From: an uncultured Massilimicrobiota sp.
Lineage (GTDB): Bacteria > Bacillota_I > Bacilli_A > Erysipelotrichales > Coprobacillaceae
DNA: 64,000 nucleotides
Assembly: GCA_944325245.1 (NCBI GenBank)
Contig: CALUZM010000004.1
Span: 1-64,000 of the forward strand
Reading direction: 5' to 3'
The position numbers were made by a program, and so were the translations under genes. A model generated the notes under the pieces. That model did not search any database. It was not told where the DNA came from and saw only the letters and a list, made by a program, of their open reading frames with translations. How positions within the stretch are numbered: position 1 is the stretch's first letter; every line of letters starts with the position of its first letter. Positions 1-64,000 of this stretch are shown here, piece by piece.

Positions 1-95
1 TACGTATTAATAAAGTTGATAGAAAGGAGAAGGTATATTTTAATGGACTGATAAATGAGTCAATTATAATATACCAGATTAAATTATGCTTGTGT

Positions 96-307
96 TTTGG
101 ATTATGGGCAATAATTTTAAAAGAGACAAATGAAATGATTGGCTAGGCTGGTCTGACAATGCAACCTTATAAGAATACAGAATATTGGAAGTGGGTTATT
201 TGTTGAAAGAAGAATTCTAGCACCAAGGATATGCGATAGAAGCAGCTTTAGGATGTCAAAAATATGCTTTTGAAAATTTACAGACAGATTATTTATATGC
301 CATTTAA
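96..307 (+). pseudogene. decayed GNAT (RimJ/RimL-type) N-acetyltransferase
   Basis: Two reading frames joined by a frameshift near 186-190 spell a GNAT acetyltransferase core: FGLWAIILKETNEMIG, then GYLLKEEF and HQGYAIEAAL, ending in LQTDYLYAI and a stop at 305-307. In the family the HQGYA segment is the acetyl-CoA pyrophosphate loop (usually a Gln/Arg-x-x-Gly-x-Ala pattern). An in-frame TAG at 144-146 and another at 218-220, plus the frameshift, make it non-functional. The N-terminal part would lie upstream of or at the window edge and is not readable. The whole 1-356 stretch holds no intact gene. Confidence 0.7.
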
Positions 308-356
308 ACGAAAAGATAAACAAAAAATGATAGACATCAAGAGATGAATATCATTT

Positions 357-743
357 TTATGTGCGTTTATCAAATTGTTGATGGCATGTTGGACAGGTAA
401 TTGTAATGTTACCTTTTCCTTTAGGAACTCTTAAATATTGATGACAATGAGGACATTTTAAATATTTATGTGTTTTACGATATTTCCATTTGTTTTTCTG
501 TCTATTAAAGAACTTTCTGATACCTGCTGTTTTTGCCAGGAACCATTCATTTTCCATACGACGTTTATATCCCTGTTTAGAAAACATTCTAAACAAAGTG
601 TAAATGATAATAGCATAGCATAAGATTGAAACGATAGGAATAAATAAAGAAATAATCAGTAAAACAATATAAGTTACAAATAAAAAATTACCAAACTGAT
701 CGACACCATATCTGCCATACATAAAATTTCTTAACCAATTCAT
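357..743 (-). CDS. small membrane protein with C-terminal zinc ribbon
   Basis: 128 residues. Two closely spaced hydrophobic helices at about residues 19-50 are followed by a basic stretch (KRRMENEW to KWKYRKTHK) and a C-terminal zinc ribbon made of CPHC near residue 97 and CPTC near residue 117. The arrangement predicts a membrane hairpin with a cytosolic metal-binding tail. It stands alone on the minus strand and is divergent from the thymidine kinase gene. I do not recognise a named family and infer no function. Similar hairpin-plus-ribbon proteins are common hypothetical proteins in low-GC Gram-positives. Confidence 0.75.
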   Translation of the reverse strand: MNWLRNFMYGRYGVDQFGNFLFVTYIVLLIISLFIPIVSILCYAIIIYTLFRMFSKQGYKRRMENEWFLAKTAGIRKFFNRQKNKWKYRKTHKYLKCPHCHQYLRVPKGKGNITITCPTCHQQFDKRT

Positions 744-867
744 TTATATCACCGCAGTTATTATAACGATGAATTATGAATGAAATATGTACTCAGATAT
801 TTTCCAGATAAGTATATTCATTTTTTATGTTTTATAGTATAATGGAAAAACATGGAGGTTGACGAAT

Positions 868-1458
868 ATGTATAATCAATATAGAGAAGGATGGCTCGAA
901 GTGATATGTGGCTGTATGTTTGCCGGAAAGACAGAAGAGCTGATCAGACGTATTAATGTTTTATCTTATGCCAAGAAAAACATTATTGTTTTTAAACCCA
1001 AAATAGACAATCGTTATTCTGAAAAAGAAATTGTATCTCATGCTGGGACAAAGGTACCTTGTATTGTTGTGAAAGAGTCTAAAGACATATTAAAATATGT
1101 GAAACCAGATACAGAAGTGATTGCGATAGATGAAGTTCAATTTTTTGATCATGATATTGTAGATGTTTGTGAGTATCTAGCTGATAAAGGATTAAGAGTT
1201 ATGGTTGCTGGATTAGATAAAGACTTTCGTGGTGAACCTTTTGGTGTTTTGCCTGAACTACTCACACGTGCAGAATTTGTTACAAAACTGACAGCTGTAT
1301 GTGCTAAATGTGGAGCTCCTGCAACACGTACACAAAGACTTGTGGGAGGACAACCTGCATCTTTTGAGGATCCTGTTATCATGGTAGGGGCAGATGAACG
1401 ATATGAACCACGCTGTCGACATTGTCATGAAATTTTAAATAAACCACATAAATTTTAA
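868..1458 (+). CDS. tdk: thymidine kinase
   Basis: Type II thymidine kinase of 196 residues, phosphorylating thymidine to dTMP in the salvage pathway. The P-loop reads [11 protein letters not shown] near the N-terminus, the Walker B-like AIDEVQFFD lies near residue 91, and the structural zinc site is built from CAKC and CRHC. The YEPRCRHC segment is the family's usual C-terminal lasso region. A TTG nine bases upstream is in frame but touches the GGAGG at 854-858, whereas the ATG at 868 has ideal spacing, so 868 is chosen. It is a single-gene unit ended by a strong hairpin at 1556-1590. Confidence 0.95.
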
Positions 1459-1555
1459 AAGTTCATAATAAAGACACATTTCTCTTATATATTATAAATG
1501 TCGAAAGACAAATACGATAGTATTGATTCCCCTCAAATCTATCATATATCCCTAA

Positions 1556-1590
1556 GAAAGAGATGCTTCCCCAAAGCATCTCTTTCATTT
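1556..1590 (+). terminator. rho-independent terminator after tdk
   Basis: A 13-bp perfect stem (GAAAGAGATGCTT with AAGCATCTCTTTC) and a short C-rich loop, followed by ATTTT. Confidence 0.85.
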
Positions 1591-1625
1591 TGCATATTTT
1601 CATGAAAAAAGCATAGACTTTATAT

Positions 1626-1949
1626 ATGAGAAAAGAAAAGGATATAGAATTATGTCATCAGGAAGATATTGATCAGCTTTCCACAAAAGATCTTTTTAAA
1701 CAGCATTTTCATATTTGCTATTTAAGAGGAGATGGCTGGAAAAAAGGGAATCATTATGTGTTTTGTTATCCATATCTCTATTTATATGCCTTCCATATGT
1801 TTATTATTAGAGAAATAGAAAAGAGGGGTTATAGTATAGATCCATTATGGAAAGATGCTTGTTATAGAGGGATTCATCATGGTTATGAAATTTCTTTAAT
1901 GACTTATTGTGATATAGACATACCAGAACATCTTTATAAGGAAAATTAA
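1626..1949 (+). CDS. TIGR02328-like / pyrimidine-dimer glycosylase-like small protein
   Basis: 107 residues. The pattern LCHQEDIDQL, ICYLRGDGW, YVFCYPYLYLYAFH and KRGYSIDPLW matches, from memory, the conserved hypothetical family TIGR02328, related to pyrimidine dimer DNA glycosylase (PF03013), in which an LWH start, an LRGxGW motif and a YxxLYAYH motif recur. The start is unusual: the family normally begins at the LWH equivalent, but here no ATG exists there, so the ORF begins at 1626 with no clear ribosome site. Catalytic activity is not established for this subgroup. The flanks are two terminators, so it is monocistronic. Confidence 0.6.
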   Translation: MRKEKDIELCHQEDIDQLSTKDLFKQHFHICYLRGDGWKKGNHYVFCYPYLYLYAFHMFIIREIEKRGYSIDPLWKDACYRGIHHGYEISLMTYCDIDIPEHLYKEN

Positions 1950-2056
1950 ATGGAAAAAAATATGTCTGTTCATATCTCGTTCATATTGACAAGGTATATT
2001 ATAAGTGTAAAGATAATAGAATTCATAAAAACTCCCTTTAAAAATATGTATTCTAA

Positions 2057-2087
2057 GAAAGAACCACTGAGTGGGTTCTTTTTTTTG
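2057..2087 (+). terminator. terminator upstream of the HAD gene
   Basis: Hairpin AAGAACC/GGTTCTT with a short loop and a run of eight T. It lies about 100 nt downstream of a TTGACA at 1986, so it could end either gene 1626-1949 or a very short transcript. Confidence 0.75.
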
Positions 2088-2132
2088 TAATCAGAAAAAA
2101 ATCATGTATAATAACAGAAAGGGGTTGATGAA

Positions 2133-2789
2133 ATGAAAAATATTTTATTTGATTTAGATGGAACATTAACAGATCCATTTTTAGGTATAACACGTTCTGT
2201 GGCGTATAGTTTAAAATCATTTGGTATTGAAGTTGAAGATTTAAAAACGCTGAAAAGATTTATTGGACCACCTTTGGATGTGTCTTTTCGAGAATATTAT
2301 GGGATGGATGAAAAGCAAAGCTGGCAGGCTGTAGAAAAATATCGTGAATATTTTTCTCAAAAGGGTTTATATGAAAATAAATTATATGATGGAATTGATG
2401 CTTTTTTGCAGGATTTGGTCAATCAAGGTTTTCAATTATTCGTATGTACCAGCAAGCCAGAAGTCTTTGCTAAAAAGATTCTTGATCATTTTTCCTTAAC
2501 AAAATATTTGACAGGAATTTATGGAGCTACTTTAGATGGTCGTCTTAAAAATAAGGGAGATATTATTGCTTGTTGTTTACAACAGGAACAATTAAATCAT
2601 CAGGATTGTATCATGGTTGGAGATCGACAACATGATATTATCGGTGCCCATCAGAATCAGATACCTTGCATTGGTGTCTTATATGGTTATGGAGATTTAG
2701 AAGAATTTCAAAAGTATCAGTGTGATTATATTGTTGAAGACTTAAAAGAATTAAAAAAGATAATAGAGGAATGGACAAATGCCAAGTAA
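2133..2789 (+). CDS. HAD-superfamily phosphatase (phosphoglycolate phosphatase-like)
   Basis: 218 residues with all four HAD motifs: motif I DLDGTLTD near residue 8 (nucleophile Asp and acid/base Asp), motif II as CTSKP near residue 109, the motif III lysine around KNKGD, and motif IV GDRQHDI near residue 168. An alpha-helical cap after motif I marks subfamily IA. The substrate is unknown. Because it is the first gene of the trehalose unit and overlaps treR by 11 nt, a sugar-phosphate role is plausible, but its cap does not let me call it beta-phosphoglucomutase. The start at ATG 2133 follows an AAAGGGG site. Confidence 0.85.
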   Translation: MKNILFDLDGTLTDPFLGITRSVAYSLKSFGIEVEDLKTLKRFIGPPLDVSFREYYGMDEKQSWQAVEKYREYFSQKGLYENKLYDGIDAFLQDLVNQGFQLFVCTSKPEVFAKKILDHFSLTKYLTGIYGATLDGRLKNKGDIIACCLQQEQLNHQDCIMVGDRQHDIIGAHQNQIPCIGVLYGYGDLEEFQKYQCDYIVEDLKELKKIIEEWTNAK

Positions 2790-3492
2790 GTATCAGAAAA
2801 TATATGAAGATTTAAAACAGAAGATTGAAAGAAATGAGATTCAGGCGAATACATTATTACCTAGTGAAAATGAACTCATGAATATCTATCATTCTTCTCG
2901 TGATACGATTCGTAAATCATTATCCCTATTACAACAAAATGGATATATCCAAACAAATAAAGGAAAAGGGTCCTTTGTTTTAGAACATGATAAAATTGCT
3001 TTTCCTGTTTCAGGCCTAACAAGCTTTAAGGAGTTATCACATACATTGCTGGGTACAGTCAAAACAATTGTCCACTGTTTTGAAAAAATTCCAGCCTCTG
3101 CGTATCTTAAAAAGGAACTCTATATGCAAGAAGGAGATGTCTATCATATTGAAAGAATTAGAAATATTGATGGAGAAAAAATTATCTTAGATATTGATTA
3201 TATCAATGCTAGTGTTATTCCTGATTTGACTCAGGAGATTGTTCAAGATTCTATATATGAATATATCGAAAATCATCTTGGGTTAAAGGTGTCTTTTGCC
3301 AGAAAAGAAATCACAGTTGTTTCGGCAAGTGAGAAAGAAAAAGAAATACTCGATATGCAGGACTTTGATTTGCTTGTCTGTGTGAAAAGTTATACATATT
3401 TAGAAGATGCCACATTGTTTCAATATACCGAATCAAAGCGTCGCCCTGATAAATTTAGGTTTGTTGAATTTGCCAGAAGAAGTCATATGTAA
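2779..3492 (+). CDS. treR: trehalose operon repressor, GntR/HutC family
   Basis: 237 residues. The N-terminal winged helix (about 1-70) has the GntR signature LPSENELMN and SSRDTIRKSL; the C-terminal UTRA ligand domain ends in YTESKRRPDKFRFVEFARR, which closely follows the TreR family C-terminus. TreR normally represses treP/treC and is released by trehalose-6-phosphate. It overlaps the HAD gene by 11 nt and is followed by a terminator and then treP, so repressor and PTS genes are separate transcripts. Confidence 0.92.
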   Translation: MPSKYQKIYEDLKQKIERNEIQANTLLPSENELMNIYHSSRDTIRKSLSLLQQNGYIQTNKGKGSFVLEHDKIAFPVSGLTSFKELSHTLLGTVKTIVHCFEKIPASAYLKKELYMQEGDVYHIERIRNIDGEKIILDIDYINASVIPDLTQEIVQDSIYEYIENHLGLKVSFARKEITVVSASEKEKEILDMQDFDLLVCVKSYTYLEDATLFQYTESKRRPDKFRFVEFARRSHM

Positions 3493-3509
3493 TATATAAA
3501 AAAAGAAAG

Positions 3510-3543
3510 TATAGATGCAGTGAAATGCGTCTATTTTTTTTTG
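3510..3543 (+). terminator. terminator after treR
   Basis: Stem TAGATGCA/TGCGTCTA (with G-T pairs), loop GTGAAA, followed by nine T. Confidence 0.75.
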
Positions 3544-3563
3544 TTTGAAATGAATATTTACTG

Positions 3564-3587
3564 TTGACAAACATATACGTACAAGAT
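3564..3587 (+). promoter_or_regulatory. candidate treP promoter element and TreR operator
   Basis: TTGACA at 3564 is followed by CATATACGTACAAG, centred on the palindrome TACGTA and containing a TTGTA-type half-site on the minus strand like known TreR operators. No good -10 box at 16-18 nt is visible, so the exact promoter is uncertain. Confidence 0.35.
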
Positions 3588-3599
3588 AGGAGAGAAAAA

Positions 3600-5486
3600 A
3601 TGGGAAAGTTTGAAAAAGATGCAAAGGATTTATTGGAATATGTAGGTGGCAAAGAGAATATCAATGCCGTTTCACATTGTGTAACAAGAATGCGTTTTGC
3701 TTTGGTTGATTCTAAAAAAGCAGATGTTGACAAAATTGAATCACTCCCTTCTGCAAAAGGAACATTTACTCAATCAGGACAATTTCAGGTCATTATTGGA
3801 AATGAAGTTTCTGAATTCTATAATGATTTTGTAAAAGTGAGTGGTATTGAAGGTGTCAGCAAAGATGCAGTCAAAGATGCTTCAAAAACAAATCAGACAT
3901 GGCTACAAAAAATGATGGGAGCTTTAGGAGAAATCTTCGCTCCATTAATCCCAGCATTGATTTGTGGAGGTTTAATTTTAGGATTTAGAAATATTATTGG
4001 AGAAATTAATTTCTTTAATAATGGAACACAAAGTCTGGCAGATATTTCACAATTCTGGGCAGGAACTTATAGTTTTTTATGGCTGATTGGTGAAGCTGTT
4101 TTCCATTTATTGCCAGTTGGTATTGTTTGGTCTATCACAAAGAAAATGGGTACGACAGAAATTTTAGGGATTGTATTAGGATTAACGCTTGTTTCTCCAC
4201 AATTATTGAATGGATTTAGTGTTGCCAGTACACCAGCTAATCAAATTCCAGTATGGGATTTTGGATTTGCGCAAGTGCAAATGATTGGTTATCAGGGACA
4301 GGTCATTGCAGCGATGATGGCAGGATTTGTTCTAGTGTATTTGGAAAAATTCTTTAGAAAAGTGACACCAAGTGTCATTAGTATGATTATTGTTCCATTT
4401 TGTTCATTGGTCCCAGCAGTCATTATTGCTCATACGATTGTAGGTCCTATTGGATGGGCAATTGGAAATGCTATTGCCGATATTGTTTATGGAGGTTTAA
4501 CTTCAAGCTTTGGTGTTTTATTTGCAGCTGTTTTTGGATTGATTTATGCACCTATTGTGATGACAGGTTTACATCATATGACAAATGCTATAGATACAAC
4601 ATTAGCGAATATGTTTGGTGGAACAATCTTATGGCCAATGATTGCTTTATCTAATATTGCTCAAGGTTCAAGTGTTTTAGCTATGTCTATTTTACAAAGA
4701 CATGATGAAAGAGCACAACAAATCAATGTGCCAGCATGTATTTCTTGTTATTTAGGGGTCACTGAACCGGCATTGTTTGGGGTTAACATGAAATATGGTT
4801 TCCCACTTGTTTGTGGAATGATTGGTTCAGCTATAGCAGCAGTGATTTCTGTTGGATTTGGCGTACAGGCATTTAGTATAGGTGTTGGTGGTTTACCTGG
4901 AATTATTTCTATTAAACCAGAATATTGGATTTATTTCTTATTAGCTATGGCTGTAGCTATTGTGATTCCATTTACTTTAACAATGATTGTTGGTAAAAAG
5001 AAATTAGCTGTTCCCGTTCAAAAGCATGAAGAAAAAGATTTCATCTCTTCAATGCAAGGACGATTAATGCCATTAAGTGAAGTAGAAGATCAGGTTTTCT
5101 CACAAGGTTTAATGGGTGATGGTTTTGCAGTTGAATTAAAAGATGGGGAAGTTCTAGCACCATTTAGTGGTGAAGTTGTCATGACATTCCCTACAAAACA
5201 TGCTTATGGATTAAGACGTGAAGATGGTTTAGAAGTACTGATTCATATTGGTATGGATACAGTTCAATTAAATGGTGAAGGATTTGAATCATTTGTTCAA
5301 CAGGGAGATCATGTCACTCAAGGACAAGTTTTAGCAAAAGTCAATATAGATTATGTTTTATCACAAGGAAAGTCAGTCGTTTCACCAGTTGTCTTTACAA
5401 GTGGTCAACATATTGAATGTCAAGGACAGGATGTCAAATATAATCAGGAAAATATTTTCAAGTGGAAAGGGGAAAATGAAGAATGA
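3600..5486 (+). CDS. treP: PTS trehalose-specific EIIBCA permease
   Basis: 628 residues in the order EIIB-EIIC-EIIA. EIIB (about 1-80) carries the phosphocysteine in SHCVTRMRFAL; EIIC (about 100-460) has ten or so membrane helices and the TEPALFGVN motif; EIIA (about 480-628) carries the phosphohistidine in LIHIGMDTV. It imports trehalose and phosphorylates it to trehalose-6-phosphate using HPr. The ORF stays open upstream from a TTG at 3564, but ATG 3600 has the ribosome site TAGGAGAG. It overlaps treC by 4 nt (ATGA). Confidence 0.95.
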   Translation: MGKFEKDAKDLLEYVGGKENINAVSHCVTRMRFALVDSKKADVDKIESLPSAKGTFTQSGQFQVIIGNEVSEFYNDFVKVSGIEGVSKDAVKDASKTNQTWLQKMMGALGEIFAPLIPALICGGLILGFRNIIGEINFFNNGTQSLADISQFWAGTYSFLWLIGEAVFHLLPVGIVWSITKKMGTTEILGIVLGLTLVSPQLLNGFSVASTPANQIPVWDFGFAQVQMIGYQGQVIAAMMAGFVLVYLEKFFRKVTPSVISMIIVPFCSLVPAVIIAHTIVGPIGWAIGNAIADIVYGGLTSSFGVLFAAVFGLIYAPIVMTGLHHMTNAIDTTLANMFGGTILWPMIALSNIAQGSSVLAMSILQRHDERAQQINVPACISCYLGVTEPALFGVNMKYGFPLVCGMIGSAIAAVISVGFGVQAFSIGVGGLPGIISIKPEYWIYFLLAMAVAIVIPFTLTMIVGKKKLAVPVQKHEEKDFISSMQGRLMPLSEVEDQVFSQGLMGDGFAVELKDGEVLAPFSGEVVMTFPTKHAYGLRREDGLEVLIHIGMDTVQLNGEGFESFVQQGDHVTQGQVLAKVNIDYVLSQGKSVVSPVVFTSGQHIECQGQDVKYNQENIFKWKGENEE

Positions 5487-7123
5487 TGACATTTCAAGAT
5501 AAAGTTGTTTATCAGGTTTATCCTAAATCTTTTCAAGACAGCAATCATGATGGATTAGGAGATATTCGTGGTATTATCCAACATTTAGATTATTTACAGA
5601 AACTAGGAGTGGATTATATTTGGATGAATCCTATCTTTGTATCACCACAAAACGATAATGGATATGATATTGCAGATTATTATGCTGTTGATCCTCGTTA
5701 TGGAACAATGGAAGATTTGGAATTATTAATTGCTGAAGCAAAAAAAAGAAATATTTATTTGATGTTTGATATGGTTTTTAATCATACATCAACTTATCAT
5801 GAATGGTTTCAAAAAGCTTTATCAGGAGATCCTAAATATAAAGATTATTACTTCTTTAAAAAAGGAAAAGATGGAAATCCACCAACGAATTGGGAATCTA
5901 AATTTGGTGGAAATGCATGGAAATATGTAGAAGAATTTGATGAATACTATCTTCATCTTTTTGATGAAACACAGGCTGATTTGAATTGGAAGAACCCAGA
6001 AGTCAGAAAAGAAATGGCAAATATTGTGAATTTCTGGATTGAAAAAGGTGTTAAAGGATTTAGATTTGATGTTATTAATCTGATTGATAAAGAATCTTTT
6101 GAAGATGACTTTGAAGGTGTAGGAAAAAGATTTTATACAGACCGACCATTGGTTCATACTTATCTTCATGAACTTTCTCAAAATTCTTTTGGAAAATATG
6201 ATGATATTATCACTGTTGGAGAGATGTCAGCAACTTCTCTTGAAAACTGTGTAGGATATACAAATCCTGATAATCAGGAACTTTCTATGGTATTTAGTTT
6301 CCATCATTTAAAAGTTGATTATAAAAATAAAGAAAAATGGACATTGATGCCATTTGATTTCCAAGAATTAAAACAGCTATTAAATGATTGGCAATTAGGT
6401 ATGCAAGAAGGACATGGATGGAATGCTGTATTCTGGTGCTGTCATGATCAACCACGTGTTCTTTCACGTTTTGGAGACGATAAGAATTATCCAAAGGAAT
6501 CAGCAAAAATGCTGGCAACAACAATCCATATGTTAAGAGGAACACCTTATATTTATCAAGGTGAAGAAATTGGAATGACAAATGCTTATTTCACAGATAT
6601 TCATCAGTATCGTGATGTTGAAAGCTTAAATGCATATCAGATTCTTAAAGATAATGGTGTCTCAGATGAAGAAATTTATCAGATTTTATTAAGCAAATCA
6701 AGAGATAATGCGCGTACACCAATGCAATGGAATGATCAGGCATATGCTGGATTTAGTGATGTTGAACCATGGATAGAACCTATCTACAATTATAAAGATA
6801 TTAATGTTGAAAAAAATCTAGAGGATGAAGATTCAGTATTCTATTATTATCAAAAACTGATTCAATTAAGAAAACAATATCAAGTGATTAGTTTAGGAAC
6901 TTATGAACCATTATTATTAGATCATCCAACAATTTATGCATACAAACGTCAATATCAAGATCAGGAAATTGTTGTTTATAATCATTTCTATGGTGATGAG
7001 ACAACATCTATTCATATAGATGCTTCACAATATGATATTTTATTATCAAATGTTCATCGTCAAACTTTATCAGATGAAATCACTTTAAAACCATATGAAT
7101 CACTTGTTTTAATCAAAAAATAA
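5483..7123 (+). CDS. treC: alpha,alpha-phosphotrehalase (trehalose-6-phosphate hydrolase)
   Basis: 546 residues, GH13 family. It begins KVVYQVYPKSFQDSNHDG and contains the GH13 motifs FDMVFNHTS (region I), GFRFDVINLI with the nucleophile Asp (region II), a Glu in TVGEMS (region III), and FWCCHDQPRV, a His-Asp as in TreC (region IV). It splits trehalose-6-phosphate into glucose and glucose-6-phosphate. ATG 5483 overlaps the treP stop; ATG 5486 is an equally likely start. It ends the operon, with a hairpin 25 nt later. Confidence 0.96.
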   Translation: MMTFQDKVVYQVYPKSFQDSNHDGLGDIRGIIQHLDYLQKLGVDYIWMNPIFVSPQNDNGYDIADYYAVDPRYGTMEDLELLIAEAKKRNIYLMFDMVFNHTSTYHEWFQKALSGDPKYKDYYFFKKGKDGNPPTNWESKFGGNAWKYVEEFDEYYLHLFDETQADLNWKNPEVRKEMANIVNFWIEKGVKGFRFDVINLIDKESFEDDFEGVGKRFYTDRPLVHTYLHELSQNSFGKYDDIITVGEMSATSLENCVGYTNPDNQELSMVFSFHHLKVDYKNKEKWTLMPFDFQELKQLLNDWQLGMQEGHGWNAVFWCCHDQPRVLSRFGDDKNYPKESAKMLATTIHMLRGTPYIYQGEEIGMTNAYFTDIHQYRDVESLNAYQILKDNGVSDEEIYQILLSKSRDNARTPMQWNDQAYAGFSDVEPWIEPIYNYKDINVEKNLEDEDSVFYYYQKLIQLRKQYQVISLGTYEPLLLDHPTIYAYKRQYQDQEIVVYNHFYGDETTSIHIDASQYDILLSNVHRQTLSDEITLKPYESLVLIKK

Positions 7124-7147
7124 ATCATAATATACTTAAATATGAAA

Positions 7148-7175
7148 TGGGACACATTGATTGTGCCCTTTTTCT
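7148..7175 (+). terminator. terminator of the treP-treC operon
   Basis: Bulged stem GGGACAC/GTGCCC with loop ATTGATT, followed by five T. Confidence 0.7.
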
Positions 7176-7332
7176 ATATCTATGTTTACACAATAAATAG
7201 ATAGATTATTTATGAAAATGCCAAAAATAGAAATAGATTTTATATTTTTCGATACAAAATGATATATTTATGTTTAACAAAAGAAATGAATAATGATAAA
7301 ATATTATCCATACAGATTTGGGGGTTGAAGTT

Positions 7333-8019
7333 ATGAAGAAAACGGTTAAAGAGGCTTTTGTTGCTTCCATACCAGTGATGATGGGATATATTGTATTAGG
7401 AATGGCATTTGGCATATTATTGGAAAGTAATGGCTATTCATTTTTATATGCACTTTTTATGAGTCTTTTTATCTATGCTGGAAGTATGCAGTTTGTTGCC
7501 ATTAATTTGCTGGTTTCCGGGGCTTCTATTATCAATACAATCATCATGACGCTTTTAATCAATGCCAGACATCTGGTTTATGGGTTATCAATGATTAAGA
7601 AGTTTGAGAATATGGGAGCACTCAAACCCTATATGATTTTTTCATTAACAGATGAAACATATTCACTATTGGTCAGTGCTAAAGCACCAGAAGGGTGTAT
7701 AGAAAAGTATTATTTGTTTTTTATCTCTTTATTTGATCAATGTTATTGGATTTTAGGAAGTGTGATAGGTGCTCTTATTGGTTCAATGTTAACAATCAAT
7801 ACAACAGGGCTTGATTTTGCGATGACAGCACTCTTTGTTGTGATTGTCGTAGATCAGTATTTGAATTCAACAAAACATCTTTATACATATATTGGGTTTG
7901 GTATTAGTATTGTATCTTTATTGATTTTTGGAAGTGATGCTTTTATTATTCCATCTATGATTGGAATTGTATTCAGTTTGATTTATGTTTATCACAAAGG
8001 AGGACAATATCGTGTATGA
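7333..8019 (+). CDS. azlC: branched-chain amino acid exporter large subunit
   Basis: 228 residues with the AzlC signature near the N-terminus: IPVMMGYIVLGMAFG, YAGSMQF and INARHLVYG. About seven membrane helices are predicted. AzlC and AzlD form a two-component exporter for branched-chain amino acids and analogues. A TTG 15 nt upstream is in frame, but ATG 7333 sits 8 nt after GGGGG and is chosen. The C-terminus overlaps azlD by 8 nt. Confidence 0.93.
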   Translation: MKKTVKEAFVASIPVMMGYIVLGMAFGILLESNGYSFLYALFMSLFIYAGSMQFVAINLLVSGASIINTIIMTLLINARHLVYGLSMIKKFENMGALKPYMIFSLTDETYSLLVSAKAPEGCIEKYYLFFISLFDQCYWILGSVIGALIGSMLTINTTGLDFAMTALFVVIVVDQYLNSTKHLYTYIGFGISIVSLLIFGSDAFIIPSMIGIVFSLIYVYHKGGQYRV

Positions 8020-8326
8020 AATATTATTGATTTGTGTGATAGCCATTATTACATTTATCACAAGAGTTTTACCTTTTTTAGTGTTTAAAAATAAAGCTTA
8101 TCCTATCATAGAATACTTAGGTGATGTTTTACCTTATGCCATTATGGTAATGCTTGTGGTGTATTGTTTAAGAAGTGTTGATTTATTGAGTGGAAATCAT
8201 GGTATTTGTGAAATCATAGGTGTTGGAAGTGTTGTTTTATTACATTTATTGAAAAGGAATACACTTTTATCTATTATTGGGGGAACTTTGATTTATATGT
8301 TATGTGTTCAAATTATCTTCATATAA
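8012..8326 (+). CDS. azlD: branched-chain amino acid exporter small subunit
   Basis: 104 residues, three to four membrane helices, with the AzlD motif ITRVLPFLVF near the N-terminus and a Pro-Tyr-Ala motif in VLPYAIMVML. The start is GTG 8012, set 8 nt after AAGGAGG at 7997-8003; the longer ATG-initiated reading from 7985 would sit upstream of that ribosome site. It partners AzlC, with which it is translationally coupled. Confidence 0.92.
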   Translation: MYEILLICVIAIITFITRVLPFLVFKNKAYPIIEYLGDVLPYAIMVMLVVYCLRSVDLLSGNHGICEIIGVGSVVLLHLLKRNTLLSIIGGTLIYMLCVQIIFI

Positions 8327-8360
8327 CTTATGGTATAATGGAAACAGGTAGGTGAAATCT

Positions 8361-9020
8361 ATGAGAGAAAATATGAAATTTGATACAAATATTTATCAAT
8401 TAAGAGAATCAGTTTTAAAAAGAATGATTCAAATTATTCAACAACAAAGATATGTAGAAGACAATAATATTGTTTTCTATGGAGATTCTATTATTGAGTA
8501 TTATGATGTCGAACATATTTTTAAAAGTTTAGGGCATGTTTATAATTGTGGTATTGGTGGTATCACTTCAGATATGTTGTTGCATTTTTTAGATGAAGGT
8601 GTTATCAAATATCATCCAAGTCAGGTTTACATATTTATTGGAACAAATGATTTGGGTAATACTGTTATGGCGAGTCCAAGAGACATTGCTTTAAATGTGA
8701 AAGAAATGGTCGAAATCATTCATTATAATTTGCCTAAATGTCAGATTCATTTAATCAGTCCTATTCCATGTGTGGAAAAGATTCATGGCTATGCATCTAT
8801 GCATCAGGGACTGAGAAGTAATGATATTTTAAACATGTTGATTTCTGAATATCAAAGAGTTATACCTTATGATTATGTGGATTATATTGATGTCTTTTCA
8901 GCGCTCTACGATGAACATCAAAAACTTAGAGAAGATGTTTTTATCGATGGTTTACATATTAATGAGGATGGTTATGCTTTATTGACAGAAGCCATCTCTA
9001 AACATTTGAAAGGGGAATAG
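8361..9020 (+). CDS. SGNH/GDSL-family hydrolase
   Basis: 219 residues. Block I is FYGDSIIEY (GDS catalytic Ser), block II Gly is in CGIGG, block III is IGTNDLG (Asn) and block V is DGLHINEDGY with the Asp-x-x-His pair. This is the acyl-hydrolase/esterase fold of platelet-activating-factor acetylhydrolase-like bacterial enzymes. There is no signal peptide, so it is cytoplasmic. ATG 8361 is chosen over the in-frame GTG 8352 because the latter lies within the ribosome site. One base separates it from the next hydrolase; the two are probably co-transcribed. Substrate unknown. Confidence 0.88.
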   Translation: MRENMKFDTNIYQLRESVLKRMIQIIQQQRYVEDNNIVFYGDSIIEYYDVEHIFKSLGHVYNCGIGGITSDMLLHFLDEGVIKYHPSQVYIFIGTNDLGNTVMASPRDIALNVKEMVEIIHYNLPKCQIHLISPIPCVEKIHGYASMHQGLRSNDILNMLISEYQRVIPYDYVDYIDVFSALYDEHQKLREDVFIDGLHINEDGYALLTEAISKHLKGE

Positions 9021-9021
9021 T

Positions 9022-9771
9022 ATGCAAAAATATTATGAAATACAGACGTCTCAAGGGGTTATGCGTGGCTTTTTTCATGTGCCAGAACAAGAAAAATTTC
9101 CTGTCTGTTTAATTTTTCATGGGTTTACTGGACAAAATACAGGGACAAAGTTTTCTTATGTAAAATTATCTCGTTTATTAGAAAAACAAGGCATTGGAAC
9201 CATTCGTATGGATTTTTTAGGAAGTGGGCAATCTGACTTGGATTTTAGAGATATGACTTTTGAAAATGAGTTATCTTCAGCACTTCTTATTTTAGAAGAA
9301 GTTAAGAAAATGGACTGTGTGACAGATATTTATTTATTAGGTCATTCCATGGGTGGAGCTATTGCCAGTGAAGTAGCAAAGAGATTCCCTCAAGATATTT
9401 CTAAAATGTGTCTATGGGCACCTGCCTTTAATTTGCCAGAAGCTATTGAATATTTAAAGGGACATGTAGAAGAGGCTCCATTCTATGATCATGGAGGTTT
9501 TGAAATCTCTCAGGCATTTGTTGATGACATAACTTCTAGAAATTTGTATCAGGATTTGGACACTTATCAGAACGATTTGATGATTATTCATGGAACAGAA
9601 GATACAACAGTTCCTTTTCAAATATCGGAAAAGTATTTAAAAGGATTTGTTAATCCAATTTTTTATCCTATTGAAGGAGCTACTCATAATTATGATAAAT
9701 TGGAACATATCAATCAGGTTATTCAATTAACATATAATTTTTTAACACAACAAACATCAGAGACAAAATAG
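9022..9771 (+). CDS. alpha/beta-hydrolase (feruloyl-esterase-like serine hydrolase)
   Basis: 249 residues with the oxyanion segment HGFTGQNTG, the nucleophile elbow GHSMGG (Ser), an acid in HGTEDTTVP and a His in EGATHNY. The layout fits the cinnamoyl/feruloyl esterase-like group (Est1E type) of gut Firmicutes. No signal peptide. It follows the SGNH hydrolase by 1 nt, so both may deacylate imported glycosides or esters; that is inference. Confidence 0.88.
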   Translation: MQKYYEIQTSQGVMRGFFHVPEQEKFPVCLIFHGFTGQNTGTKFSYVKLSRLLEKQGIGTIRMDFLGSGQSDLDFRDMTFENELSSALLILEEVKKMDCVTDIYLLGHSMGGAIASEVAKRFPQDISKMCLWAPAFNLPEAIEYLKGHVEEAPFYDHGGFEISQAFVDDITSRNLYQDLDTYQNDLMIIHGTEDTTVPFQISEKYLKGFVNPIFYPIEGATHNYDKLEHINQVIQLTYNFLTQQTSETK

Positions 9772-9787
9772 TCTCTGTTTTCTTTTT
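9758..9787 (+). terminator. terminator overlapping the hydrolase stop codon
   Basis: Stem CAGAGAC/GTCTCTG followed by TTTTCTTTTT; the TAG stop is inside the loop region. Confidence 0.8.
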
Positions 9788-9831
9788 ATAATAAATATGC
9801 TTATATACACAAAAGAGCAAAGCTTTTTGTA

Positions 9832-9859
9832 TTGTCTTTTCAATGAATTGTGTTATAAT
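9832..9859 (+). promoter_or_regulatory. typA promoter
   Basis: TTGTCT, 16 nt, TATAAT; transcription would begin about 25 nt before the typA start codon. Confidence 0.7.
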
Positions 9860-9887
9860 CAAAAAGGCAAATAAGGGAGTGAAATAA

Positions 9888-11711
9888 ATGGAAAACATTA
9901 GAAATATAGCTATTATTGCTCACGTCGATCATGGTAAAACAACTTTAGTGGATCAGTTATTAAAACTATCTGGAACATTAAAAGATAATGAACAAATTGC
10001 AGAAAGAGCAATGGACTCAAATGCCATTGAAAGAGAACGTGGTATTACTATTTTAGCTAAAAATACAGCTATTCATTATAAAAATTATCGTATTAATATT
10101 ATGGATACACCAGGGCATGCTGACTTTGGTGGAGAAGTTGAACGTATCATGAATATGGTAGATGGTGTTTTATTGGTTGTTGATGCTTATGAAGGAACAA
10201 TGCCACAGACACGTTTTGTTTTAAAGAAAGCATTAGAAGCAAAGGTAAAACCTATTGTTGTTATTAATAAGGTGGATCGTCCTGTTGTTCGTATTCATGA
10301 AGTTATGGATGAAGTTTTAGAATTATTCATGGAATTAGGAGCTGATGATAATCAGTTAGATTTTCCAACTGTCTTTGTTTCAGCATTAATGGGAACATCT
10401 AGTTTGGATCCTGATATTTCTACTCAAGTTCCTAATATGGATTGTTTATTTGATATGATTATCAATGAAATTCCAGCACCATTGGTTGATGAAGAAGGTG
10501 GATTACAATTCCAGCCTGCTTTACTTGATTATAATGAATATGTAGGACGTATTGGAATTGGACGTATTCAAAGAGGAAAAGTCAAAGTCAATGAAACAGT
10601 TGTTTGTTTACGTGCTGATGGGACAAAAACACAATTTAGAATTCAAAAGCTTTTTGGTTTCTTAGGATTACACAGAATTGAGATTGAAGAAGCGAGTGCT
10701 GGGGATATTGTTGCGATTGCAGGACTTGCTGATATTGGTGTTGGGGAAACAGTATGCTCAATCGGACATGAAGATCCATTACCATTATTACGTATTGATG
10801 AACCAACGATTCAAATGGTTTTTGGAACAAATACGTCGCCATTTGCAGGAAAAGAAGGTAAATTTGTTACAGCAAGTAAAATTGAAGAAAGATTATTTAG
10901 AGAAACAAATAAAGATGTATCTTTAAAGATTGAAAGAGTGCCTAATGCAGAAGAATGGATTGTTTCAGGACGTGGAGAATTACATTTATCTATCTTAATT
11001 GAAAATATGCGTCGTGAAGGATTTGAATTACAGGTTTCAAAACCAAAAGTTATTATTAAAGAAATAGATGGGGTGAAATGTGAACCATATGAAGAAGTCT
11101 TTATTGAAGCTCCAGATGAATGTATTGGAAGTATTATTGAGTCATTAGGATTTAGACGTGGAACATTAGAAAATATGGAATCTGATAATGGAATGACAAA
11201 AGTTCAATATATTATTCCATCACGTGGCTTGATTGGTTTTATGACAAACTTCTTAACTATGACAAAAGGATATGGAATTATTAATCACTCTTTCTTGGAT
11301 TATCGTCCAATGGAAGGTGCCACTGTTGGAGAAAGACAGTTAGGTGTTCTTATTTCTATTGATACTGGGCAAACAACAGCTTATGCCTTAGGTGGTGTAG
11401 AAGATCGTGGTGTTATGTTTGTTGGACCAGGTGTAGAAGTTTATGAAGGTATGATTGTTGGTGAACATAGTCGTGACAATGATTTGGTTGTCAATGTCAC
11501 AAAAGGAAAACAATTAACAAACACACGTTCTTCAACAAAAGACTCAACAGTTGTTTTAAAGAAACCAAGAGTTTTCAACCTTGAAGCATGCTTGGATTAT
11601 ATTAATGATGATGAACTTGTTGAAGTGACACCAAAGAACATTCGTTTAAGAAAACGTTTATTAACTGAAAACGAAAGAAGAAAAGCATATACAAAAAAGA
11701 TGAATGGATAA
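9888..11711 (+). CDS. typA: translational GTPase TypA/BipA
   Basis: 607 residues, normal family length. G1 is [11 protein letters not shown]2 lies around RGITI, G3 is DTPGHADF and G4 is NKVDRP; domain II, the EF-G-like domains III and V, and the BipA-specific C-terminal domain ([11 protein letters not shown] and the RLRKRLL tail) all follow. It binds ribosomes in the GTP form and helps 50S assembly and stress adaptation. It is monocistronic, with its own promoter and terminator. Confidence 0.97.
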
Positions 11712-11736
11712 AATCACTCAATGAGTGATTTTTTCT
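11711..11736 (+). terminator. typA terminator
   Basis: Stem AATCACTC/GAGTGATT, loop AAT, followed by T6. Confidence 0.8.
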
Positions 11737-11941
11737 ATACTTCATTTTTAATAAAATTATACAAAGGTCTGATTTGATAATCCTATGATGCTAGTACGAA
11801 AAGAATATGAAAATATGTTAAATAGGTTTTTCGGTAATAAGTTAAATTGATAAAAAGTGTTTTATATATCAAAATTATGATATTATTTTTCAGTGAATTT
11901 ACAAATAAATACAAGAAATTCACAAAAAATCCAATAAAAAT
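11737..11941. other. gene-free spacer
   Basis: No convincing ORF or RNA gene. The only structure seen is an 8-bp inverted repeat, GTGAATTT at 11893 and AAATTCAC at 11916, with a 15-nt loop and no T-run. Confidence 0.5.
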
Positions 11942-12015
11942 TTGAGTATTTCTAAAAAAAGTGGTATATTGATGAAGGTAAATGAAGCAATCTATTGCAT
12001 TGTAAAACGCTTTCA
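11942..12015 (+). promoter_or_regulatory. promoter and cre-like site of the DUF6465-like gene
   Basis: TTGAGT (11942-11947), 17 nt, TATATT (11965-11970) with an upstream TGG extended -10. Downstream, TGTAAAACGCTTTCA at 12001-12015 resembles a CcpA cre box on the minus strand (TGAAAGCG core) with two mismatches, in a position to act as a roadblock. Confidence 0.5.
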
Positions 12016-12044
12016 TTTATAATAAATATTAAGGAGGGGACGCA

Positions 12045-12263
12045 GTGAAAATTAAATTACAAGTACAATTTCATAATAAAAACGTTGAAACAACATCTAT
12101 TGAGAAGTTAGTAAAAGAGGATGTAAAATCAAAAGGTGTGAAGATGACAACTATTGATACATTAGAGGTTTACTATAAACCAGAAGATACTTCAATATAT
12201 TATGTTGCAACAACAAAAACTGGTGAAGTCGTTGGAAATGATCAACCACTATACATCGGTTAA
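12045..12263 (+). CDS. small conserved protein (DUF6465-like)
   Basis: 72 residues, no membrane segment. The sequence KIKLQVQFHNKNVET, then DTLEVYYKPEDTSIYYV and a C-terminal GEVVG suggests a small beta-rich domain resembling DUF6465 of Erysipelotrichia and Clostridia (recalled, not searched). The ribosome site AAGGAGGGG is very strong and the promoter is good, so it is probably abundant. Function unknown. Confidence 0.7.
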   Translation: MKIKLQVQFHNKNVETTSIEKLVKEDVKSKGVKMTTIDTLEVYYKPEDTSIYYVATTKTGEVVGNDQPLYIG

Positions 12264-12290
12264 TCTTAATATTACTACATATACCCAAAA

Positions 12291-12325
12291 TAAAAAGAGA
12301 TTTCTAAATTGAAATCTCTTTTTAT
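12291..12325. terminator. bidirectional terminator
   Basis: Stem AAAAAGAGATTTC/GAAATCTCTTTTT with loop TAAATT between convergent genes; A-run and T-run serve both strands, and the stem reaches the nitroreductase stop codon. Confidence 0.85.
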
Positions 12326-12861
12326 TTGACAATATGAATTCTTTCTTGTTTTTTATCTTTGGCAGGTGCGTCCTGATTCATATATCCAATAGCAGCACAT
12401 CCGACAACCTGATGGTTATGAGGGATACCAAGCTGGCTGAGGACTTCTCTGACCTCATCTACATCTTGTGTGTCACGTAACTGGTTAATCCAGCATGAAC
12501 CAATATTTAAGCTTGTGGCAGCTAAGAATATATTTTCTAGCATACAACTTCCATCTTCTACGCGTCTAGAGTCGTATTCAGGACCACTTACAATGAGAAG
12601 AACAGGAGCATGGTAAGAAAAATGATAAGTATCAGGTTTCTTTTCTCCTCTTTCCTCGTAAACAGTCTTAATAGCATCTGTCAGTTTATCGATATATTCA
12701 GGGTTGGTTATCGCAAAGACTTCACATAGCTGTCTATTCATAGCACTAGGGGCCTGAATTGCAGCCTGTAAAATAGCTTGAAGTTCTTCATCTTTAATCA
12801 TCTCTGATTGATAACTACGACAACTTTTTCTTTGAGCAATCGTTTGTAAAGTTTCGTTCAT
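12322..12861 (-). CDS. nitroreductase-family FMN oxidoreductase
   Basis: 179 residues. N-terminal RKSCRSYQSEMIKDEEL is the FMN-phosphate-binding region; APSAMNRQ continues it, and GSCWINQLRD and VGCAAIGYMN complete the fold. The family reduces nitro-compounds, quinones or flavins using NAD(P)H. At 179 residues it is of the short type. Convergent with the DUF6465-like gene; ribosome site AGGTG precedes ATG 12861. The physiological substrate cannot be inferred. Confidence 0.9.
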   Translation of the reverse strand: MNETLQTIAQRKSCRSYQSEMIKDEELQAILQAAIQAPSAMNRQLCEVFAITNPEYIDKLTDAIKTVYEERGEKKPDTYHFSYHAPVLLIVSGPEYDSRRVEDGSCMLENIFLAATSLNIGSCWINQLRDTQDVDEVREVLSQLGIPHNHQVVGCAAIGYMNQDAPAKDKKQERIHIVK

Positions 12862-12963
12862 TTTTTTTCACCTCTTTATTTATATTATAATCTGATTGTT
12901 TGAAAAAACAATGATAAAAAGATGAATTTGTGATATACTAGGAACAATTAAGGAGGAATGAAT

Positions 12964-14463
12964 GTGAAGAAATTATTCTTTGGATTAATAGCACTCTTTT
13001 TGTTGGTGGGATGTTCCCAAAACCAACAGACAACAGTTTTTATGCTGGAAAATGATCAGAAATTAAGTGCTCTGTACAATTCGGAAGGTGAAAAACTGAC
13101 TGATTATTTGTATGAATCATATCAGAAAATAGATGGTATTGGTTATATTGTTACAAACAAGGATAAACAAGTTGGATTGATTTCTTTAGAAGGAGAAGAA
13201 ATTATCAAAATGGGTGAGTATGAAACATTAGAAAGCGTTGGTCAAATGTTTTATGCGACTCAAAAGATAGAAGAAGAGAAAAAAGATGACGAAGAAGTTA
13301 AGGAAGAAGAAGTGAAGAATGTTTTCGCATCTGAAAACTTATATGTACTCAATGATGAAGGAAATGTTTTATATCAGGCTGGGGACCAAACTCAAATTAT
13401 GAAAAGTGGTTTGCCAGTTATCAAACAGGATCAAAATTATATAGTTCTGTATAAAAATGGTGAGGAACTTTATAATGGACAAGATGAAGTTTCATATGCA
13501 GATGAATACAGTCATGGACAATCAGCTTTGATTGGTTTTAAAGATAAAAATGAATATTATTATTTTGCAGATGATGAAGACAAAGAAGATTTTCATTTGA
13601 CTATTAGCAAAGGTCAATATGAGTTTTTAGCACAAAACAATAATGGATGTGTGTTAAATGATGCGAAAACAAAGAGTATGGTTTATGTTGATATTCTTAA
13701 TAAAAAGTTCTATCAGCATGAGATTGTTATTAAGGATGCTTACTTTGATGATAAAGAAAATATTTTATTAACAGCTGATGATGTCACATACATTTATTCG
13801 GTTGGAAATGATCCAATATTGATTAATAGTTATTATTATGATGCTCAAACATATCTGGAAAGAGAACAGAGCATTTATGGTCCACATAATATTTATAAAA
13901 GTGGAAAGTTAATAGGGACATTTGAGGAATGCCAGTTATATCCTCAAGTGCAGGAATTATATTTTGAAATTTTCCCTGTATATGTGCGAGATCAGGGATA
14001 TGTATATTATAATTTTGATAATCAAAAAGTTATTGATCAGACTTATATAGAGGCCAATACTTTTGATAGCTGTGAAACAGCAATTGTGATGGCAAGTGAT
14101 AAAGGATATTCTTTAATTAATAATCAAGGAGAAATTTTAACAAAAAATACATATTATCGTATGGAGTACATAGGCAGTTCATATTATGCAGTTTATAATG
14201 AAAGTGGATTATATGGTATTGTAGATAGTACAGGAGAAGAAATCTTTCCTGTAGAATACACATCTTTACCAGAAACACCAATCATTGAATATGGTGATGA
14301 ACAGTATTTAATGTTAAATAAAAATGGAAGAAGCTATGTTTATGATATCAATAATGATATGAAAGAAGTCTTTTCTATTGAAGGAGACTTAACATTCCAT
14401 AAAGAAGGTTATTTATCTAATGGATATCATTATTATACGATTGAAGGAGAAAGCATAGAATAA
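12964..14463 (+). CDS. lipoprotein with WG-like beta repeats
   Basis: 499 residues. The N-terminus KKLFFGLIALFLLVGCSQ is a type II signal peptide with lipobox LVGC, so it is a lipoprotein at the outer face of the membrane. The rest is built of repeats such as GLISLEGEEI, GYSLINNQGEIL and YGIVDSTGEEIFP, as in WG-repeat (KWG) beta-propeller-like proteins. GTG 12964 is chosen because it lies 7 nt from AAGGAGG, while the ATG at 12958 lies only 1 nt away. Nine bases later begins the methyltransferase-like gene, a probable operon partner. Function unknown. Confidence 0.8.
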   Translation: MKKLFFGLIALFLLVGCSQNQQTTVFMLENDQKLSALYNSEGEKLTDYLYESYQKIDGIGYIVTNKDKQVGLISLEGEEIIKMGEYETLESVGQMFYATQKIEEEKKDDEEVKEEEVKNVFASENLYVLNDEGNVLYQAGDQTQIMKSGLPVIKQDQNYIVLYKNGEELYNGQDEVSYADEYSHGQSALIGFKDKNEYYYFADDEDKEDFHLTISKGQYEFLAQNNNGCVLNDAKTKSMVYVDILNKKFYQHEIVIKDAYFDDKENILLTADDVTYIYSVGNDPILINSYYYDAQTYLEREQSIYGPHNIYKSGKLIGTFEECQLYPQVQELYFEIFPVYVRDQGYVYYNFDNQKVIDQTYIEANTFDSCETAIVMASDKGYSLINNQGEILTKNTYYRMEYIGSSYYAVYNESGLYGIVDSTGEEIFPVEYTSLPETPIIEYGDEQYLMLNKNGRSYVYDINNDMKEVFSIEGDLTFHKEGYLSNGYHYYTIEGESIE

Positions 14464-14472
14464 GGAGTCTAT

Positions 14473-15525
14473 ATGGAGTATTTAATTATTTTATTATTAG
14501 TATTTATTGCGATTTTATTTTTGATGCAGGTTGTCTTTTTTGAAATCACAAGAAATAAAATGGAAAAGATGAATAATATAAACTGGTTTTTATCTTTAGA
14601 TAAACCATTTAGCTATAATCGTGTTGGTTATATGGTATTTATATGTTTCTTTTGTTATTTGATTTCATCACCAGCACCTTTGTTTAGTTTGAGTTGGTTT
14701 ATTTACTTTGTTTTGTTTTTAGCAATGGGGATTGTGGCTGATGCTATAGTTCAATATGCAATCTTATTCTATAGTAAGAAAAGATGTCGTAGACAAATTG
14801 AAGATGCACATTTATTACAAAATGAATTACAGAATTTCTCACAAAATTCTGAAGCAGCTAATGATTATACATTATCACCAAAAAGCTTTGATGAAACAGA
14901 AGTTTTAAGACAATATTTATCTGCAGAAGATCATTTAGCTATTTTAAGTGCAGATGCTGGAGAGTTTGCGAGTGAATTTCAGCCTGTACCAGAAGCTATG
15001 TATGTGGTGGAACCGTATACCGATTCACAATTCGTTCAAAATAAATTTCCATCTGATTCTCCAGTTAAAGTGACAACTCTTACACCTACAGGTAAAATGC
15101 CATTTAAAGATGAAAAAATAGATGTTTTGATGTGTGAAAAATGTAACTATGATAAAAATGAAATGAATAGAGTTTTGAAAAAAGGTGGCTATTTTATTGT
15201 TGATCAACATGGAACAGCCAACTTAAAGGAATTTATTCAGCTTTATATGCCATTTCGTATGAAAGGGTCTTGGGATGCTGAAAATTGTGCTCAGACTTTA
15301 GAAAGTATTGGTATGCGTATTATTCATAAATTTGAAGATTATGGAACAATTCGTTTTCATAGTATTCAAGCTATACATCAATACTTAAAAAAAGTTTCTC
15401 CAGATTTAGCTAATGTGAATAAATTTCAGGTCTTCTATTTACAGGCTTTAAAAGATATTAAAGATCACCAATATTTTGAAATGACAACACATGAATTTCT
15501 TGTTGTTGCTCAAAAACCATATTAA
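14473..15525 (+). CDS. membrane-anchored methyltransferase-like protein
   Basis: 350 residues. Hydrophobic helices lie at about 3-25, 52-68 and 75-100, followed by a basic KKRCRRQ linker and a cytosolic domain of about 200 residues. That domain has class I SAM-methyltransferase elements, with PFKDEKIDVLMCEKC (motif IV-like), VLKKGGYFIVDQH (motif V/VI-like) and a terminal HEFLVVAQK strand. The glycine-rich SAM loop is replaced by ILSADAGEFASEF, which lacks the GxGxG pattern, so SAM binding is doubtful. It could be an inactive paralogue used for binding. Confidence 0.65.
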   Translation: MEYLIILLLVFIAILFLMQVVFFEITRNKMEKMNNINWFLSLDKPFSYNRVGYMVFICFFCYLISSPAPLFSLSWFIYFVLFLAMGIVADAIVQYAILFYSKKRCRRQIEDAHLLQNELQNFSQNSEAANDYTLSPKSFDETEVLRQYLSAEDHLAILSADAGEFASEFQPVPEAMYVVEPYTDSQFVQNKFPSDSPVKVTTLTPTGKMPFKDEKIDVLMCEKCNYDKNEMNRVLKKGGYFIVDQHGTANLKEFIQLYMPFRMKGSWDAENCAQTLESIGMRIIHKFEDYGTIRFHSIQAIHQYLKKVSPDLANVNKFQVFYLQALKDIKDHQYFEMTTHEFLVVAQKPY

Positions 15526-15534
15526 AAATAAATG

Positions 15535-15570
15535 AGAAGAAGAATATATCAAAATGTTCTTCTTTTTTCA
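15535..15570 (+). terminator. terminator of the lipoprotein/methyltransferase-like unit
   Basis: Stem AAGAAGAA/TTCTTCTT with loop of about 12 nt and T6. Confidence 0.65.
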
Positions 15571-15700
15571 TCTTTATCTAAATATTGGCTTTTTATCAAT
15601 GCTTTTTTTACTAAAAAATGTTTATAAATGAATTGTAAAAAATCATCAAAACACTTGACAAAAAAATATTATGAAAGCGTATTAAAATCTTTTCAAAATG

Positions 15701-15730
15701 TATGGAAAAGTAATTGAAATGTGTTATAAT
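15701..15730 (+). promoter_or_regulatory. ptsH promoter (extended -10)
   Basis: TATAAT at 15725-15730 preceded by TGT (extended -10), with a poor -35. A second TTGACA lies at 15655-15660, and a weak cre-like TGAAAGCGTATTAA (two mismatches) at 15671. Confidence 0.55.
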
Positions 15731-15764
15731 AATACTATAAATTTATTAAGGAGGAGTCAATAAG

Positions 15765-16034
15765 ATGGCAGAAAAATTATCTTTCGTAGTTTCAGATCCA
15801 GTTGGATTACATGCTAGACCTGCAACTATCTTAGTCAACCAAGCTAGCAAATTTACTAGCAATATTAAATTATGTTACAATGGTAAAGAAGTTAATTTGA
15901 AGTCAATTATGGGAGTTATGTCTTTAGGTGTTCCTACTAAAGCTACTGTAGAAATCGTAGCTGAAGGTGACGATGAAAAAGATGTAATCGCATCAATTGC
16001 TAAAGTTATTAAAGAACAAAAAGTTGCTGAATAA
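15765..16034 (+). CDS. ptsH: phosphocarrier protein HPr
   Basis: 89 residues, full length. The active-site histidine is in GLHARPAT (His15 region) and the HPrK regulatory serine in LKSIMGVMSLG (Ser46 region). HPr passes phosphate from enzyme I to the EIIA domains, including TreP and the EIIC system in this window, and as HPr-Ser-P is corepressor of CcpA. It is unusual in standing alone rather than before ptsI. The ribosome site AAGGAGGAG and extended -10 promoter predict high expression. Confidence 0.97.
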   Translation: MAEKLSFVVSDPVGLHARPATILVNQASKFTSNIKLCYNGKEVNLKSIMGVMSLGVPTKATVEIVAEGDDEKDVIASIAKVIKEQKVAE

Positions 16035-16056
16035 TAGTTAAGCATCAAATACATTG

Positions 16057-16108
16057 AAAGGTTATTGGAAATAAACTTTAAAAGTTGAATTTCTAATAAC
16101 CTTTTTGT
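16057..16108 (+). terminator. ptsH terminator
   Basis: Sixteen-bp stem AAAGGTTATTGGAAAT/ATTTCTAATAACCTTT with one G-T pair and a 16-nt loop, then T-rich sequence. Confidence 0.8.
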
Positions 16109-16113
16109 TTTGA

Positions 16114-16171
16114 TTGACAATAGATAAGCATATGATACAATAAAATTAGATATTTAGATAAATATCTAAAT
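16114..16171 (+). promoter_or_regulatory. sdpR/sdpI promoter and palindromic operator
   Basis: TTGACA (16114-16119), 16 nt, TACAAT (16136-16141). Just downstream, over the start site, lies a perfect 9-bp inverted repeat ATTTAGATA-AA-TATCTAAAT (16152-16171), with an extra TTAGATA half copy immediately upstream. The dyad fits an ArsR-type dimer, and its position predicts autorepression of the next gene. Confidence 0.75.
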
Positions 16172-16187
16172 AAAAGGAGGGAGATTT

Positions 16188-16475
16188 ATGGGTGATGCCT
16201 TTAAAGCATTAAGTGATCCTACGAGAAGAAAGATTCTTGAATTATTACAGGAGAAGCCTTTAAATGCTGGAGAGATAGCTGATTGTTTTCAGATGACGAA
16301 ACCATCTATATCTCATCATTTATCAATTTTAAAGGCAGCAGGATTGATTGTTGATGAAAGACAGGGACAAAATATTGTTTATAGTATTGATATGTCTGTT
16401 TTTCAGGATGTCATGAAATGGTTTTTGAATTTTATAGATATCGGGGGAATAAAAAATGAGGTTGAAGATTTATGA
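16188..16475 (+). CDS. ArsR-family autorepressor (SdpR-like)
   Basis: 95 residues, a winged-helix ArsR repressor: FKALSDPTRRKILELL, recognition region MTKPSISHHLSILKAAGLI, and wing RQGQNIVYSI. There are no ArsR-type metal-binding cysteines, consistent with SdpR rather than a metal sensor. In Bacillus the SdpR/SdpI pair gives immunity to the SdpC killing factor, with SdpI sequestering SdpR at the membrane. Overlap with the downstream SdpI-family gene (20 nt) and the dyad in its own promoter support the same regulatory circuit. Confidence 0.85.
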   Translation: MGDAFKALSDPTRRKILELLQEKPLNAGEIADCFQMTKPSISHHLSILKAAGLIVDERQGQNIVYSIDMSVFQDVMKWFLNFIDIGGIKNEVEDL

Positions 16476-17082
16476 TATATTTCTATGGCTATCTATATGT
16501 CTTTTTGTGATGACTATTTTCTTTATGCCACAAATCATACCCATTCATTGGACAACGAAATGGCAGGTTGATTGTTATGGAAGTCGTTATTGGATGCTCA
16601 TTTTCGCTTTTTTACCAATCGTTGTTTATTATGGCATGAGTTTGATGAAAAGTATTGACCCTAAACAAGAAAATTTAATGAGAAAAGAAAAAATATATCA
16701 TATTTTTCAATATGGATTAACCACTTTCTTTATTATTTTGGCTTTCTTTTTTGAATACATGATTATTTTTCCTGGAGATGGTGAAAATTTTGTTTTATTG
16801 ATGATAGCTTTCTTGTTTATTGGTATAGGAAACTATTTTCCTAAAATACCTCAAAATTACTTTTTAGGAATCAAGACGCCTTGGACACTGGCAAGTTCTT
16901 TTGTTTGGGACAAGACACATAGAATAGCTGGCTATTGTTTTGTGTTATTGGGACTCATGATTGCGATAGGAACATTATTACAGGCTAAGAATATATATAT
17001 CCTGATTATCGTAGGTGCAATAGGTATAACAATTGGATTATATATATATTCTTATTATCTTTTTTATAAAGATATTGACTGA
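16456..17082 (+). CDS. SdpI-family membrane protein
   Basis: 208 residues with about six membrane helices. Family features are IPIHWTTKWQVDCYGSR near residue 30 (the PxHxxxxGxxD/YGS-like loop) and PQNYFLGIKTPWTLAS followed by VWDKTHRIAG, the DUF1648/SdpI core. In B. subtilis SdpI protects from the SdpC toxin and signals to SdpR. Cognate toxin genes are not visible here, so this may be an orphan immunity or stress protein. Confidence 0.85.
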   Translation: MRLKIYDIFLWLSICLFVMTIFFMPQIIPIHWTTKWQVDCYGSRYWMLIFAFLPIVVYYGMSLMKSIDPKQENLMRKEKIYHIFQYGLTTFFIILAFFFEYMIIFPGDGENFVLLMIAFLFIGIGNYFPKIPQNYFLGIKTPWTLASSFVWDKTHRIAGYCFVLLGLMIAIGTLLQAKNIYILIIVGAIGITIGLYIYSYYLFYKDID

Positions 17083-17155
17083 TATATAATTTAATTATAA
17101 AATAATAATATAAATAATTTAAGTAATTATTTTATAGAAAGAGAGGATATATGAT

Positions 17156-17884
17156 ATGTTAAAGATTGAACATCTCACAAAGAAGTATGATCAGTATAAA
17201 GCAGTTGATGATTTATCACTGCATATAGAAAGAGGTCATATTTATGGTTTTATTGGTCATAATGGTGCAGGGAAAACAACGACATTAAAAGCGGTCGTAG
17301 GCATCTTACCTTTTGATGAGGGTGAAATCATTATTGATGGAAAATCAATGAAGAGTCATGCATTAGAATGTAAGCAAATTATGGCTTATATTCCTGATAA
17401 TCCAGATTTATATGAATACTTAACAGGTATTCAATACTTAAACTTTGTTGCTGATGTTTATCAGGTTTCAAAGGAAGAAAGAGAAAAACGTATTTCAAAA
17501 TATGGAGATCTTTTTGATTTAACAAGTGACTTGGCACAACCTATTAGTGCTTATTCACATGGGATGAAACAGAAGTTAGCGATTATTGCGGCATTTATTC
17601 ATCAGCCACAATTGATTATTATGGATGAACCTTTTGTAGGATTAGATCCTAAAGCTTCCCATTTATTAAAACAGTTAATGAGAGAACATTGTGATCAAGG
17701 TGGAGCTATTTTCTTTTCAACACATGTCTTAGAAGTTGCTGAGAAACTTTGTGATCGCATTGCTATTATTAAACAAGGTAAGCTCATTGTCAGTGGGAAA
17801 ACACAGGATATTATTGGTGATGAATCCTTAGAAGATGTTTTCTTGGAACTGGAGGATGATGACGATGCTGAAGACACTCATTAA
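17156..17884 (+). CDS. ABC transporter ATP-binding protein
   Basis: 242 residues. Walker A is GHNGAGKTT, signature motif YSHGMKQK, Walker B LIIMDEPFVGLD, and the His switch STHVLEVAE. The C-terminus is a very acidic tail (LELEDDDDAED). It pairs with the next gene, which it overlaps by 20 nt, forming an exporter of the two-gene type. Substrate unknown; nearness to sdpI suggests, weakly, a link to peptide immunity. Confidence 0.93.
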   Translation: MLKIEHLTKKYDQYKAVDDLSLHIERGHIYGFIGHNGAGKTTTLKAVVGILPFDEGEIIIDGKSMKSHALECKQIMAYIPDNPDLYEYLTGIQYLNFVADVYQVSKEEREKRISKYGDLFDLTSDLAQPISAYSHGMKQKLAIIAAFIHQPQLIIMDEPFVGLDPKASHLLKQLMREHCDQGGAIFFSTHVLEVAEKLCDRIAIIKQGKLIVSGKTQDIIGDESLEDVFLELEDDDDAEDTH

Positions 17885-19463
17885 AATAAGATTACAAGGT
17901 ATTTTATTAAGACAAACAACAAGTTCTAAGAAAAAAGGAAGTAGTGTTGGGAAATTTATTTTATATGGTTTATTGTTTGCTTATATAGGTGTTGTGTTTA
18001 TTGGTATGTTTGGTATGATGTTCTATACTGTGATAGAACCTCTTCAAATGATGGGTATTGAATGGCTCTATTTTGCTTTAATGGCTTTATTTATCGTTGT
18101 GTTTTGTTTTATTGGAAGTATCTTTTTAACGCACCATGAAATCTATGAAGCCAAAGATAATGAGTTATTACTCTCTATGCCAATCAAAAATAGAGATGTC
18201 TTATTAAGTCGAGTTTTTACAATTTTGATTTTAAATTATGTATACGAAACACTTATTGCTTTACCTGCATTTTATATTTATATCACAAATGTCGGTATGA
18301 ATTTGATTGAAATTCTTATGTTTATTGGTGTTTGTTTGACATTACCATTATTTGTATTAGCTATATCTTGTTTATTTAGCTGGATATTAGCACATGTGCT
18401 TGTAAAGATTCATCGTTTTAAAACAATAATCTCTGTTGTTTTATTTGTAGGAGCATTTGGTTTATATATGTATGCAGTGAATTCTATTCAAACATATATG
18501 ACATGGCTCTTAGAAAACGGAAAGACAATAGCAGAAGCTATTGAAAGTTCAATGTTTCCACTGTATCATTTGAGTCTGGCATTAAGTGAAGGCAATGTGA
18601 TAAGCTTTATCATTTATTTGTTATGTGCAGTGATTCCATTTGTGATTGCTATTTATATTCTTTCTGTTAATTTCATTAAAATGGCCACAACAAAACCTAA
18701 AGTCAAAAAGGCAATTTATAAAGCGAAACCAATGAAACAGAATTCTTTATTTAAAGCCTTAATTATAAGAGAAGTGAAACATTTTACATCTAATGCCATG
18801 GTTATGCTCAATGGAGCGATGGGAATTGTTTTATGTGTCATTGCAGCTGTCTTTATTCTTTTTTACAAGGATGAAGTTCATATGATTATAACGCAATTGC
18901 CTCAAATTAGAGAATTTGTAACACCAATTCTTTGCATAATTGTGATTGGAACATCATCATTAAATATGATTAGTGCTTCCTCTATATCATTAGAAGGTGA
19001 TCGTTTTTGGATTATCAAATCATTACCTATTGCATCTAAAGATATTTTAAATGCCAAATTAGCAATGCATTTCTTGTTATGCGTACCAGCAGGACTTTTA
19101 TTATCATTAGTTTTGATTTTTGTGACAGGAATAGGCTTGTTTGATAGTCTTATTGTATTAGTTGTTCCAATATTGTTTACATTATTAATTGATTTCTTAG
19201 GTTTAATTTTAAACTTATGGAGACCTAAGTTTGACTGGGTTAATGAGACAGTTTGTGTTAAACAAAGTTTACCAGTAACACTTACCATGTTTATTTCTAT
19301 GGGTATAGCTATTTTGTTAGTGATGGTTTATGCTATGTTATTAGTAGATATCATGTCTATTACAGTGTATATGTATAGTGTGATTGTTGCCGTTATTATC
19401 ATAGATGTTGTTCTCTATAACATGATTCATACCTGGGGTATACAACAATTTGAACGTATTTAA
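17865..19463 (+). CDS. ABC transporter permease (large, ABC-2-like)
   Basis: 532 residues, roughly twelve hydrophobic helices in two halves joined by a basic loop near residues 275-300 (KPKVKKAIYKAKPMKQ). It lacks a periplasmic MacB domain, so it is an ABC-2 type export permease. ATG 17865 is chosen since GGAGG at 17851 is 9 nt away; an in-frame ATG at 17835 has no ribosome site. Translationally coupled to the ATPase gene. Confidence 0.88.
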   Translation: MLKTLIKIRLQGILLRQTTSSKKKGSSVGKFILYGLLFAYIGVVFIGMFGMMFYTVIEPLQMMGIEWLYFALMALFIVVFCFIGSIFLTHHEIYEAKDNELLLSMPIKNRDVLLSRVFTILILNYVYETLIALPAFYIYITNVGMNLIEILMFIGVCLTLPLFVLAISCLFSWILAHVLVKIHRFKTIISVVLFVGAFGLYMYAVNSIQTYMTWLLENGKTIAEAIESSMFPLYHLSLALSEGNVISFIIYLLCAVIPFVIAIYILSVNFIKMATTKPKVKKAIYKAKPMKQNSLFKALIIREVKHFTSNAMVMLNGAMGIVLCVIAAVFILFYKDEVHMIITQLPQIREFVTPILCIIVIGTSSLNMISASSISLEGDRFWIIKSLPIASKDILNAKLAMHFLLCVPAGLLLSLVLIFVTGIGLFDSLIVLVVPILFTLLIDFLGLILNLWRPKFDWVNETVCVKQSLPVTLTMFISMGIAILLVMVYAMLLVDIMSITVYMYSVIVAVIIIDVVLYNMIHTWGIQQFERI

Positions 19464-19491
19464 AAGCTCTTTTGAATAAAAGAGCTTTTTA
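19462..19491 (+). terminator. terminator of the ABC operon
   Basis: Perfect stem AAAAGCTCTTTT/AAAAGAGCTTTT with loop GAAT. Confidence 0.85.
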
Positions 19492-19536
19492 CATATTTAT
19501 AATTAGTGTATAATAAGAAAAAGTGAGTGATGTCAT

Positions 19537-20328
19537 ATGTTTAATTTAATGATTATTTTATCGTCAATGATTAATAGTGAACCTTTTGGAAGTAATAATT
19601 ATAAAATTGCTAAATATATTATTGAAAACATAGAAGATTTAGAAGATTGTTCAGTATCCCAACTGGCCAAAAATTGCTATGTCTCTAATTCAAGTATTTC
19701 TAGATTTTGTAGAGATATAGGGATGAGTGATTTTAACGCACTTAAAAACCAAATTGCGAAATTTGGTGTCAGTCATGAAACAATGAAAGAAAAATATGAA
19801 TTTAAAGATTATGATTCCAATCAACCAATGAAATCTTATATAAAGAGTGTTATAGAAAACTTAAAACTTGTTTTGCTGAGTGTAGATGAAGAATCTATTC
19901 AAAAACTTGTCAAGGATATTTCACAATATCATAAAGTTGCGGCTTTTGGTTATCGTCAATCAGAGAATGTGGCTTTGAATTTACAATATGATTTACAGAC
20001 GAGTGGTAAACATATATTTACATGTATTAAATTTATAGAACAGGCGGAATATATGGAACATGCTAATCAGGATCATTTGATCATTATCTTTTCTGATACG
20101 GGTACTTATTTTGAGCGTGTTTTTGAACGTACAAAACCTTTTAAAAATGTAAAAACAAAACCTAAGATTTATATGATTACATCAAATCGAGATTTAAAGA
20201 TTCATTATGTAGATGAATACATTTATTATCATAGTCGTCATGATTATGCTAGTCATCCATATCCTTTGATGGTTATATCAGATGTTATATGTGTTGAATA
20301 TGCGCACATGAAAAAGATACCTCATTAA
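19537..20328 (+). CDS. RpiR/MurR-family transcriptional regulator
   Basis: 263 residues. N-terminal HTH of the RpiR type (about 1-75; SVSQLAKNCYVSNSSISRFCRDIG) followed by a SIS sugar-phosphate-binding domain (about 105-240; AAFGYRQSENVAL, LIIIFSDTGTY). Such proteins sense phosphosugars. It faces a PTS EIIC gene convergently and lies near a NagB-like enzyme, so it probably regulates these; inference from context. Confidence 0.85.
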   Translation: MFNLMIILSSMINSEPFGSNNYKIAKYIIENIEDLEDCSVSQLAKNCYVSNSSISRFCRDIGMSDFNALKNQIAKFGVSHETMKEKYEFKDYDSNQPMKSYIKSVIENLKLVLLSVDEESIQKLVKDISQYHKVAAFGYRQSENVALNLQYDLQTSGKHIFTCIKFIEQAEYMEHANQDHLIIIFSDTGTYFERVFERTKPFKNVKTKPKIYMITSNRDLKIHYVDEYIYYHSRHDYASHPYPLMVISDVICVEYAHMKKIPH

Positions 20329-20331
20329 TTT

Positions 20332-20370
20332 TAAGATGCTTTTGCCTTGATGAAGTATCTTTTTTTTACT
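20332..20370 (+). terminator. terminator after the RpiR gene
   Basis: Stem AAGATGCTT/AAGTATCTT with one G-T pair, then T7. Confidence 0.65.
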
Positions 20371-20419
20371 GATTATTGATGATAAATCATAGATGTGTGT
20401 GAGTTTATTCTCTATCTTC

Positions 20420-21784
20420 TTAATCAGTTGCTGTTTCTTCTTCTAATTTTTGTTTTTCTGTTAATTTAAAGAATGGATAATATAAAGCTATATCAATAAT
20501 GATTAAGACTATAACCATAATACCAGCTTTGATATCCATACATCCAAGAGCTGCTCCCAAAGGTGCAGGTGTTGTCCATGGTGTTTCAATAACTCCTTTT
20601 CCAACAATATGGAATGCCATACAGCTGTATGCAATGATGGAATTGACCACTGGAACAAAAATAAATGGGATCATCATTAATGGATTTAATACCATTGGTA
20701 ATCCAAAGATAATAGGTTCATTAATATTGAAAATAGCAGGACCAATAGATAATTTTCCAAGCGTTTTTAATTCAACAGATTTAGATCTTAGTAAAAGGAT
20801 ACATAGACCTAATGTTGAACCTCCACCACCCAAAGTAATAACATATGACCAGAATGGTTGTGTAAAGAAATGAACGATTGGTTCATTATTGGAAAAGGCA
20901 GTAATATTTTCAATAAGATACATATTCTGGAATGGTAATCTGATTGGTTGCGTAATACTTGCACCATGTAATCCAAAGAACCAGAATACTTGTGAAAGAA
21001 TAGTGATCAAGCAAATACCAACCAGTGAATCTAGTCCAGAAATAGCCGGAGCTAAAATTGTCATAATTGTACTTGGTAATAATTCTCCACTAAAACTTTG
21101 AATTCCTAAAGAGATTGCATAGAAAATAATGACACAAACAAATAATGGCATAATAGCATCAAATGAAGAAGCAATTGCAGGTGGAACACCTTCTGGCATC
21201 TTGAAACGAATGTCTTTCTTCAACATGAAATGCATAATCTCAACGCAGCCTATAGATACGAGAATAGCAGTAAATATTCCTTTGGCATCTAGATATGTGG
21301 TAGGAATATACATGCTTGCAGAAGCAAGTATCTCTTCAGCAGTGGTACCTTCAGTGATGGCTGATGCTGCAACAGCAGATATAGATGGTGCACTCACAAT
21401 TAAAAAAACAGCAGTTGATACAACAGCAGCGTTTAATGTTGGCATATCATATCTTTTAGCAAGATGATATGAAATTGAAAATGCGATGAAAAGTCCCATT
21501 AATGCCATTGTCATATTATATGGAACTTGGAGAGCTACTTTATAAGTTTGAGCCCAATTGTACCACCCCATTAACATATCAGTGAAAAATCCCCACTGAG
21601 GTAATGTATCTGGAGTAAATGGTGGTGTAGAAATAATTAAGCAAACACCGCCTAAAATAGATAGCGGGATAGCGACGACCATACCATCACGAATAGCACC
21701 AAGATGTCTTTGATTTCCAAGCTTTGTAGCGATAGGCATTAGTGTGCGTTCCGCTAAATCATTAAATTTTTCCATGATATTCAT
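20420..21784 (-). CDS. PTS EIIC permease, lactose/cellobiose family
   Basis: 454 residues, about ten membrane helices, beginning MNIMEKFNDLAERTLMPIA as in CelB-type EIIC subunits and containing the NINEPIIFGLP and FFGLHG motifs typical of this family. It imports a beta-glucoside or chitobiose-like sugar. No EIIA or EIIB gene is adjacent, so it must borrow them from elsewhere. ATG 21784 is chosen because AAGGAGG lies 7 nt upstream; the open frame continues further but without a ribosome site. Divergent from the NagB-like gene across a cre site. Confidence 0.9.
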   Translation of the reverse strand: MNIMEKFNDLAERTLMPIATKLGNQRHLGAIRDGMVVAIPLSILGGVCLIISTPPFTPDTLPQWGFFTDMLMGWYNWAQTYKVALQVPYNMTMALMGLFIAFSISYHLAKRYDMPTLNAAVVSTAVFLIVSAPSISAVAASAITEGTTAEEILASASMYIPTTYLDAKGIFTAILVSIGCVEIMHFMLKKDIRFKMPEGVPPAIASSFDAIMPLFVCVIIFYAISLGIQSFSGELLPSTIMTILAPAISGLDSLVGICLITILSQVFWFFGLHGASITQPIRLPFQNMYLIENITAFSNNEPIVHFFTQPFWSYVITLGGGGSTLGLCILLLRSKSVELKTLGKLSIGPAIFNINEPIIFGLPMVLNPLMMIPFIFVPVVNSIIAYSCMAFHIVGKGVIETPWTTPAPLGAALGCMDIKAGIMVIVLIIIDIALYYPFFKLTEKQKLEEETATD

Positions 21785-21917
21785 AGAATTTCCTCCTTTC
21801 TTAAAGCTATTATAGAGAGAGATTAAAAACGCAAACAATACAATTCCAAATAATAGAAAAAAATACCAAATTGTGGAAAAGTGTTGTTTTATAGAAAGTA
21901 ATATTATAAAATAACTA

Positions 21918-21931
21918 TTTAAGCGTTTACA
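21918..21931. promoter_or_regulatory. cre (CcpA) site in the divergent EIIC / NagB-like promoter region
   Basis: TTTAAGCGTTTACA matches the cre consensus TGWNANCGNTNWCA at all but one defined position and sits between the two divergent start regions, predicting glucose repression of both. Confidence 0.65.
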
Positions 21932-21970
21932 CAGGTGAGTATTATGATACAAAAAAATTATTAAATCATC

Positions 21971-21998
21971 TTGACAGAGCAAACTATACCTTTATAAT
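21971..21998 (+). promoter_or_regulatory. promoter of the NagB-like gene
   Basis: Consensus TTGACA, 16 nt, TATAAT. Confidence 0.8.
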
Positions 21999-22067
21999 GA
22001 AATGTGTGTGAGTTATATTCTCTTTCTATTGATGATAAACAAGAAAATGAAATCAAGGAGAAAGAGT

Positions 22068-22790
22068 ATGAAATTAATTATTGAAGAAAATGAACAAAAA
22101 ATGAGTGAAAGTGCAATGCACATTCTTTTAGGAGCAATGATGCAAGATAAACGCGTTAATATTTCATTAACAAGTGGTCGTTCTCCAAAAACTTTGTATC
22201 AGATGATGATTCCTGAAGTGAAAGATCAAGAGAAATTCAAAGATGTTGAATATTATCTTTTTGATGAAGCACCATACATCAATGAAGATAAACCTGGTCC
22301 AAACTGGACAGAAATGCAGGAATTATTCTTTAAGGATGCACATATCCCTGATGAAAAAATCCATATTACGACAATGGATAACTGGGAAACGTATGATCAG
22401 GAAATACGTGATGCAGGTGGCATTGATGTTATGCTTATTGGTTTAGGTTTTGATGGACATTTTTGTAGTAATTGTCCTAGGTGTACACCTATGGATAGTT
22501 ATACTTACAAGATGGATAGAAAAACAAAAAATGCTGTTAATCCAGGTTATCCAGAAAAACCAGATCTACCATATACATTAACTATGGGGCCAAAAAGTTT
22601 AATGCGTGTTAAACATTTGGTTATGATTGTTAATGGAAAGCACAAAGCAGAAATTTTAAAACAGGTACTAGATTCACCAATTACTGATGAATTACCTGCA
22701 ACAGTTTTAAAATTGCATCCAAACTTTACTGTTATTTGTGATAAAGATGCTGCATCTTTATTGAATATGGAAGATTATAAGAGACTTTAA
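22068..22790 (+). CDS. NagB/6-phosphogluconolactonase-family enzyme
   Basis: 240 residues. The fold is recognisable from SLTSGRSPKTLYQMM, YYLFDEAPY, MLIGLGFDGHFCSN and TLTMGPKSLMRVKHL. Canonical glucosamine-6-phosphate deaminase has GxGxDGHIAFNEP; here the same loop reads GFDGHFCSNCPRC, so it belongs to a divergent isomerase/deaminase subgroup like E. coli YieK. It likely acts on the sugar phosphate made by the neighbouring PTS. ATG 22068 follows AAGGAGAAAGAGT; the upstream in-frame ATG at 22002 lies close to the -10 box and is rejected. Confidence 0.8.
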   Translation: MKLIIEENEQKMSESAMHILLGAMMQDKRVNISLTSGRSPKTLYQMMIPEVKDQEKFKDVEYYLFDEAPYINEDKPGPNWTEMQELFFKDAHIPDEKIHITTMDNWETYDQEIRDAGGIDVMLIGLGFDGHFCSNCPRCTPMDSYTYKMDRKTKNAVNPGYPEKPDLPYTLTMGPKSLMRVKHLVMIVNGKHKAEILKQVLDSPITDELPATVLKLHPNFTVICDKDAASLLNMEDYKRL

Positions 22791-22820
22791 GATAGTGAAA
22801 TTTCACTATCTTTACTTTTT
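22791..22820 (+). terminator. terminator after the NagB-like gene
   Basis: Perfect 10-bp stem GATAGTGAAA/TTTCACTATC, then TTTACTTTTTT. Confidence 0.8.
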
Positions 22821-22838
22821 TAAGGAGTTTAGTAAGTT

Positions 22839-23429
22839 ATGTCAAAGAAAAAGAATAGAAATCAAAGGACGAAAAAGCATAAAATTTCTCAATATGATGT
22901 AATTCATGTGAGAATGAAACGCCTTTTTGCGATGATTATTGATTGGTATATTGCTCAAATGATTGCTGTTATACCAGTGACTTTTTATTTTCGCAGGGGC
23001 AATAGTTTAAAGCCAGAGATGTTTCAATTGGAAAATTATGATTTTCAGATAGGATTGTTTTTAGGAATATTTGGAATAGGAGTAGGTATATTGTATTATA
23101 TTGTGATTCCAATATGTTTATGGAGAGGACAGACTTTAGGTAAAAAAATTTGTAAAATAAGAATTGCTGATATTTCTGGTGGAAATGTCACACCATTAGC
23201 TATTGTCAAAAGAGAATTGATTGGATCAACATTTTTAGAAGGTGGAATCATTATTATAGCTGTATATATGCGACGTTTACTACCTTTATTTGGATTGTCA
23301 ATATTGGTTGATCCATGGAAATATCTTGCTTATGCATTAACGCTGGCGTCTATTATCTATGCATTTTTTCAACCATTATCACAATCATTTCATGATAAAC
23401 TAGCACATACTATTGTTATTGAAAAATAA
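22839..23429 (+). CDS. RDD-family membrane protein
   Basis: 196 residues. A very basic N-terminus (SKKKNRNQRTKKHK) precedes RDD-domain features: RLFAMIIDWYIAQ in helix 1, then RGQTLGKKICKIRI between helices 2 and 3, and a C-terminal QSFHDKLAHTIVI. Four or five helices. RDD proteins are poorly characterised; some are implicated in cation or compatible-solute transport. It marks the left border of the accessory island. Confidence 0.85.
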   Translation: MSKKKNRNQRTKKHKISQYDVIHVRMKRLFAMIIDWYIAQMIAVIPVTFYFRRGNSLKPEMFQLENYDFQIGLFLGIFGIGVGILYYIVIPICLWRGQTLGKKICKIRIADISGGNVTPLAIVKRELIGSTFLEGGIIIIAVYMRRLLPLFGLSILVDPWKYLAYALTLASIIYAFFQPLSQSFHDKLAHTIVIEK

Positions 23430-23496
23430 TAACAAGTCATATTATATCATTAAAGTATAATATATTTTTTATTTACTAAATAACAATACTTAAAAA

Positions 23497-23538
23497 GCAT
23501 GATTGATATTTGTATATATCAAATCATGTTTTTTTTAT
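23497..23538 (+). terminator. terminator at the left border of the island
   Basis: Bulged stem GCATGATTGATAT / ATATCAAATCATG followed by T8; it directly abuts the first GGGATA motif. Confidence 0.7.
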
Positions 23539-23568
23539 GGGATTTTTTTTAAACGATTATCTTATAAA
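23539..23568 (+). promoter_or_regulatory. island promoter motif, copy A
   Basis: GGGATT at 23539, exactly 18 nt, TATAAA at 23563, preceded by AT and followed by TTGAAAGGAGTG. It lies 95 nt before the small Cys-rich gene at 23664. See the separate finding on all five copies. Confidence 0.65.
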
Positions 23569-23663
23569 TTGAAAGGAGTGAAAAAAATCTAAGAACCTTG
23601 ATAATTGAATAAAGTGAGATATTTTTAGAGTCATTTTACTTTATAGATAAGGAGTGGATTAGT

Positions 23664-23885
23664 ATGAAAGAACAAATGTGTAAAAATTGTAATTATTCTA
23701 TTCAAGGATATGACAAAAAATATTTTTGTACAAATAATAATTATTATAGAGTCAATCCTAGAGCTCATTGTACTCAATATTTAGAAAAAGAAGACAAGCA
23801 AGATTTTTCACTTGCTTTTTATGAAGCTATATTTTTATTAGGAATTATTTTTGGAATTATACAGATTATAAATATGTTGATATAA
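23664..23885 (+). CDS. small Cys-rich protein with C-terminal membrane helix
   Basis: 73 residues. N-terminal metal-site-like cluster CKNCNYSIQGYDKKYFC, then YYRVNPRAHCTQY, is followed by a linker and one hydrophobic helix at about 51-73. Four or five cysteines suggest a small zinc knuckle on the cytosolic side of a tail-anchored protein. Ribosome site AAGGAGTGG is strong. It is a paralogue of the shorter product at 23981 (shared C-x2-C-N-Y ... C ... Pro ... C-x2-Tyr pattern). First gene of the island under motif A. Family not recognised. Confidence 0.65.
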   Translation: MKEQMCKNCNYSIQGYDKKYFCTNNNYYRVNPRAHCTQYLEKEDKQDFSLAFYEAIFLLGIIFGIIQIINMLI

Positions 23886-23980
23886 AGGATGGTGGTTAGA
23901 AAGAATGAGAATAAATATTAAAAAATGTATAGAAAGATTGAAGAAATATAAACAGTTTTACATAGTAGGAATAAATGAAT

Positions 23981-24130
23981 ATGACATGCCATGAAGAAAA
24001 AATATGTAAATGTTGTTGCAATTATAAACATGGACAAAAAGATTCGAGATGCCAATTATCAAAGAAACGTATTACACCCTATAACTTTTGTGAGTATTTC
24101 AAATATAATCCCTATCTAAAAAATAAATGA
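23981..24130 (+). CDS. small Cys-rich protein, paralogue lacking the membrane helix
   Basis: 49 residues (51 if the ATG at 23975 is used). The sequence carries CKCCCNYKHGQ, DSRCQLSKKRITP and FCEYFKYNP, giving the same spacing of Cys, Arg, Pro and Tyr as the 23664 product but ending before any membrane segment. AGGA at 23967 could serve either start. The surrounding 23886-24269 stretch otherwise holds only motif B and a leader hairpin. Function unknown; a zinc-binding partner or decoy of its membrane paralogue is possible. Confidence 0.5.
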   Translation: MTCHEEKICKCCCNYKHGQKDSRCQLSKKRITPYNFCEYFKYNPYLKNK

Positions 24131-24180
24131 AAGTTAATATTTTATGATACAAAATCACATGTTAATTATTTATACAAAAT

Positions 24181-24210
24181 GGGATATATTGAAAACAGTT
24201 GTCTTATGAA
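24181..24210 (+). promoter_or_regulatory. island promoter motif, copy B (core operon)
   Basis: GGGATA at 24181, exactly 18 nt, TATGAA at 24205, followed by TTAAAGGAGGTG. Between this and the ATG at 24270 lies a small hairpin AGACTG/CAGTCT (about 24232-24259). It is the only promoter-like signal before the eight-gene operon. Confidence 0.65.
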
Positions 24211-24269
24211 TTAAAGGAGGTGTGATGAAATAGACTGGAATGTTTATAATAATCAGTCTTTGAACAATT

Positions 24270-25835
24270 ATGAGTATTATTGTATTTATTATTTCAATTA
24301 TCTTTTTAGTATTTTTTATTATACTGATGTTTGATTTTATAAATAGTTTAATAAATGCTTTAGCTATTTATATTCAAGCTGTTATTGAAAATATTCATTT
24401 TATCAATTATGAGTGGGTGAATAAAGATGGTGAACCAGTAAAGAGAAATTACTTCTTTGGACCTTGCTATCAACAATTAAAAGATATTATAGAGGAAGGA
24501 CATTTACTCATGAATGAAGATAGAAAGGAAAGATTAAGAAAAATTGATGAAAAATCAGATTGCGATTCTTTCTTTGGATCAGTAAGATATATTGCTGGTT
24601 TTGCGATTGTTCCAGAAATGATATTTCTAGATCTTGCTTTGACTTTATTAATGATCTGTATTTTAGGAGGTTCATGTTTCATTATTCAAAGTCTTATATT
24701 TATACTCTATATGATTATGAGAATCATTGATCAATTTTATTATATCTTCAAAGATATAAATAATGATTGTCCACAATGTAAAAAACAATTTTTAATTCCT
24801 GCATATATTTGTCCGCATTGCCATAGGTTACATAAAAAACTTGTTCCTGGAATTTATGGAATATTACATCATAAATGTGAATGTGGCGAATTGCTACCTT
24901 CAACATTTTTTACAGGAAGAAATCATTTGGATGCATATTGCCCATATTGTGAAGAAAGATTACATGTGACAGGAACAAAATCGGTTCTTATTCAGCTTGT
25001 AGGAGCTCCTAATACAGGAAAAACTGTTTTTCTTGCAAGTTATTTCCATGAGTTTTTTGAGAAGATAAAACAAAATAAAAATATTACACATACAATGAAT
25101 CAACATGAAAAATCCCAATTCCAAGAATTAGAACAATATTTTCAAGGTTTATTGCCTGATGCAACAACAGATTTCAATTCAAAATTATATTCTTGTATTG
25201 TATCGGGAAATGGTATAGAGCCGCAAAGAAAATTTGGTATGTATGATATTGGTGGAGAAATATTTGGGTTTACAAATAACAGTCATGAAATAGTACAAGA
25301 GCAATTGAAATATTGTAATGGAATTATTTTGCTAATAGATCCTTTGTCTAGTTATTTATTTCGACAAGAATGTATAAATGATGGAATTGATATTAAAAAT
25401 TATTGTCAAATGGAAGGAGAAGAAGCGACAACAAACTTTATTAACTATTTAATATCCATAAATGCTTTACAGCTAAATAAAAAATCTCATAAACCATTAT
25501 CTATTGTTCTTACCAAAGCAGATATAAAAATCATAAAACAGAAGATAGGTCCAGCCAAAATCAAAGCTCTATATAGAAATAAATCTCATGCAGAGACTTA
25601 TGATCAGTTAAGAGATGAAATGATTATAGAATTTTTAAATGAATATGGTATGGGAAATATTGTTTCATTAATAGAAAATTATTTTACAAATGTACATTAT
25701 TTTTGTGTAAGTGCTATAGGACATGAACCTAATAGAGAAGTATTTCATCCATTTGGTATTCAAGAATGTGTAGAATGGATGATTAAAGAAACAGATTATC
25801 AATATTATAAGGCCATTAATAACAAGGAGGTCTAG
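24270..25835 (+). CDS. membrane-anchored zinc-ribbon P-loop GTPase
   Basis: 521 residues. A hydrophobic helix at about 3-25 and a pair at about 119-153 anchor it; residues about 168-232 form tandem zinc ribbons (CPQC, CPHC, CECG, CPYC). The GTPase domain follows: G1 GAPNTGKT at 245-252, G3 DIGGE, and G4 LTKADIK. The class looks like TRAFAC 'double-GTPase' (DO-GTPase) proteins associated with GAP1 in predicted conflict systems; that assignment is from memory. It heads the operon, 7 nt before the GrpE-like gene. The zinc ribbons and the second GTPase at 31757 suggest the two act as a pair, one at the membrane and one soluble. Confidence 0.7.
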   Translation: MSIIVFIISIIFLVFFIILMFDFINSLINALAIYIQAVIENIHFINYEWVNKDGEPVKRNYFFGPCYQQLKDIIEEGHLLMNEDRKERLRKIDEKSDCDSFFGSVRYIAGFAIVPEMIFLDLALTLLMICILGGSCFIIQSLIFILYMIMRIIDQFYYIFKDINNDCPQCKKQFLIPAYICPHCHRLHKKLVPGIYGILHHKCECGELLPSTFFTGRNHLDAYCPYCEERLHVTGTKSVLIQLVGAPNTGKTVFLASYFHEFFEKIKQNKNITHTMNQHEKSQFQELEQYFQGLLPDATTDFNSKLYSCIVSGNGIEPQRKFGMYDIGGEIFGFTNNSHEIVQEQLKYCNGIILLIDPLSSYLFRQECINDGIDIKNYCQMEGEEATTNFINYLISINALQLNKKSHKPLSIVLTKADIKIIKQKIGPAKIKALYRNKSHAETYDQLRDEMIIEFLNEYGMGNIVSLIENYFTNVHYFCVSAIGHEPNREVFHPFGIQECVEWMIKETDYQYYKAINNKEV

Positions 25836-25841
25836 ATAGAC

Positions 25842-26486
25842 ATGGTATTAAAAAAACAACTCAACACAATCTTTGATGAATTAAATGGAGAAGAACATAG
25901 AGAAGATACAAAAGAACAATTCAATCAAAACAATACAGAATTAAAGATACAAGATGACATTAGAGAAATGATAAAAGAACTTAAAGAACAACAAAAACAT
26001 CTTGATAAAAAACTGACACAGACATTAAAAGAAAATTCTCTTTTTCAACAACAAGTTCGTACAAACATGGCTAAAGATATAGAAACACTTCAAAAGGAAC
26101 TTCTTGGAGAAAGAATGGATCCCATTCTCAAATCACTATCAGTTATTTATATAGAATATCAAGAACTATTTAAAAATGTTGAAGATGAAACTATAAAAAT
26201 AAATATTCATCATTTATTTGAATCATTAGTTGAAATTCTAGAAGAATATGGTTGCATATTACAAACAAGTCAAGTAGGAGATAAACGATCTCCACATTTA
26301 TCTAAAATTAGAAAAGTAATCGATACATCTGATCCTAACTTACATAATACTGTTGCTTATAGCTATAATCCTAGCATCTCAAAAGGACGAAAAGTTTTAT
26401 ATTATGAATTTATTGATACATATCGTTATAAACAACAAAAAGAGATTATTATAGAAAATTTTAAAGGAGAAGATGCAAATGAATAA
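25842..26486 (+). CDS. GrpE-like nucleotide-exchange factor
   Basis: 214 residues. A long charged coiled coil (about 30-95) leads into a helical/beta segment, with LGERMDPILKSLSVIYIEYQ, EDETIKINIHHLFESLVEILEEYG and a final basic strand region. Layout and size agree with GrpE (coiled-coil dimerisation stalk, four-helix bundle, beta-wing), though the GrpE signature is weak. Its position immediately before an Hsp70 gene, which it overlaps, strongly supports the role. Ribosome site AAGGAGG. It is not the housekeeping GrpE, which normally sits with hrcA and dnaK. Confidence 0.6.
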   Translation: MVLKKQLNTIFDELNGEEHREDTKEQFNQNNTELKIQDDIREMIKELKEQQKHLDKKLTQTLKENSLFQQQVRTNMAKDIETLQKELLGERMDPILKSLSVIYIEYQELFKNVEDETIKINIHHLFESLVEILEEYGCILQTSQVGDKRSPHLSKIRKVIDTSDPNLHNTVAYSYNPSISKGRKVLYYEFIDTYRYKQQKEIIIENFKGEDANE

Positions 26487-28635
26487 ATTGCCAGTAATAG
26501 CAATAGATTTAGGAACTACAAATTGTTTAACTGCTATATATGATCAAAATGCTCATCAACCAAGTATTATTAAGAACAAAAATGGAAATAAGATAACACC
26601 CTCAATCATTCAATTTGATGGTGAAAATATTATTATTGGAGATGAAGCAAAAGAAGCATATGAAGCTGGCGATGTAGGCTGTGTAACTGCTTTTAAACGA
26701 TATATGGGTTCATCATCATGTTGTGCTTATATTGGTAATAAAGAATATACAGCTGTTGAACTAACAACTCTTTTATTGAAATATCTAAAAGATAATGTAG
26801 AAACTGTTTTGCAACAACCCATTTATGAAGTTATTATTACAGTTCCTGCTTACTTTCGTCATAAGGAAAGACAAGCAACATTGCAAGCAGCTAAAAATGC
26901 TGGTTTAAAAGTAAAAATGTTAATTAATGAGCCTACAGCTGCAGCTTTAAACTATGGAATACAACATTTTAGAAAAAATGCAAAAATACTTGTTTATGAC
27001 TTAGGTGGTGGGACATTTGATGTGACTCTTATAGAGATGAGTAAAGAAAATCAAATCAATTGTCTCATAACAAAAGGAAATCATATCTTAGGTGGGAAAG
27101 ATTTTGATAAATGTATTTTTAACTATTTAGTGAATCAAATCTATTATGATACAGGAATTGATATCAAAGAATACTCTGGATTTATCAATGAATTAATGGG
27201 GCGTATTGAACATATTAAAATGACTCTTACCAATGCATCTAAAGTAAAAATCAAGCTTAATATTCCGAACTATGGAGTATATCGAACAGAATTGACAAAT
27301 CAGGAATTTGAAAACATAACGTCTCATCTTTTAGATAAAACAGGTGTTTTGTGCCAAGATGTGTTAGATGAATTGCATTATACATGGAATGATATCACAG
27401 ATATATTACTTGTTGGCGGCTCTACAAGAATGCCTCAAGTATCTAAATATTTAGAGAAAATCAGTGGACACAAACCAATAACACAAGTCCATCCAGATGA
27501 AGCAGTCGTTTTAGGAGCAGCTATTCAATCTATATTACCGGCTCCAAAATATAATGTTTTATCTGCTTCTTCAAAACCAATCGCAAATAAAAATGCAATA
27601 GTGCAAAAGGAAAAACCAGTAACAAGTGTTTCAGCTATGAGATTAAATGATGTTCAAGCACACCCTTTAGGAATGATTGCAGTCAATGAAGAAGGAACTC
27701 ATTATATTAATCAAAATATTATTCCTCCTAATCAATCCATTCCTGTGAAATGTGCAAGAAAGTTTAAATATTATACATCAGCTCAAAAAAATAATGAGAT
27801 AGATATTTATTTATTACAAGGGATAGGAAATATTTTTGATTGTGAAATTTTAAATAAATATGTCATTTCTGGTATTAGACATAAAGAGGAAGGTTCCACA
27901 CTTATCAGAGTTCAATATAGCTATGATGTGAGTGGTATTGTTCATATTCAAGCAAGACAAGAACAAGATGAGTGTGATCTTCCTATTAGAGAAGAACCAG
28001 TTCCTAAAGATATGAGCATGTTTGCTAAACCAATAACTCAAAATCCTGATAATCAAACAACATATGTTTTTGAAATATTAGATACTTCAGGATCAATGTT
28101 TGGAGAACCTATTGAAGAGGCAAAGAAAGCAATGATTGAATTTATTGATAAACTCAAAGGAGATCATGTTTATATTGGATCTATGTCAGTTTCTAATAGA
28201 ACAATCATTACTGGAAATCTCACAAATCATCCTTTAGAAGCAAAACAAGGCATAAAGAAATTATATTGCGGGTTAGGTGGATTTGGCAATTGTACACATC
28301 CTTTTGATACTGTTTATAAAAACATGCATGCTTTAAAAGGGAGAAGAATTGCTATTATATTAGCTGATGGTGTCTGGTCATATTTAGAGGCTGCAAAAAA
28401 GGCTGCTAAAAGATGTATTCAAGATGGTATAGAAATTATTGCAATAGGTTTTGGAGATGCTGATTATGATTTTTTAAGATCTATTTCTTCTAGTGATAAA
28501 AATGCAATGAAAGTGCATCAATCTCAATTAGTGAAATCATTTGGCAATATTGCACAAACGATTAGTGAAACATCTCATTCTAAATTTAATAACAATGAAG
28601 AGACAAAAACCTGGGAAGCGATAGGAGAAAAATAG
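26479..28635 (+). CDS. Hsp70-like ATPase fused to a C-terminal von Willebrand A domain
   Basis: 718 residues. Residues 1-370 are an Hsp70 nucleotide-binding domain: IDLGTTNCL (phosphate 1), YDLGGGTFDV (phosphate 2), INEPTAAALNYG, and LLVGGSTRMPQ (adenosine). About 380-520 resembles the beta substrate-binding domain. Instead of the helical lid there is a vWA domain at about 530-700 with a complete metal (MIDAS) site: DTSGS at 535-539, Thr606, and Asp630 in LADG. ATG 26479 is preferred to 26473 because the GGAG is 9 nt away. The fusion suggests an Hsp70 that engages a specific ligand through its vWA module. Confidence 0.88.
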   Translation: MNKLPVIAIDLGTTNCLTAIYDQNAHQPSIIKNKNGNKITPSIIQFDGENIIIGDEAKEAYEAGDVGCVTAFKRYMGSSSCCAYIGNKEYTAVELTTLLLKYLKDNVETVLQQPIYEVIITVPAYFRHKERQATLQAAKNAGLKVKMLINEPTAAALNYGIQHFRKNAKILVYDLGGGTFDVTLIEMSKENQINCLITKGNHILGGKDFDKCIFNYLVNQIYYDTGIDIKEYSGFINELMGRIEHIKMTLTNASKVKIKLNIPNYGVYRTELTNQEFENITSHLLDKTGVLCQDVLDELHYTWNDITDILLVGGSTRMPQVSKYLEKISGHKPITQVHPDEAVVLGAAIQSILPAPKYNVLSASSKPIANKNAIVQKEKPVTSVSAMRLNDVQAHPLGMIAVNEEGTHYINQNIIPPNQSIPVKCARKFKYYTSAQKNNEIDIYLLQGIGNIFDCEILNKYVISGIRHKEEGSTLIRVQYSYDVSGIVHIQARQEQDECDLPIREEPVPKDMSMFAKPITQNPDNQTTYVFEILDTSGSMFGEPIEEAKKAMIEFIDKLKGDHVYIGSMSVSNRTIITGNLTNHPLEAKQGIKKLYCGLGGFGNCTHPFDTVYKNMHALKGRRIAIILADGVWSYLEAAKKAAKRCIQDGIEIIAIGFGDADYDFLRSISSSDKNAMKVHQSQLVKSFGNIAQTISETSHSKFNNNEETKTWEAIGEK

Positions 28636-28650
28636 AAAGAAGGATGAAAT

Positions 28651-31600
28651 ATGTCTAGAAAAAATTATTATGAAATTTTAACATCGCTTCATTTTGATAA
28701 TAAGATGGATACAGATATAAAAGTCAAAGAAGCGATTGCTACATGGAAAGAAAACATAACTCTTAACTATAACAAAGAAACGGACCCTGTAATCAAAGAT
28801 AATATTAAGCAAGAAATGGAATTAGAAATGGATATGAAAAGAGTTATGTTGGATGCGAAACTTAGAAAAAATGAAGCTTTACAAATGAAGGCAATCAAGC
28901 TTAAAGAATTAGAAAGCTATATAGAAATATTAAAAATGAATAGAGGGAATGAATCCCTCTTTATCACAAATGCAAGATTAAGATCAATTGTTCATGATTT
29001 TCGTTTAACATCACAAACAGTTATTCAACAACTCAAGAAAAATAAAATTGAAATTGTTACTCCTCAACAGACAATCAAATATAATGATTTATTTCTAGAT
29101 AAAGTTCATGAAGACGAACTCAGTCAGAACATTATTCAAGCAAATCAGAGAAGTATTCTTCAAAGAATAGGCTGGTTATCTCCATTCACAAATTTATATG
29201 AATTTTTAGCTTGTTATGATAATCATCCAAATATAAACTATCAAAATCGTCATAGAGAAGATTTATTAGCAATTGCTTCGAAAGGTTCATTGGAATATGC
29301 GACAGATAACTCTCTAGAAGGGCACTTGATTCAAAATATCTTTTCTACAGCTAAAAATAACATTTTTAATAATTCTATCAATACACAAAAATATAACAAT
29401 TCTTTAAAATTAGAGAGTTTATCTGAACTTTTTAAATTATTAGCTAATATCTCAGTAGAAATGAAGAAAGATGAAATATTTGCTGAGAATGTTATAAAAA
29501 AAATCAGAAAAGAATTTCCTGATTATGAAATAGCAAGAGCTATCTATAATTATAAATCAGGACTTTTAAAAGACCCTTATGAAAAACATGATTTTTCTAT
29601 TGAGATGTATTGTCATAATTGTCATTCATTAGAAACATTCTCTACACTACAAGAAGCGAAAAGATCAAACTGTAAAGTATGTGGAGAACCTCTATTTATA
29701 AAATGTCCAAATTGTGGAAAACTGATTCCTTCTTCCAGCGAGCAATGTCAATTCTGTCATTTCTCATGTCAGGAAGCGTCATATTTTGATTTATATTATC
29801 AATTATCTTTACAGGCATTAGAAGATATGAATTTTAGTGAAGCAAAAAAGATGATGATAAAGGCGAAAATTGCTAATCCAAAAGAAGAAAGAGTAAAAGT
29901 TCTAGAAAAGAAAATTCAATCCCAAATAACAAAATTCAAATTTCCATTAGATAAATTAAATCATCTTATACAAGAAAAGAAATATATAGAAGCATCAAAA
30001 TATATTTATGAATTAAAGATAAAATATCCTCAACTCCATCTAAAAAAAGAAGAAGAGTTGATTTTAAAGACATTAGAAAATATAAGATATAAATTTTCTC
30101 ATAAAAGTTTTCAAAAATATGAGGGTGCTAACACATGTGTGGAAATTTTACGTGAAGTGAAAGATTACACTCCAGCAAAAGAATATTTGATAACAGTGCC
30201 CCCACATCCTTCACGCTCTTTTCAAGCTCATTATATACAGTCTCAAAAGGGTGTTGTCCTTGATTTTCAACCAGTCACAGATTTAGGTGTGAAATACGTC
30301 ATTATTCGAAAAGAAAATGAAGAACCTAAGAATATCAATGATGGTAAAAAAATATTTTCTAGTCAATCAACATTAGAATACATAGATACAAGTGTTGAAT
30401 CAGGAATTCAGTATTTTTATGCATTATTTGTTAAAAGAGGTTCAACAATATCTTCCCCAATGACAACAAGTATTATTGTTTGTCGTGATATAGATATTAA
30501 TACGTTTCATTGCTTTGAAGATTCTCATCAGTGTTCTTTTAGCTGGAGACTTCCTAAAAATGCAAAAGGAGTCAGAGTATTGAGAAGTGAGCGAAATGTA
30601 TCTTTTAAGCCAGATAAATATACCAAAGAAGTTGCCAATAATATGATTCAATATTATGAAGATCATGATGTGATAAATGGAAAGATTTATGAATATCGTT
30701 TACAGGTTATCTATTATATCAATAACGCTATACATTATAGTCGAGGTATTGTTAAACAAATGATGCCAAATGCTATTGCATTAAAAACAGTTATACAAAA
30801 TGCAACATATTTAAATGGTGAAATCACATTGACATTATCATCGCAAGATAATTATGTACAAATTCTTGCATTAAAAAAAGATTTTGTTAAAGAAGATACA
30901 GTCTTAGATAGTAGTACGCTTCATCAATATGGTGTTGTTTTAACAACTGTAAAGGGGCAAACAGAAGTTAAAATCAGAGTCCCTAAAAATAAAGTATATA
31001 ACCTCACAGCTGTTACTATTTCAGGTTTAAAAGCTATTGCTGGAAATGTTGTGAGTATATCATCATACGAAAAGTATGAAATTGATAAATTAAAAACAAA
31101 GATTAATAACTCAAGATTATATATTCATATTAAAGAACCATTAAACAATGATGTCACTAATTTTTATTATTCAGTATGTACCAAAAAATCTTCCAATGAG
31201 AAACCACCATTTTTAACTCGAGAAGATATTCATAAAATGAATAAAATATCTTTCAATACATATCAAAAAGACGGGGCAATTATTGTAGAACATATATCAG
31301 AAAAAGAACTTTATATAACAGTGATTGCCCAAATGAGAAATGGTAAACAAATCTTTTATACTGAACCATCTAAATATCGTATAAATAATAGTCCTAAAAA
31401 AATCATTCAGTATGATATTTCATGGGGAGGAATATTTAAAAATAAAAAAGAAAAAGCAATTTTAAAAATTAATTGTTTTGATTGTCAGGATGAATTGCCC
31501 GAATTATATCTTGTAGGAAGTAAATCTGGAGCAGTTCCAACGGGATATAGAGGAAATGATATTCTCACAATTTGTCATCTTCCTTCATCTCAGCAATCTT

Positions 31601-31743
31601 CTCAACAGATTCTATTATCTATGGATCGTTTAAAACTATTACCCAATCAAGCAAAATTACGTTTATATATGAATAAAGAAGATCAAGAAGAATTTGAAGC
31701 TCAACCAGTTTCGGTTAAGAACTTAATAGTACCAATAAAATAG
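28651..31743 (+). CDS. large J-like / zinc-ribbon / FN3-like scaffold protein
   Basis: 1030 residues, no signal peptide. The start, KNYYEIL, and the following 100 charged helical residues look like a J-domain, but the HPD tripeptide that activates Hsp70 is absent. Middle: helical region, then two zinc ribbons at about 319-375 (CHNC, CKVC, CPNC, CQFC), then TPR-like helices. From about 520 to the end are repeated beta-sandwich (fibronectin III-like) segments. The order resembles a co-chaperone that links an Hsp70 to a client. Family not confirmed; the C-terminal domain assignment is inference from strand pattern. Confidence 0.6.
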   Translation: MSRKNYYEILTSLHFDNKMDTDIKVKEAIATWKENITLNYNKETDPVIKDNIKQEMELEMDMKRVMLDAKLRKNEALQMKAIKLKELESYIEILKMNRGNESLFITNARLRSIVHDFRLTSQTVIQQLKKNKIEIVTPQQTIKYNDLFLDKVHEDELSQNIIQANQRSILQRIGWLSPFTNLYEFLACYDNHPNINYQNRHREDLLAIASKGSLEYATDNSLEGHLIQNIFSTAKNNIFNNSINTQKYNNSLKLESLSELFKLLANISVEMKKDEIFAENVIKKIRKEFPDYEIARAIYNYKSGLLKDPYEKHDFSIEMYCHNCHSLETFSTLQEAKRSNCKVCGEPLFIKCPNCGKLIPSSSEQCQFCHFSCQEASYFDLYYQLSLQALEDMNFSEAKKMMIKAKIANPKEERVKVLEKKIQSQITKFKFPLDKLNHLIQEKKYIEASKYIYELKIKYPQLHLKKEEELILKTLENIRYKFSHKSFQKYEGANTCVEILREVKDYTPAKEYLITVPPHPSRSFQAHYIQSQKGVVLDFQPVTDLGVKYVIIRKENEEPKNINDGKKIFSSQSTLEYIDTSVESGIQYFYALFVKRGSTISSPMTTSIIVCRDIDINTFHCFEDSHQCSFSWRLPKNAKGVRVLRSERNVSFKPDKYTKEVANNMIQYYEDHDVINGKIYEYRLQVIYYINNAIHYSRGIVKQMMPNAIALKTVIQNATYLNGEITLTLSSQDNYVQILALKKDFVKEDTVLDSSTLHQYGVVLTTVKGQTEVKIRVPKNKVYNLTAVTISGLKAIAGNVVSISSYEKYEIDKLKTKINNSRLYIHIKEPLNNDVTNFYYSVCTKKSSNEKPPFLTREDIHKMNKISFNTYQKDGAIIVEHISEKELYITVIAQMRNGKQIFYTEPSKYRINNSPKKIIQYDISWGGIFKNKKEKAILKINCFDCQDELPELYLVGSKSGAVPTGYRGNDILTICHLPSSQQSSQQILLSMDRLKLLPNQAKLRLYMNKEDQEEFEAQPVSVKNLIVPIK

Positions 31744-31756
31744 GAGGAATGAAAAA

Positions 31757-32854
31757 ATGTCTCATATATTATGCCCATACTGTGCATCAAAAATTACACC
31801 TTCGAATGTGAAATATGAGTGTTTAAGTTGTGGAAAAGAAATTAAAATTTCAGCACTTGAATCAATGATGAAAATGATGCCAAAGTGTAAAAATGAAAAA
31901 TGCACAAAAGATAGAAATGTTGTTATAAAATGTAGAAAATGTGATTCATATTTACCACCAGATATTTTTCAATATAAAGGCTATCTCCCTTTTTCTCTGG
32001 TAGGTATTAGTGGAGCAGGGAAAACAAATTTTATCACGGTGTTATTGGAAGAGTTGAGAAGAAGTGGAATCATGTCCGTTTCTCATATGAACAAAGAAAC
32101 TATTGAAAGATTTAAAACGGAAAGAGACCGTATATATTATGAACATATTCCTTGTGATGCGACACCTAGAGGAGATATACTTCCCTATCAATGGAGAATA
32201 CAAAAAAAAGTTTCTAACTCTAAGATAGATTCATATTGTATGACTATTTTTGATGGAGCAGGAGAAGATTATGAATGTGTAGATGAGAAAATTCTTTTAT
32301 ATATAGCTGCATCTCAATATATTGTTTTTCTAGTTGACCCAACTGCTTTATTACATGTAAGAAGAAGCATTTCTAATAAAGATTCGCTTGAATGGTCTTC
32401 TGCATCTCAGTTTTATAATGATTATCAAAAAAATGAGGATTCACAAGAACTTGTTCAAGATATGGCTGCTTATATTAGAAAAGCAAGACATATTAAAGTA
32501 GGACGTTCTATAGATACACCCGTTGCCATCTGTTTTACAAAAATTGATTTATTACTGGATCAATTTGGACAGCAAACAATTACTAGACCAAGTCCACATG
32601 TAAAAAATCAAGGCTATAAAAGTGAGGATGGGGCCCTTGTAGATCAGGAAATAAGAGATTATTTAAAAAGAATTGGGGAACAAAGTTTTCTAAATGCTGT
32701 AGATACAAACTTTAAAAACGTTCAATTTTTTGGTGTTAGTAGTTTTGGGAATTCACCCATTGGTCAGAAATCTCTTGGTTCAATAGAACCGCATAGAGTT
32801 CTTGATCCACTTATGTGGATATTATCAAAAGAAGGAATTGTTCCAAAATTATAA
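31757..32854 (+). CDS. soluble zinc-ribbon GTPase (second of the pair)
   Basis: 365 residues. Residues 5-60 contain zinc ribbons (CPYC, CLSCG, CRKC); G1 is GISGAGKT at 83-90, G3 FDGAGED, G4 FTKIDLL. No membrane helix. Strand GYLPFSLVGISGAG and helix NFITVLLEELR are typical of the DO-GTPase2-like group that accompanies GAP1 (family recalled). Thirteen nt separate it from the next gene, with strong GGAGG. Confidence 0.75.
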   Translation: MSHILCPYCASKITPSNVKYECLSCGKEIKISALESMMKMMPKCKNEKCTKDRNVVIKCRKCDSYLPPDIFQYKGYLPFSLVGISGAGKTNFITVLLEELRRSGIMSVSHMNKETIERFKTERDRIYYEHIPCDATPRGDILPYQWRIQKKVSNSKIDSYCMTIFDGAGEDYECVDEKILLYIAASQYIVFLVDPTALLHVRRSISNKDSLEWSSASQFYNDYQKNEDSQELVQDMAAYIRKARHIKVGRSIDTPVAICFTKIDLLLDQFGQQTITRPSPHVKNQGYKSEDGALVDQEIRDYLKRIGEQSFLNAVDTNFKNVQFFGVSSFGNSPIGQKSLGSIEPHRVLDPLMWILSKEGIVPKL

Positions 32855-32867
32855 GGAGGTAAAAAAT

Positions 32868-35576
32868 ATGTTTAATCAAATTGTGTATACAAGATGTGTA
32901 CCATGCCGAGATCTATTTGATAATGGAAAAATAAGAAATCAGGAAGGTTATGCGATTAGAACATTTAGTCCAGAAATTTATAATGATTGCGATATAAATG
33001 AATTAGAAAAAATTCAGAAATATATGAAGACAAGAAATGAATCTAAGACAGGTATAAAAGTAGGTTTGATTGATTCTTTTGAATATTTTCCTTTGAATTA
33101 TTCCTATGTTATAGGATATGAGCATCAAATTAGTAAAGCACGTCGTACAACGTATGTTAAACATTATTATGTAGGTGATATTCAAGAATATCCTATTCAC
33201 TATTTAAATGATGACTTGTTTAGTTATTGTTACAAAGAAGAAAAAGACTTTATAGGAGAAAATGAAACATTAGAATTTGCGCCTGTCGTGGATTTTACAC
33301 CAACTGTATTTTTCACAAAAGAAGCTGCTGCTCATTTTTATCAAGATGGTAGACAAGATGCAATAGAATCTTGTATTAGTTTTCTTGTTGAACAATATAA
33401 GCTTCCAATACAAGAAAGACAATTCTTAATTATTAAAGATACACCAGAAAATGTATTGAAATGGATTGTATGCATTGAATATGCCTTGCCTTTAGAACTT
33501 GCCAAAATGATTTCATTTTCTACAAATACCAATATAGCTCAAACAACTCCAAGATCATATCGCTATTATACAGATGACCAGAATAACTTTTATGAAAATA
33601 ACTTAAAGGGAGATACAAATCTGATTCAAAATTATTACTTTATGATTGCTGGTATACATCCTGAAGGAAGTCATGCTCATGACTTCCAACCAATGCCAAA
33701 TGCGCCTTATGTCATTGTGGATGGGGTAAAAAAACAAGCAGAATTTGAAATTGCCAAAAATCTAAGCTATCTTCGATTAGCATGTCAATATAATCAAGAT
33801 TTTGAAGATTTTCAAACAATTTTAAAAGATTGCCAAAATTATTCATACCAGACTTTATATGATTTGTTTGATGCTTATATGTATATATTAGATGATAAGC
33901 AAGATATTTCAAAATGGGAGTATACAAAGTTATTAAAATCTATGCAATGTTTTTCAAAGTTTCTAATCTCAGGTAGTAAAACAGAAAAGATGTTGGTTGA
34001 TTTTATCTATGGTGAATATACCAGCCATAAGCGTATTTGGCTTCATGATGAACAAAACAATCTTCAAATTATAAAATTATTAATTCAATTCATTGATGAT
34101 CTTCAAGATAAACAATATAAAGAACATTTACATAATTTCGTTTTTCAAATGATAACTTATATTATGAATACAAAATATTTTACTAAAGAAAAAGCTATGA
34201 TGTATTGGCAGATGATAAATACAAACAAAGAATTATCTACATACATCTATTATGAATTCTTTAATGAACAAAGAATAGATAGTGAATATATGAATCAATA
34301 CTGCATAGAAGATTTAGATTATTTAGTATTCTTTATTCAATTATTTAATCATTATTTAGAAGGTTTCCATTTGGATGTATCTTTATTAAAAAAACATCCT
34401 AAATGGAATACATTATTAAGTCATTTGTATGCAACATTATTAGAACTTGAAGATCATCAAGAATTATATGCAATGGATAAATTAATTGAAAATTATGACA
34501 ATGATCTTATGAATTTTTTTACCATCCAATATGCTAAAAAATATGGTTCAAAACATAATATCACAAAAAAATGGGTGACATTTTATGGAAAATGTATTTC
34601 AGGAGATTTAAAGAATCAATGTCAAACAATGCTATTATCTGGTATTGATACAAGCATAGTAGAAATATTATTAGTCAATTACTTAGAAAATAAAAAGATA
34701 TTAGATCAAGATTTATTTTATTCATTTATGTTGTTATACAAAAATTTACAAGGTCATGATGATGAATTTGGAGATATATTTTTTAGAAAATATATTGAAA
34801 TTGCTTTATTACAAACACATCCATATAACAGTATTAAAGATTTCATTGATTTTATTATTGATTATCAATTTCCTAGTCAAATCAAGCATCTTTTATTAGA
34901 TAAAGTTGATGCAATTATTCATCCTGTTGTTAAAGATATAAATGAATTAAAGTTTATTGAATATCTCGTTAATCTACAAGTTGATTATTTCTTGCCACAT
35001 GTTTCAAAAGCACAGTTTTATATAAAAATCACTCACCAAGTGAAACAAGCAAAACAGTTGGATGAAGAACTAGGTGAACAATGTTTAGCTCCATTTCTTG
35101 TTGAAACAAAGGAGGATTTAGAATTTGTATATGAGATTATAGAACCCTGTTGCATATTTATGGAAACGCCTGAAATGATTTATAAATTATTAAATATCTT
35201 TAAATTTCATAATCCCATAGAGTTCTATCGCTATGTGCAAACTGTTTTGATATATCTTATTAGAAAATCATATAAAAATAAATATCTTCTTAAGATAGTT
35301 TTAGAATTTCTAGGAGGTCAGGTTGATGATAAAAAAAGTAGTTATTATTCATATGAAGATATGGAAAAAGCTTTTCATTTAGAATTATATGAAGAATTAT
35401 CAAAAAATTATCATGAAAAGACTTGGGAAGGAATGATTGATTTACTTGATGGTTCATTAAAAGGAACAATTATGAAATTAAATGAATCAGTTCAAAAAAA
35501 TTATGAACTCAAATATCAAAGAAAGTCTCAAAAATTATTAAAAACTTTAAAATCTAAATTCAAAAAGGAGAGATAG
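32868..35576 (+). CDS. GAP1-like GTPase-associated protein
   Basis: 902 residues. It begins FNQIVYTRC and contains GYAIRTFSPEI, the same start as GTPase-associated protein 1 N-terminal domains (GAP1-N; usually Q-x-Y-Y-T-S/R-C and Gly-x-x-x-Arg-x-x-SP). Residues about 30-240 look like that beta-rich domain; the rest (about 300-880) is entirely alpha-helical, as in GAP1-M/C. GAP1 proteins occur beside double-GTPases in predicted bacterial conflict systems. The start ATG 32868 has AAGGAGGT 8 nt upstream; the ORF is open to 32802 within the preceding gene. Confidence 0.65.
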   Translation: MFNQIVYTRCVPCRDLFDNGKIRNQEGYAIRTFSPEIYNDCDINELEKIQKYMKTRNESKTGIKVGLIDSFEYFPLNYSYVIGYEHQISKARRTTYVKHYYVGDIQEYPIHYLNDDLFSYCYKEEKDFIGENETLEFAPVVDFTPTVFFTKEAAAHFYQDGRQDAIESCISFLVEQYKLPIQERQFLIIKDTPENVLKWIVCIEYALPLELAKMISFSTNTNIAQTTPRSYRYYTDDQNNFYENNLKGDTNLIQNYYFMIAGIHPEGSHAHDFQPMPNAPYVIVDGVKKQAEFEIAKNLSYLRLACQYNQDFEDFQTILKDCQNYSYQTLYDLFDAYMYILDDKQDISKWEYTKLLKSMQCFSKFLISGSKTEKMLVDFIYGEYTSHKRIWLHDEQNNLQIIKLLIQFIDDLQDKQYKEHLHNFVFQMITYIMNTKYFTKEKAMMYWQMINTNKELSTYIYYEFFNEQRIDSEYMNQYCIEDLDYLVFFIQLFNHYLEGFHLDVSLLKKHPKWNTLLSHLYATLLELEDHQELYAMDKLIENYDNDLMNFFTIQYAKKYGSKHNITKKWVTFYGKCISGDLKNQCQTMLLSGIDTSIVEILLVNYLENKKILDQDLFYSFMLLYKNLQGHDDEFGDIFFRKYIEIALLQTHPYNSIKDFIDFIIDYQFPSQIKHLLLDKVDAIIHPVVKDINELKFIEYLVNLQVDYFLPHVSKAQFYIKITHQVKQAKQLDEELGEQCLAPFLVETKEDLEFVYEIIEPCCIFMETPEMIYKLLNIFKFHNPIEFYRYVQTVLIYLIRKSYKNKYLLKIVLEFLGGQVDDKKSSYYSYEDMEKAFHLELYEELSKNYHEKTWEGMIDLLDGSLKGTIMKLNESVQKNYELKYQRKSQKLLKTLKSKFKKER

Positions 35577-35579
35577 AGT

Positions 35580-35837
35580 ATGGCAAATAAAGATAGTGAT
35601 ATTTATAAAAAATTTAGACAAGATATGGAAGAAAAATATGATTACGAACATATGGATGAAAAAACGAAAGAAAAGTTTGATAAGGATATAGATCAAGCTT
35701 ATCAACAAGTTATGGAAAAAAAGGACGATACAGATGATGAAATAATAGATCCTAAAGAAAGAGAAATTATTGATGAACGTCAAGATTTAGAAGATGATGT
35801 AGATAGAGATAATGAAGATGATGATAGATGTTTGTAG
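35580..35837 (+). CDS. small acidic charged protein
   Basis: 85 residues with at least 30 Asp/Glu, many Lys, and almost no hydrophobic core, so probably disordered or coiled coil. It starts 4 nt after the GAP1 stop with AGGAGAG upstream. No family recognised. Acidic small proteins in such operons often bind basic partners; that is only a suggestion. Confidence 0.7.
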   Translation: MANKDSDIYKKFRQDMEEKYDYEHMDEKTKEKFDKDIDQAYQQVMEKKDDTDDEIIDPKEREIIDERQDLEDDVDRDNEDDDRCL

Positions 35838-35863
35838 TTTTATAAAGAAAGAAGGAGTATGAG

Positions 35864-38800
35864 ATGAGTATTGTAGATGGGAAATTTCAACAAAGAGAAA
35901 ATATTAAACCTAAAACACAACGTAGTCAAAAATCGCAAGAAGAGCAAACCAAGCAGCTTTTAATGACACAAAAGAGATTGGAAGGATTAAAAGATTCATT
36001 ACAATTATTAGATATATTTATTAACAATGAACATATGGAAATATTATCTCCAGCAAATAAAAAAGATTTATATGAAAGTCAAGTTATTCAATTAGAGAAT
36101 AGTAAGAAAAATAGATCTCAAAATATTTCTATTTGCCGTTTAGATAAAATTATGTATAACGTTAATGAGGATAACTTTGAAAAACTTGTGAGTGTTTATC
36201 TAGCTATGTATGGTTTTGGTGGTATTGTAGGTCTCATCATTCAAAGTGATGGACAAAGTATACAATTTTATTTGTGTACAAATACAGATCAGAATCAAGA
36301 GATTGCAGGTCAATTACTTCAAAGCAATATCAATGGACAATTTCCAGGATGTACTTTAACGACTTTAAATTCATTTGAAAAAGAAAAACTTTTAGATTCT
36401 TTTTCAAATGATTTAAAAGATGATTCAAAAGCAATCGTTAAATCTTTAAGTATTATTCCTGGAAGACGACAGCAAGAACAAGAAAAAGGAAGAGTTTTGA
36501 CATCACAAGGTTTTGAAAAGTTTATTGAAACGATGAATGGAAAATCATATACATTACTTATTTTGGCCCAAAAAGTTTCACCACAAACTATGGATCTAGC
36601 AAAGTCTGGATATGAAAATATGTATACTTCTTTATCTCCATATGCAAAAGAACAAGTTAGTTTTGCACAAAGTGAAGCAGATACGTTAAACTTTGTCATG
36701 TCTCAAGGGATAGGACATTCCACTGCTCATTCTATTTCTAGTGCTTATGGGAGTGCACATACGTTGAGTATATCTAAAGGAAGAACGAAAAACTCTGGAT
36801 CTAACTTTTCATTTGTTAATCTGGGCTTTGGAAGTGGATCAGCATATAATGAAGGATTTTATAAAGGAGATAGTCAAGATCAACATGAGGTTACAGGTGA
36901 TGTGGAAGGATATGTGGAAAATATAAATAAAAGTAAGGGAGAAGGAAAAACATTTACCCAAACTAAGACAATGACTATTTCAAAAAATCATAAGTCTGTC
37001 ATTGAAATGCTAGAAAAGCTTGATGCATTAATCAAAAGAATTGAAACAAGTCAGATTTTTGGTATGTGGAATAGTGCTTGTTATGTTGTGACAAAAGAGG
37101 CATCTACCGCATCTATTGCAACTTCGACATTGACTTCTTTACTTGCAGGCGATAACAAAAGTTCAACACATGCTTATATTAATGAATGGAATAATACGCA
37201 TTTAGAAGATCGTAATAGAATATTAGAAAATTTAGGTCATTTATATCATCCTGAAATTGAATTAACAATGTATAAAGAAGATGAAAATCATCAAAAAACA
37301 TTTCTATTAGATGAATTTGGGAAACCCGTTGCGACTCAAATTCTAACCCCTGCTTTAATGGTTTCAGGTAAAGAAATACCTATTATGTTATCATTACCTG
37401 GAAATTCAGTCCCTGGGATTGTAGTAGATCATATGGCAGAATTTGGTAGAAATGTATCACAACAATGGATAGAAGAAATAGATTCATCTAAAAAAATAGA
37501 GTTTGGAAATATTTATCATATGGGTAAGGAAGATAATCAAAAAACTGTATTAAATTTAGATACATTTGCCTCTCATTGTTTTATATGTGGTGCACCTGGA
37601 GCTGGAAAGAGTAATACCGCTTATAATTTATTATATGAAATGATTCGAAGACATATACCTTTTCTTGTCATAGAACCTGTCAAAGGGGAATACAAAATAG
37701 AATTTGGTGCTTTAAAAAATATCAATATCTTAACTGCTGCTCAAAGTGAAGATACATTACTTCAAATCAATCCCTTTGAATTTCATCCTAGAATTCATAT
37801 ACGCGAACATCTCGATAAGTTGATTTCTACAATCAGTGCCTGCTGGCCTTTATATGGAACAATGCCTGGTCTTTTAAAACAAGCATTTGAAAGAGTCTAT
37901 ATAGAACATGGATGGGACTTAGAGAATTCTAAACGTATTATTGAAAAAGGAAGTAAGTTCCCAACATTTAGAGATTTAGAAACTGCATTAGACGATATTA
38001 TTGAAAATTCTACTTATTCTAGACAATCTAAAAGTGATTATAAAGGCGCTTTATTAAATAGAGTTTCATCTTTAAATAATGGTTTTGAAAGTCAAATCTT
38101 TGGTAATTCTATAGGTATATCAGACAAAATTTTATTTGATAGTTATACAATTATTGATTTAAGTAGTATAGGTTCAGAAGAAACCAAATCACTTATTATG
38201 GGTATACTTATTATTCGTTTACAAGAGTATAGAAAAGCAACTAGAGACAATCCTAATGCCTCATTAAAACATGTGACAGTTTTAGAAGAGGCACATAATA
38301 TTTTAAAAAAATGTTCACAAGATACTAATATTGAAACAGGAAATATGCAAGGACAATCTGTCAAAATGCTATGTAACTGTATTGCTGAAATGCGAAGCTT
38401 TGGTGAAGGTTTTGTGATTATTGATCAATCACCTTCATCCATAGATGAAACAGCTATTAAGAACACTGCAATTAAGATTGTTATGAGATTACCTGATAAA
38501 TACGATTGTGAAGTCATGGCTGCTGCATTATCTCTAGAAGATAATCAAATGAGAGAGTTAAGTCGCTTAGATATAGGCGTTGGGGCAATCTATCATGTTG
38601 GCTGGACAAATACTATACTTGCGAAAATGGGAAAAGTCTGGGACAAAAAATGTCTAGGAAACAAAAAGATTGAACCTTATAATAAGAATTCATATATTCA
38701 AATCAGTGGAGCTATTGTACAGCTTCTTTACTATAAAATTCATACAAAAGATTTTTATGATCTTAAAGAAGAAACAATAGATTTATTAAAACTATTATCA

Positions 38801-39277
38801 AATTCTAAATCAACATTATTACCAATAAGTAAACAAAAAGAAATCATGAATTATCTTCATGCTTTCTTTGAAAATAATACTATAAATATAAAAAAGAAAA
38901 ATGACAAAGTATTAAAAACTGAATTAATAGGTTTTATCTATTATTTTTTAAAACTTCAAAGCTTCTTTAAAGTTGTGACACTTTCAGAAGTCAATACAAA
39001 GCCAAGTCAAAGAGAACTCAATCAAAAAGAAAAAATAGCAAGTTTAAGATGGTTTAATAAATTAAAAGATTTATTAGGACAATATATTGTTATGCCAGAA
39101 TCTGTGAATCCTGATAAATACATATGGCCTCATAACCCTGAAGATGCTATGTACTATTTAGATATACTAAGAGAATTGATTTATTATTATGGACTAATAT
39201 GTATCCAAGAAAAAAGTGATTATTCATATTTAAATGCTTTAGACTATCTAGATAAAATAGGGGTATTTTCTCAATAA
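35864..39277 (+). CDS. HerA/DUF87-type hexameric ATPase with Ser/Gly-rich insert
   Basis: 1137 residues. The HerA-FtsK fold lies at about 550-930: Walker A GAPGAGKS at 576-583, followed by VIEPVKGEYK, Walker B VLEEAHN with acids near 808, and the conserved RSFGEGFVIIDQSP segment. N-terminal part about 95-290 is beta-rich; residues about 275-350 form a Ser/Gly/His-rich insert (GIGHSTAHSIS, SGSNFSFVNLGFGSG). The C-terminal 170 residues are helical. Such ATPases pump DNA or unfold proteins, and many DUF87 proteins work in anti-phage systems. Last gene of the core operon. Confidence 0.85.
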   Translation: MSIVDGKFQQRENIKPKTQRSQKSQEEQTKQLLMTQKRLEGLKDSLQLLDIFINNEHMEILSPANKKDLYESQVIQLENSKKNRSQNISICRLDKIMYNVNEDNFEKLVSVYLAMYGFGGIVGLIIQSDGQSIQFYLCTNTDQNQEIAGQLLQSNINGQFPGCTLTTLNSFEKEKLLDSFSNDLKDDSKAIVKSLSIIPGRRQQEQEKGRVLTSQGFEKFIETMNGKSYTLLILAQKVSPQTMDLAKSGYENMYTSLSPYAKEQVSFAQSEADTLNFVMSQGIGHSTAHSISSAYGSAHTLSISKGRTKNSGSNFSFVNLGFGSGSAYNEGFYKGDSQDQHEVTGDVEGYVENINKSKGEGKTFTQTKTMTISKNHKSVIEMLEKLDALIKRIETSQIFGMWNSACYVVTKEASTASIATSTLTSLLAGDNKSSTHAYINEWNNTHLEDRNRILENLGHLYHPEIELTMYKEDENHQKTFLLDEFGKPVATQILTPALMVSGKEIPIMLSLPGNSVPGIVVDHMAEFGRNVSQQWIEEIDSSKKIEFGNIYHMGKEDNQKTVLNLDTFASHCFICGAPGAGKSNTAYNLLYEMIRRHIPFLVIEPVKGEYKIEFGALKNINILTAAQSEDTLLQINPFEFHPRIHIREHLDKLISTISACWPLYGTMPGLLKQAFERVYIEHGWDLENSKRIIEKGSKFPTFRDLETALDDIIENSTYSRQSKSDYKGALLNRVSSLNNGFESQIFGNSIGISDKILFDSYTIIDLSSIGSEETKSLIMGILIIRLQEYRKATRDNPNASLKHVTVLEEAHNILKKCSQDTNIETGNMQGQSVKMLCNCIAEMRSFGEGFVIIDQSPSSIDETAIKNTAIKIVMRLPDKYDCEVMAAALSLEDNQMRELSRLDIGVGAIYHVGWTNTILAKMGKVWDKKCLGNKKIEPYNKNSYIQISGAIVQLLYYKIHTKDFYDLKEETIDLLKLLSNSKSTLLPISKQKEIMNYLHAFFENNTINIKKKNDKVLKTELIGFIYYFLKLQSFFKVVTLSEVNTKPSQRELNQKEKIASLRWFNKLKDLLGQYIVMPESVNPDKYIWPHNPEDAMYYLDILRELIYYYGLICIQEKSDYSYLNALDYLDKIGVFSQ

Positions 39278-39423
39278 TAATCATTTTGAGTTTCATATAA
39301 AAACATATATGATTGACAATAGAAAATCAATATAAAAAGACGTGTAGAAATCTTTCTTAATTAAGAAGCTATCTCATGGTAAGAGAAAATAAATATATTA
39401 AGTATCTTTAAAAAATAAGTTTG

Positions 39424-39546
39424 ATGAATAAATCTATTGAAGAAAATAAGAAATATGTTTTTTTAGGAGCATTTGTTTATCAGGAATTTAATGAATGTTT
39501 AATGTTTCTATCAAAAGAGGAGGGTAGAGATTATATTGATTTTTAA
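39424..39546 (+). CDS. possible small or decayed ORF between operon and transglutaminase
   Basis: 40 residues: NKSIEENKKYVFLGAFVYQ then FNECLMFLSKEEGRDYIDF and a TAA; the frame then continues as EVLWDSDDEIKEAF before another stop at 39589. This suggests a single larger protein interrupted by one stop, but no family was recognised. The rest of 39278-39618 holds only a TTAATTAA dyad and a TTGACA without a -10. Confidence 0.3.
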   Translation: MNKSIEENKKYVFLGAFVYQEFNECLMFLSKEEGRDYIDF

Positions 39547-39618
39547 GAAGTTCTTTGGGATAGTGATGATGAAATAAAAGAGGCTTTTTAAAAAATGGAA
39601 AGGAGAAGTATTTTACGT

Positions 39619-40725
39619 ATGAATAGGCTTATGAAAAAAAAGAATAATGTAGATTGTCTTATCAGCAGTATTTTAAGTCACGATATAACATTTACACTCT
39701 ATAATGTCATGAGAAGCTTTACTGGTTTAATGAAAGAAGCGCTCATCAAAGAACCAAGATTACTCATGTATATTGATGGATATGAGTATCAAGTTTATAA
39801 AAGAGGTTCTTTGTCACTTGCAAGCGATTATATCGTTACAATGAAATATGCTAAGCATTTCCCTAAAAGTATAGATGATGTCATTATGGATGATGGAACA
39901 TATGATTTATATAGTTATAAAAAGTTCGTCAGTCCTGAGGAATTATTTTTTGTGACTAATGATAGTGAGGCTTTAAAAGAAAGGATAGATAGTTCATTTT
40001 CAAATTTTTTAACTCAGTACGAAGGTATGCAAGGGTACCAAATCCATTCATCATATATATCTGATATTTCTAATCATTATAGATTATATATGAATTTTCG
40101 TTATATTATGCCTTTAAATCAACTTCAAATGTACATTAGAAAATCTCAAATTCAGGCAAATCTTATTGCTAAAGATTTAACACGTACTTTAACATTACCA
40201 CCAATTATTAAGATTTATCTTGCATTTAGTTATCTACAACAAAATTGTGATTATGATTATAGAGCATATCATAATCTTGAAAAAGATCAAGAAAGTATCT
40301 TTATTGATCCTATGCCTCATTTTTCATATGGTCCATTGTTAGAAAAAAGAGGAATATGTGGGGGAATAGCGTTTGCTTTTCGTACACTTATGGAATCATT
40401 AAATATCGAGTGCATTGTTGTGAATGGGTATTTAAAGAATAAGCAAGGTCTTATGCATGCGTGGAATATGGTTAAAGTCAATAATCAGTATTATCATGTC
40501 GATGCAACATATGGAATAGAAAATAATGGTATTTGTATTAGTAGTTTTATGAAAGATGACAAAGATATGAAATTGGGATATACATGGGATGAAAACTATT
40601 ATCCTAAAGCCAGTGGAAGACAATTTCATTATGATTTTATAGAGAATTGGCTTATTAAACATGGTGATGATTTAATTGATACAGGAATTGATGAAGATAT
40701 TGTTTTTCCTCACGTTTATGAATAG
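39619..40725 (+). CDS. transglutaminase-like cysteine protease/crosslinker
   Basis: 368 residues. The C-terminal domain has the full transglutaminase catalytic set: Cys247 in RGICGGIAFAF, His280 in LMHAWNMVKV, Asp295 in HVDATYG. The N-terminal 190 residues are unrecognised, mostly helical. No signal peptide, so it would act inside the cell, either cleaving proteins or forming isopeptide bonds. The ATG at 39595 is in frame but directly precedes the AGGAG at 39601, so 39619 is chosen. It lies between the core operon and the second Hsp70. Confidence 0.82.
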   Translation: MNRLMKKKNNVDCLISSILSHDITFTLYNVMRSFTGLMKEALIKEPRLLMYIDGYEYQVYKRGSLSLASDYIVTMKYAKHFPKSIDDVIMDDGTYDLYSYKKFVSPEELFFVTNDSEALKERIDSSFSNFLTQYEGMQGYQIHSSYISDISNHYRLYMNFRYIMPLNQLQMYIRKSQIQANLIAKDLTRTLTLPPIIKIYLAFSYLQQNCDYDYRAYHNLEKDQESIFIDPMPHFSYGPLLEKRGICGGIAFAFRTLMESLNIECIVVNGYLKNKQGLMHAWNMVKVNNQYYHVDATYGIENNGICISSFMKDDKDMKLGYTWDENYYPKASGRQFHYDFIENWLIKHGDDLIDTGIDEDIVFPHVYE

Positions 40726-40755
40726 TTAGTCTTAGTGATTAACTATTTTTTATTT
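40721..40755 (+). terminator. terminator after the transglutaminase gene
   Basis: Stem AATAGTTA/TAACTATT enclosing an 11-nt loop, followed by TTTTATTTT. Confidence 0.65.
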
Positions 40756-40818
40756 TATAACTATGTTTTATTGAAACGAAAGTCTTATAGATGAATGGAA
40801 ATGATATAAATATAATTT

Positions 40819-40848
40819 GGGATATTTTTATAACATTTCCCTTATAAA
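40819..40848 (+). promoter_or_regulatory. island promoter motif, copy C
   Basis: GGGATA at 40819, exactly 18 nt, TATAAA at 40843, followed by GTAAGGAGGTG. No ORF follows before copy D; the predicted product is the structured RNA at 40853-40995. Confidence 0.65.
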
Positions 40849-40852
40849 GTAA

Positions 40853-40995
40853 GGAGGTGAATCTGTTCATATCTTGTAGATAAATAAAAAATTATAAAAT
40901 TATAAAAAGTATAAAAACCTCCAAAGTGCTCTTTCTAAAAAATTCTGTTATCTACAAGATATTTGAGAATAGTTTCTCAAAGAAACTATTCTTTG
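40853..40995 (+). ncRNA. candidate structured small RNA of the island
   Basis: Starts just after motif C. A perfect 15-bp inverted repeat, ATATCTTGTAGATAA (40869-40883) and TTATCTACAAGATAT (40948-40962), encloses 64 nt. The loop contains AAAACCTCC, which can pair with the 5' AAGGAGGT. A second 12-bp hairpin AGAATAGTTTCT/AGAAACTATTCT (40966-40992) follows directly, with only a weak T-run (TTTGATT). No protein ORF fits. Function unknown. Confidence 0.45.
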
Positions 40996-41027
40996 ATTAT
41001 AAGTATTTTCATAATATCTAATAAAGT

Positions 41028-41057
41028 GGGATATTTGATAAGCACTTTTCTTATAAA
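41028..41057 (+). promoter_or_regulatory. island promoter motif, copy D (second Hsp70)
   Basis: GGGATA at 41028, exactly 18 nt, TATAAA at 41052, followed by GTAAAGGAGGTG. It is 98 nt upstream of the Hsp70 start; the leader can form AGTTGG/CCAACT or ACAATC/GATTGT pairings. Confidence 0.65.
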
Positions 41058-41154
41058 GTAAAGGAGGTGCTTTTATAAAGTTGGATATCACAATCATATA
41101 ACCAACTCAAAAAATAAGATTGTATAAAATATGAATAAAAAGGAGTAAAAGATT

Positions 41155-42798
41155 ATGGCAAAAGGTATTGATTTAGGAACATCAAATAGTTGTATTGCGA
41201 CATTGGATGTCAACGGAAATCCGAAGATTATTGAAAATCTAAATGATGCAAGTGATACACTTGCTTCAGCAATTTATTTTGAAGGACCAGATGCTGATCC
41301 GATTGTTGGAAATTGTGCCAAAGAATATGTAGAAACTGATGGAGCAAATGTTGTTCAATTCTTCAAAAGAGAAATTGGAAAAGAAGATCAATTTCCACCT
41401 CACACTATTTTTTCAAAAGAATATACACCTTTAGATCTTTCGGCTATTGTTTTGAAAAGACTTAAAGAAATGGCTGAGGAACAAGGTGAAGAAGTGAATG
41501 ATGTTGTGATTACATGTCCTGCATATTTTGGACCAAAAGAAAGAGAAATCACTAAGAAAGCAGGAGAGATAGCAGGATTAAATGTATTAGATTTAATTAA
41601 CGAGCCTACGGCTGCAGCTCTTAGTTATTGTGCCAGAGAGTTTCAAGAAGAAAAAACGATTCTTGTATATGACTTAGGTGGAGGTACATTTGATGTCACA
41701 ATTATGAAAATGTTCATGGATACAAATGAAAATGGTGATGATATTCAAAGAGTGAAGATTATTGCAACAGGTGGAGATGATTTACTTGGAGGTAAAGATT
41801 GGGATGATAGACTCTATAAGAAGATTCGTAATAAAGTTGCTCAAGAAAATGGTTTAGGTGAATCTGAGCTAGATGTAGATACACGTCAAACAATTTATTC
41901 AAAAGTTGAGACGACAAAACATAAATTATCTCATGTTCCATCCGCTACAGTCAAAGTTAGTGTAGATGGTCAAATGACAAAAGTTGATATAACGAGAGAA
42001 GAATTTGAGGATTTGACGAAAGATCTCGTTGATAAGACTATGACTTATGTTGATGAAACTTTGAAAAATGCTTCACAAAAAACAGGTGAATCTATTCATA
42101 TTGACACAGTTTTACTTGTAGGTGGATCAACATTTATGCCAATGATTTATGAAGCAGTGAAATCAAGATTTGGAGATATCGTAAGAAGAGAAAATCCTAA
42201 TAAAGCAGTTGCTTATGGTGCAGCTATCTACTCAAATATGCTAGTTGATATTATCGAAGAAGAGGAAGATAATATTCATAAAGACAATAATTCTTTTGTT
42301 CCTTCTTATAGAAAATTTGTTATTGAAGATGTAGCCTCTAGAAGTTTTGGGCCGGGTATCTTATATAATAATGATAAGGATTATCTTATTGATAACTTAT
42401 ATAAAGAAGGAACTCCTTTGGATAAAGTGGTTAAAAGAACTTACTATACTGTAAGTGATTATCAAACATCCATTCTATTTAGAGTCTTTGAAAATCTTTC
42501 TCAAGAAGATAGATGTGTTCCATGTTTGACTGAACAAGGAGATCCTCAAGAAACTGATCCTAAATATGCAGTCAAATACTTAGGAGAACTTGAATTACCA
42601 TTAAGTGGTCATACTAAAAGAGGTGCACCAATTGATGTAGAATTTACTGTCAAAAACATAGGAATTGTCATTAAGGCAACGGATCCTGATACTGGTAATT
42701 CTAAAGAAGTCACTATCCGTTATGAAGGTGGTTTAACTGAAGAAGAATTTGAACAAAAGAAAGAAGAAATGAAAAGAGTCACACCTGTTTCTAGATAA
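41155..42798 (+). CDS. lidless DnaK-like Hsp70
   Basis: 547 residues versus about 600-640 for DnaK. Nucleotide-binding domain complete: GIDLGTSNSC, INEPTAAALSYC, VYDLGGGTFDVT, LLVGGSTFMPM. The beta substrate-binding part is shortened and ends in a charged helix (EEFEQKKEEMKR); the long helical lid is missing. It is a different paralogue from the Hsp70-vWA protein at 26479 and not the housekeeping dnaK. Own promoter (motif D) and own ribosome site AAGGAGT. Confidence 0.9.
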   Translation: MAKGIDLGTSNSCIATLDVNGNPKIIENLNDASDTLASAIYFEGPDADPIVGNCAKEYVETDGANVVQFFKREIGKEDQFPPHTIFSKEYTPLDLSAIVLKRLKEMAEEQGEEVNDVVITCPAYFGPKEREITKKAGEIAGLNVLDLINEPTAAALSYCAREFQEEKTILVYDLGGGTFDVTIMKMFMDTNENGDDIQRVKIIATGGDDLLGGKDWDDRLYKKIRNKVAQENGLGESELDVDTRQTIYSKVETTKHKLSHVPSATVKVSVDGQMTKVDITREEFEDLTKDLVDKTMTYVDETLKNASQKTGESIHIDTVLLVGGSTFMPMIYEAVKSRFGDIVRRENPNKAVAYGAAIYSNMLVDIIEEEEDNIHKDNNSFVPSYRKFVIEDVASRSFGPGILYNNDKDYLIDNLYKEGTPLDKVVKRTYYTVSDYQTSILFRVFENLSQEDRCVPCLTEQGDPQETDPKYAVKYLGELELPLSGHTKRGAPIDVEFTVKNIGIVIKATDPDTGNSKEVTIRYEGGLTEEEFEQKKEEMKRVTPVSR

Positions 42799-42845
42799 TG
42801 AGATTTCTTCACTATACATATTTTGTTTTTAATACAAGATAATAT

Positions 42846-42892
42846 AAAAGAACGTTATCAACATACAATGAGTATGAAAACGTTCTTTTATT
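42846..42892 (+). terminator. terminator after the lidless Hsp70 gene
   Basis: Eleven-bp perfect stem AAAAGAACGTT/AACGTTCTTTT with a 22-nt loop and TTTTATTTC. Confidence 0.7.
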
Positions 42893-43066
42893 TCAAATTC
42901 ATGATAAAATAAAAATATGTTTGAAAATGGAAGGAAATCAGCAGATATTTAACTTATATATATTGAATAAAATACAAAAAATGAATTGTATAATGTATGA
43001 ATTATTTTACTTTGATGAAATAGATTTGATATATAGTATAATAATATAGTAGATAGTAGGTGAAAT

Positions 43067-46000
43067 ATGATGTTTATTTATTATTGCATAAAATTAATAC
43101 TCGTTGTAAGAAAAGGTAAGCAGCTTACAAAAAAGAAGAGATATTTAGAGGAAAATGGACTTTATAAAGATTTTTACAATCATATTAAAAATAAGTTTGA
43201 TGAAAGTAATTTTCTTATCAGACAATCTATGTTTAATATAGGCGTATCTTATTATCAATTGTCATCTTATAAAGAAGCACTCAAGTATTTCATAAAGGTT
43301 TATGAAATAAATAAACAAGTATTAAATAAAGATAATAATGAAATCTTTAGAGATTTATCCCATATTGAAAGAACTTATGGTAAGATAGAAAATTATGATA
43401 AACAATTAGAATATCAAAAAAAATGCTATGAATTTAGAAAAAAGAAATTCGGAGAAACGCACCCTGAAACTCTGAAAAGTCTAAGTAAAGTTGCATCCCT
43501 CTATGGAAATATAGGAAATTATACAAAACAGCTGGAATATAATAAAAGATGCTATGAACTAAGAAAAAAAGTATTAGGAGAAGAACATCCAGATACATTG
43601 ACAAGTCTTAGTAATCTGGCCGCAAGTTATGGTGAGATAGGGGACTATGAAAAAGCACTTGAATATAATAAAAGATGCTATGAACTAAGCAAGAAAGTAT
43701 TTGGAGAAAAACATCCAAATACATTGACAAGCCTTAATAATCTTGCATTAAGTTATGGAAATACAGGGAACTATGAACAACAGCTTGGATACAATAAAAG
43801 ATGCTATGAGCTGAGAAAAAAAGTATCAGGAGAAGAACATCCAGATACATTGACAAGTCTTAATAATCTTGCATTAAGTTATGGAAATACAGGGAACTAT
43901 GAACAACAGCTAGGATACAATAAAAGATGCTATGAGCTGAGAAAAAAAGTATTAGGAGAAGAACATCCTGATATATTGACAAGTCTTAGTAATCTGGCCG
44001 CAAGTTATGGTGAGATAGGGGACTATGAAAAAGCACTTGAATATAATAAAAGATGCTATGAACTAAGCAAGAAAGTATTTGGAGAAAAACATCCAAATAC
44101 ATTAACAAGCTTAAGTAATCTTGCATCTAGTTATGGAGATGTTGGAAATTATGAACAACAGCTGGAATATAATAAAAGATGCTATGAGCTGAGGAAAAAA
44201 GTGTTAGGAGAAGAACATCCAAATACATTAACAAGCTTAAGTAATCTTGCATCTAGTTATGGAGATGTTGGAAATTATGAAAAACAGCTAGGATACAATA
44301 AAAGGTGCTATGAGCTGAGGAAAAAAGTGTTAGGAGAAGAACATCCTGATACATTGACAAGTCTTGGTAATCTTGCATCTAGTTATGAAGATGTTGGAAA
44401 TTATGAACAACAGCTTGAATACAATAAAAAATGCTATGAGCTGAGGAAAAAAGTGTTAGGAGAAGAACATCCAAATACATTGACAAGTCTTGGTAATCTT
44501 GCATCTAGTTATGGAAATATAGGGAATTATGAACAACAGCTTGAATACAATAAAAGATGCTATGAGCTGAGAAAAAAAATATCAGGAGAAGAACATCCAT
44601 ATACATTGACAAGTCTTGGTAATCTGGCAACAAGTTATGGAAATACAGGGAACTATGAAAAACAGCTTGAGTACAATGAAAGATGCTATGAGCTGAGAAA
44701 AAAAGTATTAGGAGAAGAACACCTAGATACATTGAACAGTCTAAACAAGCTTGCAAAAAGTTTCGGAGATGTTGGAAACTATGAACAACAGCTGGAATAC
44801 AATGAAAGATGCTATGAGTTAAGAAAAAAAGTATTAGGAGAAGAACATCCTGATACATTGACAAGTCTTGGTAATCTTGCATCTAGTTATGGAAATATAG
44901 GGAATTATGAACAACAGCTTGAATACAATAAAAGATGCTATGAGCTGAGAAAAAAAATATCAGGAGAAGAACATCCATATACATTGACAAGTCTTGGTAA
45001 TCTGGCAACAAGTTATGGAAATACAGGGAACTATGAAAAACAGCTTGAGTACAATGAAAGATGCTATGAGCTGAGGAAAAAAGTGTTAGGAGAAGAACAT
45101 CCTGATACATTGACAAGTCTTGGTAATCTTGCATCTAGTTATGAAGATGTTGGAAATTATGAACAACAGCTTGAATACAATAAAAAATGCTATGAGCTGA
45201 GGAAAAAAGTGTTAGGAGAAGAACATCCTGATACATTGACAAGTCTTGGTAATCTGGCAACAAGTTATGGAAATATAGGTAACTATGAAAAACAGCTTGA
45301 ATACAATAAAAGGAGCTATGAGCTTAGTAAAAAAGTATTAGGAGAAGAACATCCATATACATTAATAAGCTTAGGTAATCTTGCTTTATGTTATGGTAAT
45401 ATAGAAGAATATGAAAAACAGTTAGAATATAATAAAAGATGTTATGAATTAAGAAAAAAGAAGCTGGGGGAAACGCATCCTAATACTCTGACAAGTCTTA
45501 ATAATCTTGCATTAAGTTATAATAATATGGGAGACTATGAAAAAGATCTTGAATATAATAAAAAATGTTACGAACTTATCAAAAATAAATTAGGGAAAGA
45601 ACACCCCAATACTCTAACAAGTCTAAGCAATCTTGCATTAAGTTATGGAAATACAGGGAACTATGACAAACAACTTGAATACAATAAAAGATGCTATGAG
45701 CTGAGAAAAAAGAAATTTGGGGAAGAACATCCTGATACGTTGGTAAGTTTAAGTAATATATTATTCTCGTATTTATATAATGAAAAATATGATGAGTATG
45801 AAATATATTATAAAAAGTATATTAATCTTCAAAATAGGAATATATTTAATTTATTTTCTGTTATTCAGAAGGGGGATTATAAGAAATATTTGAGTGGATT
45901 TGTACAATTAACTAAAGATTATACGAATTATTATTTTATGCATAAAAATGATAGAAATGATTATCATTATATTGTTGCATATAAGAATATTCTACAGGAT

Positions 46001-47287
46001 ATTGAAATCATGGAATATAAGCTTCGTAAGATACCAGAATACATTCAAAAAACGAACTATATAAATGAATTAGATAAAAAGATAAGTGAGGAAATAGATC
46101 CAAGAATCATCGTTAATCTACAATCTCAAAGAGAGACAGCCAATAATGAATTGAAAAAGATTACTGAACAGTACCAAAATCAATTGCTTCTTGATGTTGA
46201 TTATCAGATGATTATAGATAGATTGGATGATAGTAATTTACTATTGGACTATTATCAATTAAATAATCAGTATGGTTTAGTTATTATCGGTAAGGATGTA
46301 TTTGAAAGTATTGTTGTTGATGATTATGGATTGGATTATATAATCAAATATTTAGACAATATAGATCATATCTATATATGTCCTGATGGAGAATTATATA
46401 ATGTCTCTTTTGAAAGATTGATAGACAAGAAAATCAGCTATCTTTCTTCACCTAAAGCATTGTTCATGGATAATGATACAAGTAATAATGAAGATATTGT
46501 TTCATTTGTATCTCCAGATTTTAGTGATACCTTGGATGATGATGGTAATGATACAAGAGGAGGAAAAAAGAGTCAATTATTAGGAAGCCTTGTAGAAGGT
46601 CATTATATTGATCGTATCTTTTCAAATGTGAAAACTTATAGTGGAAAGAAAGCCAGTGCAACTCATTTCATGGAAGTTGAAAGTCCATCGATATTGCATG
46701 TTTCCACTCATGGAGATTATCTAGAAGATAAGAAGAATATCATGGAAAAAGGTATTTTATGTCTAGCAGGATATAATCTGAATAATAAAAAAGTGGAATA
46801 TGGTAAAGGCTATGTATCGGCTAACGATATCCAATATATGAATCTTAAAAATACAGATCTTGTTGTGTTGTCAGCCTGCAATACAGCAAAAGGCGAAGTA
46901 TTGCCAGGAGAAGGAGTCTATGGACTCAGACGTGCATTCGAACTTGCAGGCGCAAAGACATTGCTTATTACAGTAGAAGAAATTAATGATCATAATGCAG
47001 CTATCTTCATGAAGAACTTCTATCAAAGATATCATGAAAGTAGAAATGCGTATCAGTCATTTCTAGAAACCAAGACATATCTTCAAAATAATCAAAATGC
47101 TTTAAAAGAACTAGAAGAATATGTCAATGAATTTCCAGAGGACATGAAAAGAAAATATACAAATACATATCAATACCAGATCAAGGGTTATCTGGAATTA
47201 TGCAAAGAAAAGGGATATCTACTTAGAGGAGAAGATCAAAAGGAAGATTTTAATGGATTTATCATACAAGGAAGGATCTCAAGGTGA
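43067..47287 (+). CDS. TPR-CHAT caspase-like protease
   Basis: 1406 residues. About 115-910 is an array of some 19 TPR units of 42 residues (kinesin-light-chain type; unit core EYNKRCYELRKKVLGEEHP). About 930-1100 is helical. The C-terminal CHAT domain (about 1130-1380) has the catalytic His1215 in HVSTHGDYL and Cys1271 in VLSACNTAKGE, then GVYGLRRAFELAGA typical of the family. CHAT proteases cut partner proteins when their TPR sensor is engaged (as in the type III-E CRISPR-associated protein), often causing gasdermin- or toxin-driven death. No gasdermin gene is visible here. It does not have motif copies A-E at its own start. Confidence 0.92.
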   Translation: MMFIYYCIKLILVVRKGKQLTKKKRYLEENGLYKDFYNHIKNKFDESNFLIRQSMFNIGVSYYQLSSYKEALKYFIKVYEINKQVLNKDNNEIFRDLSHIERTYGKIENYDKQLEYQKKCYEFRKKKFGETHPETLKSLSKVASLYGNIGNYTKQLEYNKRCYELRKKVLGEEHPDTLTSLSNLAASYGEIGDYEKALEYNKRCYELSKKVFGEKHPNTLTSLNNLALSYGNTGNYEQQLGYNKRCYELRKKVSGEEHPDTLTSLNNLALSYGNTGNYEQQLGYNKRCYELRKKVLGEEHPDILTSLSNLAASYGEIGDYEKALEYNKRCYELSKKVFGEKHPNTLTSLSNLASSYGDVGNYEQQLEYNKRCYELRKKVLGEEHPNTLTSLSNLASSYGDVGNYEKQLGYNKRCYELRKKVLGEEHPDTLTSLGNLASSYEDVGNYEQQLEYNKKCYELRKKVLGEEHPNTLTSLGNLASSYGNIGNYEQQLEYNKRCYELRKKISGEEHPYTLTSLGNLATSYGNTGNYEKQLEYNERCYELRKKVLGEEHLDTLNSLNKLAKSFGDVGNYEQQLEYNERCYELRKKVLGEEHPDTLTSLGNLASSYGNIGNYEQQLEYNKRCYELRKKISGEEHPYTLTSLGNLATSYGNTGNYEKQLEYNERCYELRKKVLGEEHPDTLTSLGNLASSYEDVGNYEQQLEYNKKCYELRKKVLGEEHPDTLTSLGNLATSYGNIGNYEKQLEYNKRSYELSKKVLGEEHPYTLISLGNLALCYGNIEEYEKQLEYNKRCYELRKKKLGETHPNTLTSLNNLALSYNNMGDYEKDLEYNKKCYELIKNKLGKEHPNTLTSLSNLALSYGNTGNYDKQLEYNKRCYELRKKKFGEEHPDTLVSLSNILFSYLYNEKYDEYEIYYKKYINLQNRNIFNLFSVIQKGDYKKYLSGFVQLTKDYTNYYFMHKNDRNDYHYIVAYKNILQDIEIMEYKLRKIPEYIQKTNYINELDKKISEEIDPRIIVNLQSQRETANNELKKITEQYQNQLLLDVDYQMIIDRLDDSNLLLDYYQLNNQYGLVIIGKDVFESIVVDDYGLDYIIKYLDNIDHIYICPDGELYNVSFERLIDKKISYLSSPKALFMDNDTSNNEDIVSFVSPDFSDTLDDDGNDTRGGKKSQLLGSLVEGHYIDRIFSNVKTYSGKKASATHFMEVESPSILHVSTHGDYLEDKKNIMEKGILCLAGYNLNNKKVEYGKGYVSANDIQYMNLKNTDLVVLSACNTAKGEVLPGEGVYGLRRAFELAGAKTLLITVEEINDHNAAIFMKNFYQRYHESRNAYQSFLETKTYLQNNQNALKELEEYVNEFPEDMKRKYTNTYQYQIKGYLELCKEKGYLLRGEDQKEDFNGFIIQGRISR
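43409..45802 (+). repeat. 126-bp tandem repeat array encoding TPR units
   Basis: Nineteen consecutive 126-bp units. Several are nearly identical at nucleotide level; a block of about 210 nt starting near 44490 recurs 378 nt later (near 44868) and the blocks near 43606 and 43984 also repeat at 378 nt, meaning three-unit duplications. The outer units (first, last three) are more diverged. Confidence 0.9.
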
Positions 47288-47297
47288 GATTCTTTTT
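47272..47297 (+). terminator. terminator overlapping the TPR-CHAT stop
   Basis: Stem AAGGATCTC/GAGATTCTT (with G-T pairs), loop AAGGT, followed by TTTTT. Confidence 0.65.
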
Positions 47298-47306
47298 GCA
47301 CAAAAT

Positions 47307-47336
47307 GGGATATTTTGAATACGCCTCTCTTAATGA
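47307..47336 (+). promoter_or_regulatory. island promoter motif, copy E
   Basis: GGGATA at 47307, exactly 18 nt, TAATGA at 47331 (weaker -10), preceded by AT as in copies A and B. The AAGGAGGTG element is not conserved (GTGAAGATAG). Confidence 0.5.
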
Positions 47337-47359
47337 GTGAAGATAGAAAGATATCTTCA

Positions 47360-47459
47360 TAAATAAGAGTAGTTTATATTTCTGCCATAAAAATTCTATA
47401 TAACTCTGCATCTCTTTTGTCTCTGATATATAAATCATCAATGAAACTACTCTTATTTA
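47360..47459 (+). repeat. 16-bp inverted repeat with 68-nt loop downstream of motif E
   Basis: TAAATAAGAGTAGTTT (47360-47375) and AAACTACTCTTATTTA (47444-47459), perfect over 16 bp. Geometry matches the element after copy C although the sequences differ. A preceding small hairpin GAAGATA/TATCTTC lies at 47339-47358. There is no T-run, so this may be a leader of the next TPR gene rather than a free RNA. Confidence 0.6.
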
Positions 47460-47591
47460 ATTATTATTAAAAATGAATTGGAGAGTGTGTATTATAAAAA
47501 TATAGTTCACATATTCTTTTACATGTCATAGTGACACATACTTGTGTTTATCAATAGTTATTTTAAATATTATGAAAGGATGGGAAATCAG

Positions 47592-48590
47592 ATGGGAAAT
47601 CATATGAAGTGGAAAGAAGAGTATGAATTAGGTGAAAAATTATTCGATAATAGAAAGTATAAGGAAGCACTTGATCTGTTTCAAAATATCTATGAGTCTT
47701 TTATAAAGAATGATAATGACGAAGAACATTCTTTAATACTTCTCAATAAAATAGCCAGTTGTTATAAAGTGTTAGGAAATTATAAAGAAGAATTAAAATG
47801 GAATAATGAATGTTATCAAATAAACAAAAGAGTATTGGGAGAAGAACATCCAGATACTCTTACATGTCTAAGCAATCTAGCTATAAATTATGGATATTTG
47901 GGTTATCATAGTAAAGAGCTTGAATACAATAAAAAATGCTATGAACTTAGAAAAAAGAGACTTGGTGAAGATCATGTTGATACATTAGAGAGTTTAAGTA
48001 ATTTAGCTTTTAGTTATGGAATGGTAAAAAACTATAAAAAGCAGTTGGAATGCAATGAAAAATGTTATGAACTTAGAAAAAAGGTATTAGGAGAAGAACA
48101 CCCAGACACATTAACAAGTTTAAATAATGTTGCTTATAGTTATGGGAATATAGGAAACTATAGAAAGCAGTTAGAATACAATGAGAAATGTTATGAGCTT
48201 AGAAAAAAGGTATTAGGTGAAGAGCATCCAGACATATTAACTAGCCTAGGCAATCTGGCAAGGACTTATTGTAATTTAGATGACTATGAAAAAGCCAATG
48301 AACTCTATGAACAATGTTATGAACTGAGTAAAAAGGTATTAGGAGAGGAACATCCAGATACCATAGTAACTCTTAGTGATCTCGCATATACTTATGGAAA
48401 TATTGGAAATTATGATAAAGAGATTGAGTGTCATGAAAAATGTTATGAACTAGAAAAAAAGGTTTTAGGAGAAGAAGATTTGGATACGCTAACAACATTA
48501 GAATGTCTTGCATCATGCTATGAAAAAGTAGGAAACTATGAAAAAGCAGATGAATATTATGAAAAATATTATGACATCATGAAAAATTAA
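47592..48590 (+). CDS. TPR-only companion of the TPR-CHAT protein
   Basis: 332 residues, six or seven kinesin-light-chain-type TPR units with the same consensus as the TPR-CHAT array (YELRKKVLGEEHPDTL) but no CHAT domain and no catalytic His/Cys. It stops inside a TPR-like helix, so it may be a complete small TPR protein or a truncated paralogue. Units are more diverged from each other than those of the CHAT protein. Start uncertain: ATG 47592 has an AAAGGATGGG site 8 nt upstream; 47580 and 47604 are alternatives. It could bind the CHAT sensor's ligand or its TPRs as a regulator. Confidence 0.75.
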   Translation: MGNHMKWKEEYELGEKLFDNRKYKEALDLFQNIYESFIKNDNDEEHSLILLNKIASCYKVLGNYKEELKWNNECYQINKRVLGEEHPDTLTCLSNLAINYGYLGYHSKELEYNKKCYELRKKRLGEDHVDTLESLSNLAFSYGMVKNYKKQLECNEKCYELRKKVLGEEHPDTLTSLNNVAYSYGNIGNYRKQLEYNEKCYELRKKVLGEEHPDILTSLGNLARTYCNLDDYEKANELYEQCYELSKKVLGEEHPDTIVTLSDLAYTYGNIGNYDKEIECHEKCYELEKKVLGEEDLDTLTTLECLASCYEKVGNYEKADEYYEKYYDIMKN

Positions 48591-48641
48591 ATTGATTGAT
48601 ATGAAAGTACGTATAAAAATGGATGTAATAGGAGATAGAAG

Positions 48642-48891
48642 ATGATGACTGTACATGTATGAATAAAAAATACTGATATAAGATGAAAAGCAGTAGCTTC
48701 TATTGTTATGGATGAGGGATTTGCCATTCGTGATATAAAAGTTATAGGCGGGAGAAGATAAAACATTTATTGTGATATCATCTCGTCAAAAAAACGATGA
48801 AGAGTTTGCAGATGTATGTCATCTCATTAATAAAGAATGTAGAAAGGCTTTAGTGAATATTATTATTTCTTATATTGATAAAGCTTTGTGA
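48642..48891 (+). pseudogene. spoVG: decayed spoVG
   Basis: Joined across frames the text reads TVHV, IKNTDIR, KAVASIVMDEGFAIRDIKVI, then KTFIVISSRQKNDEEFADVCHLIN, which is a recognisable SpoVG protein (consensus: R-x-KAxASIxxDDxFxVHDIxVI). It has an in-frame TGA after TVHV, a one-base insertion before KAVAS, and a frameshift after VIGG; the end is at 48889-48891. SpoVG is an RNA/DNA-binding regulator of septation and stress. The rest of 48591-49104 carries no intact gene. Confidence 0.8.
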
Positions 48892-49104
48892 AAGTGATGA
48901 TAGTATGTCTTTATTAAAACAAAAGGCAGGTGATTTTATTTGCATTTCTCTTATATAGTGGAAAGACATAGTGGATTATAATTTGGTATGATAAAATGAT
49001 TCACTAATATTAAAATTATTCTTTTTTCATAGACCGTGTGATAAAATATAGGTATTTAATAGGGAGGTGTAGGACAATTATAATACTTATATTTGTCTAG
49101 GATT

Positions 49105-51246
49105 ATGAGTAAAACTATTAATAAAAAAAACTTATTTGTTGATTCAATATTTGATATAAAAAAATTTTTGACTTCAAATGAAGATATAGATGAAGTTATA
49201 TTAGATTTAAATGATTTAGAAGATGATATAAAAACTACGGTTCATTATTTTGATGAAGTATTAGATGAAACAGAAAATGCTTTGTCTATAGATGTTCTTG
49301 CGCAAAAAGAATTCTTTGAAAAATTTATTCGATTACTTTATTTAAGAAATGAATTGTCTCCAGATATTGTATACTTAGGTGCTAAAGAACGTGAGGAACT
49401 TGTAACACAAGGTCATTATTTTTCAATAGCACAGCCATTTTTTAATAAATTAAAACAAGAACATCAATTTAATAAACCATTAAATGATGATGGCTGTATC
49501 TTTATACAAAGAAGAACAACATTAAATATGGAAAGAAAAGATCCAAGAGATAATCATATTCTTTATAAGTGTATTTTACCTCAATTAATGTATACATATA
49601 CTGATCATAGTCAACCAACACCTGAAAATATAACTTTTCAAGATTATTTGAATCAAATTAATTTGAAATGTGTGAAAGATTCATTAAGAGAAGAATTTGA
49701 TCAAATGATTACATTTTCTAATGATAGACATGCTAAATATTATTCATTATATAAAATACAAGCAACAAATACATTTAGTGCATCATTATATAATGAAATA
49801 GTAGGTATTATTCAAAAAGAAAATGATTACAGTTCTCCAATTTTGAATAGTCGTACAACAGGGTATCTTGTTTTTAGACCATATTCTCATGGAAATATTT
49901 CTTTATCTGCAAAGCAAAAATATGAATATTTTTATTTGATATTTGAATGTTTGTATAGAATTTTAGATAGAAAAGTCAATGTACAATATAAAAGAATAAT
50001 AACTAATCGAAACTCTTATATCCCCTTTCCAGAGAATCTTGTTGAAGATATTGTAACAAAGTTTGGATATGATTTACCTTTAGATTATAGTGTAAGACAT
50101 TTTTCAAATGTGAAGGAAAAAAGTATTGAAAGATTTAATAGTTTCTTTAATGAATATGTTGATAGCGCTACATATAATAGAGTGGGAAAAGAAATAAAAA
50201 AAGATCAAGCATTGAAAGGATCAGATAATGTTGATGATGGAAACGGAAAAATAAATAATGATTATGATGCTATTGATTTAAGAAGATCCACGGGCAAAAA
50301 AGATTTATCTAATCCAAAAGTAAGATACAAAGAAGAAACAATTAGTCGCTGGAATTTCACAGATAAATATACACAGATACTATGTGAAATGACTTGTGAT
50401 TTTAGAACTAGTCATTCTTCTATTAGTGATATTATCACAAAATCAATACTTTCAAAGATAAATCAAGAAAAAGAAAAACGACAAGAACAAGATTTACCAG
50501 AACTCACTGTTCAAGAATTAAAAGAACTTTTAAATGAAGTATTAAAAGAAAATATATTTGAAGATAGAAATATGGATAAATCATTAGAAAATAGTTATTT
50601 AAAAACATTTAGAGAAACAAATAGTAGAATCATAAACATAGCTAATCAACAACAATTAGAATATATAACATCGTTACAGTATTATTATATATTTGTATTA
50701 TTAAGAGATTTCTATGAAGAGTTGAAGTCTGAAGAATACAAAAATATGTCTACCAAAGATAAAATACATACATTAAAAGGACAATTATTTCATTTAGGAT
50801 ATGTTTTTTATTGTATTGATATTTACGATATATCAAAGGGAGTACCAGACAAAAAATTAAAAATAACACAACAGGATTTTAAAGAATATATGTTCCCAAA
50901 AAATTGCTCAATAGAAGTTATTTTAGATTTTTTTCATGATACGTTAGGTTCATTGGATAGTTACTATATAACTTTATTAGAAAAAAATATATGTATAAAT
51001 GAATTATTTGATAAAAATCAAAAAGAAATATTTTATGAATATATATACGATCTTTCTGAACAATTGGCTAAATATATTAATCAAAAAGAATTTTATAAAG
51101 TCGGTTTTGGAAATAATGCAAAAGCTCCTAATAATTATCGAAATTTTATATCACATGTTTATCATGTTGAAAATATCTATTTTACACTTTTAAACGGAGA
51201 AGAAATTTTTAAACTTATAAAAATAATAGATTGGAGGGTTAAATAA
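49105..51246 (+). CDS. unrecognised 713-residue protein
   Basis: 713 residues, soluble, AT-rich codon use like its neighbours, no membrane helix or signal peptide. The sequence alternates helix and strand with conserved-looking segments such as DDGCIFIQRRTTL, TTGYLVFRPYSHGNIS and QLFHLGYVFYCIDIYD. The central 350-470 region is highly charged and probably a linker. No NTPase, nuclease or protease motif seen. A strong GGGAGGTG at 49061-49068 is separated from ATG 49105 by a small hairpin (TAGGACAA/TTGTCTA) that would bring it to normal distance. It overlaps the next gene by one base (TAATG). Confidence 0.75.
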   Translation: MSKTINKKNLFVDSIFDIKKFLTSNEDIDEVILDLNDLEDDIKTTVHYFDEVLDETENALSIDVLAQKEFFEKFIRLLYLRNELSPDIVYLGAKEREELVTQGHYFSIAQPFFNKLKQEHQFNKPLNDDGCIFIQRRTTLNMERKDPRDNHILYKCILPQLMYTYTDHSQPTPENITFQDYLNQINLKCVKDSLREEFDQMITFSNDRHAKYYSLYKIQATNTFSASLYNEIVGIIQKENDYSSPILNSRTTGYLVFRPYSHGNISLSAKQKYEYFYLIFECLYRILDRKVNVQYKRIITNRNSYIPFPENLVEDIVTKFGYDLPLDYSVRHFSNVKEKSIERFNSFFNEYVDSATYNRVGKEIKKDQALKGSDNVDDGNGKINNDYDAIDLRRSTGKKDLSNPKVRYKEETISRWNFTDKYTQILCEMTCDFRTSHSSISDIITKSILSKINQEKEKRQEQDLPELTVQELKELLNEVLKENIFEDRNMDKSLENSYLKTFRETNSRIINIANQQQLEYITSLQYYYIFVLLRDFYEELKSEEYKNMSTKDKIHTLKGQLFHLGYVFYCIDIYDISKGVPDKKLKITQQDFKEYMFPKNCSIEVILDFFHDTLGSLDSYYITLLEKNICINELFDKNQKEIFYEYIYDLSEQLAKYINQKEFYKVGFGNNAKAPNNYRNFISHVYHVENIYFTLLNGEEIFKLIKIIDWRVK

Positions 51247-51833
51247 TGAATGATACTCTTACATTAAGAGATATTGATGATTATGTTGAAGCATTATTAG
51301 CCTTTCTTCCTACACAAAGTCAAATACAAATGATAGAAGACTATTCTTCTATTATAGAAAATAATCCACAATATCAAAGAATTGTAAGAAGAAAGTTAAG
51401 AATTGCAAGATCACATAATGTTTTTGACAATGTCAATATAGAAGAATTACAATCAGAAAGCAAATCAAAATTTATATCTATCATGGACATTATAGAAAGA
51501 ACATTAGAAGATTATAAAATTCATGTTAAAAATCAATTAGAAACAACATTTACTATTTCTAGAAAAGTATCTTTTGCATTAACTAGAGGTGATAGTGTTG
51601 ATGAAAAACATGTGACTGTAGGTTATGATCCTGAAAGGCTTACTTTTATATTAACAGTGGATTCTAAAATGGCTGAATTATATGAGTTTGTACTTATTAT
51701 AGATGGTAAGGAGGTTAAACCATCTCATATTGATTATGAAAGTGACACTTATATAAGTTTTGAAAACATAGAGCAAGATCAAAAGTTTGAAATAGAGATA
51801 CGGGAAAAAACTATTCAACAAGATAATGGATAA
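51246..51833 (+). CDS. unrecognised 195-residue partner of the 49105 gene
   Basis: 195 residues. The first 115 are helical (LRDIDDYVEALLAFLPTQ, IERTLEDYKIHVKN); residues about 100-190 look like a beta-sandwich (KVSFALTRGDSV, TFILTVDSKM, EFVLIIDGKEV, KFEIEIREK). No signal peptide. Start codon overlaps the stop of the upstream gene, with TTGGAGGG nearby, so the two are translationally coupled and likely form a complex. Family unknown. Confidence 0.75.
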   Translation: MNDTLTLRDIDDYVEALLAFLPTQSQIQMIEDYSSIIENNPQYQRIVRRKLRIARSHNVFDNVNIEELQSESKSKFISIMDIIERTLEDYKIHVKNQLETTFTISRKVSFALTRGDSVDEKHVTVGYDPERLTFILTVDSKMAELYEFVLIIDGKEVKPSHIDYESDTYISFENIEQDQKFEIEIREKTIQQDNG

Positions 51834-52244
51834 AATCTCTAGATTGAAAAGGGTATAAATTCTGTGATGATAAAACCAATATGACAAAGAAAGATTTTAA
51901 AAATATACTAAAGTATTAAAATTACTGATAATTTATCATAGAATATAGATTAAGATATTGAACATATTAGTACAGCATATAAAAAATATGTCTAGGATAT
52001 ATAAGAATAAATTTGGAATAATAATTGGATAATTAATATTATGAGAATAGGTCTATATTCAAAAAGATTATAAAGAAACTTTAAAGTTATCACATTGTAT
52101 TAATGAAGAAAGTGTAACGAAATAAACAAAAATGCAAGTTATTTGGAAGCTACAAAAATGAATGATTTGTTTTCAATATGTAGATGTCATTAAAAACTAT
52201 TAATGTATTTTTTACTTGGCATTAACACTCTTTAGCATTTGCTT
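51834..52244. other. gene-free right border of the island
   Basis: About 410 nt without an intact ORF. Short stretches such as IEHISTAYKKYV read like decayed coding sequence but stop codons interrupt every frame. No repeat or RNA gene seen. Confidence 0.4.
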
Positions 52245-52253
52245 TGTTATAAT
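52245..52253 (+). promoter_or_regulatory. extended -10 promoter of the surface phosphoesterase
   Basis: TGTTATAAT, an extended -10 box, 25 nt before the gene start; no good -35. Confidence 0.5.
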
Positions 52254-52277
52254 CCATTTATAAATGGAGGAAACAAA

Positions 52278-55200
52278 ATGGGAAAAAAGACTAAAAAATT
52301 AATTGGTAGTAGTATGAGTGTTCTTATTGTGGCATCATCAATGAATTTGAATGCATTATCAGTTGTTCATGCGACAGACACACTTACGAAGAATACTTCA
52401 AAAATTATAAGTCCAGTAATGATTAGTGAGATTGTAGCTGATACACATCAATCTGATATGGAAACTGCATCAGGTACAGATGCGTTTGAATATATTGAGC
52501 TCTACAATACCACGAATCAGACTTTAGATATGGATAATTATCTTATTCAAAATGTCAATGGAAGTACGAATACTTTATGGGAAATCCCTGAAGGTACAAC
52601 AATTGCAGCGGGAGAGACACTAGTTGTATGGGTATGTAATAGTGAAAGTGCATCACTTGATGAAAGTCAATTTCGCTCTTACTATAACATTACTGATGAA
52701 TCAGTAAATATTGTGAAAACAAATGAATCGGTGAATGGTTTTAGTAATTCTGGAGAACGTTCAATGGAAATCATTGTCAAGGATACTAAGCAAGTCATCA
52801 ACTCTATTACTTATAATGATGGAGATGCAAAGGCTCAAACAAAAAAAGGAATTACATTTCAATATCAGGATGGTCGTATTCAGGAATTGACACTTGGGTA
52901 TGATGGTGATCCAACGCCTGGATCATTAGCTGATGAACAAACATTAGATGATCATTATATTGTTAGTAAGGATGAAGATGCAACAGTGAGTCTTTTAGTT
53001 AATGATACATTTAACCCAAATGCATCATATGTTGTGAAAGCATCTACAGACTTAACTTCTGTTATCTTAGAGGCAAAAGCTTTTATCAATAGTAAGTCAT
53101 ATAATATGACTTATGATAATGGTGAATTTTTTGTATCTATTCCTGCATCGGATTTAAGTGATTTAGAATCTTTTGAATTATCAGTTGAATTAACTGATGG
53201 AGTTAATCAATTAAAATCTAATAAGACGATTACAGTTGAGACAGCAGATTCAGTGAAATATCAATCACCATTATTATTGACTGAGTTTGTACCTAATACT
53301 GTCAATGTGAGTGGTTCTGATGCATTTGAATATTTTGAAGTTTATAATGCTAGTAATCAGACTATTGATCTGAAAGATTATCATTTTATTTATATTAATG
53401 GAACTAAAGAAACTGAATGGATATTAGAAGATGATATTCAATTAGAATCAAAGAAGTCTTTAACTGTATGGATTCAAAATGAAGAAGTTATCAATGCTCA
53501 TTATACAGTAGACAACTTTAATGAAAATTATGGCACAACATTAGAAAAAGGAAAAAATCTGACAACTGTACAATGTGATGGTTTATCAAATTCTGGATCA
53601 CGTGCAATGAAGATTACTTCACAGACAGGTTTAGAATTAAATCATATAGAATATAAGGCACAAAACAGTTCTAATGGAAAAATAGATGAAAATGAATCTA
53701 TTTATGTTACGTATGAAGGCTCTGAAGGAGTTGTTCATTATGATGGAGAACAGACTGTAGGTATTGTTTCTAATCAGATTTTTGGTGAATATAAACGTCC
53801 TGATGTGATAGAGAGTCCTACTGTATCAATTGATGCACCATCAGTGATTTCAAACCTTCAAGATTATGAAATGACTCTTCATACAAATCTAGAAAAAGTT
53901 TTCACTGCAACAGCAGATATTTATAGTGGTGAAACGCTCATTGATACAATTCATTTTACATATAACAATAATATTTTAGAAGGAACAATTGCATATGATA
54001 CTGTTAAGGATTATGACAACATAACTTATAAGGTTACAATCAGCGATGGTGTCAATAAAGCAACTTATACTTCATCTTCAATTCCAGTTCAAAATGGTGA
54101 GGTAGATACAACAAATGCACCAGCATTAACAATTACTGAGGTTATTCCAGATACTTCTAATGTAGGTGGTGCAGACGCGTATGAGTTTATTGAAATCTAT
54201 AATAATTCTAATAAGGATATTAATTTAAAAGATTATAAGCTCTATTATAATTATCCAGATAGTGGTAGTGATAGTATTTGGTGGGAAACAAATGAAGATA
54301 AGATTTTAAAATCTGGAGATACCCTTGTTTTCTGGATTAAAAATGGTGCAAATGATGATTTAACAAAAGATAATTTTAATGAAAAATGGGGAACAAATCT
54401 TTCTGATGACCAATTGATTGAAATTTCATGCGGCGGTATGTCTAATAGTGGAGCTAGAGGAGTAAAAATAGCGACAAATGTTAAAGATGTGGTTGATTAT
54501 GTGACCTATAATATGGATGGAACTGATAATACAACAGCTGACAAGTCTATTGTTTACCAAAATCAATATATTAATGGACAATTCCAGTCTGTATTAGTGA
54601 GTGATAATAGAACTCCTACACCGGGAAGAGTTGATAGTGGTATGAAACCACAGTATTCTCCAATATTGCCTGATACAGTAAGTCAGCCAGTTTTAGATGA
54701 TCGTACAGCATCAACTTTTAATACAGATGGAGATTTTGCATTTGAAATTAAAGCAACTTCACAAGAGACAACTATTAAAACTGTATCATTATATATAAAA
54801 GATAATAAGTCAACGGAATATACTCAATATAATCTTTTAAGAAATAATGGGGATGTTTTCAATTATACTCTAGCAAGTGTTGACTTAATTGGTAAATCTT
54901 CTTATGAATATTATTTTGTAGTCAGTGATGGATATCAAATAGTAACGACTGATGCTAAAACTGTAAGCAATGAAGAAGGAACTCTTGAGGGGGATCGTTT
55001 TAATATTGCTGATCAAACAGTGATATCACAAAATCAGCAAATTATTGGAACGGGAGAAAACCTTATTCTTGATGGTAAAGATATTACAGATGAAGCCAAA
55101 AAATCTATCAGTAACTCAGCAAAAATTGCTTTTGATGCTTCACAGACAGATGTTTTCTTTAAAAATGCCGTCGCTATAGGTGACGATTCAATAGGAGTCT

Positions 55201-58133
55201 TTAATGAAGGAACTTACGAATCATGGATGACATATAGTTATGATGTAGATGCAAAATATTTTGATTATGATAAAAAACAGGTAACGATTGCATTCCATGC
55301 AGGAAATAAAGCGAATGTTTTAGAACATAATATTGAAAATAATGATGATTTTGTTTTAAAGAATATTCGTCTTATTTTACCCGATGGAACATCTTTGAGA
55401 GGAAGATATACGGGTGTTAAAGGTCTTGGAGCAGTTGAACATACTGCAGATAATTGGCATCCAGACCAACCAGAAACATTGGATAGTTATTCTCCACAAA
55501 CTGAAATTCAAATGGGAGATGGCACAAGTAAAATAGAAATTCTTTACGTAACATTTGATATTCCTGAAGCATCATTTGATTCATTACGTTATGATCTTGA
55601 TACAACAAAGTTATCAGATGGAGTTCATACACTTCAAACTGGCCAATCATCTATACAGCTTGTAGTAGATAATACGGCTCCTGAAATTACGACAAATATG
55701 GAAGATCATGCCCAATATAGAAAACATACAATTGAAGCCAATGCCAAAGATGCTATAAGTAAAAATGTTTCTTTATTAGCAACTTTGGATGATCAAGCAA
55801 TTGACTTACCTTATGCATTTGATACAAAGACATTAGATGCAGGGGAACATGTTTTATCTTTAACTGCTACAGATGAAGTAGGAAATGTAGCGACAAAAAC
55901 AATGACATTTACTGTTCCTGAAGAAAATGCTACTGTTAGTGAAATAACACCAGGTGATGGATCTGTCATTCATGGTGATCCAACATTATCGCTCCAAGTG
56001 ACTGATCCAACAAATGATATTATGAATGTTGTATTTAAAAAGGGTCAGAAATATACTTTGAATGATGAAAATATCAAGGTTTCTCAAGGTGTAAGTCAAA
56101 CTTCTGGTACTAATGAACAGACTTTTGAAACAAATTCTGCCAATGGTTTCCCATATCAGCAGTTTGATATCAAGGTTGATTCTTCATTTACAAATAAAGA
56201 TTCAATAAAAGTCCATTGGGAAGGCGAAAGTAATAATGCCAAAACATTTATGTATATTTATAATCACACAACTCAAAAGTGGGATTTACAAGATGCTCAA
56301 AAGATTTATGACGGTAACCAAATTGAATTAACAGCTTCTATCGCGTTAAATGATTATCTTAAAGATTCATCAGTAAGAGTCATGATACAAAATGGAGAAG
56401 GGTATACGCCACCTCAATATGAAGCACAAACAACACGTATTACGACTTCTAATGAAAATGATACTCCTCGCGAAGATTATGATTTTACATTTGTTGTAGA
56501 AAGTGATACTCAATATTATAATGAGGATTATGATGGTAATCCTGAGCAGGATGTTGATGGTTTATATCAATATCAGTTAGATATTCATGAATGGGTTCTA
56601 GCAAATAGAGAACGTATGAATATCCAGTATATGTTCCATGATGGAGATATTATTGATGATGAACATCTTGAACCTGAATGGGAAAATGCCGACAAAGCTT
56701 ATAAAATGCTCGATGAAGCAGGAATGCCTTATGGTGTATTAGCTGGTAACCATGATGTTGGTCATTTAAGTGGTGATTATACAAGTTTTTCTCAGTATTT
56801 TGGTGAAGCAAGATATAATCAGAACCCTTGGTATGGTCAAAGTTATAAAGATAATCGAGGACACTATGACTTAATTAGTGTTGGTGGTATTGACTTTATT
56901 ATGATTTACATGGGATGGGGTGTTGGTGATGAAGAAATCCAATGGATGAATGATATTTTAGCACAATACCCTGAACGTAAGGCTATTTTGAACTTCCATG
57001 AATACTTACTTGCTAGTGGAGGCTTGGGTGAAGAACCTCAACGTATCCACGATGAGGTCGTTGCTGTGAATCCAAATGTCTGCATGGTATTATCAGGTCA
57101 TTATCATAATGCTCAGACCAGAGTAGAAAGTTTTGATGATAACCATGATGGTGTTGATGATCGTACTGTTTATCAGATGTTATTTGATTATCAAGGATTA
57201 AAAGCAGGTGGTATGGGATACATCCGTTTAATGCATTTTGATTTAGAAGGTGAAAAAATTATTATTCGTACATACTCACCTTCATTAGATGATTATAATG
57301 CTAAAGATGAGACAGATATTGGTGATGTTGCAAATATTAACGGAGAAGAAACTTTTAATATTTCTTTTTCAGAATTAGGAATTGAATCAAAGACAAAAAG
57401 TCTTGAAACTTCATCTTTGGATATAGACGTTTATGGAAGTGAAGTATTAGGTGAAGTTAAAAATGTGGGAAGTGGTCAAACAGCACAATTGACATTAAAT
57501 AATCTGGCTAATCAAACTTTAGGATGGTATGCAGAAATTACTGATGAAAATGGTGGATTGGCAAGAACGGATGTGCAGTATATTACAGTGAATAAAGAAG
57601 AAAAGGCACCAACAATTATTTTACCAACAGATAATACACTCACTGTTGGAGAAGAATTTGATCCAATGAAAGATGTTAGTGCAATGGATTATACAGGAAA
57701 AGATATTACATCCCAAATTCAGGTTGCAGGTCAAGTGAATACATCAAAACCTGGAACTTACGAATTAACTTATACTGTATATGATGAATATGGTTATTCT
57801 ACTCAGGCAAAGAGAGTGATTACTGTAAAAGTATCTTCTTCTCAAAATCACCCTTCGCTTCCTGGTGAAAATAAGCCAACGCAAAATCCTAATCAGAACA
57901 TCCCACAACAAAGCCAGAACCAATCTCAACAAAATCAGAACATTTCACAACAAATTCAAAGCCAAGTCCAACAAAATCAAAATGATATTCAACAGGTGCA
58001 ATCGGCTATCCAACCACAAACCTCAGATCTTTATGGAAACTTTGCTGGATACTTATTTGTTGCAATTATAACATTGATTGGTATTGCTCATTTGATATTA
58101 AAAAATAAAATGAAAGACTTTTTTCAAAAATAA
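52278..58133 (+). CDS. giant surface protein: three lamin-tail domains plus metallophosphoesterase
   Basis: 1951 residues from ATG 52278 (GGAGG 7 nt upstream; an in-frame ATG at 52239 lies in front of the promoter). Basic signal peptide to about residue 34. Three lamin-tail (LTD) domains at about 43-190, 328-490 and 613-780, each with the pattern FEYIELYN. Bacterial Ig-like region, then a calcineurin-type phosphoesterase with DTQ at 1410, GDIIDD, GNHD at 1490-1493 and GHYH at 1607-1610. Then an Ig-like DUF5011 domain, a Gln/Asn-rich linker, a PQTSD sortase-like motif, a membrane helix and a basic tail. Presumably displayed on the cell wall, hydrolysing extracellular phosphoesters. Confidence 0.9.
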   Translation: MGKKTKKLIGSSMSVLIVASSMNLNALSVVHATDTLTKNTSKIISPVMISEIVADTHQSDMETASGTDAFEYIELYNTTNQTLDMDNYLIQNVNGSTNTLWEIPEGTTIAAGETLVVWVCNSESASLDESQFRSYYNITDESVNIVKTNESVNGFSNSGERSMEIIVKDTKQVINSITYNDGDAKAQTKKGITFQYQDGRIQELTLGYDGDPTPGSLADEQTLDDHYIVSKDEDATVSLLVNDTFNPNASYVVKASTDLTSVILEAKAFINSKSYNMTYDNGEFFVSIPASDLSDLESFELSVELTDGVNQLKSNKTITVETADSVKYQSPLLLTEFVPNTVNVSGSDAFEYFEVYNASNQTIDLKDYHFIYINGTKETEWILEDDIQLESKKSLTVWIQNEEVINAHYTVDNFNENYGTTLEKGKNLTTVQCDGLSNSGSRAMKITSQTGLELNHIEYKAQNSSNGKIDENESIYVTYEGSEGVVHYDGEQTVGIVSNQIFGEYKRPDVIESPTVSIDAPSVISNLQDYEMTLHTNLEKVFTATADIYSGETLIDTIHFTYNNNILEGTIAYDTVKDYDNITYKVTISDGVNKATYTSSSIPVQNGEVDTTNAPALTITEVIPDTSNVGGADAYEFIEIYNNSNKDINLKDYKLYYNYPDSGSDSIWWETNEDKILKSGDTLVFWIKNGANDDLTKDNFNEKWGTNLSDDQLIEISCGGMSNSGARGVKIATNVKDVVDYVTYNMDGTDNTTADKSIVYQNQYINGQFQSVLVSDNRTPTPGRVDSGMKPQYSPILPDTVSQPVLDDRTASTFNTDGDFAFEIKATSQETTIKTVSLYIKDNKSTEYTQYNLLRNNGDVFNYTLASVDLIGKSSYEYYFVVSDGYQIVTTDAKTVSNEEGTLEGDRFNIADQTVISQNQQIIGTGENLILDGKDITDEAKKSISNSAKIAFDASQTDVFFKNAVAIGDDSIGVFNEGTYESWMTYSYDVDAKYFDYDKKQVTIAFHAGNKANVLEHNIENNDDFVLKNIRLILPDGTSLRGRYTGVKGLGAVEHTADNWHPDQPETLDSYSPQTEIQMGDGTSKIEILYVTFDIPEASFDSLRYDLDTTKLSDGVHTLQTGQSSIQLVVDNTAPEITTNMEDHAQYRKHTIEANAKDAISKNVSLLATLDDQAIDLPYAFDTKTLDAGEHVLSLTATDEVGNVATKTMTFTVPEENATVSEITPGDGSVIHGDPTLSLQVTDPTNDIMNVVFKKGQKYTLNDENIKVSQGVSQTSGTNEQTFETNSANGFPYQQFDIKVDSSFTNKDSIKVHWEGESNNAKTFMYIYNHTTQKWDLQDAQKIYDGNQIELTASIALNDYLKDSSVRVMIQNGEGYTPPQYEAQTTRITTSNENDTPREDYDFTFVVESDTQYYNEDYDGNPEQDVDGLYQYQLDIHEWVLANRERMNIQYMFHDGDIIDDEHLEPEWENADKAYKMLDEAGMPYGVLAGNHDVGHLSGDYTSFSQYFGEARYNQNPWYGQSYKDNRGHYDLISVGGIDFIMIYMGWGVGDEEIQWMNDILAQYPERKAILNFHEYLLASGGLGEEPQRIHDEVVAVNPNVCMVLSGHYHNAQTRVESFDDNHDGVDDRTVYQMLFDYQGLKAGGMGYIRLMHFDLEGEKIIIRTYSPSLDDYNAKDETDIGDVANINGEETFNISFSELGIESKTKSLETSSLDIDVYGSEVLGEVKNVGSGQTAQLTLNNLANQTLGWYAEITDENGGLARTDVQYITVNKEEKAPTIILPTDNTLTVGEEFDPMKDVSAMDYTGKDITSQIQVAGQVNTSKPGTYELTYTVYDEYGYSTQAKRVITVKVSSSQNHPSLPGENKPTQNPNQNIPQQSQNQSQQNQNISQQIQSQVQQNQNDIQQVQSAIQPQTSDLYGNFAGYLFVAIITLIGIAHLILKNKMKDFFQK

Positions 58134-58176
58134 TCATAGGAGTAAATCTTATTCCTAAGAAATGACGAGTTATGAA

Positions 58177-58213
58177 GGTGGATACTTTAAAATGGAGTAT
58201 CCACCATTTTGTT
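58177..58213 (+). terminator. terminator of the surface protein gene
   Basis: Perfect 10-bp stem GGTGGATACT/AGTATCCACC, followed by ATTTTG. Confidence 0.8.
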
Positions 58214-58271
58214 GATAGGTATAAGTATACGATGTTATAATAGGATAATCACCAAAGGGGGGGAATATGAT

Positions 58272-58871
58272 ATGGCAGAATTAACTGATGAATATATTCA
58301 AAAGGTTGTTATAAATGGCAATATTGAACATAATCAAACTATTTTATTAAAACCATACGATGACAGATGGCCTGCTTTATTTGAAAGAGAGAAAAACAGA
58401 ATTTCTAAAATACTCAGAGATCGTGCCTTAATGATTGAGCATATTGGTTCAACGTCTGTTCCGGGACTAACTGCAAAACCAATTATTGATATTTTGTTAG
58501 TCGTTGATGATGCGGGAAAAGAAGAACTGTATGTCAATGATTTATGTGAACATGGTTATATCTTACGCATTAAAGAACCAGATTTTGAAAATCATCATAT
58601 GTTTAAAGGACCAGATACAGATATTAATCTACATGTTTTTTCTAAGAACTTAAAAGAAATTGAAAAGTATCTTTTGTTTAGAAATTATTTACGTCATCAT
58701 GATGATGCGAGACAGCTTTACGAGGATACAAAAAAAGAGTTAGCAAAGAAAACATGGAAATATGTTCAAAACTATGCTGATGCAAAGACTGATGTTGTAC
58801 AAAAGATTCTTAAAGCTGCTATTGAGGAAAACAATCAAAATGAAAATCAACAGATTGATAATCATTTATAA
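58272..58871 (+). CDS. GrpB/UPF0157-family nucleotidyltransferase-fold protein
   Basis: 199 residues. Motifs YDDRWPALFEREK, IEHIGSTSVPGLTAKPIIDILL and FKGPDTDINLHVF define the GrpB family, related to the nucleotidyltransferase fold (GST and D-x-D motifs). Biochemical role not known. ATG 58272 follows a GGGGGGG stretch; an ATG-initiated frame from 58209 lacks a ribosome site. Confidence 0.88.
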   Translation: MAELTDEYIQKVVINGNIEHNQTILLKPYDDRWPALFEREKNRISKILRDRALMIEHIGSTSVPGLTAKPIIDILLVVDDAGKEELYVNDLCEHGYILRIKEPDFENHHMFKGPDTDINLHVFSKNLKEIEKYLLFRNYLRHHDDARQLYEDTKKELAKKTWKYVQNYADAKTDVVQKILKAAIEENNQNENQQIDNHL

Positions 58872-58874
58872 TGA

Positions 58875-59144
58875 TTAATGAAGAAGAAAATGAATATATA
58901 ATTGATATATGATAATCAATTGAACCAAAAGAATGAAAGGCACTCCCCATACAAAGTACCAATGCTTTGTTTTATGATGACATAAATACATGCCCATCCA
59001 TATACCTAGACTGCCACCTGCTAAGCAAAGAAGAAAGAGCCATTTTTCATTGATGCGATATCGATGATGAATGGCTTTATTTTTATCTATTTTCATGGTG
59101 ATGAAAGCAAGTATATTGATTATGAGTAAATATATCATAAACAA
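58875..59144 (-). CDS. DUF1294 membrane protein
   Basis: 89 residues, three helices. The motif MKIDKNKAIHHRYRI, then LCLAGGSLGIWMGM and HHKTKHWYF, is that of the DUF1294 family (DNA-binding cold-shock-associated in some bacteria; otherwise unknown). It follows the LysR gene without a gap, so the two are co-transcribed. Confidence 0.88.
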   Translation of the reverse strand: MFMIYLLIINILAFITMKIDKNKAIHHRYRINEKWLFLLCLAGGSLGIWMGMYLCHHKTKHWYFVWGVPFILLVQLIIIYQLYIHFLLH

Positions 59145-60020
59145 TCACTCCTTAGGTTGAATCATTGAATAAAATAGTTGTTTGTAAAAATCTTTTTGTA
59201 TATTTGATTTTAAATAAATGAAATGCATGGGGTGAATCATCTGAAAGTTTTTGATATTTAATTGTACTAATTGCTGATTAAGGATTTCATTTTTGACAAC
59301 GCCAGCATATAAAAAACTAATGGCATTGCTTTCCATAAGCAATGTTTTTATCATAGATAAACTCCCTATTTCCATAGTAAAAGCAAAATGAGATAAGTTA
59401 TAAATAGTTTGATCTAGATAATTTTCTAGAATTTCTCTTGTACCTGAGCCTCTTTCTCGAATTAATATTGGATAGGAAAATAGTTGATCAAATGTTACAG
59501 GATGCTGAGATAACGGATGTTGGGGATTTGCGACTGCAATGAAATGTTCTTCTTTGAATAAATGGTGTTCAAAGAGCAATGTATCAAATTGCCCTTCAAC
59601 AAACGCACATTCGATTTCTCCATCCATCATTTTTTGAATCAGAGTATGTGTATTTGCAACAACGATTTCACAATTTTTTTCTGCTTTAAGAAAGGTATTG
59701 GCAATCATATCAGGAATATAGTAATCAGCAATTGATAAAGTAGAACCGATTTTTAATGGTGGCAAACAGCTTGCTAGCTGTTTTTCAAATAAGATTTCAT
59801 TGTGAATTTGTGACTTTGCATATTGGTATAACAGTTGACCAGCAGTTGTTAGAGAAAAAAACTTTTGGGTATGATCAATAAATACTTGTTGATAATGATT
59901 TTCTAATGCTTTAATTTGTTGGCTAACAGCTGGCTGAGTCAGATGTAAGTTTTTAGCAGCTTGGGTATAGTTTTGACATTCAACAACTTCTACAAAAGTT
60001 CTGATTTTATCATCAATCAT
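59145..60020 (-). CDS. LysR-family regulator (CysL/YwfK-like) of the adjacent exporter
   Basis: 291 residues. HTH at about 1-62 (FVEVVECQNYTQAAKNLHLTQ and ALENHY) plus a two-lobed effector domain. It is divergent from a YeiH-type exporter across 113 nt of very AT-rich DNA, the usual layout for a LysR protein and its target. By analogy, it may respond to sulfur compounds, since YeiH is a putative sulfate exporter; inference. Confidence 0.9.
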   Translation of the reverse strand: MIDDKIRTFVEVVECQNYTQAAKNLHLTQPAVSQQIKALENHYQQVFIDHTQKFFSLTTAGQLLYQYAKSQIHNEILFEKQLASCLPPLKIGSTLSIADYYIPDMIANTFLKAEKNCEIVVANTHTLIQKMMDGEIECAFVEGQFDTLLFEHHLFKEEHFIAVANPQHPLSQHPVTFDQLFSYPILIRERGSGTREILENYLDQTIYNLSHFAFTMEIGSLSMIKTLLMESNAISFLYAGVVKNEILNQQLVQLNIKNFQMIHPMHFIYLKSNIQKDFYKQLFYSMIQPKE

Positions 60021-60133
60021 AAAATCACCTCTTTTATATTATAAAATATTTTTATGATAAATAAAATATTATAATTTTAACTTATATACAAAATATGGTA
60101 ATATGTCGATGATTGAAAAAGGGAGATTGAAAG

Positions 60134-61141
60134 ATGAAGAAAATAAAAGAAATATTACCAGGGTTTATTGTTTGTTTAATAATCGGACTTTTAGCTCAAC
60201 AAATTGCCAAGTTTTTTCCCAGTATTGGAGCAGCACTTTTTGCAATTGGGATAGGGATGCTTGCTGGAAATACATTTTTAAACAAGGAAGTTTTTAATGT
60301 TGGAACGAAATTTTCTGAAAGTCGCTTATTAGAGTATTCTATTGTTTTAACAGGACTCACATTACAATTGGCAGATATTGCAGGAATAGGATTTCAAGGT
60401 GTTGGCTTTATTGCTTTGCAGATGACATTCACGATTGCTATGTGTTATTTGATTGGAAGAAGACTTAAGTTTACGAAGAAGTTTTCATTATTGATGTGTG
60501 CTGGAAATGCTGTTTGTGGTTCTTCGGCGATTGGAACAGTTTCTCCAATTGTTGAAGCAGATAGTAAAGATAAAGGAATCTCTATTACTATTGTGAATGT
60601 CACAGGAACAATCTTAATGGTTGTCTTACCTATTTTGACAGGTTTGTTATATCATCATGAAACACTTCAAACTTCAGCGATGATTGGTGGAACGCTTCAA
60701 TCTATTGGACAGGTTATTGCTTCAGCATCACTTGTGAATCAGGAAGTCGTGGAATTTGCGACAATCTTTAAGATTGTCAGAATCATTTTTGTTGTTATTG
60801 TTGCTTTAACCTATGCCAGAATGAATCTTGATGAACAACAACCACTCTTTGCCAAAAAAGAAGGAGTTACAGCTAAGGTTAAAGCGAAAGTTCCATGGTT
60901 TGTGATTGGTTTCTTTATTTTGAGTATCATCAATAGTTTAGGAATTTTACCAGCTGTCATATCTTTGACTGCAAAAACAATCAGTTCACAGTTTGAAATC
61001 ATTGCTTTAGCAGCAATTGGAATGCGTGTTAAATTTGCTGATTTAATTAAAGAAGGGCCAAAGGCCATGTTATATGGCTGTTTGACAGGAACATCACAAA
61101 TTATCTTTGCATTTATTTTGATTGCTTTATTATTAAGTTAA
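60134..61141 (+). CDS. yeiH: YeiH-family putative sulfate exporter
   Basis: 335 residues, ten to eleven helices. Family signatures: CAGNAVCGSSAIGTVSP and GIGMLAGNTF. YeiH family (UPF0324/Cons_hypoth698). Transport substrate unproven; sulfate is the usual prediction. It has an AGGAGATTGAAAG-like site (GGGAGATTG) before ATG 60134. Confidence 0.92.
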   Translation: MKKIKEILPGFIVCLIIGLLAQQIAKFFPSIGAALFAIGIGMLAGNTFLNKEVFNVGTKFSESRLLEYSIVLTGLTLQLADIAGIGFQGVGFIALQMTFTIAMCYLIGRRLKFTKKFSLLMCAGNAVCGSSAIGTVSPIVEADSKDKGISITIVNVTGTILMVVLPILTGLLYHHETLQTSAMIGGTLQSIGQVIASASLVNQEVVEFATIFKIVRIIFVVIVALTYARMNLDEQQPLFAKKEGVTAKVKAKVPWFVIGFFILSIINSLGILPAVISLTAKTISSQFEIIALAAIGMRVKFADLIKEGPKAMLYGCLTGTSQIIFAFILIALLLS

Positions 61142-61172
61142 AAAATCTATTCAGCTTGAATAGATTTTTTTC
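61140..61172. terminator. bidirectional terminator between yeiH and the DUF2871 gene
   Basis: Perfect stem AAAAAATCTATTC/GAATAGATTTTTT with loop AGCTT. Confidence 0.85.
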
Positions 61173-61569
61173 TTAGAACCATAAAAAATAATACAAATGA
61201 AATAGTTAAGAGTATATGTGATATTCCGGCTATACCAGAAATCATAGCATTTGTTGATGTTGATAAAGGAATATTTAAAACTTGGATGATTCCTCTTGTC
61301 ATCAACATGATGACAAAGAATGGTAAAGCTATATTGTAGACAATAAAAAACTTTTTAAATAATGGACTTTCTAGTATGTCTTGATTATTTTGAATGAATA
61401 ATGCCAGGATTAAAAATATAAACACACCTAATATAAACAAATGCGTATGTACAATACTCAATGTTGTTTTTCCAGTAAATTGATTGAGTTTTGTAAATTC
61501 TCTATAAAATACTCCTGCAACAAGAGCGGCAATCATATAAATCATAGCAACATTAATTAATTTTTTCAT
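61147..61569 (-). CDS. DUF2871 membrane protein
   Basis: 140 residues, four helices, with REFTKLNQFTGKTTL and VHTHLFILG near the N-terminus, which are the DUF2871 signature (a possible haem/quinone-type histidine pair). Start at CAT 61567-61569, chosen for the reverse GGAGG at 61577-61581; the longer version (61584) lacks spacing. Confidence 0.85.
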   Translation of the reverse strand: MKKLINVAMIYMIAALVAGVFYREFTKLNQFTGKTTLSIVHTHLFILGVFIFLILALFIQNNQDILESPLFKKFFIVYNIALPFFVIMLMTRGIIQVLNIPLSTSTNAMISGIAGISHILLTISFVLFFMVLRKKSIQAE

Positions 61570-61766
61570 TGCGAAACCTCCCAATTTTATTCTTTGGATA
61601 TCTTAATACTTAAAAAGAATCCTGTCAATCAAAATGCAAGTATAAAATAAATGAGATTCTCTTATCAGATTTCAATATGATGAATGTCTCTTTAAGGAAC
61701 AAAGTTAAACATTTGATTTCAAATTATGGGAATTATGATATACTATCCAAAAAGAGGAGGTTCAAA

Positions 61767-62069
61767 ATGATAGAATCAATATTGAGTAATCTAGGTGAAA
61801 TTTTTTTGGACTTGTTAATAACAAGGTCTTTGAATAAGAAAATTTCTAAGAAAAAACAAGTTTTATCTATAATTGTTTTATTATTCATTGCTATTCTTTA
61901 TGTTTCTATTTTTGTATTATCATTAAAGATAACACTATCAGCGATTCATAATAATCCATCATTAGCTATAAAAATGGGAATCGTTGATATTATTTTATTT
62001 ATAATACTTTTAATATATACTCTAAAAATATATCATCAATGGAAAAATAAAAAGAAAAGAGCTATATGA
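61767..62069 (+). CDS. small two-helix membrane protein
   Basis: 100 residues with two hydrophobic helices (about 35-58 and 68-90) flanked by lysine-rich ends (KKISKKKQ and KNKKKRAI). ATG 61767 has GAGGAGG at 61754-61760; the ORF also reads back to 61677 but without a ribosome site. No family recognised. Convergent with the histidine kinase. Confidence 0.7.
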   Translation: MIESILSNLGEIFLDLLITRSLNKKISKKKQVLSIIVLLFIAILYVSIFVLSLKITLSAIHNNPSLAIKMGIVDIILFIILLIYTLKIYHQWKNKKKRAI

Positions 62070-62106
62070 AACAACTCTCAAGTCGTTTCAATATAGCTCT
62101 TTTTTA
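62053..62106. terminator. bidirectional terminator
   Basis: Stem AAAAGAGCTATATGAAAC / GTTTCAATATAGCTCTTTT with one mismatch, serving both convergent genes. Confidence 0.85.
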
Positions 62107-64000
62107 TGAACACTTAGGGAAAATAACGATTGTCTTAAATAAATCACCATCAAGTTCTATTTTAAATTGACCACCTTGTAATTCTGTAAAACTTTTGACA
62201 ATGGCTAACCCTAAACCAGAACCATGTGTATTTCTTGATTTATCTCCTTGAACAAATCTTTCTACAATTTCATTTTCATTAAATGTCATTTCTTCTTCAG
62301 ATATGTTTTTAAAGATAATTTCTACCTGATTAGGATGATAATGAATATCAATATAAACACGAGTATGTGGTAAAGCATATTTACTGATGTTCATAAATAG
62401 ATTTTCAAAAATACGATAAGTTTTGGAGCTGTCTAAATGACACATGATTTTTTCTTCGGATGAATTCCATTTCATAAATAGAGATTTCTCATTTAAATTA
62501 TCCTGACATTCTAATTGGGCTTGTTTAATTAAAGAAACAATATCCATATCAACAAGATTTAATTTAATATCTCCACTATTCGCTTTACTGACTTCAAATA
62601 AATCTTCAATTAAATTCTTTAATCTGAATGAATTTCTTTCCAAGATATCTAAATAATGTTGACGATCATTGTCACTGAGATCATTATTTTTTAATAAATC
62701 AACATAAGTAATAATAGATGTTAAAGGTGTTTTTAAATCATGTGAGACATTAGAAATCAGTTCTGTTTTCATTCTTTGTGATTTGACTTCTTCCTTGACA
62801 GCTTTTTCGAATCCATCTTTGATATTGACAAATTCATCTTTTAAAGGATTAAAAATACCAATATCCTGATTGATCTGTACATCAAAATGCCCATTTGATA
62901 ACTGTTTTGTTGCTTCTAATAATGTGTGGTAATCATTTTGAATATCTTGAAATTTCTTTTTGATTAAAACAAAGATAATAACAGAATAAATCACTGCAAA
63001 GACGATACCAAACACAAAGAAGATGGAACATCCAGCCATTATTAATAAATTAAATAAAACGATTTTTAAGACTGTTTTATTTAAAGAATCATCCAAATCA
63101 AAATCAATGACTTTATTCATAATCTGGTGCCCATGAGTCATGAGCCATCCAAGACATGTATTTTCCCAAAAATATTTTTTCAGTCCTTTGTGGAAAAGAT
63201 ATTTCACAAAATAAGTAAAGATTATAAAGAGCAGATAGAAAATAAAGTAATAAACAATATTAATGGCTGGAGTCAGATATGGTCCAGCAACCTCAATACC
63301 AAATTGTTGATAAATATATTGGAACTGATCTTGGATTGTTCCTGAAATCAGAATTGCTGTTCCTAGATACATCATAACTGCAATCGTCGACCATATGATG
63401 GCTAAAATGGCAAATTTGATATGCATCACAAATGACAAGAAATGACTTTGTTCTAAATATTTCATAGGGATGCATAATGTCACAATACAACAAACCACAA
63501 TTGCAGTAAAAATATATGGAAGTGAGTAGAGATATAGCTGACTACGTGAAGTACTCATGAGATAAGAACCAATTTGACTTGTCATATGCAACTGATCACT
63601 TACTGCAAATGTGATTGTGATATTTTTTAAAGGTTGATAATGAATCGTATCGTTTTCTTGGGTATAGTCATTAAAAAATGTGGTGCTATAAGAGAAAAGT
63701 GATTCTAAAGAATAAATGTTCATATTCTCATCATTTGTATTGATAACTTTTGGAACACCGTTTTCATCAAATTCAATTTGCATATACCATTGATATTTGT
63801 TTTGTAAATCTTTATTTTGGGCAATTTGTGCAATCTGATCATCGGTATTAGAGAATTGCTTTTGTGATTGATGATTAATAATATGGAAGAAAATATCTTC
63901 GTTTTGATGGAGTTCATCCACTTTTTCTTCTATGGTTGATTGAAAATCATAATAATAATCTGTATTGGCCGCATCTTGTGGAGATTGATAATAATCATAA
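62104..64000 (-). CDS. sensor histidine kinase, partial (N-terminus outside window)
   Basis: Open to the right window edge, so the N-terminal part is missing; a GTG at 63921 is not a real start because the frame continues (NTDYYYDFQSTIEEK). The visible part has an extracytoplasmic region, membrane helices, a HAMP-like linker, the H-box ELISNVSHDLKTPLTSI, an N-box NLFMNISKYA, an F-box VERFVQGD and a G2-box GSGLGLAIV. Several helices (about five) precede the kinase core, more than the usual two. The response regulator would lie upstream of the gene, outside the window. Confidence 0.92.
   Translation of the reverse strand, partial: YDYYQSPQDAANTDYYYDFQSTIEEKVDELHQNEDIFFHIINHQSQKQFSNTDDQIAQIAQNKDLQNKYQWYMQIEFDENGVPKVINTNDENMNIYSLESLFSYSTTFFNDYTQENDTIHYQPLKNITITFAVSDQLHMTSQIGSYLMSTSRSQLYLYSLPYIFTAIVVCCIVTLCIPMKYLEQSHFLSFVMHIKFAILAIIWSTIAVMMYLGTAILISGTIQDQFQYIYQQFGIEVAGPYLTPAINIVYYFIFYLLFIIFTYFVKYLFHKGLKKYFWENTCLGWLMTHGHQIMNKVIDFDLDDSLNKTVLKIVLFNLLIMAGCSIFFVFGIVFAVIYSVIIFVLIKKKFQDIQNDYHTLLEATKQLSNGHFDVQINQDIGIFNPLKDEFVNIKDGFEKAVKEEVKSQRMKTELISNVSHDLKTPLTSIITYVDLLKNNDLSDNDRQHYLDILERNSFRLKNLIEDLFEVSKANSGDIKLNLVDMDIVSLIKQAQLECQDNLNEKSLFMKWNSSEEKIMCHLDSSKTYRIFENLFMNISKYALPHTRVYIDIHYHPNQVEIIFKNISEEEMTFNENEIVERFVQGDKSRNTHGSGLGLAIVKSFTELQGGQFKIELDGDLFKTIVIFPKCS

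Follow-up and report, generated by a model that had tools for sequence, protein, structure and literature searches.

An Hsp70 carrying a von Willebrand A domain in the place of its lid, encoded in a putative DO-GTPase/GAP1 conflict-system operon of Massilimicrobiota

In the window, the 64,000-nucleotide stretch analyzed here from a contig of an uncultured gut bacterium of the genus Massilimicrobiota, we identified a gene on the forward strand (positions 26479 to 28635, with an alternative ATG at 26473) whose open frame encodes a 718-amino-acid Hsp70 with a von Willebrand A (vWA) domain where the helical lid would be. With confidence that is about evenly balanced, we read this fusion as the chaperone switch of a DO-GTPase/GAP1 conflict system (GAP1-N2-like, HSP70 theme), probably an anti-invader machine. 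The reading draws on operon content and order, tight gene spacing, components shared with two other genomes, and the match to a theme described by Kaur et al., as well as on intact catalytic residues, changes at the position of DnaK R167, and the pattern of identity among the fusion's domains. All features described below lie on the same strand.

The first-pass annotation had proposed an Hsp70 ATPase domain, a beta domain, and a vWA domain in one open reading frame, and Pfam searches bore this out: HSP70 matched at E = 3e-104, above its cut-off, and VWA matched residues 533 to 684 at E = 1.4e-14 (55 bits against a cut-off of 23.8), with the best match among the orthologues at 1.8e-20. In a PDB sequence search, the ATPase part (residues 1 to 352; 26479 to 27534) aligned with DnaK structures, and the substrate-binding beta domain (SBD-beta) of DnaK in chain 2v7y aligned with residues 412 to 494. 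The catalytic positions D8, T11, K70, E171, D194, T199, and D201 of DnaK are all kept (7/7) in each of the three Hsp70-vWA proteins compared; the positions of the E. coli DnaK reference in this alignment were checked by their motifs. Behind the nucleotide-binding domain (NBD), comparison of the fusions delimited a variable insert ahead of the interdomain linker (27535 to 27630), followed by SBD-beta (residues about 385 to 507; 27631 to 27999) and the vWA domain (residues about 527 to 697; 28057 to 28569). Pfam and an AlphaFold2 model both place the vWA directly after SBD-beta, and the helical lid (SBD-alpha) is absent, so the proposed replacement of the lid stands. Structure prediction, suggested earlier as a check on the vWA fold, gave a model of low confidence (mean pLDDT only 57.7, from a 3-row alignment). 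In it, the strands of SBD-beta are followed at residues 528 to 697 by strands and helices that alternate as in a vWA fold. The matches listed by Foldseek for the whole model were Hsp70 structures, and assignment of the vWA fold is therefore based on Pfam and predicted secondary structure. How the vWA sits on SBD-beta is beyond the reach of such a model.

Alignment with the orthologues indicated that the MIDAS of the window copy, which had been described as intact, is only partly so. The DxSxS motif is present as DTSGS (residues 535 to 539; 28081 to 28095), and D535, S537, S539, and D630 (28366 to 28368) are kept in the three-sequence alignment. Thr606, previously named as the MIDAS Thr, aligns with Ala and is ruled out; the true position is occupied by N604 (28288 to 28290). 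Both orthologues have Thr there (GCGT), completing DxSxS...T...D. With Asn at this site in the window copy, the earlier suggestion of metal-dependent action is not supported.

The Hsp70-vWA fusion is real but rare. The search for such fusions that had been proposed found the identical type in Massilimicrobiota timonensis An13 (G002) and in an Erysipelotrichaceae MAG (G272), at 57% and 55% identity to the window protein, respectively, which rules out an assembly artefact or chance open reading frame. No further fusion was detected in 40 relatives, in 316 genomes sampled from the order, or in overlapping samples of 395 genomes from the class and 392 from the phylum. Contig scans with narrow patterns recovered only the same two carriers, and the viral contigs, plasmids, and phages searched contained no Hsp70-vWA fusion. 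No report of a vWA in place of an Hsp70 lid emerged when the literature was searched under the name of the fusion; combined with the changed J-contact residues described below, the fusion looks like an unreported variant. Among the three fusions, identity was 73 to 84% in SBD-beta, 61 to 76% in the NBD, and 39 to 58% in the vWA, making SBD-beta the slowest-evolving domain and the vWA the fastest. In these three sequences, the pattern hints that SBD-beta may meet a fixed partner and the vWA a changing one; the divergence of the vWA may instead reflect relaxed constraint and not ligand diversification. Because a slow SBD-beta and a fast vWA fit a fixed beta-domain partner with variable recognition by the vWA equally well, the claim that the vWA sets client choice is not favored by these data.

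Ordinarily, the Hsp70 cycle is coupled to J-proteins and the lid. In two Hsp70s of this operon, both appear to have been dismantled while the ATPase was kept, and in one of the two a fast-evolving vWA occupies the lid position; this would make the use of Hsp70 as a conflict-system switch open to test in a concrete case. Arg167 of DnaK, which is important for J-domain action (PMC7289447), corresponds to Met147 in the window fusion (26917 to 26919). All three fusions have Met here, and all four copies of a second Hsp70 encoded in the same operons have Asp or Asn; each of the 30 other Hsp70 sequences in the comparison (one a duplicate) has Arg. The hydrophobic linker run VLLL has become [MI]R[LV][NK] in the fusions, the further J-contact positions E217 and K414 are altered in all three, and pocket residues differ. 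No J-type HPD motif was detected in the operon proteins, the sole HPD string lying within Hsp70 itself. These substitutions suggest that the fusion Hsp70 may have lost its dependence on J-proteins, and several of its features suggest a departure from ordinary DnaJ-driven chaperone work.

It had also been asked whether such fusions always sit with GrpE-like and J-like genes. Directly upstream, with an 8-nt overlap, lies a candidate GrpE-like nucleotide exchange factor (25842 to 26486). Pfam GrpE did not match this protein; in hhalign against 15 GrpEs it scored 31.7 (P = 2.7e-4; best of 60 column shuffles, 25.2), and the DPNLH...V motif is kept. The gene downstream of the fusion (28651 to 31743) encodes a helical N terminus, zinc ribbons detected by Pfam in homologues, and FNIII-like repeats, for which the one Fn3 match (in one of four homologues) was weak, at E = 0.0033. 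Its YYEIL stretch and the order of its helices are J-like, but it has no HPD motif and no Pfam J match. Its hhalign score of 11.9 fell within the shuffled range, and the Foldseek matches listed included no J-domain; we therefore regard this protein as J-like at most. A different operon, in genome G091 (L054:7571-11702), encodes a 566-aa Hsp70 with Arg167 kept, a protein of GrpE-like size, and a TPR protein that is J-like, ends in a SEC-C-type segment, and has no HPD at the expected place.

The same evidence bears on a first alternative, that the fusion is a specialized client-binding Hsp70 in which the vWA would dock one client to the beta domain for folding or holding, working with the ordinary DnaJ of the genome. 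The strongly conserved SBD-beta, the intact ATPase residues, and the overlapping GrpE-like gene speak for it. Nevertheless, we consider this unlikely, given the changes at Arg167, E217, K414, and the linker in all three fusions, the differing pocket residues, and the lack of an HPD partner within the operon.

The chaperone-switch reading takes in the whole operon. Six core genes, encoding GTPase 1, the GrpE-like protein, Hsp70-vWA, the FNIII-like protein, GTPase 2, and GAP1, are separated by 6, -8, 15, 13, and 13 nt. GTPase 1 (24270 to 25835) is a zinc-ribbon DO-GTPase with hydrophobic N-terminal segments, CxxC clusters, the P-loop GAPNTGKT, and TKAD (Pfam DO-GTPase1, E = 2e-6, 27.7 bits against a cut-off of 27). 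GTPase 2 (31757 to 32854), also a zinc-ribbon DO-GTPase, matched DO-GTPase2 (E = 2e-6, 28.0 bits against 27). GTPase-associated protein 1 (GAP1; 32868 to 35576) was recognized through GAP1-M, which matched all three GAP1 orthologues (best E = 9e-7), the window copy falling below the cut-off (E = 1.3e-3, 19.3 against 24); no Pfam GAP1-N model, including GAP1-N2, matched the protein. Then follow a HerA/FtsK-like ATPase (35864 to 39277; Pfam DUF87, E = 2.5e-10; P-loop GAPGAGKS at residue 576), a transglutaminase-core protein present in all three operons (39595 to 40725; Transglut_core, E = 1.6e-9), and the second Hsp70 (41155 to 42798), which has an SBD-beta-like part, no lid, and intact active-site residues, the seven catalytic positions being unchanged in all four copies. 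Operon components are shared with G002 and G272. A TPR-CHAT putative protease (43067 to 47287; CHAT, E = 1.9e-33) adjoins the operon; it is 1406 aa long and contains about 20 highly similar TPR units. No tRNA was found in the window, and promoter and terminator scans gave chance-level results. The G272 operon (L056:174-6197 and L053:7202-8824) has two tandem FNIII-like genes and two second-Hsp70 copies.

Since each of the three operons encodes two lidless Hsp70 types, the second duplicated in G272, we also weighed an ATP-dependent scaffold or filament-type component, in which these Hsp70s would be assembly subunits and the vWA an oligomer contact. Kaur et al. suggested a role of this kind, in multimers, for the HSP70 and tubulin of such systems (PMC7159879). 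The fusion also resembles MreB (Pfam, E = 3e-17), but this similarity reflects only the common actin-like fold, and we judge the scaffold reading rather unlikely.

For the chaperone-switch reading, a putative defense role is suggested by the surroundings of the operons. In G002 and G272, two genes follow HerA, one for a DNA/RNA non-specific endonuclease (Pfam, E = 2e-33) and one for a YezG-like immunity protein. The nuclease gene was not found in the window's own genome by a search run without a positive control, and the syntenic slot (39388 to 39582) contains a probable relic of the immunity gene, recognized by a weak tblastn match with stop codons inside it (28.6% over 70 aa, E = 0.014). The window copy may therefore be effector-less or work with another effector. 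That it is a decaying remnant with no current function, its effector lost along with the MIDAS Thr, would accord with the missing nuclease, the immunity relic, and N604, but is improbable given that all large operon genes are full-length open frames with catalytic and P-loop motifs intact. HerA homologues on plasmids of E. coli, Treponema, and Lactococcus (L064, L065, and L066) lie in dynamin-dynamin-HerA-nuclease clusters, with an HNH-type nuclease and then an immunity-like or uncharacterized gene, which suggests that HerA, nuclease, and immunity form a module borrowed by different GTPase systems.

The operon also occupies variable chromosomal sites: in G002, only 76 bp separate the matches to window positions 19458 to 23429 and 58279 to 61569, and the operon of G002 lies elsewhere on that contig, so that the two congeners carry it at different places. 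AbiLi/AbiLii-type genes lie directly beside the G002 operon (L040:4714-6715; PADLOC E = 6e-72 and 6e-15). About 35 kb of the window (23430 to 58278) is missing from the collinear position of G002, and part of a surface-protein gene within this stretch (52239 to 58133) is found at another position in that genome.

Taken as the chaperone switch of such a system, the fusion would use ATP to switch assembly or conformation and would not serve general protein folding. A partner that does not vary would be bound within the machine by the conserved SBD-beta, and a protein ligand that does vary would be recognized by the fast-evolving vWA in the place of the lid. Nucleotide exchange would fall to the GrpE-like protein, and sensing and threshold setting to the two GTPases, GAP1, and the FNIII-like/zinc-ribbon protein. 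The HerA ATPase would deliver the output, joined in the two relatives by the nuclease that an immunity protein guards. Counted against this reading are PADLOC matches limited to generic HerA models or weak ones, the lack of GAP1-N2 and FNIII domains above Pfam cut-offs in the window, the low-confidence model, the missing nuclease, and the possibly relaxed constraint on the vWA. A more specific version, in which a J-protein- and lid-free Hsp70 whose ATP cycle is gated by a vWA ligand forms the sensor-switch of an immune machine with HerA/nuclease output, is speculative and on balance doubtful.

Compared with known chaperones, the fusion is like DnaK in its SBD-beta and in an NBD with every catalytic residue and unlike it in the missing lid, the altered linker and J-contact residues, and the added vWA. 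Among immune operons, type III CoCoNuT systems also encode an Hsp70 NBD/SBD, in CnuD (PMC11090510). There, vWA genes lie elsewhere in the operons, and the Hsp70 part of CnuD is linked to McrB/McrC homologues and carries Walker A-like motifs that are degenerate. In the window protein, the vWA is fused to Hsp70 and the ATPase is intact. MoxR-vWA systems (VMAP and other ternary systems) likewise place an NTPase and a vWA in a conflict-system operon, as described by Kaur et al. (PMC7159879). In contrast to these, no MoxR or VMAP gene was recognized in our operon, and the vWA is fused to Hsp70; the one strong match to MoxR in this genome lies on another contig. The absence of MoxR agrees with the first-pass proposal that Hsp70 takes its place as the ATPase; GTPase systems with HSP70 in MoxR's stead had, however, already been described.

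The operon most closely resembles the GAP1-N2 DO-GTPase conflict systems of Kaur et al. (2020; PMC7159879) in their HSP70 theme. This theme comprises HSP70 and GrpE, with DnaJ typically on an FNIII protein, and DO-GTPases of the TRAFAC clade, often in two copies with zinc ribbons and with GAP1 downstream. The window operon appears to match it, the N2 type being assigned by operon theme only: it encodes two zinc-ribbon DO-GTPases (one with N-terminal hydrophobic segments), GAP1, HSP70 with a GrpE-like protein, a second HSP70, and an FNIII-like protein. It differs in that no J-domain could be detected on the FNIII-like protein, the second HSP70 retains a part resembling SBD-beta where that of Kaur et al. 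is described without a peptide-binding domain, and transglutaminase, HerA, and nuclease/immunity genes are attached to the operons. The main difference is the vWA in place of the lid; the text passages of Kaur et al. considered here assign vWA domains to other themes and do not mention an HSP70-vWA fusion. As HSP70 in GTPase conflict systems is already on record there, what is new is the vWA fusion, by which two regulatory ideas of conflict systems, HSP70 and vWA, come together in a single polypeptide.
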